Part shown: positions 1 to 64,000 of the stretch, one piece after another | How positions within the stretch are numbered: the stretch's first letter is position 1 | Layout: each line of letters begins with the position of its first letter | Assembly: GCF_004698125.1 (NCBI RefSeq) | Contig: NZ_ML214298.1 | Span: 62,001 to 126,000 of the forward strand | Length of the DNA stretch: 64,000 nucleotides | Direction: 5' to 3' | DNA from: Halosimplex halophilum | GTDB lineage: Archaea > Halobacteriota > Halobacteria > Halobacteriales > Haloarculaceae | Translations under genes and position numbers: made by a program | The notes under the pieces: model-generated | What the model was told of the DNA's origin: nothing | The model's database searches: none | Seen by the model: only the letters and a program-made list of their open reading frames with translations

Positions 1-359
1 GGGTGGGGGTCGGGTTTCCGCTCGCCGGATCGTCCGGCGCCCGCCCCGCTCGTCTATCTGGGGTGGTCCCGGTGGAGGTCCGAACCGCTCCCGGCCGGCT
101 GCCCGGACCGCTCCTCGGCGGGCGCCCCTCGGGGGGCCGTCGACCCGGTTCCGATTTTCGAGCGCGTCGGGTTCCGGCTGCAGTCGCGGTCGATCCGAAA
201 GGGACCGCTGTCGCGGCCGACCCGTAAATCCGTGGAAGACGACGTGAGGAGTCCGAATTCCCCCGTACTATCCGGATATTTATATATGTCTGACGTAGGC
301 TTAAGTGAGTCGGAGCGGCTTATTCGCTCAGATGCGCCGCGGCGGCGCAGGAGGATAGG
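1..359. other. Non-coding region upstream of oapA
   Basis: No convincing gene lies here; the open frames lack the acidic composition of the neighbouring proteins. The first 230 bases are very GC-rich and include G-runs near position 1. Positions 245-310 are markedly AT-richer and hold the oapA promoter. In haloarchaea the oapABC genes usually lie beside orc1/cdc6 and the origin oriC1, so the origin may start just left of the window. I saw no clear pair of haloarchaeal origin recognition boxes, so no origin is called. Confidence 0.5.
279..286 (+). promoter_or_regulatory. TATA box of the oapABC operon
   Basis: TTTATATA stands in a short AT-rich island. It lies about 80 bases before the oapA start, which would place transcription start near 305-310 and give a leader of about 50 bases. 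The leader carries a strong Shine-Dalgarno sequence (AGGAGGA, 349-355) five bases before the ATG at 360. Confidence 0.5.
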
Positions 360-1001
360 ATGGGACTGTTCACAGAGCTCAAAGACAGCATTTCGAGGGC
401 GGCGTCGACGCTGTTCTCGGAGGAGGACCCGAAACGTATCGGCATCTACGGCCCGCCGAACGCGGGGAAGACGACGCTGGCCAACCGCATCGCCCGGGAC
501 TGGACCGGCGACGCGGTCGGCCCGGAGAGTCACGTTCCCCACGAGACGCGCCGGGCTCGCAGGAAGGAGGACGTCGAGATCGAGCGCGACGGCAAGACGG
601 TCAACATCGACATCGTCGACACGCCCGGCGTGACGACGAAGGTCGACTACACCGAGTTTCTCGAACACGACATGGAGAAAGACGACGCCGTCCGGCGCTC
701 GCGGGAGGCGACGGAGGGCGTCGCGGAGGCGATGCACTGGCTCCGGGAGGACGTCGACGGGGTCATCTACGTGCTCGACTCGACGGAAGACCCGTTCACC
801 CAGGTCAACACGATGCTCATCGGGATCATCGAGAGCCAGGACCTCCCGGTGCTGATCCTCGCGAACAAGATCGACCTGGAGGAGTCGTCGGTCCAGCGGA
901 TCCGCAACGCGTTCCCGCAACACGAGACGACGGAGCTGTCGGCCCTCGAAGGTGACAACATGGACGAAGTGTACGACAAGATCGCGGAGTACTTCGGGTG
1001 A
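360..1001 (+). CDS. oapA: Era-like GTPase OapA
   Basis: This is a 213-residue small GTPase of the Era/Obg-like TRAFAC group. The G1 loop GPPNAGKTT is near residues 31-39, the G3 motif DTPG near 90, and the G4 motif NKID near 167. A ribosome-binding site (AGGAGGA) precedes the ATG. It heads a tight operon with a DUF2073 protein four bases downstream and a zinc-ribbon protein after that, which is the oapABC (origin-associated protein) arrangement of haloarchaea. The GTPase call is seen in the sequence; the OapA name rests on gene order and family. Its cellular role is not established. A link to replication or ribosome function is plausible. Confidence 0.85.
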   Translation: MGLFTELKDSISRAASTLFSEEDPKRIGIYGPPNAGKTTLANRIARDWTGDAVGPESHVPHETRRARRKEDVEIERDGKTVNIDIVDTPGVTTKVDYTEFLEHDMEKDDAVRRSREATEGVAEAMHWLREDVDGVIYVLDSTEDPFTQVNTMLIGIIESQDLPVLILANKIDLEESSVQRIRNAFPQHETTELSALEGDNMDEVYDKIAEYFG

Positions 1002-1005
1002 TATC

Positions 1006-1395
1006 ATGGCCGAAGCCAAACACCCCGAAGACGAAGACGGAGTGCAGATCGACCTGATCAGCGCCGAGCGCATGGACGGCAAGACGACGATGGAGAAGAT
1101 CCGGATGATCTTAGACGGCGTCCGGGACAACAACATCGTCATCCTCGAGGCCGGCCTCACGCCCGACGAGGAGTCGCGGCTCATCGAGGTCACGATGACC
1201 GAGATCAGCCCCGACGAGTTCAACGGCATCGAGATCGAGACCTATCCCAAGTCCCAGGCCGACGACTCGAGCCTGCTCGGCCGCCTCATGGGCAAAGAGG
1301 AGACCAAGAAGCTCACGGTGATCGGTCCGGCGAACCAGATCGAGACGCTCCACAAGGACGAAACTCTCATCAGCGCGCTCGTCTCGCGGAAATAG
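1006..1395 (+). CDS. oapB: DUF2073 family protein OapB
   Basis: This is a 129-residue acidic protein matching the DUF2073 family that accompanies Era-like GTPases in euryarchaea. The chosen ATG gives MAEAKHPEDEDG; an upstream in-frame start would add a basic N-terminus that overlaps oapA and looks like shadow coding. It lies four bases after oapA and seven before oapC, so the three genes are almost certainly co-transcribed. The C-terminal half contains a basic, regular beta/alpha stretch (KKLTVIGPANQIETL). There are no membrane segments. The molecular function is unknown; partnership with the GTPase is inferred from constant linkage. Confidence 0.8.
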   Translation: MAEAKHPEDEDGVQIDLISAERMDGKTTMEKIRMILDGVRDNNIVILEAGLTPDEESRLIEVTMTEISPDEFNGIEIETYPKSQADDSSLLGRLMGKEETKKLTVIGPANQIETLHKDETLISALVSRK

Positions 1396-1402
1396 CCAAG
1401 GT

Positions 1403-2338
1403 ATGCCCCACCAGTGTACGAACTGCGACCGGACGTTCGCCGACGGCTCCAAGGAGATGCTGTCGGGCTGTCCGGAGTGTGGCGGCACGAAGTTCCAGTT
1501 CCGGCCCGACGGTTTCGACGACTCGCCCGCCGGCGACGACGCGAGCGGCTCGACCGGTCGAGGCCCGGACGACGGCGGGGTTCCGGGTTCGGCGCCGGAC
1601 TCGCCGCCGGAGCCGACCGACCGGCCCGGCGACTCGGTGAGCCGGACGGTCGGCAACGCCGCCGCGACGGTCCGTGACCTGGTCGGCGGCTCGGCCGGCA
1701 GCGACGCCACCGATGCGCGCCCCCCGGCGGAGTCCACGGCGGCCGAGACGGGCTCGGCGGGGACCGCCGACACGTCCGGCCCCGCGAACGCTCTCGATCC
1801 CGCGAATGCGCCCGACTCCGCGGACGGGCTGGCGGGCGGGGACGACGACATCATCGTCGCGGAGTCCGACCCCGGAACCGAGGATACCGCCCAGGCCGAC
1901 GCGCGCAGCCAGCTGGTCGACCCCGACGAGATGCCCGACAGCGAGGGGTTCGACCCGGCCGACGAGGATGGCCCGGCCGAGGCCGATGGCCCGACGGACG
2001 CGGACGCTCCGTCCGACGCTGGTGCCCCGCCCGAGCGTGTTGACGCGGTCGACGGGGCCGAACCCGGGGCGGACGCCGAGGCCGACGCGGCCGGTTCGCC
2101 CTCCGAAGAGCGATCCGTCGCCGAACAGCCGGACGCCGAGCGCGCCGACCGGCCGGACCTGGCCGAACTCCGCGAGGAGCTGAACGACCAGTTCGAGAGC
2201 ATCCGGGTGGTCGAACCCGGGCAGTACGAACTCAACCTGATGGAGCTGTACGACCGCGAGGAGTACATCATCGCGCTCCAGGAAGACGGCCGCTACAGCA
2301 TCCAGGTGCCCGAGACCTGGCGTCAGGCCGACGCCTGA
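1403..2338 (+). CDS. oapC: Zinc-ribbon protein OapC
   Basis: This 311-residue protein has three parts. The N-terminal zinc ribbon (residues 1-35) has two CxxC pairs, CTNC and CPEC. A long, low-complexity, highly acidic linker rich in Asp, Ala, Pro and Glu covers about residues 40-250. A compact C-terminal domain (about 255-311) contains VEPGQYELNL and ends in QVPETWRQADA. It is the third gene of the oapABC operon. The linker is probably disordered. The zinc ribbon suggests nucleic-acid or protein binding, but no function can be assigned from sequence. Confidence 0.8.
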   Translation: MPHQCTNCDRTFADGSKEMLSGCPECGGTKFQFRPDGFDDSPAGDDASGSTGRGPDDGGVPGSAPDSPPEPTDRPGDSVSRTVGNAAATVRDLVGGSAGSDATDARPPAESTAAETGSAGTADTSGPANALDPANAPDSADGLAGGDDDIIVAESDPGTEDTAQADARSQLVDPDEMPDSEGFDPADEDGPAEADGPTDADAPSDAGAPPERVDAVDGAEPGADAEADAAGSPSEERSVAEQPDAERADRPDLAELREELNDQFESIRVVEPGQYELNLMELYDREEYIIALQEDGRYSIQVPETWRQADA

Positions 2339-2463
2339 CCTCCTCCTCCTGCGTCCCGACCTTCGACACTCGGTTCGAAAGCCGTCGCTGTCCGGCGGTC
2401 ACGCGTGCAGGCACAATCGTTATACTCTCGGCCGTCGATACTCGTCCCAACGGAGGGGTACCC

Positions 2464-2592
2464 GTGACTCGCCAGCGAACGCACCTCGAGGAGTGGGCCT
2501 CACTGCTCGACGAGCGAGTGTCCGAGGACGCCCTCGACGAGGGGCGCCGCGAGCGCCGAACCGACCGGCCGGATCCCCAGCGGGGCGGTTGA
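2464..2592 (+). CDS. Small acidic/basic protein, 42 aa (putative)
   Basis: This short frame starts at GTG, eight bases after an AGGAGG-like sequence (GGAGGGG). A TATA-like element lies near 2417-2424 (GTTATACT). The peptide begins VTRQRTHLEEWASLLDE and ends in a charged Arg/Asp/Pro-rich tail. The amphipathic first half with haloarchaeal residue preferences supports a real small protein. It sits between the oapABC operon and the convergent mdh gene. I do not recognise a family. Confidence 0.4.
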   Translation: MTRQRTHLEEWASLLDERVSEDALDEGRRERRTDRPDPQRGG

Positions 2593-2687
2593 CCCGGTGC
2601 CGGGCCGAATCCCGGCCGGGCAGACACCGGTATTCGGCCGTCAGGTTCGCCCCGATCCGACCCGCCTCGCTCGCCGGCGTCCGCCGG

Positions 2688-3611
2688 TCACTCCTCGCTC
2701 GTCATCCGCCCGTACTGGTCGGAGAGCTTCTCGGCCGCGTCGTCCATCAGGTCGCGCTCGTACTCGGAGAGTTCCCACTCGACGACCTCCTCGACGCCGT
2801 CGGACCCGAGCTTGACCGGGACGCCGAAGGCGGTGTCGTCGTAGCCGAACTCGCCGTCGAGGGCGACCGAGCAGGGCAGCACTTCGCCGGTGTCCCGGAG
2901 GATCGCCTCGACGGTGTGGGCGACGCCCGTCGCGGGGCCCCACTGGGTCGCGCCCTTCCGCTCGATGACGTCCATCGCCGACTCCTGGAGGTCTTCGAGG
3001 ATCTCCTCGCGCTCGTCGGCGGAGAACTCGGGGTCGCGGCCGTCGACGCGGACCTTCGAGAACACGGGGACCTGCGCGTCGCCGTGCTCGCCGAGGATCG
3101 TCGCCTCGACGTTGCCGACCTGCGTGTCGAACCGCTCGGAGAGGACGTAGCGAAAGCGCGCGGAGTCGAGCCGGCCGCCGAAGCCGACCACCTTCTCGCG
3201 GGCCCGCTCGCCCGTCTCGTAGAGGTGGCGGTTGAGGAGGTCGACGGGGTTCGAGGTCGTCACCGTCACGAAGTCGTCGTTGTGCTCGGCCAGCGAGGAG
3301 CCGATGTCCTCCATGATCGGCGCGTTGTCGCCCGCCAGATCGATGCGGGTCTGGCCGGGCGACCGCGGGATGCCGGCCGTGATGACCACCACGTCCGAGC
3401 CGGCGGTGTCCTCGTAGGTGCCCTGCCGGACGGTCGTGTTCGAGTCGTAGGCGACGCCGTGGTTGGTGTCGGCCGCCTGGCCCACCGTCTCGTCTTCCTT
3501 GTCCGGGATGTCCACGAACACCAGCTCGTCGACGATGTCCCGAAGCGCAAGGTTGTACCCCGCTGCCGCCCCGACGGTGCCTGCCGCACCGACGATGCTG
3601 ACTTTCGTCAT
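2688..3611 (-). CDS. mdh: Malate dehydrogenase
   Basis: This 307-residue NAD(P)-dependent malate dehydrogenase belongs to the lactate-dehydrogenase-like type found in haloarchaea and interconverts malate and oxaloacetate in the citric acid cycle. It has the N-terminal dinucleotide-binding loop [12 protein letters not shown], the substrate-binding and hinge segment [20 protein letters not shown], the NPVD segment, and the catalytic histidine region [10 protein letters not shown]. The start at MTKVSIVG places the Rossmann strand at the very N-terminus as expected. A longer frame would prepend 29 unrelated residues. The acidic surface is typical of halophilic enzymes. It is transcribed alone and convergently with the preceding gene. 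Confidence 0.95.
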
Positions 3612-3784
3612 ATCACGTGATCTGTTCCCACGTTCCGGGGGTAAAAGTATCGAAACCCGTCCGCTGGGGCCGTCGTTCGTCCATTCTCGGTTCGACACTC
3701 GTCGATAACAGTGGCGAACGGTCGGGCCGTCACTCGGGCGGCCGTGGCGACGGCCTTTTTGGGAGTCGCCGGTATCCTTCGGGT

Positions 3785-4597
3785 ATGAGCGACTTCGACA
3801 AGGAGGCCGAACGGGAGCGGCTCCGCGAGAAGTACGAACAGGACAAGCAAAAGCGGGAGGCCAGCGAGCGGATGAGCGACCTGTTGCTGAAGGGCGCGAC
3901 GATGACCAACGCCCACTGCAACGACTGCGGCGACCCGATCTTCCGCTACGACGGCGACGAGTTCTGCCCCACCTGCCAGCGCGTGGTCACGAACGACGAG
4001 GCCGTCGAGGAGGCCGCCGAGGGCGACGGGCAGGTCGACGAGCCCGTCCAGACGCCCGACGACGGCGGCGCGGCCGACGCGGGGGGCCCCGACCAGGGTA
4101 GCGCCGACGCGGGCGACGCGAGCGCCGATCGGCCCGCGGAGGCCGAGAACGGCGACACGCCCGGCCACATCGAGATCAAACAGCCCGACGGCCCCGCCGT
4201 CCGGACCGGCGCCGACGCATCGAGCGGCGAGCAGGCGACCGCGGAGGGGTCGACCCCGAGCCGGGATCCCGAGGATAACCAGTCACAGGCGACGCGCCGA
4301 CAGCCGAGCCAGTCACAGGCGACGCGCCGACAGTCGAGCCAGTCACAGTCGGGGGCCGCCGAGCCGAACCGCTCGCGGGACCAGCCGTCCCGGACCCCGT
4401 CGACGCCCGAGCGGGCGGAGGCCCCGGTCGCCGAGGCCGACGACGAGTTCGGTGCGGCCCGCGCGTCGCTGGTGCGGACGCTCCGCAAACAGGCCGAGCG
4501 CGCGGAGAACTGCGAGGACCCGCGCCGCGCCCGCGACCACCTCGCGGCGGCCCGCGAGGCGGCCGAGGCCCTCGGCGCGCTCTCGGGGTCGTACTGA
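3785..4597 (+). CDS. Sjogren/scleroderma autoantigen 1-type zinc protein
   Basis: This 270-residue protein has a coiled, highly charged N-terminus (residues 1-40). It is followed by a zinc ribbon with CNDCGDPIF and CPTCQ, the signature of the autoantigen p27 (SSSCA1) family common in archaea. The middle (about 75-200) is a disordered Asp/Gly/Ser/Gln-rich linker containing a short tandem duplication (SQATRRQ repeated). The C-terminus (about 215-270) is a predicted helical bundle. The ATG at 3785 gives [13 protein letters not shown]; earlier in-frame starts are not acidic. The function of archaeal members is unknown. Confidence 0.75.
4281..4350 (+). repeat. In-gene tandem repeat, 30-nt unit
   Basis: A 30-base unit starting AGTCACAGGCGACGCGCCGA occurs at 4281-4310 and 4311-4340 with one difference, and a partial third copy follows at 4341-4348. 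It encodes the repeated peptide SQATRRQ(P/S)SQ in the disordered linker of the zinc-ribbon protein. Recent slippage is likely, so copy number may vary among strains. Confidence 0.8.
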
Positions 4598-4707
4598 ACG
4601 TCCCACCCGAAGCACTTCTCTGCTGTACCGGACTCCCCCACCGCGAAGAACGTCGCCGCTGCGTCGGACTTCCCCACCGCGGTCCCCACTCCCGCGGATA
4701 TCCGTCC

Positions 4708-5244
4708 TTACGTCCCGAGCGCGTCCTGCGCCGCGTCGAGCGCCGCCTCGGGGGATGGGCACTCCTGGAGGGTCTCGCCGCCCTCGGTGTGGACGAGCCG
4801 CGGGAACTGCTGGCGGGTGTCGAGGACGCCGATCCCCGGCAGCGTGTCGACGCCGACCTCGATGTCCGCGAAGGCGTCGAACCGCGGCGTCCCGTCGGTC
4901 ATCGCCGTCGCCGCCCCGGCGTCGGCGCCGGCGTCGGCGGTCGGCCCCTCCGAGGAGTCGGCGAGGACGGGATAGGTCAGGTCGTAGCGTCGCCGCCAGT
5001 AGCCGGCCCGCTCGGCGGTGTCCGGGAGCGCGCCGACGACGGCCACGTCCTCGGCGGCGAACTCGTCGAACGCCTCGCTGTAGGCCGTGGCGCGCTCGCG
5101 CGATACCTGACAGTAGTGGTCTCGCAACAGGAGCACGACCACGGCGTCGAACTCGGCCGCGAGGTCCTCGCTCGCGACCGTATCCGGCCCTGGCCCCCCG
5201 TTCGGCAACTCGAACCTGACGATCCATTGCATGCCGTCGCTCAT
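4708..5244 (-). CDS. Peroxiredoxin-like (AhpC/TSA-fold) protein
   Basis: This 178-residue protein has a thioredoxin-like fold. The segment VVVLLLRDHYCQVSRE puts a cysteine where AhpC/TSA proteins hold their peroxidatic Cys. It is followed by the family-like segments FAAEDVAVVGALPDT and YDLTYPVLADSSEG. An alanine/aspartate-rich insert lies near residues 105-120. It ends with GIGVLDTRQQFPRLVHTEGG, resembling the beta strands after the active site. No second conserved resolving cysteine is evident. It probably acts as a thiol peroxidase or redox partner, but the divergence leaves catalysis uncertain. It lies downstream of hef, separated by an inverted repeat. Confidence 0.6.
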   Translation of the reverse strand: MSDGMQWIVRFELPNGGPGPDTVASEDLAAEFDAVVVLLLRDHYCQVSRERATAYSEAFDEFAAEDVAVVGALPDTAERAGYWRRRYDLTYPVLADSSEGPTADAGADAGAATAMTDGTPRFDAFADIEVGVDTLPGIGVLDTRQQFPRLVHTEGGETLQECPSPEAALDAAQDALGT

Positions 5245-5308
5245 CTGTAGCCCCCTGCTGGTATCGGCTTCGAACCCGGGGATAATCGTTGTTCGGATCG
5301 TTCAAAAT

Positions 5309-5341
5309 CTCGACTCGAAACGAAGGGGTGTTCGAGTCGAG
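5309..5341 (-). terminator. 11-bp inverted repeat between hef and redoxin gene
   Basis: CTCGACTCGAA (5309-5319) pairs perfectly with TTCGAGTCGAG (5331-5341) around an 11-nt loop. On the minus strand the hairpin follows the hef stop codon by about 35 bases, and its descending arm is followed by ATTTTG. It also lies about 65 bases upstream of the redoxin gene. It may end hef transcripts or act as an operator for the downstream gene. Confidence 0.45.
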
Positions 5342-5376
5342 TCGCCGCCACCGCGTCCGGCGGTCGAACCCCGGGA

Positions 5377-7968
5377 TCAGCCGTCGTAGTCGCTTCCAAC
5401 CACTTCGCGGATCCGTTCGGCGGTGACCTCGCCGACGCCGTCGGCGGCCGTGAGTTCGTCGGCGTCGGCGGTCATCACCGCCTCGACGCTGCCGAACTCG
5501 GATAGGAGGGACTCGGCGGTGACCGGCCCGACCTCCGCCACGCTGGCGACCACGTACTCCTGCTGTTCGGCCAGCGTCTTCGAGCTCTTCTCGCCGTGGA
5601 CGCTGACGGTCCTGTCTTCCTCCTCCTGCTCGCGAGCCGCGATATTCGCCAGCAGGTCCCGGGTCTCATCGGCGTCGGTCGTCCGGAGGACGCTCGCGCC
5701 GAAGTCCACCGCGATGGAGGCCAGCGCGCCGTGGATGGCGTTGGGGTGGACGTTGCGCTCGCCGTAGAGGTCCTCGCCCTCGATGACGACGACGGGCCGG
5801 GCGTAGTAGCGGGCCGCGTCGGTGAGCTGTTCGAACAGCGAGCGCTCGTCGCCGCCGGTCAGCGTGTCCAGGAAGTCCGCGACCGTCTTGCGCTCGACGA
5901 CCACCCGGTCGGAGAGGACGTAGTCGCCGACCGCCAGCGTCTCCAGGCGCGTCTCGACGCCGTCCTGCCGCGAGAGGTCCTTCGCGATCGACGCGTCGAG
6001 CTCCCGCTGGTCGACGACGACCTCGACGCTCTCGTCGTCGGCGCTCGCGGTCGCCACTTCCCCGTCCGGCTCGTCGCGGTCGGCGGACTCGTCGCCCCGC
6101 TCGTCCGAGTCCGATCCCCCGGCGAACGCGTCGAGCCCCGCCTGGCCGTCGCCGCCGGTGTCGTCGTCGCCCCCGGACTCGTCACTCGCGTCGGCGTCGT
6201 CACCGCCGTCCCCGGACGCTTGCGAGGCGGTTGCGGACTCCTCGGGTTCGGCTTCCCGTCCCCCCGTTTCGGCTGCGGAGTCGTCCGGCTCGGCTGCGAC
6301 CTCCCCGTCGTCGGTTGCCGCTTCGCCCCCCGTTTCGTGTGGAGCCGAGTCGTCGCTGGGTGCCTGCTTCGCCCCGGCCGCGGCGAACTCGTCCATCCCG
6401 GTCTGGGTGAGCTCGCTCTCGATCTCGCCGGCCATCGACTTCAGCGAGCGCAGCTCCTCCTCCATGCGCTTCTGGTCGTTGCGCGCCTTCCAGAAGTACG
6501 CCTCGTCGCGGGTGTCCTCCGCGAGCAGCACGGACACCGCCCCCTCGGTCTGGCGGCCCGTCCGTCCCTTCCGCTGGATGGCGCGGATCGCCGTCGGCAC
6601 GGGCTCGTAGAACAGCACCAGATCCACTTCGGGCACGTCCAGCCCCTCCTCGGCGACGGACGTGGAGACGAGCACCTCGAACTCGCCGGCGCGGAACTCG
6701 TCTAAGGTCTCCTGCTGTTCGGTCTGGGTCATCCCGTCGCTGCCCTCGGTGTCGGACTGGCCGACGAACTTCCGGGTCTGGAAGTGCTCGCCGAGGAAGT
6801 CCGTCAGCGTCTCCGCGGTGTCGCGCGATTCGGTGAAGACGATGACCCGCTCGCCGTCCTCGATACCGAGCGTCTGGGCGATCAGCATCCGCGTCCGCCT
6901 GAACTTCGGGTGGAGGTCGTCGTAGTCCTCCGCCCGCCGGATCGCCTCCCGCACCTTGGGCTCGGAGACCATCCGCTGGTCGGCCTTCGACGCGCCCGAC
7001 GAGCGGGCGGCCTGCTTCTGGCGCTCGAAGTACCGCCGGAGGCTCTCGACGCTCTGGGTCTCGGCGTAGGTGACGGCGGTCCTGAGCTTGCGCACCTCCG
7101 CGAGCAGGCTCATCCCCTCGTAGCCCTCCGACTGGTCGTTGTCCATCAGCTCCCGGAGCTTGCCCTGGATCTTCTGTATCTCGCGCTCCGACACGTCGGG
7201 CTTGCTGGTGTTCGTGACCCCCAGGTCCCGGAGCTTCGAGAGGCGATCGGCGATCACGTCGTTGATCGCGTCGCGGATCTCGATCACCGTCTCCGGGAGC
7301 TCGACGCGCTCCCAGTCGACGGTGGTCTCGTGGGTGTAGGCGGCCACGTCGGCGTCGTCCTCGGTCATCACCTCGACCTGGGCGAGCCCGAGGTTGCCGC
7401 AGACCTCGAGGATGGCCTCCTCGTCGTCGCCGGGGGAGGCGCTCATGCCCGTCGCGAGGGGGTCGCGGGCCTCGTCGTGGTAGCGCTCGGCGATGTAGTT
7501 GTAGGCGTAGTCGCCGGTCGCGCGGTGGCACTCGTCGAAGGTGCAGTGGACCACGTCGGTCAGGTCGACCCGGTTGCCGACGAGGTCGTTCTCGACGACC
7601 TCGGGGGTCGCGACGACGACCCGGGCGCCCGACCACAGGTCCGCGCGGTCGTCGGGCCGTGTGTCGCCGGTGTAGACGACGATCTCGCCGTCGGGCACCT
7701 CCAGGGCCTCCCGGTAGAACTCGGCGTGCTGGGTGACCAGCGGCTTGGTCGGCGCGAGCAGCAGGGACTTGTTGACGGCGTCGCCGGCCAGCCGCTCGGC
7801 GGTGACCAGCAGGCTCACCGTCGTCTTCCCGAGGCCGGTGGGGAGACAGACCAGGGTGTGGGTCTCCAGCGCCGCGTCGGCCAGTCGCCGCTGGTAGGTC
7901 CGGTCCTCGAGGAACCCGTCGGTGAGGAGCGGCCCCGACACCCCCTCGGCCTCGTCGGTCGTCGCCAT
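5377..7968 (-). CDS. hef: Hef helicase-nuclease (XPF/ERCC4 family)
   Basis: This 863-residue protein combines a superfamily-2 helicase with an XPF-type nuclease and acts at stalled replication forks and branched DNA. The N-terminal helicase has Walker A PTGLGKTT near residue 45, the DECH box, and motif VI near QRKGRTGRQ. A long acidic, probably disordered linker covers about 500-640. The ERCC4 nuclease core has the VERKTVADFLD motif (catalytic ERK-x3-D at about 692-698). Tandem helix-hairpin-helix repeats form the C-terminus. Length and architecture match archaeal Hef. The linker is the site where archaeal Hef proteins usually bind PCNA. Confidence 0.93.
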   Translation of the reverse strand: MATTDEAEGVSGPLLTDGFLEDRTYQRRLADAALETHTLVCLPTGLGKTTVSLLVTAERLAGDAVNKSLLLAPTKPLVTQHAEFYREALEVPDGEIVVYTGDTRPDDRADLWSGARVVVATPEVVENDLVGNRVDLTDVVHCTFDECHRATGDYAYNYIAERYHDEARDPLATGMSASPGDDEEAILEVCGNLGLAQVEVMTEDDADVAAYTHETTVDWERVELPETVIEIRDAINDVIADRLSKLRDLGVTNTSKPDVSEREIQKIQGKLRELMDNDQSEGYEGMSLLAEVRKLRTAVTYAETQSVESLRRYFERQKQAARSSGASKADQRMVSEPKVREAIRRAEDYDDLHPKFRRTRMLIAQTLGIEDGERVIVFTESRDTAETLTDFLGEHFQTRKFVGQSDTEGSDGMTQTEQQETLDEFRAGEFEVLVSTSVAEEGLDVPEVDLVLFYEPVPTAIRAIQRKGRTGRQTEGAVSVLLAEDTRDEAYFWKARNDQKRMEEELRSLKSMAGEIESELTQTGMDEFAAAGAKQAPSDDSAPHETGGEAATDDGEVAAEPDDSAAETGGREAEPEESATASQASGDGGDDADASDESGGDDDTGGDGQAGLDAFAGGSDSDERGDESADRDEPDGEVATASADDESVEVVVDQRELDASIAKDLSRQDGVETRLETLAVGDYVLSDRVVVERKTVADFLDTLTGGDERSLFEQLTDAARYYARPVVVIEGEDLYGERNVHPNAIHGALASIAVDFGASVLRTTDADETRDLLANIAAREQEEEDRTVSVHGEKSSKTLAEQQEYVVASVAEVGPVTAESLLSEFGSVEAVMTADADELTAADGVGEVTAERIREVVGSDYDG

Positions 7969-8055
7969 TTGTCCGTGGTTGGCCCCGCCGCCCGATAAGG
8001 CTTCAGGTACCGCGCCGGAAGTGAAACAGGGGTGTTCGCCGTCCAGAACCTCGGT

Positions 8056-8385
8056 TCACGTCGCGTCGACCAGTCGCAGTTCCGCACCGTCCTCGCTCTC
8101 TTCGAGGCGGGCGTTCGGCAGCGTACAGGGCCACTCGTCGTAGCCGACGGGCAGATCGCTCTCCCCCGCCCGCCAGCGGTCGTAGTCCACGTCCTCCCAG
8201 TTGCGGTCGTAGTCCGCGTGGTCGCCCCAGCCCAGCCCGTCCCAGGTGTTCCGGTCGATCTCCGGGGAGGGTTCGAGGTAGAACTCCCCGCGGTCGGCGT
8301 CGAAGTCGACGACGGTCCCGACCGGTTTCCCGCGGTCGGTCACGCGCGTCCCGAGGTACGCCTGCCAGTCCGGGTCGTCGAGCAT
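8056..8385 (-). CDS. PRC-barrel-like acidic protein
   Basis: This 109-residue protein's N-terminal 40 residues (YLGTRVTDRGKPVGTVVDFD) look like the first strands of a PRC-barrel domain. The rest is rich in Trp, Asp and Tyr (DGLGWGDHADYDRNWEDVDY) and ends in beta-prone sequence. There is no signal peptide or membrane segment. It is monocistronic, downstream of and divergent from the eRF1-like gene. The PRC-barrel suggestion is based on local resemblance only, and the function is unknown. Confidence 0.6.
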   Translation of the reverse strand: MLDDPDWQAYLGTRVTDRGKPVGTVVDFDADRGEFYLEPSPEIDRNTWDGLGWGDHADYDRNWEDVDYDRWRAGESDLPVGYDEWPCTLPNARLEESEDGAELRLVDAT

Positions 8386-8665
8386 ACCCGGGCTTGCCGG
8401 GCGCGACCGATGAACGGCGGGCCTGCCGTGGCAAGCCGCCGGCCGCCGCCAGTCGCCGGCCGTCCCTCGGCCGTGTCACGGCCACCCACGCCACCCGAAC
8501 GGCTTTGTGTCATCCATCCGTTCACTCGGGTATGCGCCGCTCCGACCACGCCCGCGCCGCGTCCGCGCCGGTCGCGAGCGGCACGCTCGTTCTCTGAAGA
8601 CGGTGATGGCCGGCCCTCGCGGGCCACGGGTACCGCTCGCCGACCGACACCCGCCATCACCACAG

Positions 8666-9427
8666 ATGACAGACGACACGCGACACGACAGCACGGACAG
8701 CGAACCGAACAGCGGTCCCTCGAACGACAGCGGACCGCCCGGCGGCGACGAGTACGGCCTGCTCGTCGTCGAACGAGGGAACGCCGCCCTCGGCCGCGTC
8801 GTGGACGGCGGGGTCGAACCCGTCGCCACGGTCGACGGCGGGATCACGGGATCGGCCCGTGCGGGAACGGACGACCCCGACCGCTTCGAGCGCGAGCGCC
8901 GGCGCCGGAGCCGCGCGTTCTTCCGCGAGGTCGCCGCGGCGGCCGACGAGGCGTTCCTCGGCGACGACCCCGTGGCCCGCCTCGCCGTCGGCGGCCCGAT
9001 GGACGCCGCGACGGCGTTCGTCGACGGCGGGCACCTCGACGACCGCCTGACCGACCGTCTCGTCGGCACCTTCACCGTCGAACACGCGTCCGAACCGGGC
9101 CTGCGGGAACTGCTCGACGCCGCGGCCGCCGACCTCCTCGACCCGGCGACGCGGCGGCTCCGCGAGACGCTCGCGGAATTCTTCGAGCGCCTGCGCGACG
9201 GCGAGGGAGTCGTCTACGGCGACGACGACCTCGACCGGGCGGTCGACGACGGCACCGTCGAGACGGCGCTGGTCGCCGCGACGGTCGACCGGGAGCGCCG
9301 CGAGGGGATCGAGGCGGCCGTGGCCGCTCGGGGCGGCGAGACGCTCGTCGTCCCCGGGAACTCCGCCCGCGGCGCGCGGTTCGCGGAGACGTTCGCGGTC
9401 GGCGCTCTCCTGAGTGACTCGGAGTGA
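8666..9427 (+). CDS. eRF1/Vms1-like protein lacking the GGQ motif
   Basis: This 253-residue protein resembles the central and C-terminal domains of archaeal eRF1/Vms1-type peptidyl-tRNA hydrolases. It starts GLLVVERGNAALGRVVDGG. Where eRF1 and Vms1 carry the catalytic loop (a GGQ-containing segment before ARRFER), it reads GSARAGTDDPDRFERER, so the glycine-glycine-glutamine is replaced by G-T-D. The C-terminus (EGIEAAVAARGGETLVVPGN) matches the end of the last domain. The ATG at 8666 begins an acidic N-terminus; earlier starts give basic sequence. It may be a ribosome-associated factor without hydrolase activity, or may belong to a divergent branch that uses other residues. Confidence 0.6.
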   Translation: MTDDTRHDSTDSEPNSGPSNDSGPPGGDEYGLLVVERGNAALGRVVDGGVEPVATVDGGITGSARAGTDDPDRFERERRRRSRAFFREVAAAADEAFLGDDPVARLAVGGPMDAATAFVDGGHLDDRLTDRLVGTFTVEHASEPGLRELLDAAAADLLDPATRRLRETLAEFFERLRDGEGVVYGDDDLDRAVDDGTVETALVAATVDRERREGIEAAVAARGGETLVVPGNSARGARFAETFAVGALLSDSE

Positions 9428-9451
9428 GTGGACGGGGGCGACGGTCGCGGC

Positions 9452-10033
9452 TCAGACCGGCGTCGACGGCAGGAACTCGACGGCGAGGAACATCGCGGCG
9501 GCGCCGGCGACGGGGATGGTGAGGTTGTCGTCGATGACGTAGCCCCGAACCACGGGCTTGATCCCGTCGGCGACGGTCGCCGCGACGCCCCCGGCGACTG
9601 CGGCGGTCGCCGGGACGAAGGGGACCGCCAGCAGCGTCGCCACGGCGAAGGTCGTCAGCAGGACGGTCACGTCCTTGGCGGTCCGCAGCTCGCCCGAGCC
9701 AAGCAGGCCGGAGACGGGGTCGGCGATGGTCAGCATCAGGATGGCCGGGACGGCGATGGTCGGCTCGAACACGAGCGCGACGACGGCCATGCTGAACACG
9801 GCGAGGAAGTAACCCGCGAGGTTGTCCTGCTCGTACTCCCGGGTGAGCTTCTCGTAGACCCACCAGTCCAGCCCGACGACCAGCCGGACGACCTCCAGGA
9901 CCGAGGCGACGGCCAGGCCGGCGACCAGCAGGGCCTGGACGTGGAGCCACTCGACGGCCGGCACGAACAGGTACGCGAGCGGCACCGCTGTCCCGCTCGC
10001 GTGGACCAGCCGCCGGAGTATCTCGTCGCGCAT
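9452..10033 (-). CDS. Dolichol kinase/CDP-diglyceride synthase-like membrane protein
   Basis: This 193-residue polytopic membrane protein has about six hydrophobic segments. It contains the SEC59/dolichol-kinase-like elements RRLVHASGTAVPL at the N-terminus, EVVRL, and DPVSGLLG (the conserved D-P/A-x-[AS]xxxG motif of the CTP-transferase family). It probably phosphorylates a polyprenol or related lipid at the membrane in glycan or lipid synthesis. It lies 34 bases downstream of glyS on the same strand, so it may be co-transcribed with it. Confidence 0.75.
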   Translation of the reverse strand: MRDEILRRLVHASGTAVPLAYLFVPAVEWLHVQALLVAGLAVASVLEVVRLVVGLDWWVYEKLTREYEQDNLAGYFLAVFSMAVVALVFEPTIAVPAILMLTIADPVSGLLGSGELRTAKDVTVLLTTFAVATLLAVPFVPATAAVAGGVAATVADGIKPVVRGYVIDDNLTIPVAGAAAMFLAVEFLPSTPV

Positions 10034-10067
10034 GGGTGTCGGTCCGCGGCGTCCGCCGCGGCGTGAG

Positions 10068-11897
10068 CTACAGCTCCGCGAACTCGATGTCGCCGTCCCG
10101 CAGCGCCTCCAGCGTCTCGGGGAGGTCGTCGATGTCGACGCGCCGCTGGGCGGTGGTGTCGCGCTCGCGGACGGTCACCGTCCCTGGCTCGCCCTCGTCG
10201 TCGTCGCGGGCCTCGCCGACCGTCGCGTAGTCGACGGTGACGCAGAAGGGGGTCCCGACCTCGTCCTGGCGGCGGTAGCGCCGGCCGATGGCGCCCGAGT
10301 CGTCGTACGCCACGGAGAGACCGCGCTCGCGCAGGTCGGCGGCGACCTCCCGTGCCTTCTCGCCCAGGCCGTCCCGATCCATCAGCGGGAAGACGCCGAC
10401 GGTCGTCGGCGCCACCTCGGCCGGCAGTTCGAGGTAGGTCCGCTCCTCGCCGTCGACCTCGTCCTCGCGGTAGCAGTGGTCGAGTACCGTGTACAGCGCG
10501 CGGTCGATACCCAGCGACGGCTCGACGACGTGGGGCAGGAAGTGCTCGCCCGACTCGGTGACCTCCTCGACGGCGAAGCCGGTCTGGCCGACGGGCACCT
10601 CGTGGCGCTCGCCGTCGACCGTGACGGTGACCGTGCCCTCGCCGTCGGGGTCCTCCTCGGCCTCGCGGAAGGCGTCGGGGTCCTCCTCGGCCAGCCGCTC
10701 CAGCGCGTCGGCCACGTCGCCGGCCGCGCCGCCGAACTCCGGCCCCAGGTAGCTCATATCGGGGTCGACGGCGGGTCGCTTGACGGTGACGGGCTCGTCG
10801 TACTGCCGGAAGACCGTGAAGTCGTCGTCGGAGTACTCGTCGTGTTTCGAGAGGTCGTAGTCCGAGCGGTAGGCGAACCCGGCGATCTCGACCCAGTCGC
10901 CGGTGATGTAGCTCTCGGCGTCCCAGCAGTCGGCGGCGTAGTGGGCGAGTTCGCCGCCGAGGTGCTGGCGGAAGCGGAACCGGTCCATGTCGACGCCGAT
11001 GGACTCGTACCACTCCGCGGCGACGCCGAGGTAGTAGGCGATCCACGGGTCGGCGACGAGCCCCTCGTCGACGGCTTCCCGGATCGTCAGCTCCCGGGCC
11101 TCGCCGTCCTCGTCCTCCTGTGCGGCCGCGCTGTAGAAGGGCGCGACGACGTCCTCGACCGCCGAGAGGTCCGGCTCGTCCTCCTCCGGATCGATGAACA
11201 GTTCGAGTTCGGCCTGGGTGAACTCCCGGACGCGCACGAGCGACTTCCGGGGGCTGATCTCGTTGCGGTAGGCGCGGCCGATCTGCGTGACGCCGAAGGG
11301 CAACTGGTTGCGGGCGTACTCCTTCAGCTGGGGGAACTCGACGAAGATGCCCTGGGCGGTCTCCGGGCGGAGGTAGCCGGGCGAGGAGGACCCCGGACCA
11401 ATCGTCGTCTCGAACATGAGGTTGAACTCCTCGATGGCCTGGCCGGCCAGGCCCGCGCCACAGACCGGACAGACGAGTTCGTACTCGGCGATGATCTCGC
11501 CGACGCGCTCCGCGCCGAGCGCCTCGGCCTCCTCGTAGTCCGTGTTGTCCTCGACGACGTGGTCCGCCCGGTGGCTCTCGCCGCAGTCCGGGCACTCGAC
11601 TATCATGTCGTCGAAGCCGTCGAGGTGGCCCGACGCCTCGAAGACGGCTTCGGGCATGACGGTGGGGGCGTCGATCTCCATGTTGCCCTCCCGGACCGTG
11701 AACCGGTCGCGCCAGGTGTCCTCGACGTTGTCCTTGAGGGCGGCGCCGTTGGGACCGAACGTGTAGAAGCCGGAGACGCCGCCGTAGGCGCCGGCGCTCT
11801 GGAGGAAGAAGCCCCGCCGCTTGGCGAGCTCGGTCAGATCGCCGCTCCGGTCGTCGCCCGCGCCGTCCGCGCCGCTCCGCTGCTCGCCCTCGCTCAT
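10068..11897 (-). CDS. glyS: Glycyl-tRNA synthetase
   Basis: This 609-residue class II aminoacyl-tRNA synthetase is of the alpha-2 (eukaryote/archaeal) type and charges tRNA-Gly. It has the N-terminal signature RRGFFLQSAGAYGGVSGFY, a zinc-binding pair (CPDCGESH and CPVCGAG), the motif 2 region LRPETAQGIFVEF followed by GRAYRNEISPR, and motif 3 as PSLGIDRALY. The anticodon-binding domain forms the C-terminus (TVGVFPLMDRDG). The ATG overlaps the stop codon of the upstream CBS gene (ATGA), indicating translational coupling. The length agrees with haloarchaeal homologues. Confidence 0.95.
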   Translation of the reverse strand: MSEGEQRSGADGAGDDRSGDLTELAKRRGFFLQSAGAYGGVSGFYTFGPNGAALKDNVEDTWRDRFTVREGNMEIDAPTVMPEAVFEASGHLDGFDDMIVECPDCGESHRADHVVEDNTDYEEAEALGAERVGEIIAEYELVCPVCGAGLAGQAIEEFNLMFETTIGPGSSSPGYLRPETAQGIFVEFPQLKEYARNQLPFGVTQIGRAYRNEISPRKSLVRVREFTQAELELFIDPEEDEPDLSAVEDVVAPFYSAAAQEDEDGEARELTIREAVDEGLVADPWIAYYLGVAAEWYESIGVDMDRFRFRQHLGGELAHYAADCWDAESYITGDWVEIAGFAYRSDYDLSKHDEYSDDDFTVFRQYDEPVTVKRPAVDPDMSYLGPEFGGAAGDVADALERLAEEDPDAFREAEEDPDGEGTVTVTVDGERHEVPVGQTGFAVEEVTESGEHFLPHVVEPSLGIDRALYTVLDHCYREDEVDGEERTYLELPAEVAPTTVGVFPLMDRDGLGEKAREVAADLRERGLSVAYDDSGAIGRRYRRQDEVGTPFCVTVDYATVGEARDDDEGEPGTVTVRERDTTAQRRVDIDDLPETLEALRDGDIEFAEL

Positions 11898-12742
11898 CGA
11901 AGCGCCTCCAGGAGATCCATGTCCCGGACGACGCCGGTCAGGTCGTCGCCGGAGACCAGCGGGATCTGCTCGATGTCGTGCTCGATCATCAGCTGGGCGG
12001 CGTCCTGTGCGGTGCGGCGGCCGCTGATGGTGACCAGGTCGTCGGTCATGAACTCCGAGACGGGGCCGGCGGGGATCTCGACGTTGCGGGTGGGCATGTA
12101 CCGGGAGCCGACGGCCTTGACGCTCTCCCACTTCCAGTCGTCGTCGTCGGCGGCGAGGCTGTCGCCGGTCTCCTCCTCGCCCTCGACGACGCGGGCCACG
12201 TCGATGATGTCGACCTCGGTGATCATCCCGCTGGTCTCGCCGGCGTCGTCCAGCGCGACGCCGTAGGGGGCGTCGGCGTGGGACAGCTCCCGCTCGGCGA
12301 CGGGCAGCGGCGCGCCCTCGTAGACGCAGTTGACCTCGCGCTGGGCGAGGTCGCCGACGGTCACGTCGCCGTCCACGTCGCCCGTGGCGATAGCGCGGAC
12401 CACGTCGGTAATGGTGACGATCCCCTCCAGGCGGCCGTCGACGACGGGGACCCGCCGGGCGCCTTCGGCGAGCATGAGCTCGGCCAGCTCCGTCAGGCTC
12501 GCGTCGGCGCTGGTGGTGGGGACCTCCTCGACGAGCATGGCGAGCTGGTCCTCGTCGGGCTGGTCGATCAGGGCGTCGCGGGAGACGAGACCGCGGAACT
12601 GTTCGCCGTCGTCGCCCTCCTTGACCACGGGGACCGACGAGAACGCCCGCTCCTGGAGATATTCGAGGACGTCGTCGCGGGTGCCGGGTAACTCGACCGT
12701 GACGAGGTCCTCGCGGGGCGTCATTACGTCTGCGACGTTCAT
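11894..12742 (-). CDS. Four-CBS-domain regulatory protein
   Basis: This 282-residue cytoplasmic protein consists of four CBS domains in two Bateman pairs, starting at MNVADVMTPREDLVTVELPG. Typical CBS elements recur: SSVPVVKEGD, ARRVPVVDGRLEGIVTITDVVRA, GMITEVDIIDVARV and EQIPLVSGDDLTGVVRD. Such proteins bind adenosine nucleotides (AMP, ATP, SAM) and sense energy state. The stop codon overlaps the glyS start by four bases (ATGA), so the two proteins are produced together. The partner controlled by this module cannot be told from sequence; a link to glycine or tRNA charging is only suggested by position. AT-rich sequence near 12765-12780 could hold its promoter. Confidence 0.85.
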   Translation of the reverse strand: MNVADVMTPREDLVTVELPGTRDDVLEYLQERAFSSVPVVKEGDDGEQFRGLVSRDALIDQPDEDQLAMLVEEVPTTSADASLTELAELMLAEGARRVPVVDGRLEGIVTITDVVRAIATGDVDGDVTVGDLAQREVNCVYEGAPLPVAERELSHADAPYGVALDDAGETSGMITEVDIIDVARVVEGEEETGDSLAADDDDWKWESVKAVGSRYMPTRNVEIPAGPVSEFMTDDLVTISGRRTAQDAAQLMIEHDIEQIPLVSGDDLTGVVRDMDLLEALR

Positions 12743-12863
12743 AGTACAGCGTACTCCCAGCCCCAAATACTAAGACCTTACACTTCACCGCTCGCGCGAG
12801 CGTCGCCGCCGGCGAGGCGGTCGGGCGCTCCGATCGCGCGTCGACCGAAGCGGTCGGGGCCGC

Positions 12864-13322
12864 TCACTCCCCGGCGAGCGGGAGCGGGTCGTTCTCGGCG
12901 ACGACCTCCAGCACGACGTTCGTGGTGACCGATTCGACCTCGTCGCGGACGAGCAGCTCCTTGATCCGGGCGTTCAGCGACGCCGTGTCGGTGAACTTGC
13001 CGACGGCGACCACGTCCTGGCTCCCGGTGACCTCGTAGACGCCGACCATGTTGCGCGCGCCGGACAGGTCGGCGACGACCGCCTCGATCCCGGAGCCGAC
13101 CACGTCGAGGTTGAACACGGCCGTCACCTCGAAGCCGAAGGCGCCGTAGTCGACCTCGGGACGGTACCCCTCGATGACGCCGGCGTCTTCGAGCGCCTGG
13201 ACGCGCTTGGTGGCGGTCGCGGTCGCGATCCCGACCCGGTCGGCGAGCTCGTTCGCGCTCGCGCGGCCGTCGGCCAGCAGCGCGTCGACCAGCCGCCTGT
13301 CCGTCTCGTCGATGTCGACCAT
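12864..13322 (-). CDS. Lrp/AsnC-family regulator of the amt1 module
   Basis: This 152-residue Lrp/AsnC transcription factor has an N-terminal winged helix-turn-helix (residues 5-50, DRRLVDALLADGRASANELA) and a C-terminal ligand-binding RAM domain (TAVFNLDVVGSG...VYEVTGSQDVVAVGKF). It is the last gene of amt1-glnK1-lrp1, starting 13 bases after glnK1. It is about 60% identical by eye to the regulator at 15536-16000, so the whole module is duplicated. It probably senses an amino acid or nitrogen signal and may control the ammonium-transport genes. Confidence 0.85.
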   Translation of the reverse strand: MVDIDETDRRLVDALLADGRASANELADRVGIATATATKRVQALEDAGVIEGYRPEVDYGAFGFEVTAVFNLDVVGSGIEAVVADLSGARNMVGVYEVTGSQDVVAVGKFTDTASLNARIKELLVRDEVESVTTNVVLEVVAENDPLPLAGE

Positions 13323-13335
13323 GGCTTCCGGGCCT

Positions 13336-13794
13336 CTAGACCGCGTCCCGACCGGTCTTGCCCGTGCGGATCTGGGTCGCGCTCTCGACGGGGAGGACGA
13401 ACACCTTGCCGTCGCCCTTCTCGCCGGTGTTGGCGCCCTCGACGATGGCGTCGACCACGTCGTCGGCGGGGATGTCCGCGACGACGCACTCGATTTTCAC
13501 CTTCTGGTGGAGGTCGACGACGTACTCCTCGCCGCGCCACTGGCCCTTCTTCGCCGGCTGGGAGCCCCGGCCGGAGACGTTCGTCACCGTCAGCGAGGGG
13601 GCGCCGATCTCCGCCAGCGCCTGCTTCACGTCGCCCAGCTTGTCGGGCCGCACCATCGCGACCACCATCTTGATCTCTCCGTCGTTCGGTTCCGCCTCGC
13701 CGCCGTCCGTGCGAATCTCGTTGTCAGTCATCTTCGAGTCCGTGTTCGCGTGGTCGTCCGCGTCGATGCTGTCAGTTTGGGTGTCGTCGGTCAT
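13336..13794 (-). CDS. glnK: PII nitrogen regulatory protein, GlnK-type, with N-terminal extension
   Basis: This 152-residue PII signalling protein has a core from about residue 42 ([20 protein letters not shown]). The T-loop reads [17 protein letters not shown], with tryptophan at the place of the tyrosine that bacterial enzymes uridylylate. The C-terminal part ([19 protein letters not shown]) is the nucleotide-binding B/C-loop region. Unlike glnK2 it has about 36 extra acidic residues at the N-terminus. The start at 13794 was chosen because it follows the amt1 stop by three bases with a GGAG upstream; ATG 13731 is an alternative. It binds the adjacent Amt channel and ATP/ADP/2-oxoglutarate. 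Confidence 0.9.
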
Positions 13795-13797
13795 GGG

Positions 13798-15168
13798 TCA
13801 GTCACTCCGTTCGTCCGTGGTGCGCTCGGCGGGGACGGGGTTCTCTTCGCTCACGAACCCGCCGTCGGCGACCGCGGCGCCCTCGTCGCCGAACTCGGGG
13901 TAGGTCTCGACGCCGTGCTCGCTCACGTCGAGACCCTCCTGCTCGTGTTCGCGACTGACGCGGGCCTGACCGAGCGCCTTGAACGCGCCCCAGACGAGGC
14001 CGGTGGTGCCGACCGTCCAGACCGTGATGATCGCGACGCCCGCGAACTGGGCGATGAAGCCCTCGATCATGAACCCGACGTTCGGCGTGAAGCCGCTCCA
14101 GGCCTCGACCGCGACGAACGAGTACATGAGCGTCCCGATGACGCCCGCGCTCCCGTGGACGGGGAAGACCGCACACACGTCGTCGATGTTCAGGCGCTTC
14201 TCGACGAAGCTGAAGACGATGGGCAGCTGCACGCCGGCGACGCCGCCGACGAGGAACGCGCCCCACCACGTCGTCGTATGGGGGATCGCCGTGATGCCGA
14301 CGAGGCCGGCCAGCAGCCCGTTGGCGACGTAGAGGGTGTCGACCTTGCCGGTCTTCAGCCCGGCGGCCGCGCCGGCCCCCATCGCCCCGCAGGCCATCGC
14401 GATCGTCGTGGTCAGCGCGACGCGGCCGAGCTGGTCGGCCACGAAGACGTTGTCGCTGTTGAAGATCGCCGAGGTGCCGACGTTGAAGCCGTACCAGCCG
14501 AACGCGAGCATCAGCGTGCCCAGCACGGCGAAGGTCATCGAGTGACCGGGGATGACGTTCGCCGAGCCGTCGTCGTTGAACCGACCGATGCGCGGGCCGA
14601 GCACCCACGCGGCCGTGAGGCCGGCGATGCCGCCCATCGCGTGGACGACCGTCCCGCCGGCGAAGTCGGTAAAGGCCGCGCCGACGGCCGAGCCGACGGC
14701 GCCGTCGGCGCCGAGCAGGCCCGTCGCGTACCAGGCCATGCCGGAGACGACCGGGTAGATGACCGCCGCCAGCAGGAGCGTGTAGCCGACGTAGGCGCGC
14801 AGCTTCGCGCGGCCGGCCACGGCCCCGGAGACGATGGTCGCCGCCGTCATCGCGAAGACGGCGCCGTAGAGCCAGCCGATCCAGTCGGCGGCGGTGTCGG
14901 CGCCGAACGCCGGCGAGAAGCTCCCCGTCCCGACGAGGCTGTCGACGCCCGCCCCGACCAGGAAGAAGACGGTGACGCCGACGCTCCAGGTCAGCAGGTT
15001 CTTCGTCAGCTGGTTCGAGACGTTCTTCGAGCGGACCTGCCCCGCCTCCAGCATGGCGAAGCCGGCGTGCATGAAGAAGATGAGGAACGTGACGACCAGT
15101 ATCCACACGTTGTTTATCGCGTCGATCAGCGTCTGGGTCTCCGTCTGCAGTGGCGTGAGTTCGAGCAT
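13798..15168 (-). CDS. amt: Ammonium transporter 1
   Basis: This 456-residue Amt/Mep/Rh channel for ammonium has about eleven membrane segments. Family landmarks include [23 protein letters not shown], the GGTVVHAMGGIAGLTAAW segment with a pore histidine, a second pore-histidine region (VFPVHGSAGVIGTLMYS), and the D/N-rich [10 protein letters not shown]. The start at MLELTPLQTET leaves a short periplasmic N-terminus before the first helix; 53 extra upstream residues are basic and unlikely. It is followed by glnK1 (3-bp gap) and lrp1. The promoter region contains the 21-nt element shared with amt2. Confidence 0.93.
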   Translation of the reverse strand: MLELTPLQTETQTLIDAINNVWILVVTFLIFFMHAGFAMLEAGQVRSKNVSNQLTKNLLTWSVGVTVFFLVGAGVDSLVGTGSFSPAFGADTAADWIGWLYGAVFAMTAATIVSGAVAGRAKLRAYVGYTLLLAAVIYPVVSGMAWYATGLLGADGAVGSAVGAAFTDFAGGTVVHAMGGIAGLTAAWVLGPRIGRFNDDGSANVIPGHSMTFAVLGTLMLAFGWYGFNVGTSAIFNSDNVFVADQLGRVALTTTIAMACGAMGAGAAAGLKTGKVDTLYVANGLLAGLVGITAIPHTTTWWGAFLVGGVAGVQLPIVFSFVEKRLNIDDVCAVFPVHGSAGVIGTLMYSFVAVEAWSGFTPNVGFMIEGFIAQFAGVAIITVWTVGTTGLVWGAFKALGQARVSREHEQEGLDVSEHGVETYPEFGDEGAAVADGGFVSEENPVPAERTTDERSD

Positions 15169-15258
15169 GTGTCGTTGTGGTGCCCGACTGGTTCCGGATC
15201 GTTCAGCCGGGAGCGTTTTTGGTCTCCGATTGTTTCGGAGAGTACGGGAGAACTGTGC

Positions 15259-15279
15259 GGAATCCCACTGTATAAGGGT
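15259..15279 (-). promoter_or_regulatory. Element upstream of amt1 shared with amt2
   Basis: On the minus strand this 21-nt site reads ACCCTTATACAGTGGGATTC plus a final C. It matches the site upstream of amt2 at 17 of 21 positions and lies about 90 bases before the amt1 start. The CTTATAC core may be the TATA box itself, with the downstream half a protein-binding site. The site stands in an otherwise unalike AT-rich intergenic region, so conservation suggests co-regulation of the two ammonium transporters. Confidence 0.55.
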
Positions 15280-15364
15280 TGGCTTTACAATGACGAAACT
15301 TTCAGGGGTTCCGTAGACGCTCGTCAAAATTATGGTAGAATATTATCCCTTTAAGGTTGTATTC

Positions 15365-15414
15365 CGTCCAGAAACGCTAGGTTGACGCGCGTCGAATCTG
15401 GACGCTCGTCAACC
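15365..15414. promoter_or_regulatory. Interleaved inverted repeats upstream of amt1
   Basis: Two 8-bp inverted repeats interlock: CGTCCAGA (15365-15372) with TCTGGACG (15397-15404), and GGTTGACG (15380-15387) with CGTCAACC (15407-15414). They lie between the end of lrp2 and the amt1 promoter element, about 85-155 bases upstream of the latter. They could be operators for the Lrp-type regulators encoded in both modules, or a 3' structure of the lrp2 transcript. The rest of the 367-bp gap (15169-15535) shows only AT-rich promoter-like sequence around 15300-15360. Confidence 0.4.
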
Positions 15415-15535
15415 GGTGATGGCGGCAAAAACGGCCGATCCGGGGGGTAGACGCTCTCGCGCGCTCGACGTGACGATCGGATCCGGGGAGGGCGAGAAAG
15501 TGATCGAGCGTCGGAGCGGGTCGACGGGGCGACCG

Positions 15536-16000
15536 TTACCCGTCGACGTCGACGGGGAGGCGGTCGTACTCGCAGACGGTGTCGAGGACGATGCTCGTTC
15601 GGGCCGAGCGCACCTCGGGGTGAGTGAGCACCGACTTGATCCGGGCGTTCAGGGCCTCCGTGTTCTCGAACTTGCCGACGGCGACCACGTCGTCGCTCCC
15701 GGTGACCTCGTAGACGCCGACCATGTCGCCGGCGCCGCGCAGGTCGGCGACGACCGTCTCCAGGCCGGCGCCGTCCACGTCCAGCCGGAACACCGCCGTC
15801 ACGTCGTAGCCGAAGGCGCCGTAGTCGACCTCGGGCTGGAACCCCTCGATGACGCCGTCCTCCTCGAGGCGCTGGAGCCGTTTGGTCGCGGTGGCGGTGG
15901 CGACCTCCGCCCGCTCGGCGAGCTCGCTCGCGCTGGCGCGCCCGCTGTCCAGCAGCGCGTCGACGATCCGCCGGTCGGTGTCGTCGATGTCCGCCGACAT
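15536..16000 (-). CDS. Lrp/AsnC-family regulator of the amt2 module
   Basis: This 154-residue Lrp/AsnC regulator is paralogous to the one at 12864-13322. It has the same helix-turn-helix (DRRIVDALLDSGRASASELA) and RAM domain (TAVFRLDVDGAG, VYEVTGSDDVVAVGKFENTE). It starts six bases after glnK2 and closes the amt2-glnK2-lrp2 module. The C-terminus (SIVLDTVCEYDRLPVDVDG) differs from the paralogue, which may give a different effector. It probably responds to nitrogen or amino-acid supply. Confidence 0.85.
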   Translation of the reverse strand: MSADIDDTDRRIVDALLDSGRASASELAERAEVATATATKRLQRLEEDGVIEGFQPEVDYGAFGYDVTAVFRLDVDGAGLETVVADLRGAGDMVGVYEVTGSDDVVAVGKFENTEALNARIKSVLTHPEVRSARTSIVLDTVCEYDRLPVDVDG

Positions 16001-16006
16001 CGAATC

Positions 16007-16360
16007 TCAGACGGCCTCCGGGCCCGAGTCGCCGGTCCGGACCTGGACGGCGTCCTCGACGGGGAGGACGAAGATCTTGCCGTCGCCGGGCTCGCCCGTC
16101 TGGGCGGCGTCGGCGATGGCGTCGACCACGTCCCGGGCGGGGATCTCGGAGACGACGCACTCGATCTTGACTTTCTGGTGGAGGTCGACGACGTACTCCT
16201 CGCCGCGCCACTGGCCGGTCTTGGCCGGCTGCGAGCCGCGACCGGAGACGTTCGTGACGGTGAGCGAGGGGGCGCCCGCCTCCGCGAGCGCCTGTTTCAC
16301 GTCGCCGAGCCTGTCCGGGCGGACCACGGCGACGACCATCTTGATCCCGTCGTCAGTCAT
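16007..16360 (-). CDS. glnK: PII nitrogen regulatory protein, GlnK-type
   Basis: This 117-residue PII protein of canonical length starts [20 protein letters not shown]. The T-loop ([17 protein letters not shown]) again has Trp instead of the uridylylated Tyr, so covalent modification of the bacterial kind is not expected. The C-terminal [19 protein letters not shown] completes the nucleotide-binding site. The start overlaps the end of amt2 by eight bases, indicating translational coupling with its target channel. Family knowledge: GlnK trimers plug Amt channels when nitrogen is plentiful. Confidence 0.92.
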
Positions 16361-17774
16361 CGGAGACACCTCCCTGGGCGCCGCCGTCCGTGCGGAGTTC
16401 GGAGCCACCGTCCGCGCTCACGGCGGGGCTGTCGCGGCTGCCGCCGGCGGTGAACTCGGGGTAGACCGAGACGCCGTGTTCGCTCTCGTCGAGGCCGGCC
16501 TCCTCCTCCTCGTCGGAGACGCGGAGGCCGAAGAGGGCGTCGGCGACCTTGAACGCGACGGCGCTGGCGAGGACGGTCCAGACCGCGATGACGAGGCAGC
16601 CGGCGACCTGCATGGTCAGCTGGTTCACGCCGAGGAACGTGTAGCCGCCGGTGGCGGTGACGCCGAAGACCGGGATGAGGACGGTCCCGATGGCGCCTGC
16701 GCTCCCGTGGACCGCGAAGACGCCGCAGACGTCGTCGATCTTCAGCGAATCGACGACCCAGCGGTAGGTCGGCAGGACGAGTGCGCCCGCGAGACCGCCG
16801 AGGACGACGCCGCCCCACCAGGTGACGTGGGGGACGGCGCCGGTGACGGCGACCAGCCCGGCCAGCAGGCCGTTGGCGGCCCACAGCGGGTCGGGCTTGC
16901 CCTGCCACGCCGAGGAGACGACCATGGCCGCGACGCCGCCCGCGCCCATGCCAAGCGTCGTGTTCACGACGACCTGGCCGAGCGCGGCGCCCATGAACGT
17001 GACACCGCCGTCGCTCGCCGAGAGCACGGTCGCCTGGGTGCCGACGTTGAAGCCGTACCAGCCGAACGCGAGGAACAGCGTGCCCAGCACCGCCAGCAGC
17101 ATCGAGTGGCCGGGAATGGGCTGGCTGTTCCCGCTCGAATCGTAGCGGCCGGCGCGGGGACCGACCATCTTCGCGCCCACGAGCCCGGCGAGGCCGCCGA
17201 CCATGTGGACGACCGTCGCGCCGGCGAAGTCGAGGTACCCGACGCCGATGGCCTGCCCGAGGAAGCCGTCCGCCGAGAGCAGGCCGCCGGCCCACGTCAG
17301 TCCGGTCACGACCGGGTAGATGACGGCGGTCATCGCCGCGGCGATGAAGACGTACGCCGAGAAGTTCATCCGCTCGGCGACCGCGCCGGAGACGATGGTC
17401 GCGGCGGTCATCGCGAAGACCGCGCCGAAGAACCACCCGATGTACTGGGTCGGGTCGTTGACGTGGCCCCACGCGCCCCCGAGGTCGAACGCCGTCCCGG
17501 GGGCCGTCAGCTGCCCGACGAGGGCGCTGACGGCCGCACCGACGGCGAAGAACACGAGCACGCCGAGCATCCAGTCGGTCATGTTCTTCATCAGGACGTT
17601 CCCGACGTTCTTCGCGCGGACCTGCCCGCTCTCCAGCAGCGCGAAGCCCGGCTGCATGAAGAAGATCAGGAAACAGACCACGAGGATCCAGACGTTGTTC
17701 ACCCCGTCGGCGACCGCGCCCGGGTCCAGCTGGAGCACCGCGTCGGCCGCCGGCGCCAGCGGCGCCGCCGCCAT
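16353..17774 (-). CDS. amt: Ammonium transporter 2
   Basis: This 473-residue Amt channel is paralogous to amt1. It shares [50 protein letters not shown] and the second histidine segment [17 protein letters not shown]. The ATG at 17774 gives a short Ala/Pro-rich N-terminus before helix one; the longer frame would add 36 charged residues. The cytoplasmic C-terminal tail ([20 protein letters not shown]) is the GlnK contact region and is also conserved in amt1. It is the first gene of the amt2-glnK2-lrp2 module. Confidence 0.93.
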
Positions 17775-17882
17775 CAGCGGCTCACCTCCGCCCCGCCGGG
17801 GCGACCCGATATATCTTGATGATCGCGTACCGTTCCACCCGTTCTCACTACGTTCGTAGTCTCCATCTCGGTTGAGGGTCAT

Positions 17883-17903
17883 GGAACCCTACTACATAAG
17901 GGT
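17883..17903 (-). promoter_or_regulatory. Element upstream of amt2 shared with amt1
   Basis: The minus-strand sequence begins ACCCTTATGTAGTAGGGTTC and matches the amt1 site at 17 of 21 bases, including ACCCTTAT, AGT and the terminal TTCC. It lies about 110 bases before the amt2 start. A further TATA-like stretch (ATATAT, around 17922-17928) stands just upstream. Shared position and sequence imply a common promoter or operator. Confidence 0.55.
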
Positions 17904-17951
17904 ATTCTTGAAAAGATAGAAATATATCGGGTGTAACGGGACGACCGTGGA

Positions 17952-17985
17952 AAGTACCCCATGGTATCATGGATATAAGGTACTT
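17952..17985. promoter_or_regulatory. Nested inverted repeat upstream of amt2
   Basis: AAGTACC (17952-17958) pairs with GGTACTT (17979-17985). Directly inside, CCATG (17959-17963) pairs with CATGG (17968-17972) around GTAT. A six-base bulge ATATAA lies on one side. The structure is 50-100 bases upstream of the amt2 element, in the 398-bp gap before hemB. It could be an operator or a hairpin in a leader. The remainder of the gap towards hemB (18000-18172) is GC-rich with no gene seen. Confidence 0.4.
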
Positions 17986-18172
17986 GTACGTCCAGTTTTA
18001 TCGACGATCGTCCGATCGAATCGAACGTTCGTCGACCGGAATACGGGGGATCGGCGGCGGATCGGGGTCGTTCCGCTCGCGCGCGGCCCGGTCCGATCGG
18101 GAACCGCGGGCGGCGAGCGACCGGGTCGGGACTCCGGGCGGTGGGGGCTGGATCGGCGGGACGAGGCCGTCG

Positions 18173-19153
18173 CTACAGCCGCTCGGCCACGTCCTCGGCG
18201 AAGTAGGTGAGGATCAGGTCGGCGCCGGCCCGCTTGATCGACAGCAGCGACTCGCGGGCCACCGCCTCCAGGTCGAGCCACCCCTTCTCGGCGGCGGCGT
18301 GCAGCATCGCGTACTCCCCGGAGACATTATAAGCGGCGACCGGGTGGTCGAAGTTCTCGCGCACGTCCGCGACCACGTCGAGGTAGGGCAGCGCGGGCTT
18401 GACCATCAGCACGTCGGCGCCCTCCTCGACGTCCAGCGCGACCTCGCGGGCCGCCTCGCGGCGGTTGGCGGGGTCCATCTGGTAGTGGCGGCGGTCGCCG
18501 AAGGCGGGCGCGCCGTCGGCGGCGTCGCGGAAGGGCCCGTAGAAGGCCGACTCGTACTTCGCCGCGTAGCTCATGACCGGCAGCGACTCGAAGCCGCGGG
18601 CGTCCAGCTCCGCCCGGATGGCCCCGACCATCCCGTCGGTCATGCTGGAGGGCGCGACCATGTCCGCCCCGGCCTCGGCGTGGGAGGCGGCGGTCTCGGC
18701 CAGCAGTTCGAGCGTGCGGTCGTTGTCGACGGTCAGCTGTGGGTCCTCGCGGGCCCCCTCCTCCAGCACGCCGCAGTGGCCGTGTTCCGTGTACTCGCAG
18801 AGGCACACGTCGGTGATCACGTAGGCGTCGGTCCCGTCGGCGATCGCCCGGACGGCGCGCTGGACGACGCCGTCGTCGGCCCAGGCGCGCGAGCCCTCCG
18901 CGTCTTTCGACTCGGGGATCCCGAAGACCATGACGGCCTCGACGCCCGTCTCGCGCACCTCGCGGACGCGCTCGGCCGCCTGGTCGACGGGCACGCGCGC
19001 GTGCCCCGGCATCGACCCGATCGGGCGGCGTTCGTCGGTCGTCGCGTCGACGAACACGGGCGCGATCAGGTCCGACGCCGAGAGGTCGGTCTCCCGCACG
19101 AGCGGGCGGACGCCGTCGCTCCGGAGTCGCCGCGGTCGGCGTGGCAGGTCCAT
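18173..19153 (-). CDS. hemB: Delta-aminolevulinic acid dehydratase (porphobilinogen synthase)
   Basis: This 326-residue enzyme condenses two 5-aminolevulinate molecules to porphobilinogen in haem, cobamide and sirohaem synthesis. The metal-binding cysteine cluster is [14 protein letters not shown]. The two active-site lysines lie in [17 protein letters not shown] and [22 protein letters not shown] is taken as the start; the 42 residues upstream in frame are Pro/Arg-rich and out of character. The length matches archaeal HemB. It is monocistronic here. Confidence 0.95.
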
Positions 19154-19309
19154 ACCCGCATTCGTCGTCTCGGGGTAATCAGCGTAGCGGCCGGACGCCG
19201 TCGCGCCCGGGGTCGGCGGCCGCCCGGCTGACGGCGGGCGCGGTTCCGCGGGCGGTCGGCGCCCCCGAGCGGAAGACATTTGCCCGACACGCCCGGACCG
19301 TTCCGGTGA

Positions 19310-19957
19310 ATGGCATCACTGGACTCGACCCGTCGGGCCCGGCTGCGCGGGTTCGCCGAGGACTACGGGTTGATCGTCGTCGCCGGCGTCTTCTTCCTGC
19401 TCGCGGCCGCGGGCGCCGTCCTGTTCGTCTTCGGCGACGAGCAGTTCGCCCAGCGGATCATCGACACCTACGGCCTCCCCGCCCTGCTCCCCATCTTCGT
19501 CCTCGAGGGCGCGATGCTCCTCTATTTCGCCCCCAGCGAGGCGCTCGTCCCCGGGGCCATCGAGTTCCTCGCGACCGGTCCCTCGGGCTACGAGTGGGTG
19601 ACGGTCGCGCTCATCTTCGTCGTCGCAACCGTCGGCGCGACGCTGGGGCAGGTCGCGCTGTTCCAGCTCGCCAAGCGGGGCGGCCGCGAGTGGCTGCTCC
19701 AGAAGCCGTGGTTCCGGGTCGACGAGTCGAAACTCGACCGCTTCGACCGCTGGTTCGACCGCTGGGGCAAGTGGGCCGTCCCCGTCAGCAACGCCCTCCT
19801 CTTTACCCGCGGCATGCTGACCGTCCCCGCGGGCGTCGCCGAGATCGACACCCGCGAGTTCGCCGTCCTCTCGGCGGCCGGCACCCTCGTCTTCGAGGCG
19901 TGGCTCGCGCTGGCCTACCACTACGCCGTCTCGCTGGGCCTGCTGGACTTCTTCTGA
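19310..19957 (+). CDS. DedA-family membrane protein
   Basis: This 215-residue integral membrane protein of the DedA/SNARE-associated (VTT) family has about five hydrophobic segments. Recognisable parts are [29 protein letters not shown], the amphipathic helix [21 protein letters not shown], and [18 protein letters not shown], which corresponds to the conserved arginine/proline region near the DedA C-terminus. DedA proteins are linked to lipid flipping and membrane homeostasis. It has its own promoter region and no obvious partner. Confidence 0.85.
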
Positions 19958-20024
19958 ACGGGGACCGCGGGAGCGGATCCCACACCACCCCAACGCTTTC
20001 GCCGCGACCGCGCGAGTCGGAGGT

Positions 20025-20591
20025 ATGCCAGGCCCCGTCTTCCTGCGCGGCGACCGCGTCGCGCTGTGTCCGGTCGAGGAGCGCGACCGCGAGTTCCTCA
20101 AGCGAAACCTGAACCGTCCCGAGATCAGGGCCGGCTTCGGGTCGGCGACGGCCCTCGGCGACGACGGCGTCGCCGGCTACGTCGAGGAGTTCACCGACGC
20201 GGACGACAGGGAGATATTCCTCGTCCGTGCCGACGGCGACCGCGTCGGCGAGGCGTTCCTGTTCGACCTCGAACCGCAGCGCGGGAGCGTCGAGATCGGC
20301 TACTGGATCGCGCCGGCCCACCAGGGCAACGGCTACGCCACCGCCGCGGCCGAACTGCTGGTCGACTACTGTTTCGCCGAGCGCCGGCTCCACAAGGTCG
20401 ACGCGCGCGTGCTGGCGTTCAACGACGGGTCCCGTGCGGTTCTGGAGAAGGTCGGGTTCGAACGCGAGGGCCGCCGCCGGGACACCTTCTACGTCGACGG
20501 GGAGTACGTCGACGCCGACCTCTACGGGATCGTCGAGAGCGAGTGGGAGCGGCCGGCGTATCTCGTCGACCGGAGCGAGGACGGGGACTGA
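20025..20591 (+). CDS. GNAT acetyltransferase (RimJ/RimL type)
   Basis: This 188-residue acetyl-CoA-dependent N-acetyltransferase has the acetyl-CoA pyrophosphate loop HQGNGYAT after IGYWIAP, and RVLAFNDGSRAVLEKVGFEREG as the RimJ/RimL-type C-terminal signature. Its stop codon overlaps the start of the next gene, a paralogue, by one base (TGATG), so the pair is translated together. The substrate is unknown; protein N-termini or small amines are the usual family substrates. Confidence 0.85.
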   Translation: MPGPVFLRGDRVALCPVEERDREFLKRNLNRPEIRAGFGSATALGDDGVAGYVEEFTDADDREIFLVRADGDRVGEAFLFDLEPQRGSVEIGYWIAPAHQGNGYATAAAELLVDYCFAERRLHKVDARVLAFNDGSRAVLEKVGFEREGRRRDTFYVDGEYVDADLYGIVESEWERPAYLVDRSEDGD

Positions 20592-21169
20592 TGCCCGGAC
20601 CGGTCTTCCTCCGGGGCGAGCGCGTCACGCTCAGACCGCCCGAGGACGAGGATGTCGAGTTCCTCCAGCGCACCCACAACGACCCCGCAGTCCGGCGGTC
20701 CATGCCGCGCGTCCACCCGCAGAACCGCGCGGCGATCCGCGAGGAGTACGTCGAGAGCGACGGGACGGTCGGGCTCCTGATCTGCGAGAGCGACGGACGA
20801 GGAGAGGGCGAGCGCGGAGGCGACGGAGCGAGCGACGAGAACGACCCCGACCGCCTCGGGTTCTGCGCCCTGTTCGACATCGACGCGGACTCCGGCCGCG
20901 CGGAGGTCGGCGCGTGGCTCGCGCCCGACGCCGAGGGGCAGGGGTACGCGACCGAGGCGCTGTCGCTGCTGGTCGAGTACGCCTTCGCCGAGCGGCGGCT
21001 CGACCGGCTGAACGCCGGGCGGCTGGCGACCAACGACCGGTCGGCGGCGCTGCTCGACCGGCTCGGCTTCGTCGAGGAGGGGCGCCGCCGCGGGTACTAC
21101 TTCGTCGGCGGCGAGCGCGTCGACCGCGTCGAGTACGGCCTGCTCGCCGAGGAGTGGGACGGGACCTGA
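20591..21169 (+). CDS. GNAT acetyltransferase, paralogue of the preceding gene
   Basis: This 192-residue acetyltransferase opens like its upstream neighbour (MPGPVFLRGERVTLRPPEDED versus MPGPVFLRGDRVALCPVEERD), evidence of tandem duplication. Its acetyl-CoA loop is EGQGYATEA and its C-terminal signature RLATNDRSAALLDRLGFVEEG. A charged Glu/Arg/Gly insert (about residues 62-80) is absent from the paralogue and is low complexity at DNA level. The two have probably diverged in substrate. Confidence 0.85.
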   Translation: MPGPVFLRGERVTLRPPEDEDVEFLQRTHNDPAVRRSMPRVHPQNRAAIREEYVESDGTVGLLICESDGRGEGERGGDGASDENDPDRLGFCALFDIDADSGRAEVGAWLAPDAEGQGYATEALSLLVEYAFAERRLDRLNAGRLATNDRSAALLDRLGFVEEGRRRGYYFVGGERVDRVEYGLLAEEWDGT

Positions 21170-21170
21170 C

Positions 21171-21911
21171 TCATTCGCCGTCCTCGGGGTCGGCCACCTG
21201 CTCGTCGACCCACTCGACGGCCCGTTCGACCTCGTCGGGGTCGGTGCCGGTCACCTTCACCCGGCCGGGCTCCCCGCGGCGAGCGGGGTAGCTGCCGACG
21301 GCCACGTCGAACCGGTCGCGGACGCCGTCGAGGACGTGCCGCAGCGCGCCCTCCGGCGTCGACGTGGCGACCGACGCGGAGACCGCGTCGCCGCCGAACT
21401 CGTCGGCGACGGCGTCGAACATCACCTTCAGTTCCCCCGGGAACCCGGGGAAGACGTAGACGTTCTCGACGACACAGCCCGGGTTGAAGCTCTCCGCGGT
21501 CTGGATGGGACGGGCGCCCGCCGGCAGCGCCGCCGTCTCGTCGAGGTCGAGGTCGAAGTCGTGCTGTTCGTAGTACTCGGGGTTCTCCTCGCGGTAGCGG
21601 CGGGCCTTCTCGGCGACGCGGTCGCGGACCTCGGGCTGGACCTCCAGGTCGCGCCCGAAGGCGTCGGCGACGGCCTCGACCGTCACGTCGTCGGGGGTGT
21701 CGCCCAGCCCGCCGGTGACGACCACGGCGTCGAACTCGTCGGCGAAGTCGCCGACCCAGCGGGCGATCACCGCGCGGTCGTCCGGGATCGTGAGCATCCG
21801 CGCGACAGTCGCGCCCCGCTCGGTGAGCTGGCGGGCCAGCCACGTCGCGTTCGTGTTCTCCGTGTCCCCCGCGAGCAGTTCGTCCCCGACCGTGACGAGC
21901 GCGACTTCCAT
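21171..21911 (-). CDS. CinA/MoaB-fold molybdopterin-binding domain protein
   Basis: This 246-residue protein corresponds to the N-terminal half of CinA. The competence/damage-inducible (MoCF) domain has VGDELLAGDTENTNATWLARQL and the binding loop VVVTGGLGDTPDDVT. VYVFPGFPGELKVMFD matches the conserved segment after the domain. The C-terminal NMN-deamidase domain of bacterial CinA is absent, as is usual for haloarchaeal members. ADP-ribose or nucleotide pyrophosphatase activity is known for some relatives. It ends one base after the convergent GNAT gene. Confidence 0.85.
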   Translation of the reverse strand: MEVALVTVGDELLAGDTENTNATWLARQLTERGATVARMLTIPDDRAVIARWVGDFADEFDAVVVTGGLGDTPDDVTVEAVADAFGRDLEVQPEVRDRVAEKARRYREENPEYYEQHDFDLDLDETAALPAGARPIQTAESFNPGCVVENVYVFPGFPGELKVMFDAVADEFGGDAVSASVATSTPEGALRHVLDGVRDRFDVAVGSYPARRGEPGRVKVTGTDPDEVERAVEWVDEQVADPEDGE

Positions 21912-22016
21912 GGGCGTCTGCTGGGTACAGAGCCGGTAAACGGTGTCGGGTCGTGACCGTCCTCGGTGCGAACGCGCGCTCCGGTGTGCGCCGACCGCAC
22001 CGCTCCCGGCCGCCGT

Positions 22017-22433
22017 TCAGATCCCGGTGGGACCGCCGAACTCGCCGTCGAAGGGGTGGTCCGGGACGGCCTCCTCGACGGCTTCCTCGCTCGTCGGGGT
22101 ACCGGCGGCGACCGCGAGGAGCTGTCTGGCCCGCTCGGCCTTGGCGAGGAACACCTCCCGCAGCGAGGGGGGGTTGCGGACGTTCGTCTCCTCGACGAGC
22201 GATTCGGGGAGAGCGATGGTGTCCGCCGGGACGCGCTCGTCCCCGTAGACGGTGAAGTGTGTGTTCTCCAGTTTCATTACCAGAGGGAGGTCCGTCCGCG
22301 AGATCCCCTCGTCCGCGTACAGCTGCTCGTTGACCTGCTCGTGGGCGGCGGCGGCGATGGCCGCCGCGTCGCCCTCTCTGGGCTCGACGTAGAGCCGACC
22401 CAGGTAGTAGCCGCTGGAGAACTGTTCGAACAT
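22017..22433 (-). CDS. Conserved haloarchaeal protein (DUF5802-like)
   Basis: This 138-residue soluble protein begins MFEQFSSGYYLGRLYVEP, the opening I associate with the haloarchaeal DUF5802 family. It has regular alpha/beta sequence (PLVMKLENTHFTVYGDERVP) and a negatively charged C-terminus ending in GEFGGPTGI. No catalytic motif, signal or membrane segment is seen. It is monocistronic and divergent from the DUF1405 gene. Function unknown. Confidence 0.65.
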   Translation of the reverse strand: MFEQFSSGYYLGRLYVEPREGDAAAIAAAAHEQVNEQLYADEGISRTDLPLVMKLENTHFTVYGDERVPADTIALPESLVEETNVRNPPSLREVFLAKAERARQLLAVAAGTPTSEEAVEEAVPDHPFDGEFGGPTGI

Positions 22434-22607
22434 TGCCGTGCGAGTGGATCACAACCACGGTAACGGATAAGTCTTCCCCGGTAGCCTTATGCCGGCGCGC
22501 TTTCAGACCGCACGACGCGACCGCAGTCGGGCGGTTCCGGTGGGGACCGACTCCCGCACGCCCACGGCTTCGGTACCGCTTTGTGGCCGCGGGACTCCGG
22601 GTCGACC

Positions 22608-23324
22608 ATGGACGAGTCGCCGGCGGGCGACGGGCGAGCGGACGACGAGCGGGCGGACGGAGGGGCGACCGACCGCAGCGCCGTGATCCCGCGGCGGTGG
22701 GCCCGCTACTACCTGGAGAACGCCCCCAGCCTCCTGTGGCTGATATTCGCCAACGTCGCGGGCGTGTTCGTCGGCTTCTTCTTCTACCTCAGCGTCGAGG
22801 AGCCCGCGCTGGCGAGCGTCGACACGCTGGCGTGGCCGGTGTACATGGACTCGCCGGTCGCGACGCTTTTGATGGCGCTGGCGCTGGCGACGCTCCTCCC
22901 GAACCTCGGGCGTCGGCTGGACGCCGCGCCCGCCAATCTCGTGCTCGCCTACCTCTACACGGTGACGTTCGTCTGGCTGGTCGAGACGGGGCTGTGGACG
23001 GCGCTGGCCCTCAATCTCCACTTCGGGCTCTACTTCCCCGACCTCTGGCGGTACTTCGGCGTGCTGGTCACGCACCTCCTGTTCGTCCCGGAGGCGTACC
23101 TCCTGCCGCACTTCGGGCGGACCACGCCCGGCGCGCTCGGCCTCGCGCTCGCGCTCGCGCTGGGCAACGACCTCGTCGACTACGGCTTCGGGCTCCACCC
23201 GCCGCTGCGCTACGAGCCGGGCCTCGTTCTGGTCGCCGGGAGCGTCGCCACGTCCGTCCTCGCCGTGGGCCTCGCCGCCCGCGCGTTCCCGCGACTGGGC
23301 GCCGACGGCGCGGCCGGGCGGTGA
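22608..23324 (+). CDS. DUF1405 membrane protein
   Basis: This 238-residue polytopic membrane protein has about six hydrophobic segments after a 35-residue charged cytoplasmic N-terminus. The first helix (LENAPSLLWLIFANVAGVFVG), NLVLAYLYTVTFVWLVETGLW and VTHLLFVPEAYLLP followed by ALGNDLVDYGFGLHPPL match DUF1405. The ATG at 22608 was chosen over 22581 because it begins the acidic stretch MDESPAGDG. The function of DUF1405 proteins is unknown. Confidence 0.8.
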   Translation: MDESPAGDGRADDERADGGATDRSAVIPRRWARYYLENAPSLLWLIFANVAGVFVGFFFYLSVEEPALASVDTLAWPVYMDSPVATLLMALALATLLPNLGRRLDAAPANLVLAYLYTVTFVWLVETGLWTALALNLHFGLYFPDLWRYFGVLVTHLLFVPEAYLLPHFGRTTPGALGLALALALGNDLVDYGFGLHPPLRYEPGLVLVAGSVATSVLAVGLAARAFPRLGADGAAGR

Positions 23325-23421
23325 CCGGACGGGACTTCACACACCCCGGTTCCGACGGCCGCACGACGGCGCCGGGACAGCGGGGACACGCTTTTAGGGC
23401 TCGACCGCGAACCTCAGGTGA

Positions 23422-24069
23422 ATGGACTCCGCCGAACTGCTCGACCTGCTGGGCAACGCCAACCGTCGGCGGATCCTCCGGTTGCTCGCGCACAAGCCCT
23501 GTTACGTCACGGAGATCAGCGAGTACATCGGCGTGAGCCCGAAGGCGGTCATCGACCACCTCGAACGGCTCGACGAGGCCGGCCTCGTCGAGAGCAGCGT
23601 CGACGACCAGCGCCGCAAGTACTTCCGCATCGCCCGGAACCTCCGACTTGAGGTGACCGTCTCGCCCTACACGTTCGGCACCAAGAGCGGCTACCCCGGC
23701 AGCTCCATCGACGTGACCACCTGCCGGCACGTCTCCATCGACGCCGAGGTCGAGGAAGGGTCCGACGCCGGCGATCTGGCGGCGGAACTCGACCGCCTGC
23801 AGGACCTCGACCGCGAACTGTCGCTGGCCCAGCGGTGGGTCCACGGCCGCCTCTCGGAGGTGATGGAGCAGTTGACCGACCAGTTCGAGGGCGAGGACGC
23901 CCGCCTGCTCGGCGACGTGGTCTCGGCGCTGGCGACCCGCTCGGGCACCGTCGAGGAGGTGAGCCGCCGCGTCGAGGCGCCCCCAGAGGTCGTCGAGGAA
24001 GCGCTCGAACGGCTCGCCGAGGAGGGCGTCGCCGAGCGCGACGGCGACGAGTGGACGCTCCCGGACTAA
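23422..24069 (+). CDS. ArsR-type winged-helix transcription regulator with two HTH domains
   Basis: This 215-residue DNA-binding protein has an N-terminal ArsR winged helix (LLDLLGNANRRRILRLLAHK, ISEYIGVSPKAVIDHLERL, wing RRKYFRIA). The middle is beta-rich (EVTVSPYTFGTKSGYPGSS), then a coiled segment. A second short helix-turn-helix closes the C-terminus (GTVEEVSRRVEAPPEVVEEALERL). This haloarchaeal architecture is common but targets are rarely known. It ends convergently, overlapping the next gene by four bases. Confidence 0.8.
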   Translation: MDSAELLDLLGNANRRRILRLLAHKPCYVTEISEYIGVSPKAVIDHLERLDEAGLVESSVDDQRRKYFRIARNLRLEVTVSPYTFGTKSGYPGSSIDVTTCRHVSIDAEVEEGSDAGDLAAELDRLQDLDRELSLAQRWVHGRLSEVMEQLTDQFEGEDARLLGDVVSALATRSGTVEEVSRRVEAPPEVVEEALERLAEEGVAERDGDEWTLPD

Positions 24070-24674
24070 ATCTCGCGGGTGAGCCCGTCGCGCAGGTCCC
24101 GGCCGAAGTAGTGCCCGAGGACGGCGACGACGATCCCGGTGGTCGCGCCGAGCGCGGCGGTCGGCCCGAGCCCGAGGCTCTCGACGAACGTCAGCGTCAG
24201 CACCCCCTGCATCATCGTCGCGAAGACGGCGGCGGCCGCGCCGGCCACCGCCACGGGGACGTACCGGCGGGTGCCGCTGACCGCGCCCAGCAGGAAGGCG
24301 CCGAGGAACAGGCCGATCAGGCCCGTGACCGACCCGATCAGCGGGACGGCGCTGCCGGCGAACATCCCGCCGATCACGACCACCGCGGCGAGCAGGAACG
24401 AGCGCAACGAGGGGACGCTGACCCCGAGGCTCGGGCGGCCGATCGAGGGCGTCAGCCGCGAGCGCAGGCTCCGGCCCGAGTCGGCCCCGGAGGCGGACCC
24501 GGCGCTCGCTTCGCTCCCGGCGTCGGCGGTCGAGCCGCCCCCGCCGTCGAGGTCGCCGGTCAGCGCGTCCACGTCGACCCCGAGTTCGTCGTCGCTGAAC
24601 CCCACGTCGCCGTCGTCGGGGTCGCCGAGGTCGCCGTCGAGGTCCTCGACCCGCTCGTCCGTCCGCTCTGACAT
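24066..24674 (-). CDS. Haloarchaeal membrane protein with acidic N-terminus
   Basis: This 202-residue protein has an N-terminal 80 residues that are acidic and Gly/Ser-rich, probably disordered in the cytoplasm. About four membrane helices follow (FLLAAVVVIGGMFAG; VTGLIGLFLGAFLLGAVSG; YVPVAVAGAAAAVFATMM; ALGATTGIVVAVLGHYFG). The glycine-rich GLIGLFLGAFLLGA resembles DUF456-type small membrane proteins. MSERTDERVED was chosen as the start over an upstream ATG. Function unknown. Confidence 0.6.
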   Translation of the reverse strand: MSERTDERVEDLDGDLGDPDDGDVGFSDDELGVDVDALTGDLDGGGGSTADAGSEASAGSASGADSGRSLRSRLTPSIGRPSLGVSVPSLRSFLLAAVVVIGGMFAGSAVPLIGSVTGLIGLFLGAFLLGAVSGTRRYVPVAVAGAAAAVFATMMQGVLTLTFVESLGLGPTAALGATTGIVVAVLGHYFGRDLRDGLTREI

Positions 24675-24812
24675 ACCCGACACTCCGGACCGAGGGCCCA
24701 TGTGCCTTTTCCTCGCGTCGCCCCCGCGGCGACAGAACGAGCGAGGGGACCCCTACCAGTCTCCGGTTCCGGTGCCCGCACGCTTTTGCGGCCGATGCGC
24801 GTACGTGGCGTC

Positions 24813-25661
24813 ATGCCAATCGAGACGCGCCCGCCGGCCGACTGGACGGCGGGCCACGTGGAGGTCGCCGAGGGAGTCAGACTGCACTACGACCGCAGCG
24901 GCGGCGACGGGCCGCCGCTGGTGGTCGCCCACGGCGTCTTCGACGACGGGCGCTGTCGGCTCCCGCTCGCCCGCGACCTGGCCGACGACTACGACGTGAT
25001 CGTCTACGACGCCCGCGGCCACGGCCAGTCGTCGGCGCCCGAGTCGGGTTACGACGCCGACACCCGGGCGGCCGACCTGATCGGCCTGCTCGAAGGACTC
25101 GGCGTCGCCGACCCGATCCTCTTCGGCCACTCGATGGGCGGGGATACCGTGCTCGCGGCCGCCGCGCTCGATCCGGGCCGGCCGCGGGCCGTCGTCGCGG
25201 TCGACCCCGCCTGTCTGCTGGGCCACAACGCCGACAACCGCGGCGACGAACGCATGGACGAGGCGGAGGTCGAGGGGATCCGCCAGCGGATCCTGTGGTG
25301 GCAGGACCACACCAAGGCCGAACTGCTGGAGGCCGACGACGAACTCGCCGGCCACGTCGCCGACGGCGACGAGGAGCTCGCGAGTCTACTGGCCGACGCC
25401 CGCCTGCGAGTCAGCCCGAACATCACCGGGGTATTCACCAGCGGCTGGGTCGACCCCGAGGACGCCTTCCCCGATATCGAGGCGCCGACGCTGGTCGTCC
25501 GCGCCGACGTGGACGAGGCGGCGCGCGAGCGCGACCGCGATGCCGTCGACCTGCTCCCCGACGGCCGCCTGCTGCACGTCGACGACGCCGGCCACTGCGT
25601 CTTCCGCGACCGCCGCGCGTTCGCGACCGAACGGCTCCGGAGCTTCCTCGACGACATCTGA
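24813..25661 (+). CDS. Alpha/beta hydrolase
   Basis: This 282-residue alpha/beta-fold hydrolase has the oxyanion-hole region VVAHGVFDDG, the nucleophile elbow GHSMGGDT (catalytic Ser), a probable acid in TLVVRADVDE, and the catalytic His in VDDAGHCVFRDR. A lid of about 80 residues (NADNRGDERMDEAEV onward) lies between. No signal peptide is present. The substrate cannot be predicted; esters or amides are usual. The start at MPIETRPPADW was preferred to an upstream ATG at 24795. Confidence 0.85.
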   Translation: MPIETRPPADWTAGHVEVAEGVRLHYDRSGGDGPPLVVAHGVFDDGRCRLPLARDLADDYDVIVYDARGHGQSSAPESGYDADTRAADLIGLLEGLGVADPILFGHSMGGDTVLAAAALDPGRPRAVVAVDPACLLGHNADNRGDERMDEAEVEGIRQRILWWQDHTKAELLEADDELAGHVADGDEELASLLADARLRVSPNITGVFTSGWVDPEDAFPDIEAPTLVVRADVDEAARERDRDAVDLLPDGRLLHVDDAGHCVFRDRRAFATERLRSFLDDI

Positions 25662-25740
25662 CCGGGGGAGTGCGGCACTGCCGGGGACCGCCGACGGGAC
25701 CGCCGCTGCCACCGCTGGCGACCGACTGTGTGCGGTCAGG

Positions 25741-25933
25741 AAGCGTGTCGCGCCGCGGACGCGGCGCGACCGGGGAGGAGTGGTGGCGCCCTCGCGAGCG
25801 CGCTCCGTCGCGCTCGCTACCGGCGGTCCGCGGTTGCGTTGCCGGGCGGAGCGGTCGCGGTGCTATGCGGGTGCAGCGCGGTCCTGGCGGACTGAAAGGG
25901 CAAGGCGCGAGCGCGCCGAGGGCTTTCACCGCC
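25741..25933. repeat. Multi-hairpin intergenic element
   Basis: Three perfect or near-perfect hairpins lie in a 417-bp gene-free gap (25662-26078). The first is TCGCGCCGC (25748-25756) with GCGGCGCGA (25761-25769). The second is CGAGCGCG (25795-25802) with CGCGCTCG (25809-25816). The third is compound: GGCGG (25886-25890) plus TGAAAG (25893-25898) pair with CTTTCA (25923-25928) plus CCGCC (25929-25933), capped by GGCGCG/CGCGCC (25904-25917). It could be a structured RNA or a dispersed haloarchaeal palindromic repeat. No open frame here has haloarchaeal character. Confidence 0.45.
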
Positions 25934-26078
25934 TGTCGTCGAGTGCGGTAGATACGACAGATAGCGGGCGTGACGAGCACATCCACCACTGCCGACAGCT
26001 CCTCTCACCACTAGAACGAACCGACGACAATCGCCGGCGCCCACGGCCTTTAGAGGCGGGGCGTCCTTTGGTCGGGCG

Positions 26079-26903
26079 ATGGAAGTCACCCTCCTCGGGA
26101 CCGGCGACACGACGGGGACGCCGACGCCCGGCTGCGACTGCGAGACCTGCCGGCGGGCGGTCGACCGCGGCGTCGAGCGCTCGCGGTTCTCAGTGCACGT
26201 CCGCAACGAGCGCACCGGCGAGTCGCTGCTGGTCGACACCAGCCCGGACTTCCGCCACCAGTTCCTCGGCCACGACGTACCGCTGCCCGACGCCGCCGTG
26301 ATCACGCACATCCACTTCGACCACCTCGACGGCCTCGGGCACGCCTACCGGCTGTTCGACAGCCTGCCCGTCCACGCCGCCGACGAGCGCGACCCCGAGA
26401 CGGGCGAGAGCGTCGCCGAGACGGTCCGGCGACGCTACGACTACCTCGACCAGGTCGCAGTCGTCCCCCAGACGCCCTTCGAACCCTTCGAGACCTGCGG
26501 GTTCGAGGTGACGCTGGTCCCGGTCGACCACCCGCCGCTGGTCTGCTACGGCCTCGCCGTCGAGGACCCCGAGACCGGCGCGAAGCTCTCGGTCTCCGGC
26601 GATACGACCTACGGGATCGGCGCGGACTCCAGGGCGGTCCTCGACGACCCGGACCTGCTGCTCGCCGACGGGATCGTGACCGCCGACCTGTGCGAGCACC
26701 ACCCGGCGGGCGGCAACCACTTCGACGACGAGGGGCGCGCCCGCACGTTCGGCACGAAGCACATGACCGTCGAGGGCGCCGTCGCGCTGGGCGAGGACCT
26801 CGACGCGGACGAGACGCGGGTGGTCCACGTCTCCCACTTCCTCGACGCCGACCGGGCGTTCGAGGAGCCGCTGGCCGTCGACGGCGAGACGTATAGCCTC
26901 TGA
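26079..26903 (+). CDS. MBL-fold phosphodiesterase (PhnP/RNase Z-like)
   Basis: This 274-residue metallo-beta-lactamase-fold hydrolase binds two metal ions through THIHFDHLDG (HxHxDH), the histidine in VPVDHPPL, GDTTYG and a C-terminal histidine (VHVSHFLD). The N-terminal GTGDTTGTPTPGCDCETCRRA contains a cysteine pair like PhnP-type cyclic phosphodiesterases, which bind an extra zinc. It probably cleaves phosphodiesters, such as cyclic ribose phosphates or RNA. An AT-rich stretch with CTTTAGAG near 26049 precedes it by about 30 bases. Confidence 0.85.
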   Translation: MEVTLLGTGDTTGTPTPGCDCETCRRAVDRGVERSRFSVHVRNERTGESLLVDTSPDFRHQFLGHDVPLPDAAVITHIHFDHLDGLGHAYRLFDSLPVHAADERDPETGESVAETVRRRYDYLDQVAVVPQTPFEPFETCGFEVTLVPVDHPPLVCYGLAVEDPETGAKLSVSGDTTYGIGADSRAVLDDPDLLLADGIVTADLCEHHPAGGNHFDDEGRARTFGTKHMTVEGAVALGEDLDADETRVVHVSHFLDADRAFEEPLAVDGETYSL

Positions 26904-26971
26904 TCCGGGTTGACCTGCCAGCGACGCACGCGCCCGGAAACTCCATACCGCTCGCGCCCGAACCGGGGTAC

Positions 26972-27322
26972 ATGAGCAGCCAGGCCCCCGACGAGGCGAC
27001 TGAACCGCTCGCGACGCGGGTGGTGCTGTCGTTCCCGGCCGACATCGGGAAGCACGGCCGTACCCGGATCCGTTCGGACTACTACAGGAACTACCTCACC
27101 AAGGTCCACGACGCGGCCGCCGAGGGCGACGAGTGGGACGAGTTCACCGACGTTGGCTGTTGCGGCAGCCAGATGGACGTGCCGCTCGTGGTCGAGGCAG
27201 TCGAGGGCGGCTCGCGGGTCGACACGGACACCGAGATCGAGTACACCGAGCGCGAGGCCTGCGGGATCAACCAGGGCTGGTCGGTCCAGCACGACGAACC
27301 CGAGGCGCTGGACGAGGGGTAA
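26972..27322 (+). CDS. Small conserved-looking cysteine protein
   Basis: This 116-residue cytoplasmic protein has the notable motif VGCCGSQMDVPL in the middle and EREACGINQGW near the end. The conserved-looking cysteines could bind metal or serve redox roles. The N-terminal half (RVVLSFPADIGKHGRTRIRSDYYRNYLTK) looks like an RNA- or nucleotide-binding alpha/beta segment but matches no family I know. The start ATG gives an acidic N-terminus typical of haloarchaea. Confidence 0.6.
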   Translation: MSSQAPDEATEPLATRVVLSFPADIGKHGRTRIRSDYYRNYLTKVHDAAAEGDEWDEFTDVGCCGSQMDVPLVVEAVEGGSRVDTDTEIEYTEREACGINQGWSVQHDEPEALDEG

Positions 27323-27388
27323 CGCGGCGGTGCTCCGAGCGGGCCGCTGACACGGAAGGTCGCCGCCACCGCCGGCAGCGACGCAGGG

Positions 27389-30300
27389 TCACCCCTCTTC
27401 GAGGATGTGGAGCCGCCCGTCGGTGTCCGCGACGAGCAACCGGTCGCCGACAACGGTCGGGCTGTGGTTACTACCCGCTGCATCGTCCCACATGTCCAGC
27501 AGGTCACCGTCGGGAGTGTATCCAAAGACACTGCCGTTCTCGCCTGCGACGTAGAGACGACCCTCAGATGTCAACGCCGGCGCCGAGTTGATATTGCAGT
27601 TGAGGTTCCTCGACCAGAGGGCGTCGAGAGTCGCGGAGAAACAGTATATTTTTCCACTTTCCTTACATATTGCCGCTTTGTCTGAAGAGACGACAGGGGG
27701 AGCCGCGTACCGTCCGTTTACTTCCCAGGGCCCATCTCGGACCTTTTCCCGGCTCGGGTCACTGCGGACGACGTGGAACTTGTCACGATTAGTGACAACG
27801 TAGATCAGGTCGTTGGTGACTACCGGGTCCCAGTCGAGTGCGTAGTTTACCCCCCAGTCGCGATCTATCTTCGACCCGTTGGCAGCCCCGAAAGCAATGA
27901 GAACTCGGTCCGAGAGATAGACGACGTCGTCGTCGACGACTGGACGCCCCGGCACCATGTCCGAGACGGTAATCTTGAACCGGTCGCGATCCAGTCCGTC
28001 TCCGACGGCGTACAACCGCTCGTCACTGGTGAAGTAGACGACATTCTCACTGTGGACCGGTGTCGAATTGACTATGTCGGGAAGTCGATACTCGCCCCGT
28101 CGTTCCTTCGTCTGAAGGTCGAACGCGGCCACCCTCGGGTCCCGTTCTCCCGATCTACCAACCGGGACGTAGACCCTTCCATCGTGGAGGGACGGAGGGG
28201 CAGTGATCGAACCGAGATCCATCGACCAGTGTTCCTCGTGGTTCCGTAGGTCGTATACGTAGAGGGTCCCGGATTTCGCGGCGATGCAGACGTATTCGCC
28301 GTTGGTGGTCGGGGAACCGATGAACCCCGAACTGCAGAGGTCCGCACGGCGGCGTCGTTTGAAATTCTTCGGCCCGCGGTCGGGCGTCGATCCCGTGTTC
28401 TGCGCGTCGTACCGGACCATCGGTGCGGATCCGGACGATCCCGAGGGTGCAGGCGTGGTCGACTTGTCGGTCACTCCACCCGATGCCGTCGCGGCGACCG
28501 ACCCGTCGGATGTCGACTCCGTCCGCTGGTTCGACTGTGACTGCGAGGACCGCTCCTCGGTTACGGGGTCCAGTTCCGGTGCCGGCTCCGGGGCGTTCCC
28601 CGAAGCGTTCGAACCGGCCGGTTTCCCGCCGGAATCTCCCCGGGACTCGGTCCGTGACCGCTTGTCGTTCGGAGACCGGTTCGATTCGGAGGTATTCGAG
28701 TCGGCACGAGTGCTCCGCTGGCCCCGCTGCTGGTTCCTGTTCCGGAGGATCTGCTTGTACTTCTGGCGCTGGGGTTTGTCGAACACGTCCCCGGAGGACT
28801 CGTCGTCGAGTTTCTTCGCGGCTTCCGCGGCGATCTCCCGAATTTCCGCGTCCTCGTCGTCGATGTACTTCCAGATCTGTTCCCGGGAGGGCGTCTCTCG
28901 CGTCTGGTGGGTGGTGTTCGCGGACAGCCGCTTGACCTCCTCGAGGCGAACATCGCGGTCGGCCTGCTGGCCATTCGAGCCGCCGGTCGACGACGGGGGC
29001 GTAAAGAGGCGAAGCGGAAGCCGCAGGACCGAGCCCGAAGGCCAGAGTCGGCCGGCGAGAGTCCCGACCGCGTAGGCGGCGTGGCCGAGGACCCACAGCG
29101 CGGTGACCACCACTAGCCCGTCGACGACCGGATTCCAGTTGTCGACGACTAGCTCCGTGATCGCCGACGCGGTGACGAACAGGACGGCCGCGACGGCGGT
29201 ACCGCCGACGACTCCCAGAAGCGTCGCCGAGTGCTTCGAGACCCAGGACCGGTCCGTCGTCGACACTTCGACCGGCTGGTCGGCGAACCCGTCCGAGAGC
29301 TGCCCGACGAGTTCGTCGGTCGACCGGGCCAGCGACTCCAGGGACTCGGCGTCGGCGACCACCTGTTCGGCCCGGCGGTCCAGTTCCGTCGGGAACGGCG
29401 ACCGGCTGAGCAGCGACCGGAGCCGCGAGAACGCGCGCCGAATGGGGACTCTCACCCGCCGTCTGAGCACGACGGTAACCAGCAGGAACGCCAGCAGCGG
29501 GCCGACGAGTTGCCAGTTCGCCGCCGTGAACTCGACGGTGGGGACGACCGGCGGGAGGTGGGGCGGGAACGTGTACGTGATCGAGTCTGTCGCGAGCGAC
29601 GCCAGCTCGGTGAACGAACCGCGCCACGCGGCGTAGCCGAGACCGGCGACGAGCGCGACGGCGAACGCGAGCAGCCCCGTCTTGGCGACGCCCTCCCAGT
29701 TCATGCCCGGATCGACCTTCTGGCGGACGGTCACCGGGAACGCCTCGTCGAACCCCTGACGCTCGAGGGCCGCCACGACCCCGGCAGCCGATCGGTGCCC
29801 GGACAGTTTCTCGCCGGCCGCCGAGGCGAGCGCGTCGACCGACTCCGACAGCTCGTCCGTCGCATCCGCCACCTTCCAGTCCCGCCTGGCGTCCGCCGCC
29901 TGTCCGGTCAGCCGGATGCCGTCGAACTGGTCGTTGGGCTCGATGTAGATGTCCGCGTCGGTGTCGAACTGCGACGGCGGCTGCCGACAGATCGCGTAGC
30001 TCCGGTCGTCCCCGTAGCGGTCGTAGAAGTATCGGAACAGACGGACCGCCGTCAGCTCGTCGGGGGCGGCGAAGCTGAGGGTCCCGCAGTGGTCGAGCAG
30101 GTCGTCGGCCAGGTCGTCGGATATCGGTGGGCCGGTCGGATCCGCTGACGTGAGATTCTCGAAGACGACGTGACCGCCGCTAGCGCCGTCCCTGACGACC
30201 CAGTCCCGGCTCTCGACCGCCTCGCGTACTCGCCGCTGAAACTCGTCGAGGAAGTCCGGCGACCCGTCCGTCTCGTAGGTGGCGATGAACTGTTCCGGAT

Positions 30301-30472
30301 CCGACCGACGGACGCCGACGAACGACCAGACGTACCCCGCCGACGGGTCGTACTCCAGCAGGAGTCCAGCGTTGAAATCATCGACCACAGATGTATCGAT
30401 CTGCTCGTCCGTCCGCGGACCGCTCGTGTAGACGATCTCGCCGGTGGGACCGGGGTGGAGTTTCAGCGTCAT
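27389..30472 (-). CDS. Membrane-anchored PQQ-type beta-propeller protein of the tubulin-like locus
   Basis: This 1027-residue protein has four parts. An N-terminal soluble domain covers about residues 1-235 and is not recognised. About four membrane helices lie between 265 and 480 in two pairs around a basic cytoplasmic stretch. A disordered Ser/Thr/Asn/Gln-rich linker runs from about 490 to 690. The C-terminal PQQ/YVTN-type beta-propeller (about 695-1027) has repeats such as GTLYVYDLRNHEEHWSMDLG. The gene starts four bases after the membrane GTPase stop, so the pair forms an operon. The propeller region has lower GC than its neighbours. It may scaffold or sense for the GTPase/tubulin system; this is inferred from linkage. 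Confidence 0.75.
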   Translation of the reverse strand: MTLKLHPGPTGEIVYTSGPRTDEQIDTSVVDDFNAGLLLEYDPSAGYVWSFVGVRRSDPEQFIATYETDGSPDFLDEFQRRVREAVESRDWVVRDGASGGHVVFENLTSADPTGPPISDDLADDLLDHCGTLSFAAPDELTAVRLFRYFYDRYGDDRSYAICRQPPSQFDTDADIYIEPNDQFDGIRLTGQAADARRDWKVADATDELSESVDALASAAGEKLSGHRSAAGVVAALERQGFDEAFPVTVRQKVDPGMNWEGVAKTGLLAFAVALVAGLGYAAWRGSFTELASLATDSITYTFPPHLPPVVPTVEFTAANWQLVGPLLAFLLVTVVLRRRVRVPIRRAFSRLRSLLSRSPFPTELDRRAEQVVADAESLESLARSTDELVGQLSDGFADQPVEVSTTDRSWVSKHSATLLGVVGGTAVAAVLFVTASAITELVVDNWNPVVDGLVVVTALWVLGHAAYAVGTLAGRLWPSGSVLRLPLRLFTPPSSTGGSNGQQADRDVRLEEVKRLSANTTHQTRETPSREQIWKYIDDEDAEIREIAAEAAKKLDDESSGDVFDKPQRQKYKQILRNRNQQRGQRSTRADSNTSESNRSPNDKRSRTESRGDSGGKPAGSNASGNAPEPAPELDPVTEERSSQSQSNQRTESTSDGSVAATASGGVTDKSTTPAPSGSSGSAPMVRYDAQNTGSTPDRGPKNFKRRRRADLCSSGFIGSPTTNGEYVCIAAKSGTLYVYDLRNHEEHWSMDLGSITAPPSLHDGRVYVPVGRSGERDPRVAAFDLQTKERRGEYRLPDIVNSTPVHSENVVYFTSDERLYAVGDGLDRDRFKITVSDMVPGRPVVDDDVVYLSDRVLIAFGAANGSKIDRDWGVNYALDWDPVVTNDLIYVVTNRDKFHVVRSDPSREKVRDGPWEVNGRYAAPPVVSSDKAAICKESGKIYCFSATLDALWSRNLNCNINSAPALTSEGRLYVAGENGSVFGYTPDGDLLDMWDDAAGSNHSPTVVGDRLLVADTDGRLHILEEG

Positions 30473-30476
30473 CGGG

Positions 30477-32363
30477 TCACCCGTGGATCCGTCTGAGGAG
30501 CTGGATCGACCCCTGGAAGACCGTCTTCGGGACGTTTCGCGTCTTGATCAGCGACTTGTCTTCGTTGTCTCGCCGGTCCGGGTCGATGAAGTACCACGTC
30601 GGATAGACGGCCCCCTCGTTCTCCGTGTGGGCGATCAGGTCGTTGACGACGTCCGATTCCGCTCCGAGCACCTCCTGGCTGACGTGAGTCGCGAAGCCGT
30701 CGTACTCCTCCTCGACCGGGATCGGGAAGCTCTGGTCCTCCTCGACGCTCATCTCCTGGTAGTCCTTCCAGACGTAGTCCGCCTTCGTCGCGACCACGAA
30801 ACACTGCTTGTCGCTGTAGGCGCGAGCCAAGTCGCGGTAGTACTCCAGATACCCCTTCTCCTCGCTCCGGTTGCCTGGTGGGTACTCCGGATACATCCGG
30901 CCACCGACTTCCCAGTGGACCCAGCCCGCCTCCGCGCCGGATGGGATACACTCGATCGTTTGGCGTGCCTCATCGCCGAGGTCCGAAACGGCGACGACGT
31001 TCGGGGCTTGTTCGTCGCGTCCCGTGCTGAGGAGGTCGCCCCGGGAACCGATGTACTCGAGGTCGAAGTACTCCCGTTGATTTCCCCGCTCCAGAACCGG
31101 TTGCAGGAAGTCGTCCATCGGGATGGTAAACAGGAGCGTGTCGGACTCCTCGATCTGTGCTTCGACTCGGTCGGCGAGGTCGCTGCCCAGGGACCGCCGA
31201 CCGGTTCCGCCGTCGGTCACTGCCTCGTCCGTCTCCGCCTCGACCTCGCTTTCGTCGTCGTCCTCGTCCGAATCGGGTCGACGAGACGGGCCGGGCTCGG
31301 TGACTGACTCGCTGCGGTCGGCCCTGTCGGTCTCCTCGAGGTCTTCGTCACCGAGGATGTGCTGACAGATGTCGTTCAGCCGCTCACCGGGGTAGTCGTA
31401 CGTCTCGAAATGGAACTGTTTGGGGAACAACCCCGGCGCGTACTTGTACCCGAACTGCAATATGTCGTCGTCTCCCCTCTCGTTGGGGTCGGGCCACCGG
31501 CCGTCTTTGATACTGTCGCGCGCCTGGTTGATCGGGGTCGCTCCCCGGTCTTCGTTCATCGCCGCGCTGTCGATGACATCCTCGACGGCGGCCTTCATGC
31601 CGCCGAACGCGGCCGTCTTTCCGCTCCGTGCCGGGCCCATCATCATCACCTTCTGGTTGGCCTGGAAGTTCGCGAACTGCTTGAGCGAGAAGAGCAACAC
31701 GCCGATGACGGCGATGTCCTGCAGGATCGCCCCGAGGTCGAACCCGTAGAAGTACACCTGCCGGGCGACGAATCCGCTGTCGACGACTTGGATGGGGCTC
31801 CGGTAGCGGAGGTGCGCTTCCACGAACACGACGGCCAGCGCGGCCGCGACCGCCCACCAGACGCGGTTGACGGCGTCGTCGAGGACGACTCGGTTGCCCT
31901 CGAACAGGTCGGTCCACTCCTCGCTGCGCATCCCGCCGTACCACAGTCCGGCGGCCACGGAGACGACGAGACCGAGGAAGGCGAGTACGTTCGCCTGGGA
32001 GGCGACCATATCGAGGAAGACGCCGTTGACGGCGAGAAAGACCGCCGCGGGGAAGAACCCGAACAGGAAGACGAGCACGCCCTTCCCGCGACGGTACGAG
32101 TCGAAGAGGAACGTCCCGAACAGCCCGACGAAAAAGCCCGCGAGCACGACGTAGACGACGACCGCGGGAACGCCGAACTCGGGAAAGACACCGGCGATGA
32201 TCCCCTTCGTGACACCACCTTTGTTCCACCAGCGGATGAACATCCTCGACACGAACACGGCGGAAGCGAGGAAAGCGAGGAAGTAGCCGATGAGTTCCAC
32301 CCAGTCCCATAACACGAACACGCTCCTATCTCGCAAGGAAGAGACCCGATCTTGGACGCCCAT
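30477..32363 (-). CDS. Six-TM membrane GTPase of the tubulin-like locus
   Basis: This 628-residue protein has six hydrophobic segments between about residues 17 and 230. A cytoplasmic P-loop domain follows with GPARSGKT (about 243-250, G1), DYPG (about 323-326, G3) and TKAD (about 526-529, G4), which marks a TRAFAC-type GTPase. An acidic insert (about 345-390) splits the domain. The start at 32363 was chosen because a TATA-like TAATTA stands about 27 bases upstream, suggesting a leaderless mRNA; longer frames add 53 unstructured residues. It is divergent from the tubulin-like gene. Function unknown. Confidence 0.75.
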   Translation of the reverse strand: MGVQDRVSSLRDRSVFVLWDWVELIGYFLAFLASAVFVSRMFIRWWNKGGVTKGIIAGVFPEFGVPAVVVYVVLAGFFVGLFGTFLFDSYRRGKGVLVFLFGFFPAAVFLAVNGVFLDMVASQANVLAFLGLVVSVAAGLWYGGMRSEEWTDLFEGNRVVLDDAVNRVWWAVAAALAVVFVEAHLRYRSPIQVVDSGFVARQVYFYGFDLGAILQDIAVIGVLLFSLKQFANFQANQKVMMMGPARSGKTAAFGGMKAAVEDVIDSAAMNEDRGATPINQARDSIKDGRWPDPNERGDDDILQFGYKYAPGLFPKQFHFETYDYPGERLNDICQHILGDEDLEETDRADRSESVTEPGPSRRPDSDEDDDESEVEAETDEAVTDGGTGRRSLGSDLADRVEAQIEESDTLLFTIPMDDFLQPVLERGNQREYFDLEYIGSRGDLLSTGRDEQAPNVVAVSDLGDEARQTIECIPSGAEAGWVHWEVGGRMYPEYPPGNRSEEKGYLEYYRDLARAYSDKQCFVVATKADYVWKDYQEMSVEEDQSFPIPVEEEYDGFATHVSQEVLGAESDVVNDLIAHTENEGAVYPTWYFIDPDRRDNEDKSLIKTRNVPKTVFQGSIQLLRRIHG

Positions 32364-32365
32364 AG

Positions 32366-32379
32366 GACCATTAATGGTC
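32366..32379. promoter_or_regulatory. 14-bp palindrome at the membrane GTPase start
   Basis: GACCATTAATGGTC is a perfect palindrome ending three bases before the GTPase start codon. It lies between a TATA-like TAATTA (32389-32394) and the ATG, where a bound protein would block transcription. It is a candidate operator of the 282-bp divergent promoter region. Confidence 0.4.
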
Positions 32380-32614
32380 GATTCCGTGTAATTACGGTTA
32401 CGATTACAGTCCATGTTGCCGACGGATCGGGTGATCTCACCGGATCCTGAACAGTCGTCGACTCCGGACAGTCCGGGCGTCCGGAGGGATCGAACGGCGA
32501 GACCCGTGCGATCCGGGAACATGAGGTGTCTCCCCGACCGGCGGGCTGTACCGAACGTTCGTCCGGGGAACGGCGCCGCCGTCTGTCCGCAATCGGTGAG
32601 TACACCACAATTGA

Positions 32615-32622
32615 TTTATAAG
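32615..32622 (+). promoter_or_regulatory. TATA box of the tubulin-like gene
   Basis: TTTATAAG lies in an AT-rich island centred about 27 bases before the ATG at 32646, the spacing expected for a leaderless haloarchaeal transcript. No Shine-Dalgarno sequence precedes the start, which fits. Confidence 0.6.
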
Positions 32623-32645
32623 ATAATTACAAGTGTTAGTGCCAT

Positions 32646-35600
32646 ATGGCGGCACAAGAAGCCGACAGTCGGGTGACGGTCCCGGACACGATCATCGGGA
32701 TCGGGAACGCCGGGAAACAGGTGGTCTACACGCTCCTCGAACAGGACTGGGTGCTCGAGGACGCGCTGAAGCCGCGAGAGGCCGACAGCAACCCGAGTAT
32801 CGATCCCGTGGTGATCGATACGGTAACCGGGGCCGAGCAGGACGACGACGTCGAACGTATCAGCTCGATAAACGACGAGATCGAGAAGAAACTCGGCGAG
32901 TACGGAAACAACGCGACGACGGAACTCGAATACATCAACCCGATCGAGGAGACCGACCAGCGGTACACGAGCGCGCACGGCCTGACGTTCCCGGGGACGG
33001 TGGCCGACATCGCGACCGAGGCCAACCTCAAGGCGTGGTGGTTCGACCAGAACCCGGAGCTGCTCGACGAGAACGAGAACTACAGCGAGGGCGTCATCAG
33101 GCGGCGGGCGCTGAGCAAGGCGCTGTACCACGCGAGCCAGGCGGGGACGGGGACGGACCCGCTCTCGAGGGTCGTCAACAAGGCGGGGAACTCGAACAAG
33201 GTGTACATCGTCGTCGGCCTCGGCGGCGGAACGGGATCGGGGATGTTCCTCGATCTCGCGAAGCGCATCAACGAGACCCACGGCGCCACGGACGTCGAGC
33301 TGTTCGGCGTGCTCCCGGGGCCGCGCGAGGAGAACGACACGCGGGCCAACGCCCACGCGGCGCTCTCGGAGATCGAGTACGTGAGCCTCACCCAGAGCGA
33401 CCCGTTCCAGAACGTCGTCTTGGTCCCCTACGGGCCGTCGAGCGACGACGACCTGTTCGAGGAGGCGGTGGCCTACGCGATGATCGCTCACCGAAATCTC
33501 GAATCGAACCACCGAAACAAGCTCAACAACAACAACGACAACCGCGGCCCGGCGAGTTACGCGCCGTTCACGGTGTGTTCCCCTCGGATCCTCCGGTACA
33601 ACGCGAAGGGCGTCACCGAGGCCAAGGAGGCCGTCGAGGAGTTCCGCAAGGAGAAACAGGCCGCCCTCGAGACGGAACTGGACCTGTACGACGCCGCCAT
33701 CGAGGCTATCGTCGAGAACTTCGACACCGCCGGCGAACAGCTCGAGGCCGGTCTCGCTCAGGACGGGCACGCGACACACGACCTCTACAACCTCGACGGC
33801 GAGGAGGCGCGCCGGGCGCGGGACCGATTGGACGAGTTCGAGCAGTTGCTCGGAGACCAGGCGTTCGACGACCTCGACTACCAGGCGCACGAGGACCTCC
33901 TGTCCGACCTCCGGGACGCGATCGACAACGCCGAGAACGGGCTCACCGACGATATGTCCGCCCGGGAACAGCGCGAGGAAGTCGTCGACACGGCGGCGAG
34001 CAGCGTCGACCTGCTCGACCCGGTCGAGGAGCTGTACGCCGGCGAGGAGAAAGACCGGGAGCTCGCGAGAGTGCTCCGCGACGAGCTCCGGGCGATCAAG
34101 CGGCGCACGGAGATCCTGAAGGCCCTCCACGTGATCGAGTCCGAGCCGATACGCGAAGGGTTCCGGATCGCGCTCGACGCGGATCAGGGGTTCGCCGCCG
34201 CGGGCGACCTCAACAGCGAGTGGCAGAGCGTCGTCGAGGACATCGACCGGCTCGAGGAGGAGATGGCGGACCTGGAGGACCTACGCGAGGCGCTGGACGG
34301 TGAGCGCGACGAAGCGATCGAGGGCTGGCGGGCGTCCGTCGAGGACGACCTCTCGTATCTGATCGACGTCGACACGCGTCGCCAGCGCCTCGAAGACCGA
34401 CTGTCGGACCTGAACGACAGCATCATCGACGCCACGAACACGATCGACAGCGCGCACAACCCCAAACAGGTCCCGGACGACCCGCTCGACTTTTCCGGGT
34501 TCGACGCGATCAATCAGGACTTCGAGGCGCTCGGCCTCGAGAACAGAACGGTCGACGAGGACACCATCACCGCGTCCCTGCAGGGGCTCGCGGAGATGAA
34601 ACGCGTCTGGCTGATGGCCGACGAGGAGGGCGGCTTCCTCGACGCGCTCGGTGACATCTTCGGCCCCGACGCCGAGGAAGAGCTCGAAGACAGGTTCTAC
34701 GCGGCCCGCCAGAACGTCGACCAGAACCTGTTCCGTGCTCCCTCGGAGTTCGACTCGCTGTCGTTCGACTGCGAGTTCCTCGACGAGGACAACATCAAGA
34801 ACCGGGCCAGCGCGCTCACCAAGGAACGGCGCCAGCGTGTCGACGACGTCGTCAACGAACTCGACCGGGCAGTCAAACGGCCGAACTTCGACCTCGAAGG
34901 ACTGGTGGCGGCCGATTCGTCGGTCGTCGAGTCGGTGGAGGTCCCCGGGGTCGGCCGGTCCGAGGACTTCTACGCCGACCAGCTCCGCAAGGAGCTCTCC
35001 GACGACCTCTCCGAGGCCCACCCCGCCTCCATCCTCGACGAGCTCTGCCGGGACGGCGGGCGGCCCGACGTGAGCTCGAGCGGGATCGTCTTCCAGGCGT
35101 TCGACACCTCGTTCGTCGCGCCCGTCGAAACGGAGATCGAGCGCCGGACGGAACGGCTGGAGACGCTGGAGAGCGAGGAACAGCAGTACCAGCGCGTCCG
35201 GGGTCTCATCCGCAACGAGGGGTCGGACTTCACCGAGAACGGGACCGGCCCCGACGACATCGAGATGTCGTTCGACGGCGCTGACGAGGAGTCCTACGCG
35301 TACCACCAGATACTCGACCCGGAGGAGAAAGGACGGCTTCTCACGTCGGACGACATCGTCGAAGCGAACCTCTACGAGAGGGAGAACAAAAAGATCAAGA
35401 CCAACCTGGTCGAGCAGGCCGAGGAGGTCGGGAACCTCGGCGGGTCGCTCCCGCTAAATATCGGACAGATCGAAAACAAAGGTGAGACGGGTGAGGCGTC
35501 ACCGGACGACGACGGGGTGTACATGAACCATCGGGTCTACCCCGTGTACCTGAGCCGTGCGCTCGACAGAGACGAGAGCGGCGACCCGTACTTCGAGGAT

Positions 35601-36026
35601 GTCCACGAGAGCCTCGTCAAAAACGGCGTCTACGTCGAGGGGAACAGAGAGGGGTACCACCCCAGCAAGGTCGGCAACGCCAATCCGTGGGACTTCGCGA
35701 TGGTCCCGTTCGTCGGCGGCGTCTTCCTCGACAACCTGGGCCTCGTCTCCCAGCCGGGTAACGGCTACCTGAACACCTACGAGACGGAGCGGTCGGACAA
35801 GCGCGACAACATCCGCATCAGGCACACGCACGCGCTCGACGGACTGGACGACTACCACGACTGGAGCGCCAGCGGCCGCGGCGGGTACGTCGTCCGCGAC
35901 GAGGTCGTGAACATGGGGACGCCGGAACACGACATGTTCGTCACCGAGGACGAGGCGACGGTCATCGACGAACTGATCGCGCGACACCGGTTCACCGAGT
36001 TCGACAGCACCGTGGACCTGGAGTGA
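32646..36026 (+). CDS. Giant tubulin/FtsZ-superfamily protein (Tubulin_2-like)
   Basis: This 1126-residue protein's N-terminal 320 residues form a tubulin/FtsZ-type GTPase. A glycine loop GIGNAGK lies at 18-24 and the tubulin signature GLGGGTGSG at 191-199, followed by ELFGVLPGP and an AVAYAMIAHRNLES segment. The rest is long helical or coiled-coil sequence (about 330-850) and a mixed C-terminal domain ending in a conserved-looking GGVFLDNLGLVSQPGNGYLN region. It is three times the size of FtsZ or CetZ and lacks their typical C-terminal layout, so it is neither. It is followed by an overlapping membrane-protein gene and diverges from the membrane GTPase. Probably forms GTP-dependent filaments at the membrane. 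Confidence 0.8.
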   Translation: MAAQEADSRVTVPDTIIGIGNAGKQVVYTLLEQDWVLEDALKPREADSNPSIDPVVIDTVTGAEQDDDVERISSINDEIEKKLGEYGNNATTELEYINPIEETDQRYTSAHGLTFPGTVADIATEANLKAWWFDQNPELLDENENYSEGVIRRRALSKALYHASQAGTGTDPLSRVVNKAGNSNKVYIVVGLGGGTGSGMFLDLAKRINETHGATDVELFGVLPGPREENDTRANAHAALSEIEYVSLTQSDPFQNVVLVPYGPSSDDDLFEEAVAYAMIAHRNLESNHRNKLNNNNDNRGPASYAPFTVCSPRILRYNAKGVTEAKEAVEEFRKEKQAALETELDLYDAAIEAIVENFDTAGEQLEAGLAQDGHATHDLYNLDGEEARRARDRLDEFEQLLGDQAFDDLDYQAHEDLLSDLRDAIDNAENGLTDDMSAREQREEVVDTAASSVDLLDPVEELYAGEEKDRELARVLRDELRAIKRRTEILKALHVIESEPIREGFRIALDADQGFAAAGDLNSEWQSVVEDIDRLEEEMADLEDLREALDGERDEAIEGWRASVEDDLSYLIDVDTRRQRLEDRLSDLNDSIIDATNTIDSAHNPKQVPDDPLDFSGFDAINQDFEALGLENRTVDEDTITASLQGLAEMKRVWLMADEEGGFLDALGDIFGPDAEEELEDRFYAARQNVDQNLFRAPSEFDSLSFDCEFLDEDNIKNRASALTKERRQRVDDVVNELDRAVKRPNFDLEGLVAADSSVVESVEVPGVGRSEDFYADQLRKELSDDLSEAHPASILDELCRDGGRPDVSSSGIVFQAFDTSFVAPVETEIERRTERLETLESEEQQYQRVRGLIRNEGSDFTENGTGPDDIEMSFDGADEESYAYHQILDPEEKGRLLTSDDIVEANLYERENKKIKTNLVEQAEEVGNLGGSLPLNIGQIENKGETGEASPDDDGVYMNHRVYPVYLSRALDRDESGDPYFEDVHESLVKNGVYVEGNREGYHPSKVGNANPWDFAMVPFVGGVFLDNLGLVSQPGNGYLNTYETERSDKRDNIRIRHTHALDGLDDYHDWSASGRGGYVVRDEVVNMGTPEHDMFVTEDEATVIDELIARHRFTEFDSTVDLE

Positions 36027-37483
36027 CCAGCGAGGACATGGGAGACACAGCAGAGACGTCGCTCCGGCGACGGTGGGACGGCATCGACGCGGTGTTGCTC
36101 GTCGCCTCGGCGCTCCTCGTCGGGGCCGCGAGCGCGGTCCTGGCGCGGATGCTGGTCGACGCCTGGGACAGCGGCGGCATCGTCTACGGTGCGGTCACCG
36201 GAACCCTCGGCGCGCTGGGCCTCTCGAAGGCCGCGGCTGTCGCGACGGCCGTCGCGTTCGTCGTCACGCTGTTCCTGTTTTTCCTGCTGGACTCGTCGAA
36301 GCAGATGCAGGCGCTGACGCTCGTGCCGCTGTTCCCCGTCTTCTACGTCGCGGTGACGGGGGAGGGCAGGTGGTACGCGATCCAGTGGGGGGCCCAGGTT
36401 CCGTTTCTCGCGGTCGGTCTGCTCGTCGGGTCGGCGGTCGCACTCGCTGGACGGAACGTCTCCGGCAACGTCAGGGAGTTCCCCGCGGCGGCGAACGGGC
36501 TCCACGCGGTGCTCGCGGGCGTCGCGGCGATCGGGTTTCTCGAGTACCACCTGGCGTCGGGCGCGGCGATCGTCGAGGCACGGTACCTGTGGCGCGACCT
36601 CGGAGCGGTCCTGGTCGTGGCCGTCCTCCTCGGCTCGTTCACGCGGTACAGGAACCCGGTCACGATGGTCATCGTCTCGGCTGACGGCGACGGGATCACG
36701 GAGGCCAACGTCACCGGCGGGCTGTACCAGACGGTGCGACAGATCTACGGCGACGCCGCCGTGACGACCGAGAGCCACGAGTGGCTGCTGCGGGCGTCTA
36801 ACGTCAGTTCCTGGGACGACCTGACGGATGTCGTGGACACGGGCGGCCGGAGCGGTCGTGAGGACGGTACCAGGCGCGGGTTCCAGTTCCGCCCGGTCGG
36901 CTGGTTCAGTCAGACCGTCGCCGTCGGGGCCCGGGCACTCCCCGCGACCCGGTTCACGGAGTACCACTTCAACGCGATCGACGACGCGGTTACCGCTCGC
37001 AACCGAACGAGAAATCGCTTCGTCGACCGGACGAAACGATACCTGCGGCTGGCCGTTCCGAAGGCGACTCCTGACGAAACCGGTACCGGTCGCCGGATAC
37101 ACAACGCGGTCCTCGGTGCGGATGTCGTGGTGTGTGCGGTCCACTACCCGGACATCGCGGCGAACGACAGTGCCGTCGAGACGTTCGCCCGGCTGTACCG
37201 GAGCTTCGGTGACGACTCCCGGACACGGCTCCTCTTCGTCGTGACCGGCGGGAGCACGGCCATGGACGAGTACACGGCCGAGGAGGGCGGCCCCCAGGTG
37301 CCGCTCTACGACACCGACTTCAGGTCGTTCGTCCGGGACGCCCTCCTGGACGGGTCCGACGCGTGGAGGGGAAGGCAGCCCGACGCCGAGGACATCGTGG
37401 TCGTCGACCGCGAAGCGAGCGACGACGCGGAGACCGGGTCACGGCTCAAAGGGTCCGAGCGAGTCCTCGAAACGCTGTTCTGA
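36023..37483 (+). CDS. Membrane protein resembling the locus GTPase but without nucleotide motifs
   Basis: This 486-residue protein has six to seven hydrophobic segments (about residues 22-205) followed by a soluble domain. The last helix region (FLEYHLASGAAI, RDLGAVLVVAVLLGSFTRYRNPVTMVIVS) parallels the membrane GTPase at 30477-32363. Where that protein has GPARSGKT this one has SADGDGIT, and the G4-like strand reads FVVTGGSTAMD. It therefore looks like a pseudo-GTPase paralogue. The start is GTG, overlapping the tubulin-like stop (GTGA); ATG 36038 is an alternative. The overlap indicates coupled translation with the tubulin-like protein. Confidence 0.7.
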   Translation: MTSEDMGDTAETSLRRRWDGIDAVLLVASALLVGAASAVLARMLVDAWDSGGIVYGAVTGTLGALGLSKAAAVATAVAFVVTLFLFFLLDSSKQMQALTLVPLFPVFYVAVTGEGRWYAIQWGAQVPFLAVGLLVGSAVALAGRNVSGNVREFPAAANGLHAVLAGVAAIGFLEYHLASGAAIVEARYLWRDLGAVLVVAVLLGSFTRYRNPVTMVIVSADGDGITEANVTGGLYQTVRQIYGDAAVTTESHEWLLRASNVSSWDDLTDVVDTGGRSGREDGTRRGFQFRPVGWFSQTVAVGARALPATRFTEYHFNAIDDAVTARNRTRNRFVDRTKRYLRLAVPKATPDETGTGRRIHNAVLGADVVVCAVHYPDIAANDSAVETFARLYRSFGDDSRTRLLFVVTGGSTAMDEYTAEEGGPQVPLYDTDFRSFVRDALLDGSDAWRGRQPDAEDIVVVDREASDDAETGSRLKGSERVLETLF

Positions 37484-37589
37484 GCGGTCCGCGGTCGGCC
37501 GACGGGGCAGAGGGACGGGCCCCCTCCGGCCGGCGCTCCACTCGCTGCAGTCCGAACGGCTCAAATACCTGCCGGACCGACGGAGGACC

Positions 37590-39641
37590 GTGTCACAGCA
37601 GGTCGGCGAGGTCGGGACGCTGTTCCTCCACGAGTACGGCGACGACGTGCGCGTCGCCGTCGTGCGAGAGGGAGAGCGGCGCCTCCACGCGATACTGGAA
37701 CTCAAGGAGACCGGCGCCGGGCCGCGACCCGCCCGGCTCCGCGTGAAACAGGGCACCGACGAGGAGCCCCGGCCGCCGGATCTCTTCGTCGAACTCGCCC
37801 GCTCGGCCTCCCGCATCCGCATCTCCGAGCAGACTTCCCCGGAGGTTCGCCGCCGGCTGCAGGAACTGCTCGACGCCTACCAGCTGGAGGCGAAGGCCGT
37901 CCGCACCTGCCGCTACTGCGCCAGCGAGGGCCACTACTCGCCCATCACCTCGGAGACGGCCATCGAGGCCGACGGGGAGTACATCTGCCCCGACTGCGCG
38001 AGGGCGGAACTCGACCGCGAACTCGCCTACAAGGGCGAGATCACCAGCGGCGCCCGCGACCGCCTCTACGACCTTCTCACCGAGGTCCAGGACCTCGACC
38101 GCGTGTCCAATCTCCTGAAAGGCGACCTCGACCCCGACCTGACGAAGTTCGACGAGATCTCCGCGACCGTCGACGAGGTCGATCCTGTACCTGTGGACTC
38201 GCTGGATCTCCACCCGGGCATTCAGGACCACCTGGAGGGGCGGTTCGACACGCTCCTGCCGGTCCAGAGCCTCGCCGTCGAGAACGGCGTCACGGAGGGC
38301 CGCGACCAGCTGGTCGTCAGCGCGACCGCGACCGGGAAGACGCTCATCGGCGAGATGGCCGGCCTCGACCGCGTCCTGAACGGCAAGGGCAAGATGCTCT
38401 TCCTCGTCCCGCTGGTCGCGCTCGCCAACCAGAAACACGAGTCCTTCGAGGAGCGCTACGGCGACATGGTCGACGTGTCCCTGCGCGTGGGCGCCAGCCG
38501 CATCAACGACGGCGGCGGCCGCTTCGACCCCGGCGCCGACGTGATCGTCGGCACCTACGAGGGCATCGACCACGCGCTGCGGACGGGCAAGGACCTGGGC
38601 AACATCGGGACCGTGGTCATCGACGAGGTCCACACCCTCGGCGAGGACGAGCGGGGTCACCGTCTCGACGGCCTGATCTCCCGGCTGAAACACTACTGCG
38701 GGGAGCTGTCGGACAACAAGAGCACCGACGGGACCCAGTGGATCTACCTCTCGGCGACCGTCGGCAACCCCGGCGATCTGGCCGAGCAGCTGCGCGCCCA
38801 GCTCATCGAGTTCGAGGAGCGGCCCGTCCCCATCGAACGCCACGTCACCTTCGCCGACGGCCGCGAGAAGATGCGGATCGAGAACAAGCTCGTCAGGCGG
38901 GCGTTCGACACGAAGTCGTCGAAGGGCTACCGCGGCCAGACGATCATCTTCACCAACTCCCGGCGGCGCTGTCACGAAATATCTCGCAAACTGGAGTACG
39001 ATTCGGCCCCCTACCACGCCGGGCTGGACCACCGCCGGCGCAAGAAGGTCGAGCGACAGTTCGCCGACCAGGACCTGGCGGCCGTGGTCACGACCGCCGC
39101 GCTCGCGGCGGGCGTCGACTTCCCGGCCTCGCAGGTCGTCTTCGACTCGCTGGCGATGGGCATCGAGTGGCTCACCGTCCAGGAGTTCCACCAGATGCTC
39201 GGTCGCGCCGGCCGTCCGGATTACCACGACAAGGGGACCGTCTACGTCCTCGTCGAACCCGACGGGTCGTATCACAACAGCCAGGAGATGAGCGAGGACG
39301 AGGTGGCGTTCAAGCTCCTGAAGGGGGAGATGGACCCCGTGATCACCCGCTACGACGAGGGCGCGGCCGTCGAGGAGACGCTCGCCAACGTCACCGTCGG
39401 CGGGAAACACGCCAAGCGGCTCAACGACCGGATGATCGGCGAGGTGCCGACGAAACACGCGGTTGGCAAGCTGCTGGAGTACGAGTTCATCGACGGGCTG
39501 GAACCGACGCCGATGGGCCGCGCCGTGACCTCCCACTTCCTCTCGCCCGACGACGCGTTCCTGCTGCTCGACGGGATCCGGAAGGGCGACGACCCCTACG
39601 AGATCGTCGCCACGATGGAACTGCGCGACGACGAGCGGTAG
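37590..39641 (+). CDS. Ski2-like DEAD/DEAH-box helicase with zinc finger
   Basis: This 683-residue superfamily-2 helicase starts with GTG behind a GGAGG sequence. The N-terminus (1-105) is unrecognised. A zinc finger follows (CRYCASEGH and CPDC, about 109-135). The helicase core has ATATGKT (Walker A), DEVH (motif II), SATVGNP (motif III) and QMLGRAGRPDY (motif VI), as in Hel308/Ski2-like archaeal helicases. It lacks the C-terminal winged-helix and ratchet length of Hel308. Probable role in DNA or RNA unwinding during repair or turnover. Confidence 0.85.
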   Translation: MSQQVGEVGTLFLHEYGDDVRVAVVREGERRLHAILELKETGAGPRPARLRVKQGTDEEPRPPDLFVELARSASRIRISEQTSPEVRRRLQELLDAYQLEAKAVRTCRYCASEGHYSPITSETAIEADGEYICPDCARAELDRELAYKGEITSGARDRLYDLLTEVQDLDRVSNLLKGDLDPDLTKFDEISATVDEVDPVPVDSLDLHPGIQDHLEGRFDTLLPVQSLAVENGVTEGRDQLVVSATATGKTLIGEMAGLDRVLNGKGKMLFLVPLVALANQKHESFEERYGDMVDVSLRVGASRINDGGGRFDPGADVIVGTYEGIDHALRTGKDLGNIGTVVIDEVHTLGEDERGHRLDGLISRLKHYCGELSDNKSTDGTQWIYLSATVGNPGDLAEQLRAQLIEFEERPVPIERHVTFADGREKMRIENKLVRRAFDTKSSKGYRGQTIIFTNSRRRCHEISRKLEYDSAPYHAGLDHRRRKKVERQFADQDLAAVVTTAALAAGVDFPASQVVFDSLAMGIEWLTVQEFHQMLGRAGRPDYHDKGTVYVLVEPDGSYHNSQEMSEDEVAFKLLKGEMDPVITRYDEGAAVEETLANVTVGGKHAKRLNDRMIGEVPTKHAVGKLLEYEFIDGLEPTPMGRAVTSHFLSPDDAFLLLDGIRKGDDPYEIVATMELRDDER

Positions 39642-39749
39642 CGAGCGCGGTGGGGCCGTCGACCGAGGCGGTAGGCCGACAGTACTCCGTGGTAGCTCCC
39701 GACACGCGGCGCCCACAGACTTATCCTCGTCGACGGCCTGGAACAGGCA

Positions 39750-40619
39750 ATGACTGCCGGAACCGGGCCGGACCCGACCCGCACGATCACCCTGGACGCC
39801 CACGTCCACACGGACGCCTCCTACGACTGCTCGGCGGCGCCCGAGCGGGTCGTCGACGCGGCGCTGTCGGCCGGCCTCGACGCCGTCGCCGTCACGGACC
39901 ACGACACAGTCGCAGGTGTCGGACCCACCGTGGAGGCCGCCGCGGGGACGGATCTCCTCGTCGTGCCGGGCGTCGAGGTCTCGACCGCCGACGGGCACCT
40001 CCTCGCACTCGGGGTCGACCGGGCGCCCGCGCCCGACCGGCCGCTCGCCGAAACGGTCGCGGCGGTCCGGGCGGCCGGCGGCGTCGCGGTCGTCCCCCAT
40101 CCCTTCCAGGTCAGCCGCCACGGCGTCCGCCAGTCCGTCCTCGCCGACTGCGATGTCGACGGGGTCGAGACGCGCAACGCCGTCGCGGTCACCGGGTACG
40201 GGAACCGTCGGGCCCGCCGGTTCGCGGCCGCCGAGGGATACCCGACGGTCGGGGGCAGCGACGCCCACCGACCCGGCCTGGTCGGCCGGGCGTTCACCAG
40301 CGTCACGCTCCCCGCGGGCGTCGACTGGGCGACGATGACCGTCGCGGACGTGCTGGCGGGGATCCGCGCGGGCACCGCGACCGCGCAGGGGACCGTCACG
40401 ACGCCCGTCGAGTTCGCGGCGACCTACGCCTGGCACGCCCGCGACACGGCCGCCACGGCCGTCGACTCCGCCCGGTCCGCCGCGGGGACCGGGCGGTCGG
40501 CCGCCGGCTCCCACCCCGCGGTCGGCGCCGGCGCGGTGCTCGGCTCGGCCCTCCTGGTGGGGTCGCGAACGGGACGGGCCGGCCGTCTCCCGCGGCGGAT
40601 CGCCGGGCGAGTACGGTAG
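39750..40619 (+). CDS. PHP-domain metal-dependent phosphoesterase
   Basis: This 289-residue enzyme of the PHP superfamily (polymerase-and-histidinol-phosphatase) has metal ligands in AHVHTDASYDC, VTDHDTVAG, GVEVSTADGHLLALGV, VPHPFQ and GGSDAHRP. About 60 C-terminal residues form an Ala/Gly/Arg-rich tail (SARSAAGTGRSAAGSHP...) with one weak hydrophobic stretch. It probably hydrolyses a phosphate ester such as a nucleotide or sugar phosphate. It is transcribed after the helicase with its own TATA-like sequence (ACTTATCC, 39718-39725). Confidence 0.85.
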   Translation: MTAGTGPDPTRTITLDAHVHTDASYDCSAAPERVVDAALSAGLDAVAVTDHDTVAGVGPTVEAAAGTDLLVVPGVEVSTADGHLLALGVDRAPAPDRPLAETVAAVRAAGGVAVVPHPFQVSRHGVRQSVLADCDVDGVETRNAVAVTGYGNRRARRFAAAEGYPTVGGSDAHRPGLVGRAFTSVTLPAGVDWATMTVADVLAGIRAGTATAQGTVTTPVEFAATYAWHARDTAATAVDSARSAAGTGRSAAGSHPAVGAGAVLGSALLVGSRTGRAGRLPRRIAGRVR

Positions 40620-40688
40620 CGAGACCGGCCGAGCCCGGGAGCCGAGCGATGAGTGGCCTTTTTCCGGCATCCCTGTGACTGTGCGGAC

Positions 40689-42563
40689 GTGCCACTCGGG
40701 ATCACCGCGGGCGCGGCGTTCGTCTTCGCCGTCATCCTCGTCGCGCTGGTCCTGTTCGCCACCGAGCCGGTGCCCGTCGACATCACGGCTATCGGCGTCC
40801 TCGTCGCGCTGCTGGTCGTCGAGCCGTTGACGGCGGCCGCCGCCGACCTCGGACTGCTCGCCGAAGGTCTGGTCGTCCTCTCGGACCCCGAGGCGGGGCT
40901 GTCGGCCACCGACAACGGCCTCTCGGGGTTCGCCAGTTCGGCGACGCTGACCGTGCTGGCGATGTTCGTCCTCTCGGACGGCGTCCAGCGAACCGGCGTC
41001 GTCCAGATCCTCGGGTCGAAGATCGCCGGGCTCACCCGCGACAGCGAGTCCCGACAGCTCGGCGCGGTCATCGGCCTCGTCAGCCCCATCTCCGGGTTCA
41101 TCAACAACACCGCCGCCGTCGCCATCCTCCTGCCGATGGTCACCGACCTCGCCCACGAGGGCGAGACCTCCCCCTCGAAGCTGCTCATCCCGCTCTCCTA
41201 CGCCTCGATGTTCGGCGGGACGCTGACGCTGATCGGCACCTCGACGAACATCCTCGCCTCCGAGCTGTCGGGGCGGCTCGTCGGCCGGACGTTCACGATG
41301 TTCGAGTTCACGCAACTGGGCGCCGTCCTCTCGGTCGTCGGCGCGGCGTACCTCCTGACGGTCGGCCGGCGGCTGACCCCCGAGCGCATCCCGGTCGCCC
41401 GCGACCTCACCGAGGAGTTCGAGATGGGCGAGTACCTCACCGAGGTGGTCGTCCGCGAGGACTCGCCGCTGGTCGGCGCGACCGTCCGCGACGCGCTCCG
41501 GGACACCGACTTCGACATCGACTTCGTCCAGCTGATACGGAACGGCCGCGCGTTCACCGAGCCGCTCGACCCCAAGACGATCCGGGCCGGCGACGTGTTC
41601 GCCGTGCGGACCGACCGCGGGACGCTCGTCGAACTGTCCGACGCCGAGGGGCTGGACCTGCTCCCCGAGGTCGAAGTCGACGAGGACGAACTCGAGACCC
41701 CCAACGAGCGCGACAACCTCGTCGAGGTCGTGGTCGCGCCGGGGTCGAACCTCGTCGGCGAGACGCTCCGGACGGCGAACTTCCGCCAGCGCTACGACGC
41801 GACGGTGCTGGCCCTGCGGCGCGGCCGGGAGCTGTTCCGCCAGCGCATGGACGACGTGCGGCTCCGCGTCGGCGACACCCTCCTGATCCAGGGGCCCCCC
41901 GACAGCATCGAGCGGCTCAACGTCAACCGCGATTTCATCGTCGCACAGACGATCGACCGCCCGGACTACCGCCGCTCGAAGATCCCCGTCGCCGTCGGGA
42001 TCGTCCTCGGCGTCGTCGGCCTGGCCGCGGTCGACCTCCTCCCCATCGTCGTCGCCGCGCTGGCCGGCGCGCTCCTGATGGTCCTCACGGGCTGTCTCAA
42101 ACCCACCGAGATCTACGACGCCGTCCAGTGGGACGTGATCTTCCTGCTCGCCGGCGTCATCCCGCTGGGCATCGCCCTGGAGAACACCGGCGGCGCCGAT
42201 CTGATCGCCGACCTGGTCGTCCAGTCGGCGACCATGCTCCCGCCGCTGGGCGTGCTCGCCGTGATGTACCTCGTCACCGCGCTGCTCACGAACGTCATCA
42301 GCAACAACGCCAGCGTCGTCCTCATGATCCCCGTCGCCGTCGAGGCCGCCCGCCAGCTCGGCGTGAACACCTTCTCGTTCATCCTCGCCGTCACCTTCGC
42401 CGCCTCGACGGCCTTTATGACTCCCGTCGGCTACCAGACCAACCTCTTCGTCTACGGCCCCGGCGGCTACCGCTTCTCCGACTACCTCAGAGTTGGCACG
42501 CCCCTGCAACTGATCTTCGCCGCCGCCACGACTCTCGGGATCTACGCGTTCTGGGGGCTGTGA
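40689..42563 (+). CDS. SLC13-type anion permease with RCK_C domains
   Basis: This 624-residue membrane transporter of the SLC13/ArsB-like (DASS) superfamily has an N-terminal helical bundle with SPISGFINNTAAVAILLPM and a C-terminal bundle with NVISNNASVVLMIPVAVEAA; both carry the family SNT/NNTA-type loop. Between them (about residues 235-420) are two TrkA-C/RCK_C regulatory domains (EMGEYLTEVVVREDSPLVG; DNLVEVVVAPGSNLVG). It probably imports an anion such as sulfate or a dicarboxylate using sodium. The GTG at 40689 was taken as start; GTG at 40653 would add 12 Cys-containing residues. Confidence 0.85.
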   Translation: MPLGITAGAAFVFAVILVALVLFATEPVPVDITAIGVLVALLVVEPLTAAAADLGLLAEGLVVLSDPEAGLSATDNGLSGFASSATLTVLAMFVLSDGVQRTGVVQILGSKIAGLTRDSESRQLGAVIGLVSPISGFINNTAAVAILLPMVTDLAHEGETSPSKLLIPLSYASMFGGTLTLIGTSTNILASELSGRLVGRTFTMFEFTQLGAVLSVVGAAYLLTVGRRLTPERIPVARDLTEEFEMGEYLTEVVVREDSPLVGATVRDALRDTDFDIDFVQLIRNGRAFTEPLDPKTIRAGDVFAVRTDRGTLVELSDAEGLDLLPEVEVDEDELETPNERDNLVEVVVAPGSNLVGETLRTANFRQRYDATVLALRRGRELFRQRMDDVRLRVGDTLLIQGPPDSIERLNVNRDFIVAQTIDRPDYRRSKIPVAVGIVLGVVGLAAVDLLPIVVAALAGALLMVLTGCLKPTEIYDAVQWDVIFLLAGVIPLGIALENTGGADLIADLVVQSATMLPPLGVLAVMYLVTALLTNVISNNASVVLMIPVAVEAARQLGVNTFSFILAVTFAASTAFMTPVGYQTNLFVYGPGGYRFSDYLRVGTPLQLIFAAATTLGIYAFWGL

Positions 42564-42653
42564 GGGTGCTTTCGGGGGAACCGGCGAGGATTCGGGGTTG
42601 GAACGGGTGCGCAGCGAAACGCTTTACCCTGCGTCCCACGGAGTAGACGACGC

Positions 42654-42726
42654 GGGATCGTGGGGTAGCTTGGTAACCTTCAGCGTTTGGGACGCTGTAC
42701 CCCCAGTTCAAATCTGGGCGATCCCA
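42654..42726 (+). tRNA. tRNA-Pro (anticodon TGG)
   Basis: This is a 73-nt cloverleaf. The acceptor stem is GGGATCG/CGATCCC with discriminator A. The D-arm contains AGCTTGGTA, the anticodon stem is CAGCG/CGCTG around loop TTTGGGA (anticodon TGG at 42688-42690), and the T-arm is CCCAG-TTCAAAT-CTGGG. No CCA is encoded. I saw no intron. A PD-(D/E)XK gene begins 85 bases downstream. Confidence 0.93.
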
Positions 42727-42811
42727 CTTCTTGCTCTATTCGCGATAGTCGAGCGCTCTGAACCCTCGCGGGCACGTATCGATAAATAGTATCACGCGGG
42801 ACCCGTACGCG

Positions 42812-43609
42812 ATGGAGTCACACGAGCGGGGGGACGCGACCGAGGCAGCCGTGATCGCGGAACTGAAGCGTCGGCGCATCTCGGTTTCGATACCGTTTGG
42901 GGACAACGAGCGGTACGATATCGTCGTCGCGACGCCGGCCGACCGACTGCTACGGGTGCAGATCAAAACGGGGTGGATCCGGGACGGGAAGATCGAGTTT
43001 CACGGAAAGTCCCAGCACACGAACTCGACCGGGAACACCTACATGGACTACGAGGGGGACGTGGACTACTTCATCGTCTACGTGCCCGACCTCGATTCGA
43101 TGTACCTGATCGGCGAGGCGGAGTTCGGGACGGGAATGCAACTCCGCATCGACGACCCCGAGCAGTCACACGAGACGATCAACTGGGCCGAGGAGTATCG
43201 GTTCGAGGAGCGGTGGCCGCCCCGGCCCGATGGAGCGACAACGGCGAACGACCGTCCCACCGTCGAGCGGGCCAGCGAGTGCCTCCGTCAGCGCGAGTTC
43301 GACTTCGCGAGAGCGGTGACTATCTCGGAGTACGATCTCCTCGTGGACGCAGCAGATACGGTCGTTCGGCTCGGCGTCGAAACGGGATGGGTCGAGGACG
43401 GCCGAATTCGGTTCCACCCTAATTCGAGCACGGACAGGGACAGTATCGACTGGTTTCTCGTGTACTGTGCGGAGACCGCCCAGGCATATCTCGTAGATCC
43501 CGACGAGTTCGACACGTCGATCTCGCTCAGAGTCGACGATCCCGACACCGAGATGCCGTCGATCAACTGGGCGGAGGAGTACGAATTCGGGAACCGCTGG
43601 CCCTACTGA
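42812..43609 (+). CDS. Duplicated PD-(D/E)XK nuclease-like protein
   Basis: This 265-residue protein's first half (about 1-138) matches the group I intron-type endonuclease family (PDDEXK): GDATEAAVIAELKRR, FGDNERYDIVV, and LRVQIKTGWIRDGKIEF with the catalytic D...QxK. The second half (about 150-265) repeats the same layout (EYDLLV, VRLGVETGWVEDGRIRF, ending INWAEEYEFGNRWP as in the first INWAEEYRFEERWP) but its QIK is GVE, so the lysine is lost. It is an internal duplication with one apparently inactive copy. It lies beside tRNA-Pro, a frequent integration site. Its base composition is slightly lower in GC. Confidence 0.75.
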   Translation: MESHERGDATEAAVIAELKRRRISVSIPFGDNERYDIVVATPADRLLRVQIKTGWIRDGKIEFHGKSQHTNSTGNTYMDYEGDVDYFIVYVPDLDSMYLIGEAEFGTGMQLRIDDPEQSHETINWAEEYRFEERWPPRPDGATTANDRPTVERASECLRQREFDFARAVTISEYDLLVDAADTVVRLGVETGWVEDGRIRFHPNSSTDRDSIDWFLVYCAETAQAYLVDPDEFDTSISLRVDDPDTEMPSINWAEEYEFGNRWPY

Positions 43610-43652
43610 ACGCTAAATCTGAATCAACGGAGACGAGTCATATCGCTCGCTC

Positions 43653-43778
43653 TCAGACCCTCTCGTTGCGCGAGTAGCCGCAGTTGACGCAGTAGTACTT
43701 GCCTGGACCGTCCTGAACGAGTTCCGCCGAACAGTCCGGACACGTCTCTTCGCCCGTCGATCGCCCTTGACCCGACAT
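43653..43778 (-). CDS. Small zinc-finger protein
   Basis: This 41-residue protein is of the haloarchaeal small zinc-finger type. Two CxxC pairs, CPDC and CVNC, are separated by 14 residues and followed by GYSRNERV. The ATG at 43778 gives MSGQGRSTGEE. A longer frame to 44096 is non-acidic and unlikely. A single zinc ion is expected. Proteins of this class regulate growth and biofilm in haloarchaea, but the role of this one is unknown. Confidence 0.75.
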   Translation of the reverse strand: MSGQGRSTGEETCPDCSAELVQDGPGKYYCVNCGYSRNERV

Positions 43779-43868
43779 CGTTCCACTGTCTGTTATTATC
43801 ACACAAAAACACGTCGGGGCGGTATCACGGCGTGAAACGACCGGCGACCGCACCGACCGAATGATCAA

Positions 43869-43997
43869 TACCCCCGATATCGAGGGGGTCCACTGACGGT
43901 GCGACCCGCCCAAGGTTCGAGTGGCCGAGGGGCACTCGGCCACGGGGCGGACAGCGAGGGCGACCGTACCCCTGATATCTCCCTCTCTTCGGGGTCC
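43869..43997. repeat. Repeated hairpin motif with intervening hairpin
   Basis: Two related blocks, 43869-43891 and 43967-43997, each read TACCCC-N-GATATC, a spacer, then GGGGTCC, so both can fold (CCCC with GGGG). Between them GTGGCCGAG (43921-43929) pairs perfectly with CTCGGCCAC (43935-43943). The blocks lie in the 286-bp gap between the zinc-finger gene and the V4R-like gene. They could be regulatory RNA structure or protein sites; no gene is seen. Confidence 0.4.
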
Positions 43998-44064
43998 GCA
44001 GTCGGTCCGGGCTCCTAACTGGTTTGGCCGTGTGCATTTTAACCGCGAGGGAGTCCGTAGTGGT

Positions 44065-44610
44065 ATGAACTCCGCACGCGGCGACCGGCCGGTCACCGGA
44101 ATGGAGGTGGCCGGGGAGTGGGTCCGGGCGGTCGCCGCCGGCGTCGAGCAGTTCTCGACCGACGCGCGGGAGTCGGCGCTGGTCGTGCTCGAAGACGCGG
44201 GACTCGCCGCGGCCGACCCCGGGGAGTGGTACCCGCTCGCGGGCTACGTCGACGCCGTGGGGGCGATCCACGACAGCGTCGGCGACCAGGCGGTCCACGC
44301 GCTCGGCCAGCGCATCGCCCGGGCGGTCTCGTTCCCCGACGACGCCGAGGGCGTGCCGGCCGCGCTCGCCGCCCTCGACGGAGTGTGCCGGGCCGGCCAC
44401 CGCGGCGGTGACCCGGGCGGGTACGCCTTCCGGCAGATCGGCGCCGCCGACGGCCGCGTCGAGTGTCGGACGCCCTACCCCTGCGCGTTCGACCGGGGCG
44501 TCGTCGAGGGCGCCGCCGTCGCTCACGCCGACGGGTTCGTGTGCGTCTGCGAGGTCGGCGCCTGCCGGAGCGAGGGCGCCGACCGCTGTACCTACGACGT
44601 GAGCTGGTGA
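44065..44610 (+). CDS. Haloarchaeal V4R/HNOB-like sensor-domain protein (uncertain)
   Basis: This 181-residue protein has a helical N-terminal part (VEQFSTDARESALVVLEDAGL, AIHDSVGDQAVHALGQRIARAV). A C-terminal alpha/beta part ends YPCAFDRGVVEGAAVAHADGFVCVCEVGACRSEGADRCTYDVSW. That ending, with Cys and the SCTYxVSW-like finish, resembles V4R/haem-NO-binding-like small-ligand sensor domains. No output domain is attached. The start ATG lies behind GAGGGAG-like purines (44047-44053). The function is a guess from the C-terminal pattern. Confidence 0.5.
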   Translation: MNSARGDRPVTGMEVAGEWVRAVAAGVEQFSTDARESALVVLEDAGLAAADPGEWYPLAGYVDAVGAIHDSVGDQAVHALGQRIARAVSFPDDAEGVPAALAALDGVCRAGHRGGDPGGYAFRQIGAADGRVECRTPYPCAFDRGVVEGAAVAHADGFVCVCEVGACRSEGADRCTYDVSW

Positions 44611-44721
44611 CCGCCGGACGGGCCGCCGGGCGGTCCCGCCGCGGTTCGCCGCCCGCGGCGTTCACTTCCGCCCCGGTTTGCGAACCTTCTTACCCGAGGG
44701 AGGGCTAACCTGGCCCAGTCA

Positions 44722-47337
44722 ATGGCGCGCGCCGAGAACACCGAGCTGATAGACTCCTTCGAGGAGCTCTATCGGGACTACTACCGCAACGAGATCGGCG
44801 AGCTCGCCCAGAAGTACCCGACCGAGCAGAAGTCGCTGTATCTCGACTGGAAGGACATCCACCGGTTCGACCCGGACCTGGCCGACGACGTGCGCTCCCA
44901 CCCGGAGGAACTCCGGGAGTACGCCGAGGAGGCCCTGCGGCTGTACGACCTGCCGGTCGACGTGAAGCTCGGGCAGGCCCACGTCCGCGTCCACAACCTC
45001 CCCGACACCACCGACATCCGCGAGATCCGCGCCGACCACCGCGGCCAGCTCATCTCCGTCCGCGGCATCGTCCGCAAGGCCACCGACGTCAAGCCCAAGA
45101 TCACCCAGGCCGCCTTCGAGTGCCAGCGCTGCGGGACGCTGACGCGCATCCCCCAGGAGTCCGGCGACTTCCAGGAGCCCCACGAGTGCCAGGGCTGCGA
45201 GCGGCAGGGCCCGTTCCGCATCAACTTCGACCAGTCGGAGTTCATCGACGCCCAGAAAATTCGGGTACAGGAGTCCCCCGAGGGGCTGCGCGGCGGCGAG
45301 ACGCCCCAGAGCATCGACGTGAACATCGAGGACGACATCACCGGCGAGGTGACCGCCGGCGACCACGTCCGCGTCTCCGGCGTCCTCAAGCTCGACCAGC
45401 AGGGCAGCGAGCAGGACCAGTCGCCCATGTTCGACGTGTACATGGACGGCTTCGCCGTCGAGATCGAGGACGAGCAGTTCGAGGACATGGACATCACCGA
45501 GGAGGACAAACAGGAGATCATCGAGCTCTCCGGCCGCGAGAACATCTACGACGAGATGGTCGGCGCCATCGCCCCCTCCATCTACGGCTACGAGCGCGAG
45601 AAGCTCTCGATGATCCTCCAGCTGTTCTCGGGCGTGACCAAGCACCTCCCCGACGAGTCCCGGATCCGTGGCGACCTCCATATGCTCCTGATCGGTGACC
45701 CGGGTACGGGGAAGTGCGTCGCAGGCGATACCCGCGTGACGCTCGCCGACGGGTCGGAGATGCCCATACGAGAACTCGTCGAAGAGAACCTCGACGATCC
45801 GAAACTCGTCGACGACGGCGTCTGGGACACCGTCGACTTCGAAGTCCCATCACTGCAGGACGATGGGAATCTCGCCCCACAGCGGGCGACCAAGGTCTGG
45901 AAACGCGAGGCGCCGGAGCGGATGTATCGCGTCCGCACGTCGACCGGCCGCGAACTCGATGTGACGCCGTCGCACCCGCTGTTCGTTCAGTCCGGCGGTC
46001 GGTTCGAAGCGGTGAGAGCCGAGAATCTCGAAGCCGGCCAGCAGGTCGCCGTTCGTCCATCAGTTCAGCCCGAAACTGCTGATTCCCCAGCAGCGGCAGA
46101 CGGTGGCCATACGGTCGCAGTACCCGACCGTGTCGAGTCGCTCGAACCAGTCGAACCGGACGACGAGTGGGTCTACGACCTCGAAATCGAGGGGACACAC
46201 AACTACGTATCGAACGGCGTCCTCTCGCACAATTCCCAGATGCTATCATACATCAAAAACATCGCGCCGCGTTCGGTCTACACCTCGGGGAAGGGCAGCA
46301 GTTCGGCCGGTTTGACCGCTGCAGCTGTTCGCGACGACTTCGGAGACGGCCAGCAGTGGACGCTGGAGGCGGGCGCGCTGGTCCTCGCGGACCAGGGTAT
46401 CGCTGCGGTCGACGAGCTGGACAAGATGGCCGCGGACGACCGCTCGGCGATGCACCAGGCGCTCGAACAGCAGGAGATCAGCGTCTCGAAGGCGGGCATC
46501 AACGCGACGCTCAAGTCCCGCTGTTCGCTGCTCGGTGCGGCCAACCCCAAGTACGGCCGCTTCGACCAGTACGAGCCGATCAGCGAGCAGATCGACCTGG
46601 AGCCGGCGCTGATCTCGCGGTTCGACCTGATCTTCACGGTCACCGACCAGCCCAACGAGGAGAAAGACCGGAACCTGGCGGACCACATCCTGCGGACGAA
46701 CTTCGCGGGGGAGCTGCACACCCACCGCGTGGAGTCGAACTCGTCGAACTTCAGCGACGAGGAGGTCGAGTCGGTCACCGACGAGGTGGCGCCGACGATC
46801 GAGCCCGAGCTCCTGCGCAAGTACATCGCCTACGCGAAGCGCAACTGCTACCCGACGATGACCGAGGAAGCCCGCGAGGAGATCGAGGACTTCTACGTCG
46901 ACCTGCGGACCCAGGGAACCGACGAGGACGCGGCGGTCCCCGTGACGGCGCGGAAACTGGAGGCGACGGTGCGGCTGGCCGAGGCGTCCGCGCGGGTCCG
47001 GCTGTCGGACAAGGTCACCCAGGACGACGCCGCGCGGGTCATCGACATCGTTCGCTCGTGCATGGAGGACGTGGGCGTCGACCCCGAGACGGGCGAACTC
47101 GACGCCGACATGATCGAGGCGGGCACGTCCAAGAGCCAGCGCGACCGCATCAAGAACATCAAGGGGCTCATCGAGGACCTGGAGGACGAGTACGACGAGG
47201 GCGCGCCGGTCGACGTGGTCGTCGACCGCGCCGAGGAGGTGGGGATGGACCAGTCGAAGGCCGAACACGAGATCGAACAGCTCAAACAGAAGGGCGAGGT
47301 CTACGAGCCGCGCACCGACTACCTCCGCACCACGTGA
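44722..47337 (+). CDS. mcm: MCM replicative DNA helicase, intein-containing
   Basis: This 871-residue precursor yields a mature MCM of about 698 residues after splicing out residues 332-504. The N-terminal domain contains a C4 zinc finger (CQRC...CQGC, about 134-158). The AAA+ core has Walker A GDPGTGK interrupted by the intein, Walker B LADQGIAAVDELDKM, sensor/arginine-finger region LISRFDLIFTV, and a C-terminal winged helix. MCM hexamers unwind DNA at replication forks. The intein lies exactly between GK and S of the P-loop, so activity requires splicing. Codon use downstream of the insertion (46234-46330) is less GC-rich. Confidence 0.95.
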   Translation: MARAENTELIDSFEELYRDYYRNEIGELAQKYPTEQKSLYLDWKDIHRFDPDLADDVRSHPEELREYAEEALRLYDLPVDVKLGQAHVRVHNLPDTTDIREIRADHRGQLISVRGIVRKATDVKPKITQAAFECQRCGTLTRIPQESGDFQEPHECQGCERQGPFRINFDQSEFIDAQKIRVQESPEGLRGGETPQSIDVNIEDDITGEVTAGDHVRVSGVLKLDQQGSEQDQSPMFDVYMDGFAVEIEDEQFEDMDITEEDKQEIIELSGRENIYDEMVGAIAPSIYGYEREKLSMILQLFSGVTKHLPDESRIRGDLHMLLIGDPGTGKCVAGDTRVTLADGSEMPIRELVEENLDDPKLVDDGVWDTVDFEVPSLQDDGNLAPQRATKVWKREAPERMYRVRTSTGRELDVTPSHPLFVQSGGRFEAVRAENLEAGQQVAVRPSVQPETADSPAAADGGHTVAVPDRVESLEPVEPDDEWVYDLEIEGTHNYVSNGVLSHNSQMLSYIKNIAPRSVYTSGKGSSSAGLTAAAVRDDFGDGQQWTLEAGALVLADQGIAAVDELDKMAADDRSAMHQALEQQEISVSKAGINATLKSRCSLLGAANPKYGRFDQYEPISEQIDLEPALISRFDLIFTVTDQPNEEKDRNLADHILRTNFAGELHTHRVESNSSNFSDEEVESVTDEVAPTIEPELLRKYIAYAKRNCYPTMTEEAREEIEDFYVDLRTQGTDEDAAVPVTARKLEATVRLAEASARVRLSDKVTQDDAARVIDIVRSCMEDVGVDPETGELDADMIEAGTSKSQRDRIKNIKGLIEDLEDEYDEGAPVDVVVDRAEEVGMDQSKAEHEIEQLKQKGEVYEPRTDYLRTT
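45715..46233 (+). mobile_element. Mini-intein in MCM Walker A motif
   Basis: This is a 173-residue intein. It begins with Cys (CVAGDTRVTLADGSEMPIREL, block A) and contains block B DVTPSHPLFV with the TxxH-type histidine. Blocks F/G end in YDLEIEGTHNYVSNGVLSHN; the +1 extein residue is Ser. No LAGLIDADG endonuclease is present, so it is a splicing-only mini-intein that cannot home by itself. Its third-position GC is lower than the surrounding mcm, consistent with horizontal origin. Confidence 0.93.
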
Positions 47338-47343
47338 CCGGTC

Positions 47344-47628
47344 ATGGACCGCATCTCAGCGCTGCGCAACGTCGAGGACGCGCTGGCAGCCTTCGAGGAC
47401 GGCGAGGTGGACCTGGCGGGGCTGGAGCGGGAGGTCCGCGGGACGCTGCGGACGTACGCGACGGAGTTCGAGGGGGAGCTGTCGGCCTACCGGGCGGTCA
47501 GCGAGGCGGACGCGAGCGTCGACGGGACGGTCGTGCTGGCGGGGTCGAGACAGGGGGCCCGCGAGCGGGTGCGCGAGCTCGTCGACGGGCCCGGTTCGTT
47601 CGCCGTCGAGCGATTCGACGGGGAGTGA
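47344..47628 (+). CDS. Small acidic protein after mcm
   Basis: This 94-residue soluble protein begins seven bases after mcm, so it is probably co-transcribed. The first half is helical (ISALRNVEDALAAFEDGEVDLAGLEREV). The second half has the beta-prone DGTVVLAGSRQGARERVREL. It looks like a conserved haloarchaeal family of unknown function, linked to mcm. No catalytic motif is seen. Confidence 0.65.
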   Translation: MDRISALRNVEDALAAFEDGEVDLAGLEREVRGTLRTYATEFEGELSAYRAVSEADASVDGTVVLAGSRQGARERVRELVDGPGSFAVERFDGE

Positions 47629-47717
47629 CGGCCGGGGATCGGCGGGAGCGCCCCGCAGGTGCCGGAACGGAAGGACTTTGGGCGGGCCGCGGTTACGTCG
47701 GGTAGACCGACACTGGG

Positions 47718-48299
47718 ATGACCGACCTGCACTCAGAACTGGCCGACGCCAGGACCGTGCTGCTGTCCGCGCCGTCGATGACCGGCGGCGAGGCCGAGGC
47801 CTGTACCGACCTGCTGATCCCGTCGAACCCGGCGGACGCGACCGCGCTGTGGGTGACCTTCCGCGGGGACGCGACCGACTGCGTCGACCAGTGGGTCGGC
47901 GAGACGGGGGAGCGACCCGCCGACGCGACGGTCGTCGTCGTGGGCGAGTCGCCCGGGAGCCGGCCCGACGGGGTCGCCGTCGAGCACGTCTCCTCGCCGA
48001 GCGACCTGACCGGGCTGGGGATCACCATCGGCGAACTGCTCTCGGAGTGGGAGACGCCGCCGGCCGTCTGCTTCGACTCGCTGACGGCGATGCTCCAGTA
48101 CGTCGACGTGGAGACGGCCTACGAGTTCCTCCACGCCATCACCGGCCAGCTGTACGCCGCCGACGCGCGGGCGCACTTCCACATCGACCCGACCGCACAC
48201 GACCGCACGACCGTCGACAGCATCGCATCCCTGTTCGACGCCGTCGTCGAGTTCGGCGCCGACGGCCCCGAGATCCGCAAGCGACACCTCCTCCAGTAG
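47718..48299 (+). CDS. RecA/KaiC-superfamily-like haloarchaeal protein
   Basis: This 193-residue protein resembles haloarchaeal KaiC/RecA-like proteins (DUF7504 type). It has strands such as TVLLSAPSMTGGEAEAC (a degenerate P-loop position), ALWVTFRG, TVVVVGESPG, and AVCFDSLTAMLQYVDVETAYEFLHAI (Walker-B-like with a following helix). The canonical GKT is absent, so ATP binding is doubtful. Such proteins often sit beside signalling or chromatin genes in haloarchaea. Function unknown. Confidence 0.6.
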   Translation: MTDLHSELADARTVLLSAPSMTGGEAEACTDLLIPSNPADATALWVTFRGDATDCVDQWVGETGERPADATVVVVGESPGSRPDGVAVEHVSSPSDLTGLGITIGELLSEWETPPAVCFDSLTAMLQYVDVETAYEFLHAITGQLYAADARAHFHIDPTAHDRTTVDSIASLFDAVVEFGADGPEIRKRHLLQ

Positions 48300-48369
48300 C
48301 GCGCTCCTGACACGCGTTCGTTCTGTCTGTCCGATAACTTTATGTCGGGAGGCGGTACGATCGACGCTC

Positions 48370-48708
48370 GTGTTGCTGGTGGTGACCTACTCGCGGGCGG
48401 CGCGGCGGACGCTCCGGAACATCTGCCGGACCCACGAGGGGGCCGTCGTCCGGCGGTTCGGCCGGGTTGCACTGCTGGCGGAGACGGAGTTCGCGGCGTT
48501 CCAGGCGCTGCGGCTCCGGGAGAAACACGGGGGCGACGTGCAGATCGAGCGGACGCGACCGTTCAACGAGTACGAGGCCGTCGACGAGTCGGTGCGGGCA
48601 GCCGCCGCGGCCTACGAGGACCGCGACCGGCCGGCGCTGCCCTACGCGACGTTCGCCGAGGGGAGCGACTACCCCGACCCCGAGCGGATGCGCGACGCCG
48701 AGCTATGA
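48370..48708 (+). CDS. Haloarchaeal protein, 112 aa
   Basis: This 112-residue basic-then-acidic protein starts at GTG. The opening VLLVVTYSRAARRTLRNICRTHEGAVVRRFGRVALLAETEFAAF suggests a small alpha/beta domain. It ends FAEGSDYPDPERMRDAEL. Its stop codon overlaps the next start (ATGA), forming a chain with the following gene. No motif identifies its function. Confidence 0.6.
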   Translation: MLLVVTYSRAARRTLRNICRTHEGAVVRRFGRVALLAETEFAAFQALRLREKHGGDVQIERTRPFNEYEAVDESVRAAAAAYEDRDRPALPYATFAEGSDYPDPERMRDAEL

Positions 48709-49601
48709 GCGAGTACGGGGGGATCACGGTGCGGCCGGACGGCGACCCCGCGAGCGGCCGGGCCGTCGACCTGCGCGACCGGGGACTCGATCCGGACCGT
48801 GTCGCCGCCGCGGTCCGCGAGGGGTCTCAGTCGCGGGACGAGCGGAGCGGGGACAGCGGCGACGCGGGGAGCGATACGGACTGCGGGGTGACCGTCGACT
48901 GCCCGCGGCCGCGGGCGGTCCACGAGCACGTGGGCTGCGTGCGGCCGTCGGTGTGCGTTCGGGTCCGGACCGCGCTGGCCGCCGCGGCGCGCTCGCGGGG
49001 CGGGGAGGCGCCACAGGACGCGGAACTGGCCGAGGTGCGCGCGGAACTGGCCGAGTTGACCGTGCCGGAGCCGCCGGATCTGGACGGGCCGCGGGAACGA
49101 CTGGCGGGCACGGACGACGCGGTCGACCGGATCCGCGAGCGAGTGGCGGCGCTGCGCGGCCGCGTCCAGGCCGGCCGCGAGGCGGGCCGGGACGTGAGCG
49201 ACCTGGAGGCCGAACTCGCCGAGGCGACTCGCGAACTCAGCGAGCGGGAGACCGAGCGGGCCGCCGCGCGGGAGGCCGTCGAGCGGGCCGAGCGACTCGC
49301 CCGGGAGAGCCGCGACGCCCGCGAGCGACGGCGGCGGCTCGAAGACCGGCGGGCCAACCTCCGGCGGCGCGCCCGCGCGCACCTGGTCGAGCGGATCCGC
49401 GACGAGTACGAAGCGGCCCTCGCGACCGTCCCGGGCGGCCCCGGGGCGGTCGACGACCCGTTCGCGGTCGATGGGGTCACCGCGGCGCTGGCGGTGGGGC
49501 GGGTCGCCGACTTCCGCGCGCCGGTGGTCGTGGCCTGCGACCGGTTCGAACGCCCCGACGCGGCCGCCGAGTGGCTCGACGCGCCCGTGATCCGGGTCTG
49601 A
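48705..49601 (+). CDS. Coiled-coil protein of the mcm-minD cluster
   Basis: This 298-residue protein has an N-terminal acidic region (MSEYGGITVRPDGDPASGR) and a Cys-containing segment (VDCPRPRAVHEHVGCVRPSVCV). A long coiled coil covers about residues 100-240, rich in Glu, Arg and Ala (RELSERETERAAAREAVERAERLA). A short globular end closes it (LAVGRVADFRAPVVVACDRFERPD). ATGA overlap couples it to the gene before. The coiled coil suggests an architectural or partner-binding role. Not recognised. Confidence 0.6.
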   Translation: MSEYGGITVRPDGDPASGRAVDLRDRGLDPDRVAAAVREGSQSRDERSGDSGDAGSDTDCGVTVDCPRPRAVHEHVGCVRPSVCVRVRTALAAAARSRGGEAPQDAELAEVRAELAELTVPEPPDLDGPRERLAGTDDAVDRIRERVAALRGRVQAGREAGRDVSDLEAELAEATRELSERETERAAAREAVERAERLARESRDARERRRRLEDRRANLRRRARAHLVERIRDEYEAALATVPGGPGAVDDPFAVDGVTAALAVGRVADFRAPVVVACDRFERPDAAAEWLDAPVIRV

Positions 49602-49695
49602 GCGGCGACGGCAGCGACGGTCGGGGCGTGCCGGCGGTCCCGCCGGTCGGGCGGGCGTCCGTGAGTTTATACCGGAACGGGCGACCAGCGCCGCC

Positions 49696-50547
49696 ATGGT
49701 CACGCTCGAGTGGAGTTGCGAACGGAGCGACGGGGTGACGCTCGTCTCGCTCGTCGTCGCGGCCGACCGCCCGTGTCGGGTGCGCGTCGAGAACCGCCTC
49801 GACGGCCCGGTGTGGCCGCCGCGGCGGCGGGGACAGCCGGCGACCGGCTGGGACGGCGACGCCTTCACCGGGACGGTCCCGGAGACGGGCCGGCTGACCG
49901 CCGGCTACGCGACGCCCGCCCGGCCCGCCGATCCGCCCGCCGAGGTCGTCTCGACGGAACCGGCGGAACCGGACGAAGGGGACGGCGACGGGGAGCCGGC
50001 GGGCCCGGCGCCCGCGGTCGAGTCGACCCCCGCGGGCGTCGTCCGCGACCTGGGCGACCCCGTCGTCCCACGGGACAGCGTCCCGCTCCCCGGACGGGAC
50101 GCCGAACCGTCGCCGGAGGCGGACGACGACACGGGAACCGACCGGGAGCGGCGGGCGGACACCGGTGAGGGCCGGGCGGTGAACGAGGGCGCCGACGCCG
50201 AGCGGCTGGTCGTCCCCGGCGCCGTCCGGGCGTGGCTCCGGGACGTCGACGAACGGCTCGACGCCGAGCCGGGGGAGTCGAGGAGCCGGCCCGGCGAGGC
50301 GGGGAGACGGCGGGACGGACCCGGGAGTCGAGTTGAAGGGCGGGGGTCCGACGCGGCGCTCGGGGCGGCCGTCGCCGCCGACCGGCGGGCGCTCCGGCGG
50401 GTCCGCGGGCGGATCGACGAACTGCTCGCGCGGACGGGCGGGGCCGACCGTACCCCGGAGCACCGTCGAGCGGGCGAATCGGTCGGCGGACGCGAGCCTG
50501 CAGACCGCGAGGTGCGGCCCGGCGGAACCGGCGGCGGGGGGCGATGA
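49696..50547 (+). CDS. Haloarchaeal protein coupled to MinD-like ATPase
   Basis: This 283-residue protein has an N-terminal beta-domain (VTLEWSCERSDGVTLVSLVVAADRPCRVRVENRLDGPVWPP, about 1-75). A long, low-complexity, acidic Pro/Gly/Asp linker follows, then a helical C-terminal part (AVRAWLRDVDERLDAEP; AADRRALRRVRGRIDELLA). The stop overlaps the start of the MinD-like gene (ATGA). It could be a cargo or adaptor of that ATPase. Not recognised. Confidence 0.6.
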   Translation: MVTLEWSCERSDGVTLVSLVVAADRPCRVRVENRLDGPVWPPRRRGQPATGWDGDAFTGTVPETGRLTAGYATPARPADPPAEVVSTEPAEPDEGDGDGEPAGPAPAVESTPAGVVRDLGDPVVPRDSVPLPGRDAEPSPEADDDTGTDRERRADTGEGRAVNEGADAERLVVPGAVRAWLRDVDERLDAEPGESRSRPGEAGRRRDGPGSRVEGRGSDAALGAAVAADRRALRRVRGRIDELLARTGGADRTPEHRRAGESVGGREPADREVRPGGTGGGGR

Positions 50548-51224
50548 TCCTGGCGGTCGTCGGCGGCAAGGGCGGCGTGGGCAAGTCGACGGTGGCGTAC
50601 AACCTCGGGGCGGAGCTGGGGGCGGTCGTCGTCGACGCGGACCTGGCGATGGCGGACCTGCCGGCCGACCGGGGGCCGGACCTGCACGACGTGCTCGCCG
50701 GCCGCGCGGACCCGGTCGAGGCCGTCAGCGAGGGCGGGCCCGTCGACCTGCTCCCCTGCGGGCGCTCGCTGGCCGGCGCGCGGGCCTGCGACCCGACGGA
50801 ACTGGTGGCTGCGGTCGAGGCGGTCCGGGACGCGTACGGCCGCGTCGTCGTCGACTGCCCGGCGGGGATGTGCGGCGACGTGGGCCTGGGCCTGCTCGTC
50901 GCCGACGCCTGCGTCCTCGTGACCGAGCCCGCGCCGGCGGCGCTCGGTGACGCGCTCCGCGCCCGTGCCCTCGCCCGCGAACTCGACGCCGGACTGGCCG
51001 CCATCGTCCTCAACCGCGCGAGCGAGGCGTCGCCGACGGACCTGGTCGCGCGGGAACTCGGCGGCCCCGTCACGACGGTCCCCGAGTCGGCCGCGGTCGC
51101 CGACGCGCAGGCCGCCGGCGTCCCCGTCGCGGCCCACCGCCCGGACGCGCCGGCGGCCGCGGCGCTGGCCGACCTCGCCGGGACCGTCGAGCGGGCCTGC
51201 GGCGCCCGGAGTCCCGTCTCCTGA
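50544..51224 (+). CDS. MinD/ParA-family ATPase
   Basis: This 226-residue deviant Walker A ATPase has VVGGKGGVGKSTVAYNL (K-G-G-V-G-K-S-T) at residues 5-21, VVDADLAMADLP (switch I region), and VVVDCPAGM (Walker B). The length is short for MinD. A clear C-terminal amphipathic membrane-targeting helix is not obvious. ParA/MinD proteins position proteins, DNA or cell-division machinery. ATGA overlap with the upstream gene ties it to the small-gene cluster after mcm. Confidence 0.85.
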   Translation: MILAVVGGKGGVGKSTVAYNLGAELGAVVVDADLAMADLPADRGPDLHDVLAGRADPVEAVSEGGPVDLLPCGRSLAGARACDPTELVAAVEAVRDAYGRVVVDCPAGMCGDVGLGLLVADACVLVTEPAPAALGDALRARALARELDAGLAAIVLNRASEASPTDLVARELGGPVTTVPESAAVADAQAAGVPVAAHRPDAPAAAALADLAGTVERACGARSPVS

Positions 51225-51241
51225 GAGGCGTCCCCACCGGT

Positions 51242-53184
<1,943 letters not shown>

Positions 53185-53188
<4 letters not shown>

Positions 53189-55092
53189 GCCGACTCCTCC
53201 CGCCGGACGCGCTCCAGGAACGCGTCCGGCAGCGCGGTCACGTCGCCGACCTGCACGTGCCAGAGGTTGGCGTAGAGGCCGTCCGCCGCCAGCAACTGCT
53301 GGTGGGTGCCCCGCTCGACGATCTCGCCGCCGTCGACGACGAGGATGCGGTCGGCGTCTTTCACCGTCGACAGCCGGTGGGCGACGACGAAGGTGGTGCG
53401 GTCGGCCGCGAGGTCAGCCAGCGTCCGCTGGATCAGGACCTCCGTCTCGTTGTCGACGTGGCTGGTCGCCTCGTCGAAGACGAGGATCGCCGGGTCGCGC
53501 AGGATGGCCCGCGCGATGGCGATCCGCTGGCGCTGGCCGCCCGAGAGTTTCACCCCGCGCTCGCCGACCATCGTGTCGTAGCCGTCGGGGAGGTCGGCGA
53601 CGAACTCGTGGGCGCCCGCCAGCTTCGCCGCCTCGACGACCGCCTCGTCGTCCGTCTCCGGCCGGGCGTAGGCGACGTTCTCCCGCACCGTGCCGTAGAA
53701 CAGGAACGGGTCCTGGGAGACGTAGCCGACCGACCCCCGGAGGCTCTCGACGGTCACGTCGCGCACGTCCCGCCCGTCGACGCTGATCCGTCCGCTGTCG
53801 GGCTCGTAGTACCGGAGCAGGAGCTTGAGCACCGTGGACTTGCCCGCGCCCGTGGGGCCGACGATACCGACGGTCTCGCCGGGCTCGGCGTCGAACGAGA
53901 CGTTCGACAGCGTCGGCTCGTCGCGGCTGGGGTAGGTGAACGTCACGCCGTCGTAGCTGACGGCGCCGTCGGGGTCGGAGAGCTCCTCCGGGTCGGGTCT
54001 GTCGACGACGTTGTCGTGCTCGACGACGCCCTGCAGGCGGGTCGCGGCGGCCTTGCCCGTCTGGTAGGCCTCGACCACCTCGGCGACGCCCTGCATCGCC
54101 ACCATCAGCGAGCCGACGTAGCGGTAGAAGACGTACAGCGCGCCGGCGGTGAGCGTCCCGGTGAAGAAGAGCGGCGGGCCCGAGAGCACCCAGACGCCGC
54201 CGAGGACCAGCGTGACGACGCGGGCCAGCTGTGAGACCGTCCGGGTGACGGGGTCCATCGTCGCCGACGCCCAGTGGGCGTCCCACTGAGCCGCGCGGTG
54301 GTCCCGGGAGGCCTCGCGGACCCGCTCGCGCTCGGTCGCCTCGGTGCCGAACGCCTTGATGACCGAGACGCCGTCGATGTTGTTGTTCAGCCGGCTGTTG
54401 AGGTCGCCGACGCGCTCGCGGACGGCCAGCTGTTTCGGCTCGATCCACTGCGAGAACCCGTAGCTCATGCCGAACAGGACGACCGGGACGACGGCGAGGA
54501 CGACGGCGAGCTGCCAGTTGAGCCACAGCAGGTACGCGTAGGAGGCGACAGCGACGGTCACCAGCGACAGCCCCCGGGCCATGACGCCCCCGACGATCGA
54601 CTGGAGTTCCTGCACGTCGTCGTTGAGGACGCTCATCACCTCGCCGGTGTCGTGCCGGTCGAAGTAGTCCATCTCCAGTCGCTGGACGGTGTCGAACACC
54701 TCCGTCCGGACCTCGTGCTGGAACGCCTGGCCGAACCGGCCCAGGACCCGCCGGCCCGCGAAGTTCAGGACCGCGACGGCCACGAAACACCCGAACAGCA
54801 GGGCCAGCGACAGCCGCAACTGCGCGCTCTGTTCCGTCGGCAGCCACGGATCCGGAACCAGCGGCAGCCGGAACGGCCCCGTCCCGAGCAACACGGCGTC
54901 GATGGCGACGCCGATGATCACCGTCTGGAGCCGCGACGGGAACTGCTCGGCCGTCGACAGCGTCAGTCCGCCGACCAGCGACGTCCAGTAGGGCCGCGCG
55001 TACTCGTCGAACAGCCAGGCCACCGGGTGGCGGTCGCCGTCCGCGCCGTCGCCCGGCACCGGTTCGCCCGACCCCTCCGCGTTCACACCCAT
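53185..55092 (-). CDS. ABC exporter subunit A (TM-NBD half transporter)
   Basis: This 635-residue fused half transporter has ABC-membrane helices (about 25-345) and an ATPase domain (about 385-620) with GPTGAGKSTVLKL, LSGGQRQRIAIARAI and ILVFDEATSHVD. Both nucleotide sites look complete in this pair, with the catalytic Glu after Walker B in each. The start MGVNAEGSGEPV was chosen over a longer basic extension. Upstream sequence near 55225-55260 is AT-richer and may hold the promoter. Confidence 0.9.
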
Positions 55093-55276
55093 ATGGTCAC
55101 TCCGTTGATAGCCGTCTGGTTTAACAGGTTCGGCCGTGTGGGACACCCTCGCAAGCTGACGGGGCGGCCGCGCCCCGCGGAAGCTGACAGCCCGAGCACG
55201 CCTCCAGCGTCTCACCCCCGGCCGATAACTATTTCCGGAACGACACTTTAGAAACTGATCTGACAGGTCCGGCGGC

Positions 55277-56143
55277 TCAGTCCTCGCCGGCGAGCGCCTG
55301 GTAGGTCGCCCGCAGCGTGACCGGCGTCACGTCGGCGGCGTCGGCGGCCTCGGCCTGGGTGAGCGGGTAGGCCCGTTCGTCGGCGGCGGTGTAGAGGCAG
55401 CCGGCGGCGACGCCGGCGGGGTTGCGGCCGTCGACGTGGTTCAGCTCGCGGGCGCGCTCGACCAGCTCGCGGGCACGGGCCTCCAGGTCCTGCGGGAGGT
55501 CGAGCTCGCTGGCGAACCGCGCGAGGTACTCCGCGGGGTCGATCGGGCCGGTGGGGAGGCCGAGCTCGCGGTTGAGGGCGTCGTAGGCAGCCGAGAGCTC
55601 CGCCTTCGACGCGCGGGCGTCGTCGACGACCTCGTCGATGGTCCGGGACACCTCGGCGGTGCGGCAGGTGGCGTAGACCGTCGCGGCGGCGAACCCCTCC
55701 AGCGAGCGGCCGCGCAGCAGGTCCTCGTCCTGCGCGGACTCGAAGAGGACGCACGCGCGGTCGCGGACGTGGTCCGAGAGGCCGAGCGCGCCGACGAGCC
55801 GGCGGATCTCCGTGAAGCCGTACACCTGGTTGCGCTCGGCCTTCGAGCCGATCTTCGTGCGGTTGTGCTGGCGGCGCATCCGGGCCATCCGCCGGCGCTT
55901 GCGGCCCTTGAGGCGGGTCGAGCGGCCGATCTCCGTCGAGAGGCCCCGGTCGTGGCGCGACCGGGTCAGCGGCGCGCCCGTCCGCTCGCGGTTCGTCTCC
56001 TCATCCTCGAACGAACGCCACTCGGGGCCGCGGTCGATGTTGTCCTCGGCGACCACGAGGCCGCAGCTCGTACAGACCGTTTCGCTGTCGTCGCTTCGCA
56101 GACTCCCCTCGCACTCCGGGCACGCAGTGACTGTCGTGCTCAT
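55277..56143 (-). CDS. tfb: Transcription initiation factor TFB
   Basis: This 288-residue archaeal TFIIB has an N-terminal zinc ribbon (CPEC...CTSCGLVV), the B-reader/linker segment (GPEWRSFEDEETNRERTGAPLT), and two cyclin-like repeats (about 100-190 and 200-285) with recognition helices including GRSLEGFAAATVYATCR and GRNPAGVAAGCLYTAA. TFB recruits RNA polymerase to TBP-bound promoters. Haloarchaea carry several TFBs with different promoter sets. It is slightly short for the family. Confidence 0.93.
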   Translation of the reverse strand: MSTTVTACPECEGSLRSDDSETVCTSCGLVVAEDNIDRGPEWRSFEDEETNRERTGAPLTRSRHDRGLSTEIGRSTRLKGRKRRRMARMRRQHNRTKIGSKAERNQVYGFTEIRRLVGALGLSDHVRDRACVLFESAQDEDLLRGRSLEGFAAATVYATCRTAEVSRTIDEVVDDARASKAELSAAYDALNRELGLPTGPIDPAEYLARFASELDLPQDLEARARELVERARELNHVDGRNPAGVAAGCLYTAADERAYPLTQAEAADAADVTPVTLRATYQALAGED

Positions 56144-56284
56144 ACGCGACGCTTCGCCCGGAAGGGGATTAATAAACGGTGCGGTAGCCCCCGGTCTCGG
56201 GCCGTGAGCCGGCCGATCCACCGACCGGTTACCGGTAGGTGGTCGGTCACCGGGTCGGCCGGTGGCGTGTTCGGCGAGTCGCGG

Positions 56285-56686
56285 CTACCGCTCGGCGAGC
56301 CACTCGCGGGCTTCCGCGCGGTCGCCGGCCATCACGTAGGTAAAGGGCAGGTCCTGGGTCTGGTCGACGAACTCCTCCATCTCCATCTCGGAGATGACGC
56401 TGTCGGAGTGGACGGAGACGCTGTAGTCGATGCCCGCCTCGATCTCCTTCGGGATCCACTCCTCCTGGAGCCAGCGCTTGTCCTCGTCGTCGTGGGCCCG
56501 GATCCCGCTCGTGTCGATGAGCACCTTCGACTTGTCGTTGCGCCGGATCACGTCGAGCAACTCGTTGCACCCGTCGCGGAACTCCTGACCGGCCGCGAAC
56601 TCGTCCCACGTGTGGAGTATCGCGTCGATGTCGTCGTCGACCTCGATCGTGTACTTCTCCGCGTCGACCGCGGTCTGCTTCGGCAT
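56285..56686 (-). CDS. STAS/SpoIIAA-like protein
   Basis: This 133-residue protein resembles SpoIIAA-like (STAS-type) small proteins: AEKYTIEVDDDIDAILHTWDEF, SKVLIDTSGIRAHDDEDKRW (strand followed by helix as in the STAS fold), SVSVHSDSVISEMEMEEF and an end in AGDRAEAREWLAER. It may be a signalling or lipid-binding modulator. Not in an operon. AT-rich sequence upstream near 56725-56760 probably includes its promoter. Confidence 0.6.
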   Translation of the reverse strand: MPKQTAVDAEKYTIEVDDDIDAILHTWDEFAAGQEFRDGCNELLDVIRRNDKSKVLIDTSGIRAHDDEDKRWLQEEWIPKEIEAGIDYSVSVHSDSVISEMEMEEFVDQTQDLPFTYVMAGDRAEAREWLAER

Positions 56687-56822
56687 ATCCTATCGACTCC
56701 GATTCACCCCCATGAATCCACTCCCCCGAGTATCAGGTGCGATAAAACCGACCTTCGCTGGTGTCGATTCGGACAGAAGCGGAAATGCAGTTCTCGATCG
56801 AGACAACGGATCCCGCGACCGC

Positions 56823-57857
56823 TCACTCGCCCCGGACCTCGTCCAGGTGGACACGCTCGCCGGTCTCGGCCGAGCGGTAGGCGGCGAGGACGATGTCGAC
56901 GGCCGCGCGCGCCTCGCGGGCGGGGACCTCGGGGTCGCGGCCCTCGCGGACGGCGGCGACGAAGTCGCGGACGACGCCCTCGTGGCCGGCACCGGCGTCG
57001 TGGGGGTCGCCCTCGACCTCGCGGGGTTCGGTCTCGGCGCCCCACAGCGACTCCTCGCCGGTCCCGAGGCGGAGTTCGACGCCCCCGTCGTCGAGCGAGA
57101 GCGAGCCCTCGGTCCCGTTGATCTCGGTGCGGTCGGTGCCGCCCTTGGTCGCCGTCGTGACCGCGACGGTGCCGACGGCGCCGCTCTCGAAGCGCAGGAC
57201 CATGGCGCCGGTGTCCTCGCACTCCAGGTCGCGGGCGAGCGCGTCCGCCTCGGCCTGGACGGACTCGACGCCGCCCATGACCCACTGCAGAGCGTCGAGC
57301 GCGTGGATCCCCTGGTTCATGAACGCGCCGCCGTCCATCCCGCGGGTGCCGCGCCACCCCGCCGAGTCGTAGTAGGCCTGGGGGCGGAACCACTCCAGCT
57401 GGGTCTCGGCCAGCACGGGCCGGCCGATCTCCCCGTTTTCGACGGCCCGCTTCGCGCGGCGGACCGCCGGGTCGAAGCGCCGCTGGAAGACGCCGGCCAG
57501 CGGCACGCCGGCGGCCTCGCAGGCCGCGACCATCCGGTCGACCCGCTCGGCGGTCACGTCCAGAGGCTTCTCGCAGAGGACGCCCGCGCCCGCCCCGGCC
57601 AGGTCGGTCGCCACGTCGGCGTGGGTCCCGCTCGGCGTGCAGACGCTCGCGGCGTCGACGCCGGCCTCGGCGACCATCTCCCCCGGGTCCCCGAAGGTCT
57701 CGGGGACCTCGTGGTCGTCGGCGAACTCCTCGGCGGCCTCGCGGTCCAGATCCGCACAGGCGACGAGCTCGGCGCCGTCGACCGCCGCGACGGCCTCGGC
57801 GTGGGTGTTGCCGATGCCCGCGCAGCCGACGATCCCGTACCGCAGTGAGTCAGCCAT
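56823..57857 (-). CDS. Gfo/Idh/MocA-family oxidoreductase
   Basis: This 344-residue NAD(P)-dependent dehydrogenase of sugars, inositols or related polyols has the N-terminal Rossmann loop GCAGIGNTHAEA, the family signature CEKPLDV, and the active-site region GGAFMNQGIHALDALQW with catalytic histidine/lysine neighbours. The length is typical. MADSLRYGIVG was chosen as start. The specific substrate cannot be assigned and no sugar cluster surrounds it. Confidence 0.85.
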   Translation of the reverse strand: MADSLRYGIVGCAGIGNTHAEAVAAVDGAELVACADLDREAAEEFADDHEVPETFGDPGEMVAEAGVDAASVCTPSGTHADVATDLAGAGAGVLCEKPLDVTAERVDRMVAACEAAGVPLAGVFQRRFDPAVRRAKRAVENGEIGRPVLAETQLEWFRPQAYYDSAGWRGTRGMDGGAFMNQGIHALDALQWVMGGVESVQAEADALARDLECEDTGAMVLRFESGAVGTVAVTTATKGGTDRTEINGTEGSLSLDDGGVELRLGTGEESLWGAETEPREVEGDPHDAGAGHEGVVRDFVAAVREGRDPEVPAREARAAVDIVLAAYRSAETGERVHLDEVRGE

Positions 57858-57920
57858 GCACACTCCGCGCGCGCCCACCCGTAAGTAACCCCCGTCGCCG
57901 GAGAGTCGTGCCCCGACGGG

Positions 57921-58139
57921 TCAGGCGTCGCAGTGCGGGCAGTCGTAGTGCTGGACGCCGTCGAGGTCCAGCCGCCACTCGTAGGCCGCCCCGCAGTCGT
58001 CGCAGGTGTCGTCGTCCGCCGACGATCCGGCCTCCCCGTCCGTCATCGAGCCGCTGTCGCCGTGATCGTGGTCGTGTCCGTCCGCGTCGCCGCCGTAGCG
58101 TTCCGAGCAGCCGCAGCTCCCGCCGGGCATGTCGTGCAT
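57921..58139 (-). CDS. His/Asp/Cys-rich metal-binding protein
   Basis: This 72-residue protein has an N-terminus with CGCSERYGG, a His/Asp-rich run (DGHDHDHGD), and a C-terminal zinc finger with CDDC and CPHC. Such composition implies metal binding or storage. Start at MHDMPGGSCG; the ATG three codons later is also possible. It is divergent from the gene at 58247 and downstream of no operon. A related-looking but longer frame (to 58958) is shadow. Confidence 0.55.
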   Translation of the reverse strand: MHDMPGGSCGCSERYGGDADGHDHDHGDSGSMTDGEAGSSADDDTCDDCGAAYEWRLDLDGVQHYDCPHCDA

Positions 58140-58246
58140 ATCCGGTCGATAGGGGCCGCCGGCGACAAGAAGACCCGTCAGACGCGCGACCGACCGTCGT
58201 GTTCGCTCCCCAACCATTAAACCGGAGCGGGGAAAAGCCGGTGACA

Positions 58247-58753
58247 ATGGGGCTGGACGAGATCGCCGCGGGGGTCGAGGTCGTCGCCGAGCAGCGCGAG
58301 GGGGGCGTCCCGACCGTCGACCGCACGGACGACCCGCTGGCCGACCGGCTCGAACCGTTCGCCGGGGAGCTGCCGTGTTCGCCCGCCGAGGCCGCGGCGC
58401 TGGTCGACGCCTACGCCGCCGGCAAGTCCGTCGGCGCCGCCGCCCGGGTCGCCGGGGTCGCGCCCACCGACGGCGCGAAGGCGCTGCACCTGTTCGGCGA
58501 GCACGTCTCGCCCGTCGGCCCGATGGGCCGGGAGATCGTCGCCGACTGGCTGGCCGGCGAGCTGCCCCGAACCGAGGCCGTCGAACTCGCGGGGGTCTCC
58601 GACCAGGAGTTCGCCCTCGCCGCCTTCGTCGAGACCCACGACCCGATCGAGGGCGCGATGGAGGCGGTGGAGGGCGCGCTCTCGGTCGGCGACGTGGACA
58701 AACGGGAGACGCTCGGCGATGCGATGGACGGGCCGGGCGACGTGGAGTTCTGA
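58247..58753 (+). CDS. Haloarchaeal helical protein, 168 aa
   Basis: This 168-residue all-helical acidic protein runs from MGLDEIAAGVEVVAEQREGG to GDAMDGPGDVEF. The middle contains a possible helix-turn-helix (YAAGKSVGAAARVAGVAPTDGAKALHLFG), and a second similar segment occurs (LPRTEAVELAGVSDQEFALAAF), so it may bind nucleic acid. An AT-rich site near 58215 (CATTAAAC) precedes it. No family is recognised. Confidence 0.6.
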   Translation: MGLDEIAAGVEVVAEQREGGVPTVDRTDDPLADRLEPFAGELPCSPAEAAALVDAYAAGKSVGAAARVAGVAPTDGAKALHLFGEHVSPVGPMGREIVADWLAGELPRTEAVELAGVSDQEFALAAFVETHDPIEGAMEAVEGALSVGDVDKRETLGDAMDGPGDVEF

Positions 58754-58812
58754 ACGGGCGTCCGCGGTCGAGAACGCGACCGGGGGCGTCGCTCCGAGCC
58801 CGCGACCGGCGG

Positions 58813-59910
58813 TCAGTCCGCGGGCTGGCGGGGGCCGCGGCGGCGGTCGTCGTCGTCTTTGCGCCTGTTCGCCACGACCTGACTGGCGACGAACGGCGCG
58901 GCGACGATGGCCCCGGCCAGCCCCCACAGCGAGGTCTCGAAGAGGTCGATCCCGGCACCGCTCCCGGACGCGCCCGCGGGGTTGCCGACCACGACGGCGC
59001 CCTTCATCCCGGCTGCCTCGTGGGGCGTGCAGGCGTACTTCACGACCCCCTCGCCGTCGAACTCCAGGGCGTAGGTGTCGCCCTCGGAGCCCTGCATCGG
59101 GCTCTCGAAGTCGTGGGACTCGCCCGCGACGTTGTGCTGGCCGCCCTTCCCGGTCCACTCCCAGACGACGGTCGTCCCGGGGTCGACCCGGACGGCCGCC
59201 GGGCTGAAGGCGAACGGGCCGCCGTTGCCCTCGGCGCCGACCTCGATGGTGACCTCGTCCTGGCCGGTCCTGTCGACCGTGCCGTCGTAGTTGCCGACGC
59301 CGTCGAACCAGCCGTCGTAGTCGGGCTCGGTGAATTCGCCGCCTCCGCCGGATCCGCTCCCGCTGCCGGAGCCGCTGGTCTCGTTGCCGGCGGCGCTCCC
59401 GCCGGCGGCGGTCCCGGTCGAACCCCCGCTGGGGACGGTCACGTCGACGTCGCCGACGATGACGGCCCCTTTCATGCCCATCGCCTGGTGGGGGACACAG
59501 AGGTACTTCGAGACGCCCTCGCTCTCGAAAGTGTGGCTGAAGGTGGCGCCCGCCTCGGATATCATCTCGCTCTCGTAGCTGCCGTCGTCGGCGACGACGT
59601 TGTGGGGCGTGCCCTCGCCGGTCCACTCCCAGACGACTTTCGTCCCCGGATCGACGCGCACGGCCGCGGGCCCGAAGCCGAACGCGCCGTTGTTGGCCTG
59701 GACCCCCACCTCGACGGTGACCTCGCTCTCGCCGGTCTCGTCGACGACGCCGTCGGCGTTGCCCACGTTCGAGAACCAGTCGGACAGGTCCGTCGACTGG
59801 GCGGCCGCCGGCCGCGCGCCGGCCGCGCCCAGCCCGCCCGCCGTCGCCCCGATAGCGAGGGTCTTCATGACCGTCCGCCGCCCCTCGTCGATGCCGTCGT
59901 CCGTGCTCAT
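58813..59910 (-). CDS. Two-domain halocyanin
   Basis: This 365-residue secreted blue-copper protein has a Tat-type N-terminus (EGRRTVMKTLAIGATAGG) followed by two halocyanin/plastocyanin domains. Type 1 copper ligands are seen as HNVV...CVPHQAMGMKG in domain 1 and HNVA...CTPHEAAGMKG in domain 2. A Gly/Ser-rich hinge joins them. A C-terminal membrane anchor (LAGAIVAAPFVASQVVANRRK) ends the protein. It is divergent from nirK and is a likely electron donor to it. Confidence 0.9.
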   Translation of the reverse strand: MSTDDGIDEGRRTVMKTLAIGATAGGLGAAGARPAAAQSTDLSDWFSNVGNADGVVDETGESEVTVEVGVQANNGAFGFGPAAVRVDPGTKVVWEWTGEGTPHNVVADDGSYESEMISEAGATFSHTFESEGVSKYLCVPHQAMGMKGAVIVGDVDVTVPSGGSTGTAAGGSAAGNETSGSGSGSGSGGGGEFTEPDYDGWFDGVGNYDGTVDRTGQDEVTIEVGAEGNGGPFAFSPAAVRVDPGTTVVWEWTGKGGQHNVAGESHDFESPMQGSEGDTYALEFDGEGVVKYACTPHEAAGMKGAVVVGNPAGASGSGAGIDLFETSLWGLAGAIVAAPFVASQVVANRRKDDDDRRRGPRQPAD

Positions 59911-59983
59911 ACACGACCGTTGCCGCCGTCCCCAAATAACCTCACTCGGGCGTTCCCGGAGCCTGGGAACGCCGCCGGGTATC

Positions 59984-59999
59984 GGCGAACATGTTCGCC
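59984..59999. promoter_or_regulatory. Palindrome midway between halocyanin and nirK
   Basis: GGCGAACATGTTCGCC is a perfect 16-bp palindrome. Its centre is about 81 bases from each start codon in the 162-bp divergent region. The CGAA-N4-TTCG core matches the kind of site reported for NarO/DNR-type anaerobic regulators in haloarchaea, as I recall it. A second inverted repeat, GCGTTCCC (59950-59957) with GGGAACGC (59965-59972), lies nearby. TATA-like TTATCC is at 60033-60038. Confidence 0.55.
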
Positions 60000-60072
60000 A
60001 CGCTCCTCTCGGGGCGGGAACCCGCGCCCCCCTTATCCGTGCGGTCCACCCACATCCGGATGTGAACCGGTC

Positions 60073-61158
60073 ATGACCAGCAAATCCACCCGTCGGACGT
60101 TCCTGAAGACCGGCGCCGCGGCGAGCGCGGCGGCCGTCGCCGGCTGCGCCGGCGAGATCCCCGAGGACAAGGTCACCGTCACGGAGGTCGACAGCGAGCC
60201 GCGGTCGCTGGACGCCCCGAAGGAGCCGACGGTCGACCGGGTGGCCGCCGACCCGACGGCCGTCCCCGACCCCGTCGACCGGGACGAACCCGCCACGGTC
60301 GAGGCCGAACTCACCACGCGGGAGGTGACCGCCGAGATCGAACCGGGCGTCACCTTCGAGTACATGACCTTCGACGGGCAGGTCCCGGGACCGATGATCC
60401 GCGCCCGCGTCGGCGACACGGTCGACCTGACCGTCCACAACGCCGAGGACAACCGGATGCCCCACAACATCGACCTGCACGCGGTCCGCGGGCCGGGCGG
60501 CGGCGCCGAGGCGACGATGGTCGGGCCCGGCGAGACCGAGCGCGTCCGCTTCAAGGTGACCTACCCCGGCGCGTTCATCTACCACTGCGCCGTCGCCAAC
60601 ATGGACTACCACATCTCCTCGGGGATGTTCGGCATCATCCTCGTCGAACCCGAGGGGGGCCTGCCCGAGGTCGACCGGGAGTTCTACCTCGGACAGCACG
60701 AGATCTACACGGACGGCGAGGCCGGCCAGGAGGGTCACCACACCTTCGACATGGGCGCGATGGCCCGCGAGGAGCCGACCTACGTGCTGATCAACGGCGA
60801 GCAGTACGCCATCACGCCGGACAACTACGGCGCGATGGCCGCCGAGACCGGTGAGACCGCCCGCGTCTACTACTGCGTGGGCGGGCCGAACCTCGCCAGT
60901 TCCTTCCACCCCATCGGGAGCGTCTGGGACGAGGTCTACCCCCAGGGCGGGCTCGGCGGCCGGCCCCAGCGGAACATCCAGACGACGCCCGTCCAGCCGG
61001 GTAGCACCGCTATCGCCACGATGCAGTTCCCGGTGCCCGGCCCGATCAAGCTCGTCGACCACTCGCTGTCGCGGGTCGCCCGCAAGGGCGCCATGGCCGT
61101 CCTCGGCGTCGAGGGCGAGGAGGACCCCGAGATCTTCGACCCCGAACCCGAGGACTGA
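60073..61158 (+). CDS. nirK: Copper-containing nitrite reductase
   Basis: This 361-residue NirK reduces nitrite to nitric oxide at the outer face of the membrane during denitrification. It has a Tat signal (STRRTFLKTGAAASAAAVAGCAG) with a lipobox-like Cys. The first cupredoxin holds type 1 copper ligands (HNIDLHAV, YHCAVANMDYHI with Cys-His-Met). The second supplies the type 2 copper histidine in SFHPIGSVWDEVY. Length and motifs fit haloarchaeal NirK. The regulatory palindrome upstream fits oxygen-dependent control. Confidence 0.93.
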   Translation: MTSKSTRRTFLKTGAAASAAAVAGCAGEIPEDKVTVTEVDSEPRSLDAPKEPTVDRVAADPTAVPDPVDRDEPATVEAELTTREVTAEIEPGVTFEYMTFDGQVPGPMIRARVGDTVDLTVHNAEDNRMPHNIDLHAVRGPGGGAEATMVGPGETERVRFKVTYPGAFIYHCAVANMDYHISSGMFGIILVEPEGGLPEVDREFYLGQHEIYTDGEAGQEGHHTFDMGAMAREEPTYVLINGEQYAITPDNYGAMAAETGETARVYYCVGGPNLASSFHPIGSVWDEVYPQGGLGGRPQRNIQTTPVQPGSTAIATMQFPVPGPIKLVDHSLSRVARKGAMAVLGVEGEEDPEIFDPEPED

Positions 61159-61256
61159 GCGGGACCCGGTCGGAGCTTTCGCCGCTGGCGGGGTTCTGAC
61201 GGCCTGGCGATACAGTCACGTGAATCGGCATCGAACCCCCCAGCGGGGTGTCAGCA

Positions 61257-61373
61257 ATGACAGCGCAGTCCCGTCTCCCCCGAGGTGCGGTCGCGCTCGC
61301 CGTCGTCGCCGTCCTCGCGCCGCTCGCCGCGCTGAAGTACATCTCGCCCGAGCGGCTCTGGCGCGGGTTGTAG
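61257..61373 (+). CDS. Single-TM small protein (putative)
   Basis: This 38-residue peptide has a basic start (MTAQSRLPRG), one hydrophobic helix (AVALAVVAVLAPLAALKYI) and a short tail (SPERLWRGL). Acidic residues are absent as expected for a membrane peptide. It follows nirK by about 100 bases, so it may belong to its transcript. A small membrane protein is plausible but unproven. The gap 61374-61493 shows lower GC and no gene. Confidence 0.5.
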   Translation: MTAQSRLPRGAVALAVVAVLAPLAALKYISPERLWRGL

Positions 61374-61493
61374 GCGGCGACCGTCGCTCGTTCTAGTGAC
61401 GATGTTCAGTTCGGGTTGCGAATGTATCGACAGCGGTTCACTCGGATTGTGAGGATGTGCAATGCTTCGTGCTGCACACGGGACGCGAATCGG

Positions 61494-62255
61494 TCACCGA
61501 TGCGTCAAATAGCGGTGGCCGCCGCTGGCCACTAGTCCGAGCCCGAGGAGCCACTGGAGTACGCCGGCGACGAAACGTAGCGCTGGCCTGCCTGGGTGAT
61601 AACTGGTGGTGACGACGGCGAATCCGTCGTCTGTCTCGATTATCAGCCCTCCGTCGTCGTACTCGTTGGCGGGGACAGACGGCAGTTCGGTGTCTACCTC
61701 TGCGCCGTGGACGTAGTGGTCAGTCGTCAACGAGTCCCGCCGAATCACGCGGCGCAGTTCCGGCGGTGCCCTCTCGATGGGAACGGCGATGGCGTCTAGC
61801 GTCTCCATAGATGAACGAGGCGTCAGCGTGACTCTGACCTGGCCCTCCGGCACCGTCTCCGAGGTGCGGTGCGTCGTCCGGGTCCGTTCGTAGAACCGTC
61901 CACCGTGGATGGTGTATGCCTGGTCCGCGGTCCAGTACTCGTCCGTTCGGTCGGTGGTCAGCGTCCGCGGTGGGCCACTCCCGTTTAACAGCCACGTCTC
62001 TAGTACACAAAGTCGTCGGCTGCTGGTGTCGGTCAAGCCATCACAGCCGATGCCGGCGATGCTCTCCGGTCGGTTGGCCCACTCGTCGTTGACAGAAAAC
62101 CGCAGGTCGTCGTCGGTGGCAGTGACGGCCACGCGCTGGTACTCGTACCGCTCGCTGCCGGGTGATATAGCGTGGAGGTGGCCCACGTTCGCCAGGAGGA
62201 CAGCACCGACTACGAAAAAGAACAGTCCTCGACGGGCGGGTGGGTCCAAAGCCAT
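61494..62255 (-). CDS. Haloarchaeal exported/membrane protein
   Basis: This 253-residue protein has an N-terminal signal or anchor helix (GLFFFVVGAVLLANVGHL), a large extracellular part with two cysteines (IGCDG and LCVLETW), and a C-terminal hydrophobic segment (LRFVAGVLQWLLGLGLVASGG). The extracellular domain is beta-rich (YQRVAVTATDDDLRFSVND). Lower GC than its surroundings suggests transfer. No family recognised. Confidence 0.6.
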   Translation of the reverse strand: MALDPPARRGLFFFVVGAVLLANVGHLHAISPGSERYEYQRVAVTATDDDLRFSVNDEWANRPESIAGIGCDGLTDTSSRRLCVLETWLLNGSGPPRTLTTDRTDEYWTADQAYTIHGGRFYERTRTTHRTSETVPEGQVRVTLTPRSSMETLDAIAVPIERAPPELRRVIRRDSLTTDHYVHGAEVDTELPSVPANEYDDGGLIIETDDGFAVVTTSYHPGRPALRFVAGVLQWLLGLGLVASGGHRYLTHR

Positions 62256-62357
62256 GAACTACCGGTACTGTGTCGAACGGTTATTCATTCGGTCCGTACA
62301 GTATGTACTCTGCACTGAGCACTCGCCGAGCGAAGCTCTCTCGAACCACGAGGGCTC

Positions 62358-62455
62358 GTCAGAGCTCCGCTCTGACGGTGTTTTTCACCCCCGTTTTTGC
62401 CGGAGGGATACCCGCAGCGCACCCCCGGCGCGCGAGGATACCTCTCCGGCAAAAA
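62358..62455. repeat. Nested inverted repeats upstream of epimerase gene
   Basis: GTCAGAGC (62358-62365) pairs with GCTCTGAC (62369-62376) and is followed by GGTG-TTTTT-CACC. Then TTTTTGCCGGAG (62394-62405) pairs perfectly with CTCCGGCAAAAA (62444-62455) across 38 bases. The elements lie in the 245-bp gap before the gene at 62501. The T-tracts give a terminator-like look, but a small mobile palindrome is also possible. Confidence 0.45.
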
Positions 62456-62500
62456 GATGGATGTCGAAACCGACAAGCGGCGCCCGGCGGGACGGCGGGT

Positions 62501-63919
62501 ATGGACGCCGACCCGACGATCTACGACGACCGGCTCGCGGCGGAGATGGACCGCGGCGAGTTCGTCCTCGCGGTCGTCACCGCGACCAAGCCCGACTTCT
62601 ACAAGCAGGCGCCGGTCGTCGCCGCCGCCCGCGAACGGGGCCTGCCCTGCTTCGTGGTCCACACCGGCCAGCACTACGACGACCTGCTCGGCCACGGACT
62701 AGAGGAGTACGACCTCGAACCGGCGATCGCCGCCGACCTGGGCATCCGCGGCGACCTGAGCGAGAAGACCGCCCAGACGATGCTCGCGGTCAGGCAACTG
62801 GCCGAGCGACTCGACGAGTGGCCCGACACCACCGTCCTCCCGCTGGTCCACGGCGACACCCACGCCGCCGCGATCTTCCCCCAGGCCTGGCTGTTCGCCA
62901 CGAACCAGGGGGTGGCCCACAACGAGGCCGGCCTCCGCGGGATGGCGCCCGACTACGACGCCGTCCGCGGAGCGGCGGGGGAACGGTCGGACGCCGGCGG
63001 GGCCGCCGACCTCGACCCCGCGGCGCTCGTCGACGCCCAGTGGGACGGCGAGTGGTCTGTCGACCGCACGGAGCCGTTCCCCGAGCAGTACGACACCTTC
63101 GTCGGTTCGGCCGCGGCCCGCTACCAGTTCGCGCCCGTCGAACTCAACCGCGAGCACCTCGAATCGGAGGGCTACCCCCGGACGGTCGACGGCGACGAGC
63201 GCGTCCCGGTCGTCGGCAACTCCGTCGTCGACGCCATCGAGATGAAAGCCGACCACGGCGGCGAGAGCGTCTTCGACGTGTATCCCGTGCTGGCGGAGCG
63301 CGACGACTGGATCCGCGTCGACATCCACCGCCGCGCGAACCTCCTGCCCGGCCGGTTCCGGGCGCTCGTCGAGGGCGTGGTCGCACTCGTCGAGGACGGA
63401 TACAACGTCAACTTCGTCGAACTCACGGCCACGCGCCACGCGCTCGAACGGCACGGCTACCGCGACCGCCTCCGGCGGCTGGCCGACGAGCGCGAGAACT
63501 TCCTCTTCACCGGCCTCTGGAAGAAACACGCCCACGTCTACGAGTTCCTCCGCTCGGGGCAGTGTCTCGCCGAACTCACCGACTCGGGCAGCATGCAGGA
63601 GGAGCTGAACCACATCGACGAGGCGGCCTGTCTGACCGCCCGGTTCAACACCGACCGCCCGGAGACGGTCTTCGACGCCGAGACGAACCTGCTCGTCCCG
63701 CCCGTCTCCGGCGAGTTCGTCCACGACATGGTCACGCACGCCCTCGAAACCGACGCCGTCCGCGAGCGCCTCCGGTCGGGCCCGGACCTCTACGGCGAGA
63801 ACGTCGGCGAGCGCATCGTCGACTTCCTCGCCGAGCGCCGCGACGCCGGCGTCTTCGAGTGGTCGCACGAACGGCAGGGCTTCGACGGCCTCGACGGGGA
63901 GTCCGTCGACTACCTGTAG
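62501..63919 (+). CDS. UDP-N-acetylglucosamine 2-epimerase-like enzyme
   Basis: This 472-residue protein is related to WecB-type UDP-GlcNAc 2-epimerases: LAVVTATKPDFYKQAPVVAAA (first Rossmann strand), VVHTGQHYDD (family motif), LPLVHGDTHAAA, GVAHNEAGLRG, RVPVVGNSVVDAIEM, DIHRRANL and LTDSGSMQEELNHI (the DSGG-like C-terminal UDP-binding loop). It is longer than WecB by about 100 residues. It probably makes ManNAc-type sugars for surface glycans, although no glycosylation genes are adjacent. Confidence 0.85.
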   Translation: MDADPTIYDDRLAAEMDRGEFVLAVVTATKPDFYKQAPVVAAARERGLPCFVVHTGQHYDDLLGHGLEEYDLEPAIAADLGIRGDLSEKTAQTMLAVRQLAERLDEWPDTTVLPLVHGDTHAAAIFPQAWLFATNQGVAHNEAGLRGMAPDYDAVRGAAGERSDAGGAADLDPAALVDAQWDGEWSVDRTEPFPEQYDTFVGSAAARYQFAPVELNREHLESEGYPRTVDGDERVPVVGNSVVDAIEMKADHGGESVFDVYPVLAERDDWIRVDIHRRANLLPGRFRALVEGVVALVEDGYNVNFVELTATRHALERHGYRDRLRRLADERENFLFTGLWKKHAHVYEFLRSGQCLAELTDSGSMQEELNHIDEAACLTARFNTDRPETVFDAETNLLVPPVSGEFVHDMVTHALETDAVRERLRSGPDLYGENVGERIVDFLAERRDAGVFEWSHERQGFDGLDGESVDYL

Positions 63920-63961
63920 CGGCGCGGCTCGGCGGTGAGGGCAGCAGAAAACGGCGTCACG

Positions 63962-64000
63962 TTAGCTGCCGTACTCCGCTTCGGGGTACTCGACGATGTC
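63962..64000 (-). CDS. 3' end of a truncated minus-strand gene
   Basis: The minus strand reads DIVEYPEAEYGS then TAA, with the gene continuing beyond the right edge. The acidic C-terminal peptide fits a haloarchaeal protein. Too little is present to identify it. Confidence 0.4.
   Translation of the reverse strand, partial: DIVEYPEAEYGS

Follow-up and report, generated by a model that had tools for sequence, protein, structure and literature searches.

A recurrent haloarchaeal gene cassette combining an FtsZl1-family tubulin-like protein, an active and a degenerate membrane GTPase, and a variable-tail adaptor

Introduction

Within a 64,000-nucleotide stretch of the Halosimplex halophilum genome (contig NZ_ML214298.1, positions 62,001 to 126,000; hereafter the window), four adjacent genes encode a large tubulin-like protein, two paralogous membrane partners of which only one retains the motifs of a GTPase, and a membrane adaptor ending in a beta-propeller. 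We propose, with moderate confidence, that together they are a mobile system in which a tubulin-like assembly is tethered to the membrane and controlled by GTP, likely serving in conflict or stress. Both the tubulin family and its association with GTPases have been described before. The literature consulted contained no account of the pairing of an active with a dead GTPase, of the adaptor family, of the link to a propeller or of an empty site.

Few branches of the tubulin superfamily are as poorly understood as the family concerned, FtsZl1. According to Makarova and Koonin (2010; PMC2875224), its founder is the haloarchaeal protein Huta_2051, of 1051 residues arranged as FtsZ-like, coiled-coil and C-terminal regions; archaeal members have membrane-bound GTPases encoded nearby, and the T6-H7 elements could not be located by those authors. 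A later phylogeny left out the Tubulin_2 group as too divergent (PMC9871819), and no experimental study of FtsZl1 proteins was found in the literature searched. The cassette offers four defined parts within a genetic boundary, two GTPases of which one is active and one dead, and sister species whose empty site makes them natural knock-outs; since the archaea concerned belong to a group with working laboratory genetics, the role of FtsZl1 proteins becomes directly testable.

Results

Inspection of the ORFs in the window located four large genes in two divergent pairs, with the positions, the gap and the overlap that a prior sequence-only reading had described. On the minus strand, the gene for the adaptor, T3, with its beta-propeller (27389-30472; 1027 aa) is separated by 4 bp from that of the class A membrane GTPase (30477-32522; 681 aa as called, with six transmembrane segments and a G domain). 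On the plus strand, the gene of the FtsZl1/Tubulin_2 protein (32646-36026; 1126 aa) overlaps by 4 bp that of the class B membrane pseudo-GTPase (36023-37483; 486 aa, with five to six transmembrane segments and a degenerate G domain). The divergent intergenic region contains TTTATAA (32615..32621, plus strand, by reading of the sequence), a putative archaeal TATA-like element lying 25-31 bp upstream of the tubulin start codon; a sigma-70-type scan, which is not meant for archaea, returned no promoter. A further ORF, 37593-42509 on the minus strand, was discarded as spurious, being antisense to a helicase gene and others.

On sequence criteria, the 1126-residue product is a member of the FtsZl1 (Pfam Tubulin_2) family. 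It matches PF13809 with an E-value of 2.7e-12 (47.1 bits against a cut-off of 27), a profile search of solved structures retrieves FtsZ (E 6.6e-6) as well as TubZ, and the best Foldseek matches of its AF2 model in the PDB are TubZ, tubulin and CetZ. These sources agree on the tubulin/FtsZ superfamily placement proposed earlier, the N-terminal domain scoring as tubulin and as no unrelated Rossmann fold. Since the model has a mean pLDDT of 62.6, only part of it is usable, the N-terminal domain included. This GTPase domain (residues ~13-318) is followed by a long helical middle and a C-terminal domain. It carries the T4 GTP-binding loop GLGGGTGSG (33216..33242, plus strand; residues 191-199, read directly), which is unchanged in all 14 aligned tubulin relatives, an alignment in which two Halosimplex species share only ~25% identity. 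The longest helix of the middle region in the AF2 secondary structure (34194..34451, plus strand; residues 517-602, 86 residues) is heptad-like, with LIVMA at 58% of a/d positions versus 34% overall; residues 870-1126 are modelled at low confidence with some strands.

The protein thus passes the Pfam cut-off, has a GGGTG(S/T)G loop and a coiled-coil-like middle (AF2 helix and heptad bias), and is accompanied by a P-loop GTPase that is membrane-bound, as in archaeal family members. Its size and coiled coil, which had been singled out as unusual, are not odd, because both define the FtsZl1 family: PMC2875224 describes the same FtsZ-like N-terminus with GGGTGSG and coiled-coil middle in proteins of ~1050-1130 aa, together with membrane-bound P-loop GTPase neighbours in archaea and kinases in some haloarchaeal loci. 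The window differs from those loci in that no vWA gene was seen: that gene, typical of most FtsZl1 loci, is absent from the four products by Pfam and was not seen by reading in the flanking ORFs, part of which were also profile-searched. The dead/active GTPase pair, the variable-tail adaptor family and the propeller likewise do not appear in the text of that report that was consulted. TubZ, CetZ and FtsZ share with the window protein the tubulin fold and the T4 loop, but are of ~300-480 aa and lack the long helical middle and dedicated membrane GTPases.

Other Tubulin_2 contexts were encountered. The same genome holds, on contig C3 (G000, 194600-214500; L039), genes for a CoxE-like vWA protein, a HEAT-repeat protein, an FtsZl1 protein, a MoxR-type ATPase and a membrane vWA protein; the FtsZl1 belongs to the same large group and likewise stands beside a membrane protein, whereas a MoxR-type AAA ATPase, two vWA proteins and a HEAT-repeat protein take the place of the GTPases. 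The vWA and HEAT genes of this locus (L039:2925-9225) recur at 89% and 77% identity in Halosimplex pelagicum (L064:14532-20846), adjoining the four-gene cassette there and, in the window genome, the FtsZl1 locus of MoxR type, which suggests a shared hotspot or shared partners. Elsewhere, three shorter Tubulin_2 proteins of 705-937 aa are encoded in a row (L056; G048:C1:80000-99900), with no GTPase of the cassette family found near them.

The two membrane partners are paralogues (HMM search, E 2.5e-107). Class A keeps every GTPase motif, namely the P-loop GPARSGKT (31614..31637, minus strand, by reading of the sequence), DYPGE and TKAD, whereas the corresponding positions of class B read SADGDGIT, ALPATR and TGGS, with P-loop, DxxGE and TKAD all lost. 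The product of 36023-37483 and the 30477-32522 GTPase are paralogues, the former degenerate and a pseudo-GTPase; the earlier view that both partners are GTPases holds for the latter and fails for the former. Because relatives of class A align from about residue 55, with homology beginning near M54, its true start is probably 32363 (codon 54), which makes 30477-32363 the likely gene and the 681-residue ORF, as called, too long at the 5' end.

A motif survey of 48 GTPases from related loci generalised this division. Class A proteins keep the P-loop G-x-x-x-x-GK[S/T], with the sole exception of one locus (L078; GPHSSGRR), and mostly keep DxxGE and (T/S)(K/M)xD, while class B proteins lack all three motifs. 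In each of the 11 haloarchaeal loci having an A+B pair, the class B gene immediately follows that of the tubulin. Class B forms a single clade (support 100/100), which persists after removal of the motif columns, so that one duplication followed by motif loss would explain class B. In the same 11 loci the distance matrices correlate (A-B, r 0.91; tubulin-B, 0.88; tubulin-A, 0.91), with mirror-tree p at most 6e-4 for raw distances uncorrected for the species tree, the A partner at one locus (L075) being taken from ~13 kb away (L088).

T3, the 'third subunit', is an adaptor family whose genes immediately follow that of the GTPase in many haloarchaea. The window protein combines a conserved N-terminal domain (29873..30472, minus strand; residues 1-200, by T3 family homology), which aligns with the T3 N-terminal domain in hhalign at Prob 93.2 and E 2.9e-7, with four predicted transmembrane segments (29054..29695, minus strand; residues 260-473, by hydropathy scan) and a PQQ-type beta-propeller (27401..28318, minus strand; residues 719-1024, by Pfam and Foldseek propeller matches). 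A PQQ_2 match (Pfam, E 1.9e-18) bears out the description of this product as a beta-propeller membrane protein, and from the four transmembrane segments the propeller is probably cytoplasmic. A longin/roadblock-like fold for the N-terminal domain, suggested by the order of strands and helices in the T3 model, is not claimed: pLDDT was ~70 and Foldseek gave propeller matches only.

The tail of the adaptor is variable. The propeller is fused to T3 in the window and is a gene of its own at three other loci (L059, L071, L072) and, weakly, at a fourth (L078). In Halobellus (L059) it directly follows T3 (PQQ_2, 3.7e-8); in two relatives (L071, L072) Pfam scores are weak, yet the proteins match that of Halobellus at 1e-229 or better. 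T3 of H. pelagicum (L042) has a GTPase-like C-terminus, and adaptors of the one-GTPase type have one transmembrane segment and secreted Ig-like domains. The occurrence of the propeller as a fused or a separate component across loci supports a functional link with the adaptor. A fused propeller in two further adaptors (L073/L074), discerned by eye in L073 only and without a significant match, was not counted. Separately, a putative lipoprotein with a PQQ-type propeller (L081:5270-6499; E 2.6e-11 to the window propeller) is encoded near a GTPase-adaptor pair for which no tubulin was found.

Such binding modules raise the alternative of envelope-stress or surface signalling, in which the surface would be sensed by the adaptor tail and the signal passed on through kinases and GTPases, with the tubulin serving as scaffold and not as filament. 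Propeller and Ig-like tails would suit it, kinase genes are found at the loci in H. pelagicum and one other genome (G323), and a role in membrane stress has been predicted for a DO-GTPase encoded in phage-shock-type operons (PMC11237479). At the window locus, however, no kinase was seen and the propeller is probably on the cytoplasmic side, and we regard this explanation as distinctly unlikely.

To describe recurrence, we interrogated 342 genomes of the order and scored the two leading tubulin candidates of each; contigs were scanned for homologues with an alignment as query, a single protein having given no match. The tubulin is patchily distributed, occurring in 36 of the 342 genomes, and a GTPase of the cassette family lies within 6 kb of 39 of the 44 tubulin hits, fragments included. 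The divergent four-gene layout recurs in H. pelagicum (L042/L064) and Halorutilus (L060), and in Halobellus (L059) the four genes are co-directional. This recurrence in other genera and the proximity of tubulin and GTPase, the genes being mostly together and not apart, support the earlier proposals that the four genes are one unit and that the tubulin-like protein is linked to the membrane. The divergent arrangement would allow two operons that are neighbours by accident, but the same partners across several genera, the mirrored distance matrices and the single presence/absence block described below speak against chance adjacency, which we consider highly improbable.

Two locus types were distinguished: type I, with the tubulin, one active GTPase and T3 (for example L043-L050), and type II, to which the window belongs, in which the tubulin goes with the pseudo-GTPase and the active GTPase with T3. 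Type II needs a single change on the tubulin tree, on a branch without support. Because active GTPase plus T3 also occurs where, among the best two candidates per genome, tubulin was not found (L081, L083, L084, L085, L089), the A-T3 and tubulin-B pairs look like two half-modules. At the locus of the nearest relative, the gene of a protein with an Mrr restriction-endonuclease domain and eight transmembrane segments (L078:3052-5019) overlaps the GTPase gene. HSP70, DnaJ and kinase genes neighbour some loci; these and Mrr each occur in one to three loci only. Also encoded at L078 (16899-18581) is a second protein, highly divergent, that has a zinc finger and, as recognised by eye, motifs like those of FtsZ.

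The cassette coincides with a presence/absence block of 10.2 kb (27316..37548), delimited by flanks that match two sister Halosimplex species (G090, G091). There the flanking genes are 85-91% identical to those of the window, and the matching flanks lie only 55-94 bp apart, with nothing else between them. This is most simply read as a clean insertion, although the sisters may instead have lost the block by deletion. A Tubulin_2 match is present in only two of eight Halosimplex genomes, and the module has a GC content of 0.63-0.69 versus 0.711 for the other window genes. No mobility gene was found at the window locus; no known defence gene was seen beside this copy, and a defence-library search gave no match of weight.

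Discussion

These distributions bear on whether the cassette is instead a non-immune machinery for membrane remodelling or for vesicles and the envelope, in which, under normal physiology, a tubulin filament anchored by the membrane GTPase pair would bend or partition the membrane. That role was predicted for the FtsZl1 family in 2010 (PMC2875224); every partner is a membrane protein, and adaptors of the one-GTPase type bear secreted Ig-like domains. A physiological machinery sits poorly with the absence of the cassette from ~90% of the order's genomes and most Halosimplex, with the clean empty sites, and with the fast-diverging, swappable adaptor tails, and we consider it rather unlikely.

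We find a conflict or stress role more likely than housekeeping, because of the patchy distribution, the clean presence/absence, the swappable tails and the fast-diverging core, and because of the Mrr-nuclease membrane protein at L078 and a likeness to DO-GTPase/GAP1-N2 tubulin systems, whose assignment to conflict is itself computational (Kaur et al., 2020; PMC7159879). A patchily spread, rapidly diverging cassette would also be consistent with an accessory envelope system of another kind. In common with those systems, the cassette and its relatives have paired transmembrane GTPases, a Walker B glutamate (DxxGE), a tubulin with a coiled coil, HSP70/DnaJ/kinase themes, and a third component downstream of the GTPase with variable fused domains. 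The glutamate is present as DYPGE or DYAGE in most class A copies, that of the window included, and paralogous GTPase copies, frequent in DO-GTPase systems, are seen as the A+B pair of 11 loci. The differences are that here the Pfam models stay below cut-off, no GAP1 and no FNIII component was identified, and one GTPase is dead. DO-GTPase2 is weakly matched by nine of 16 relatives (best E 0.0017, short of the cut-off; PF19993/PF19975), the window copies match neither model, and the adaptors scanned contain no GAP1 domain that Pfam recognises, remote homology to one being possible. Since the cut-off and GAP1 tests failed, membership was set aside and likeness alone is put forward: the cassette may work like DO-GTPase conflict systems and is not claimed as one.

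In the mechanism that we envisage for a conflict or stress role, the FtsZl1 protein would be the cytoplasmic polymer-forming or scaffold part, and the pseudo-GTPase encoded beside it a dedicated membrane anchor and non-catalytic partner. Active class A and the pseudo-GTPase might form an asymmetric dimer with class A as the switch; the adaptor N-terminal domain would bind the active GTPase, its variable tail, here the propeller, sensing or recruiting a target. Once the adaptor is triggered, most plausibly by an invader or envelope damage, the active GTPase would change state and the GTPase pair rearrange, upon which the tubulin would assemble or be released at the membrane, which would be closed off, deformed or disabled. 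A specifically immune purpose, in which co-evolved active and dead membrane GTPases gate a giant tubulin assembly under a swappable adaptor-sensor, is a tentative suggestion; were it true, archaea would possess, built on a tubulin, an equivalent of the oligomerising switches of innate immunity.

Two further gene groups in the window were recorded. Three genes at 360-2338, ~25 kb from the cassette, resemble oapA-oapB-oapC (arvABC), the small-GTPase operon required for extracellular vesicles in Haloferax (PMC10927574), an assignment made from sequence and that paper without a family search. At 12864-17882 lies a tandem pair of gene sets resembling ammonium-transporter, PII-like and Lrp-like regulator genes.
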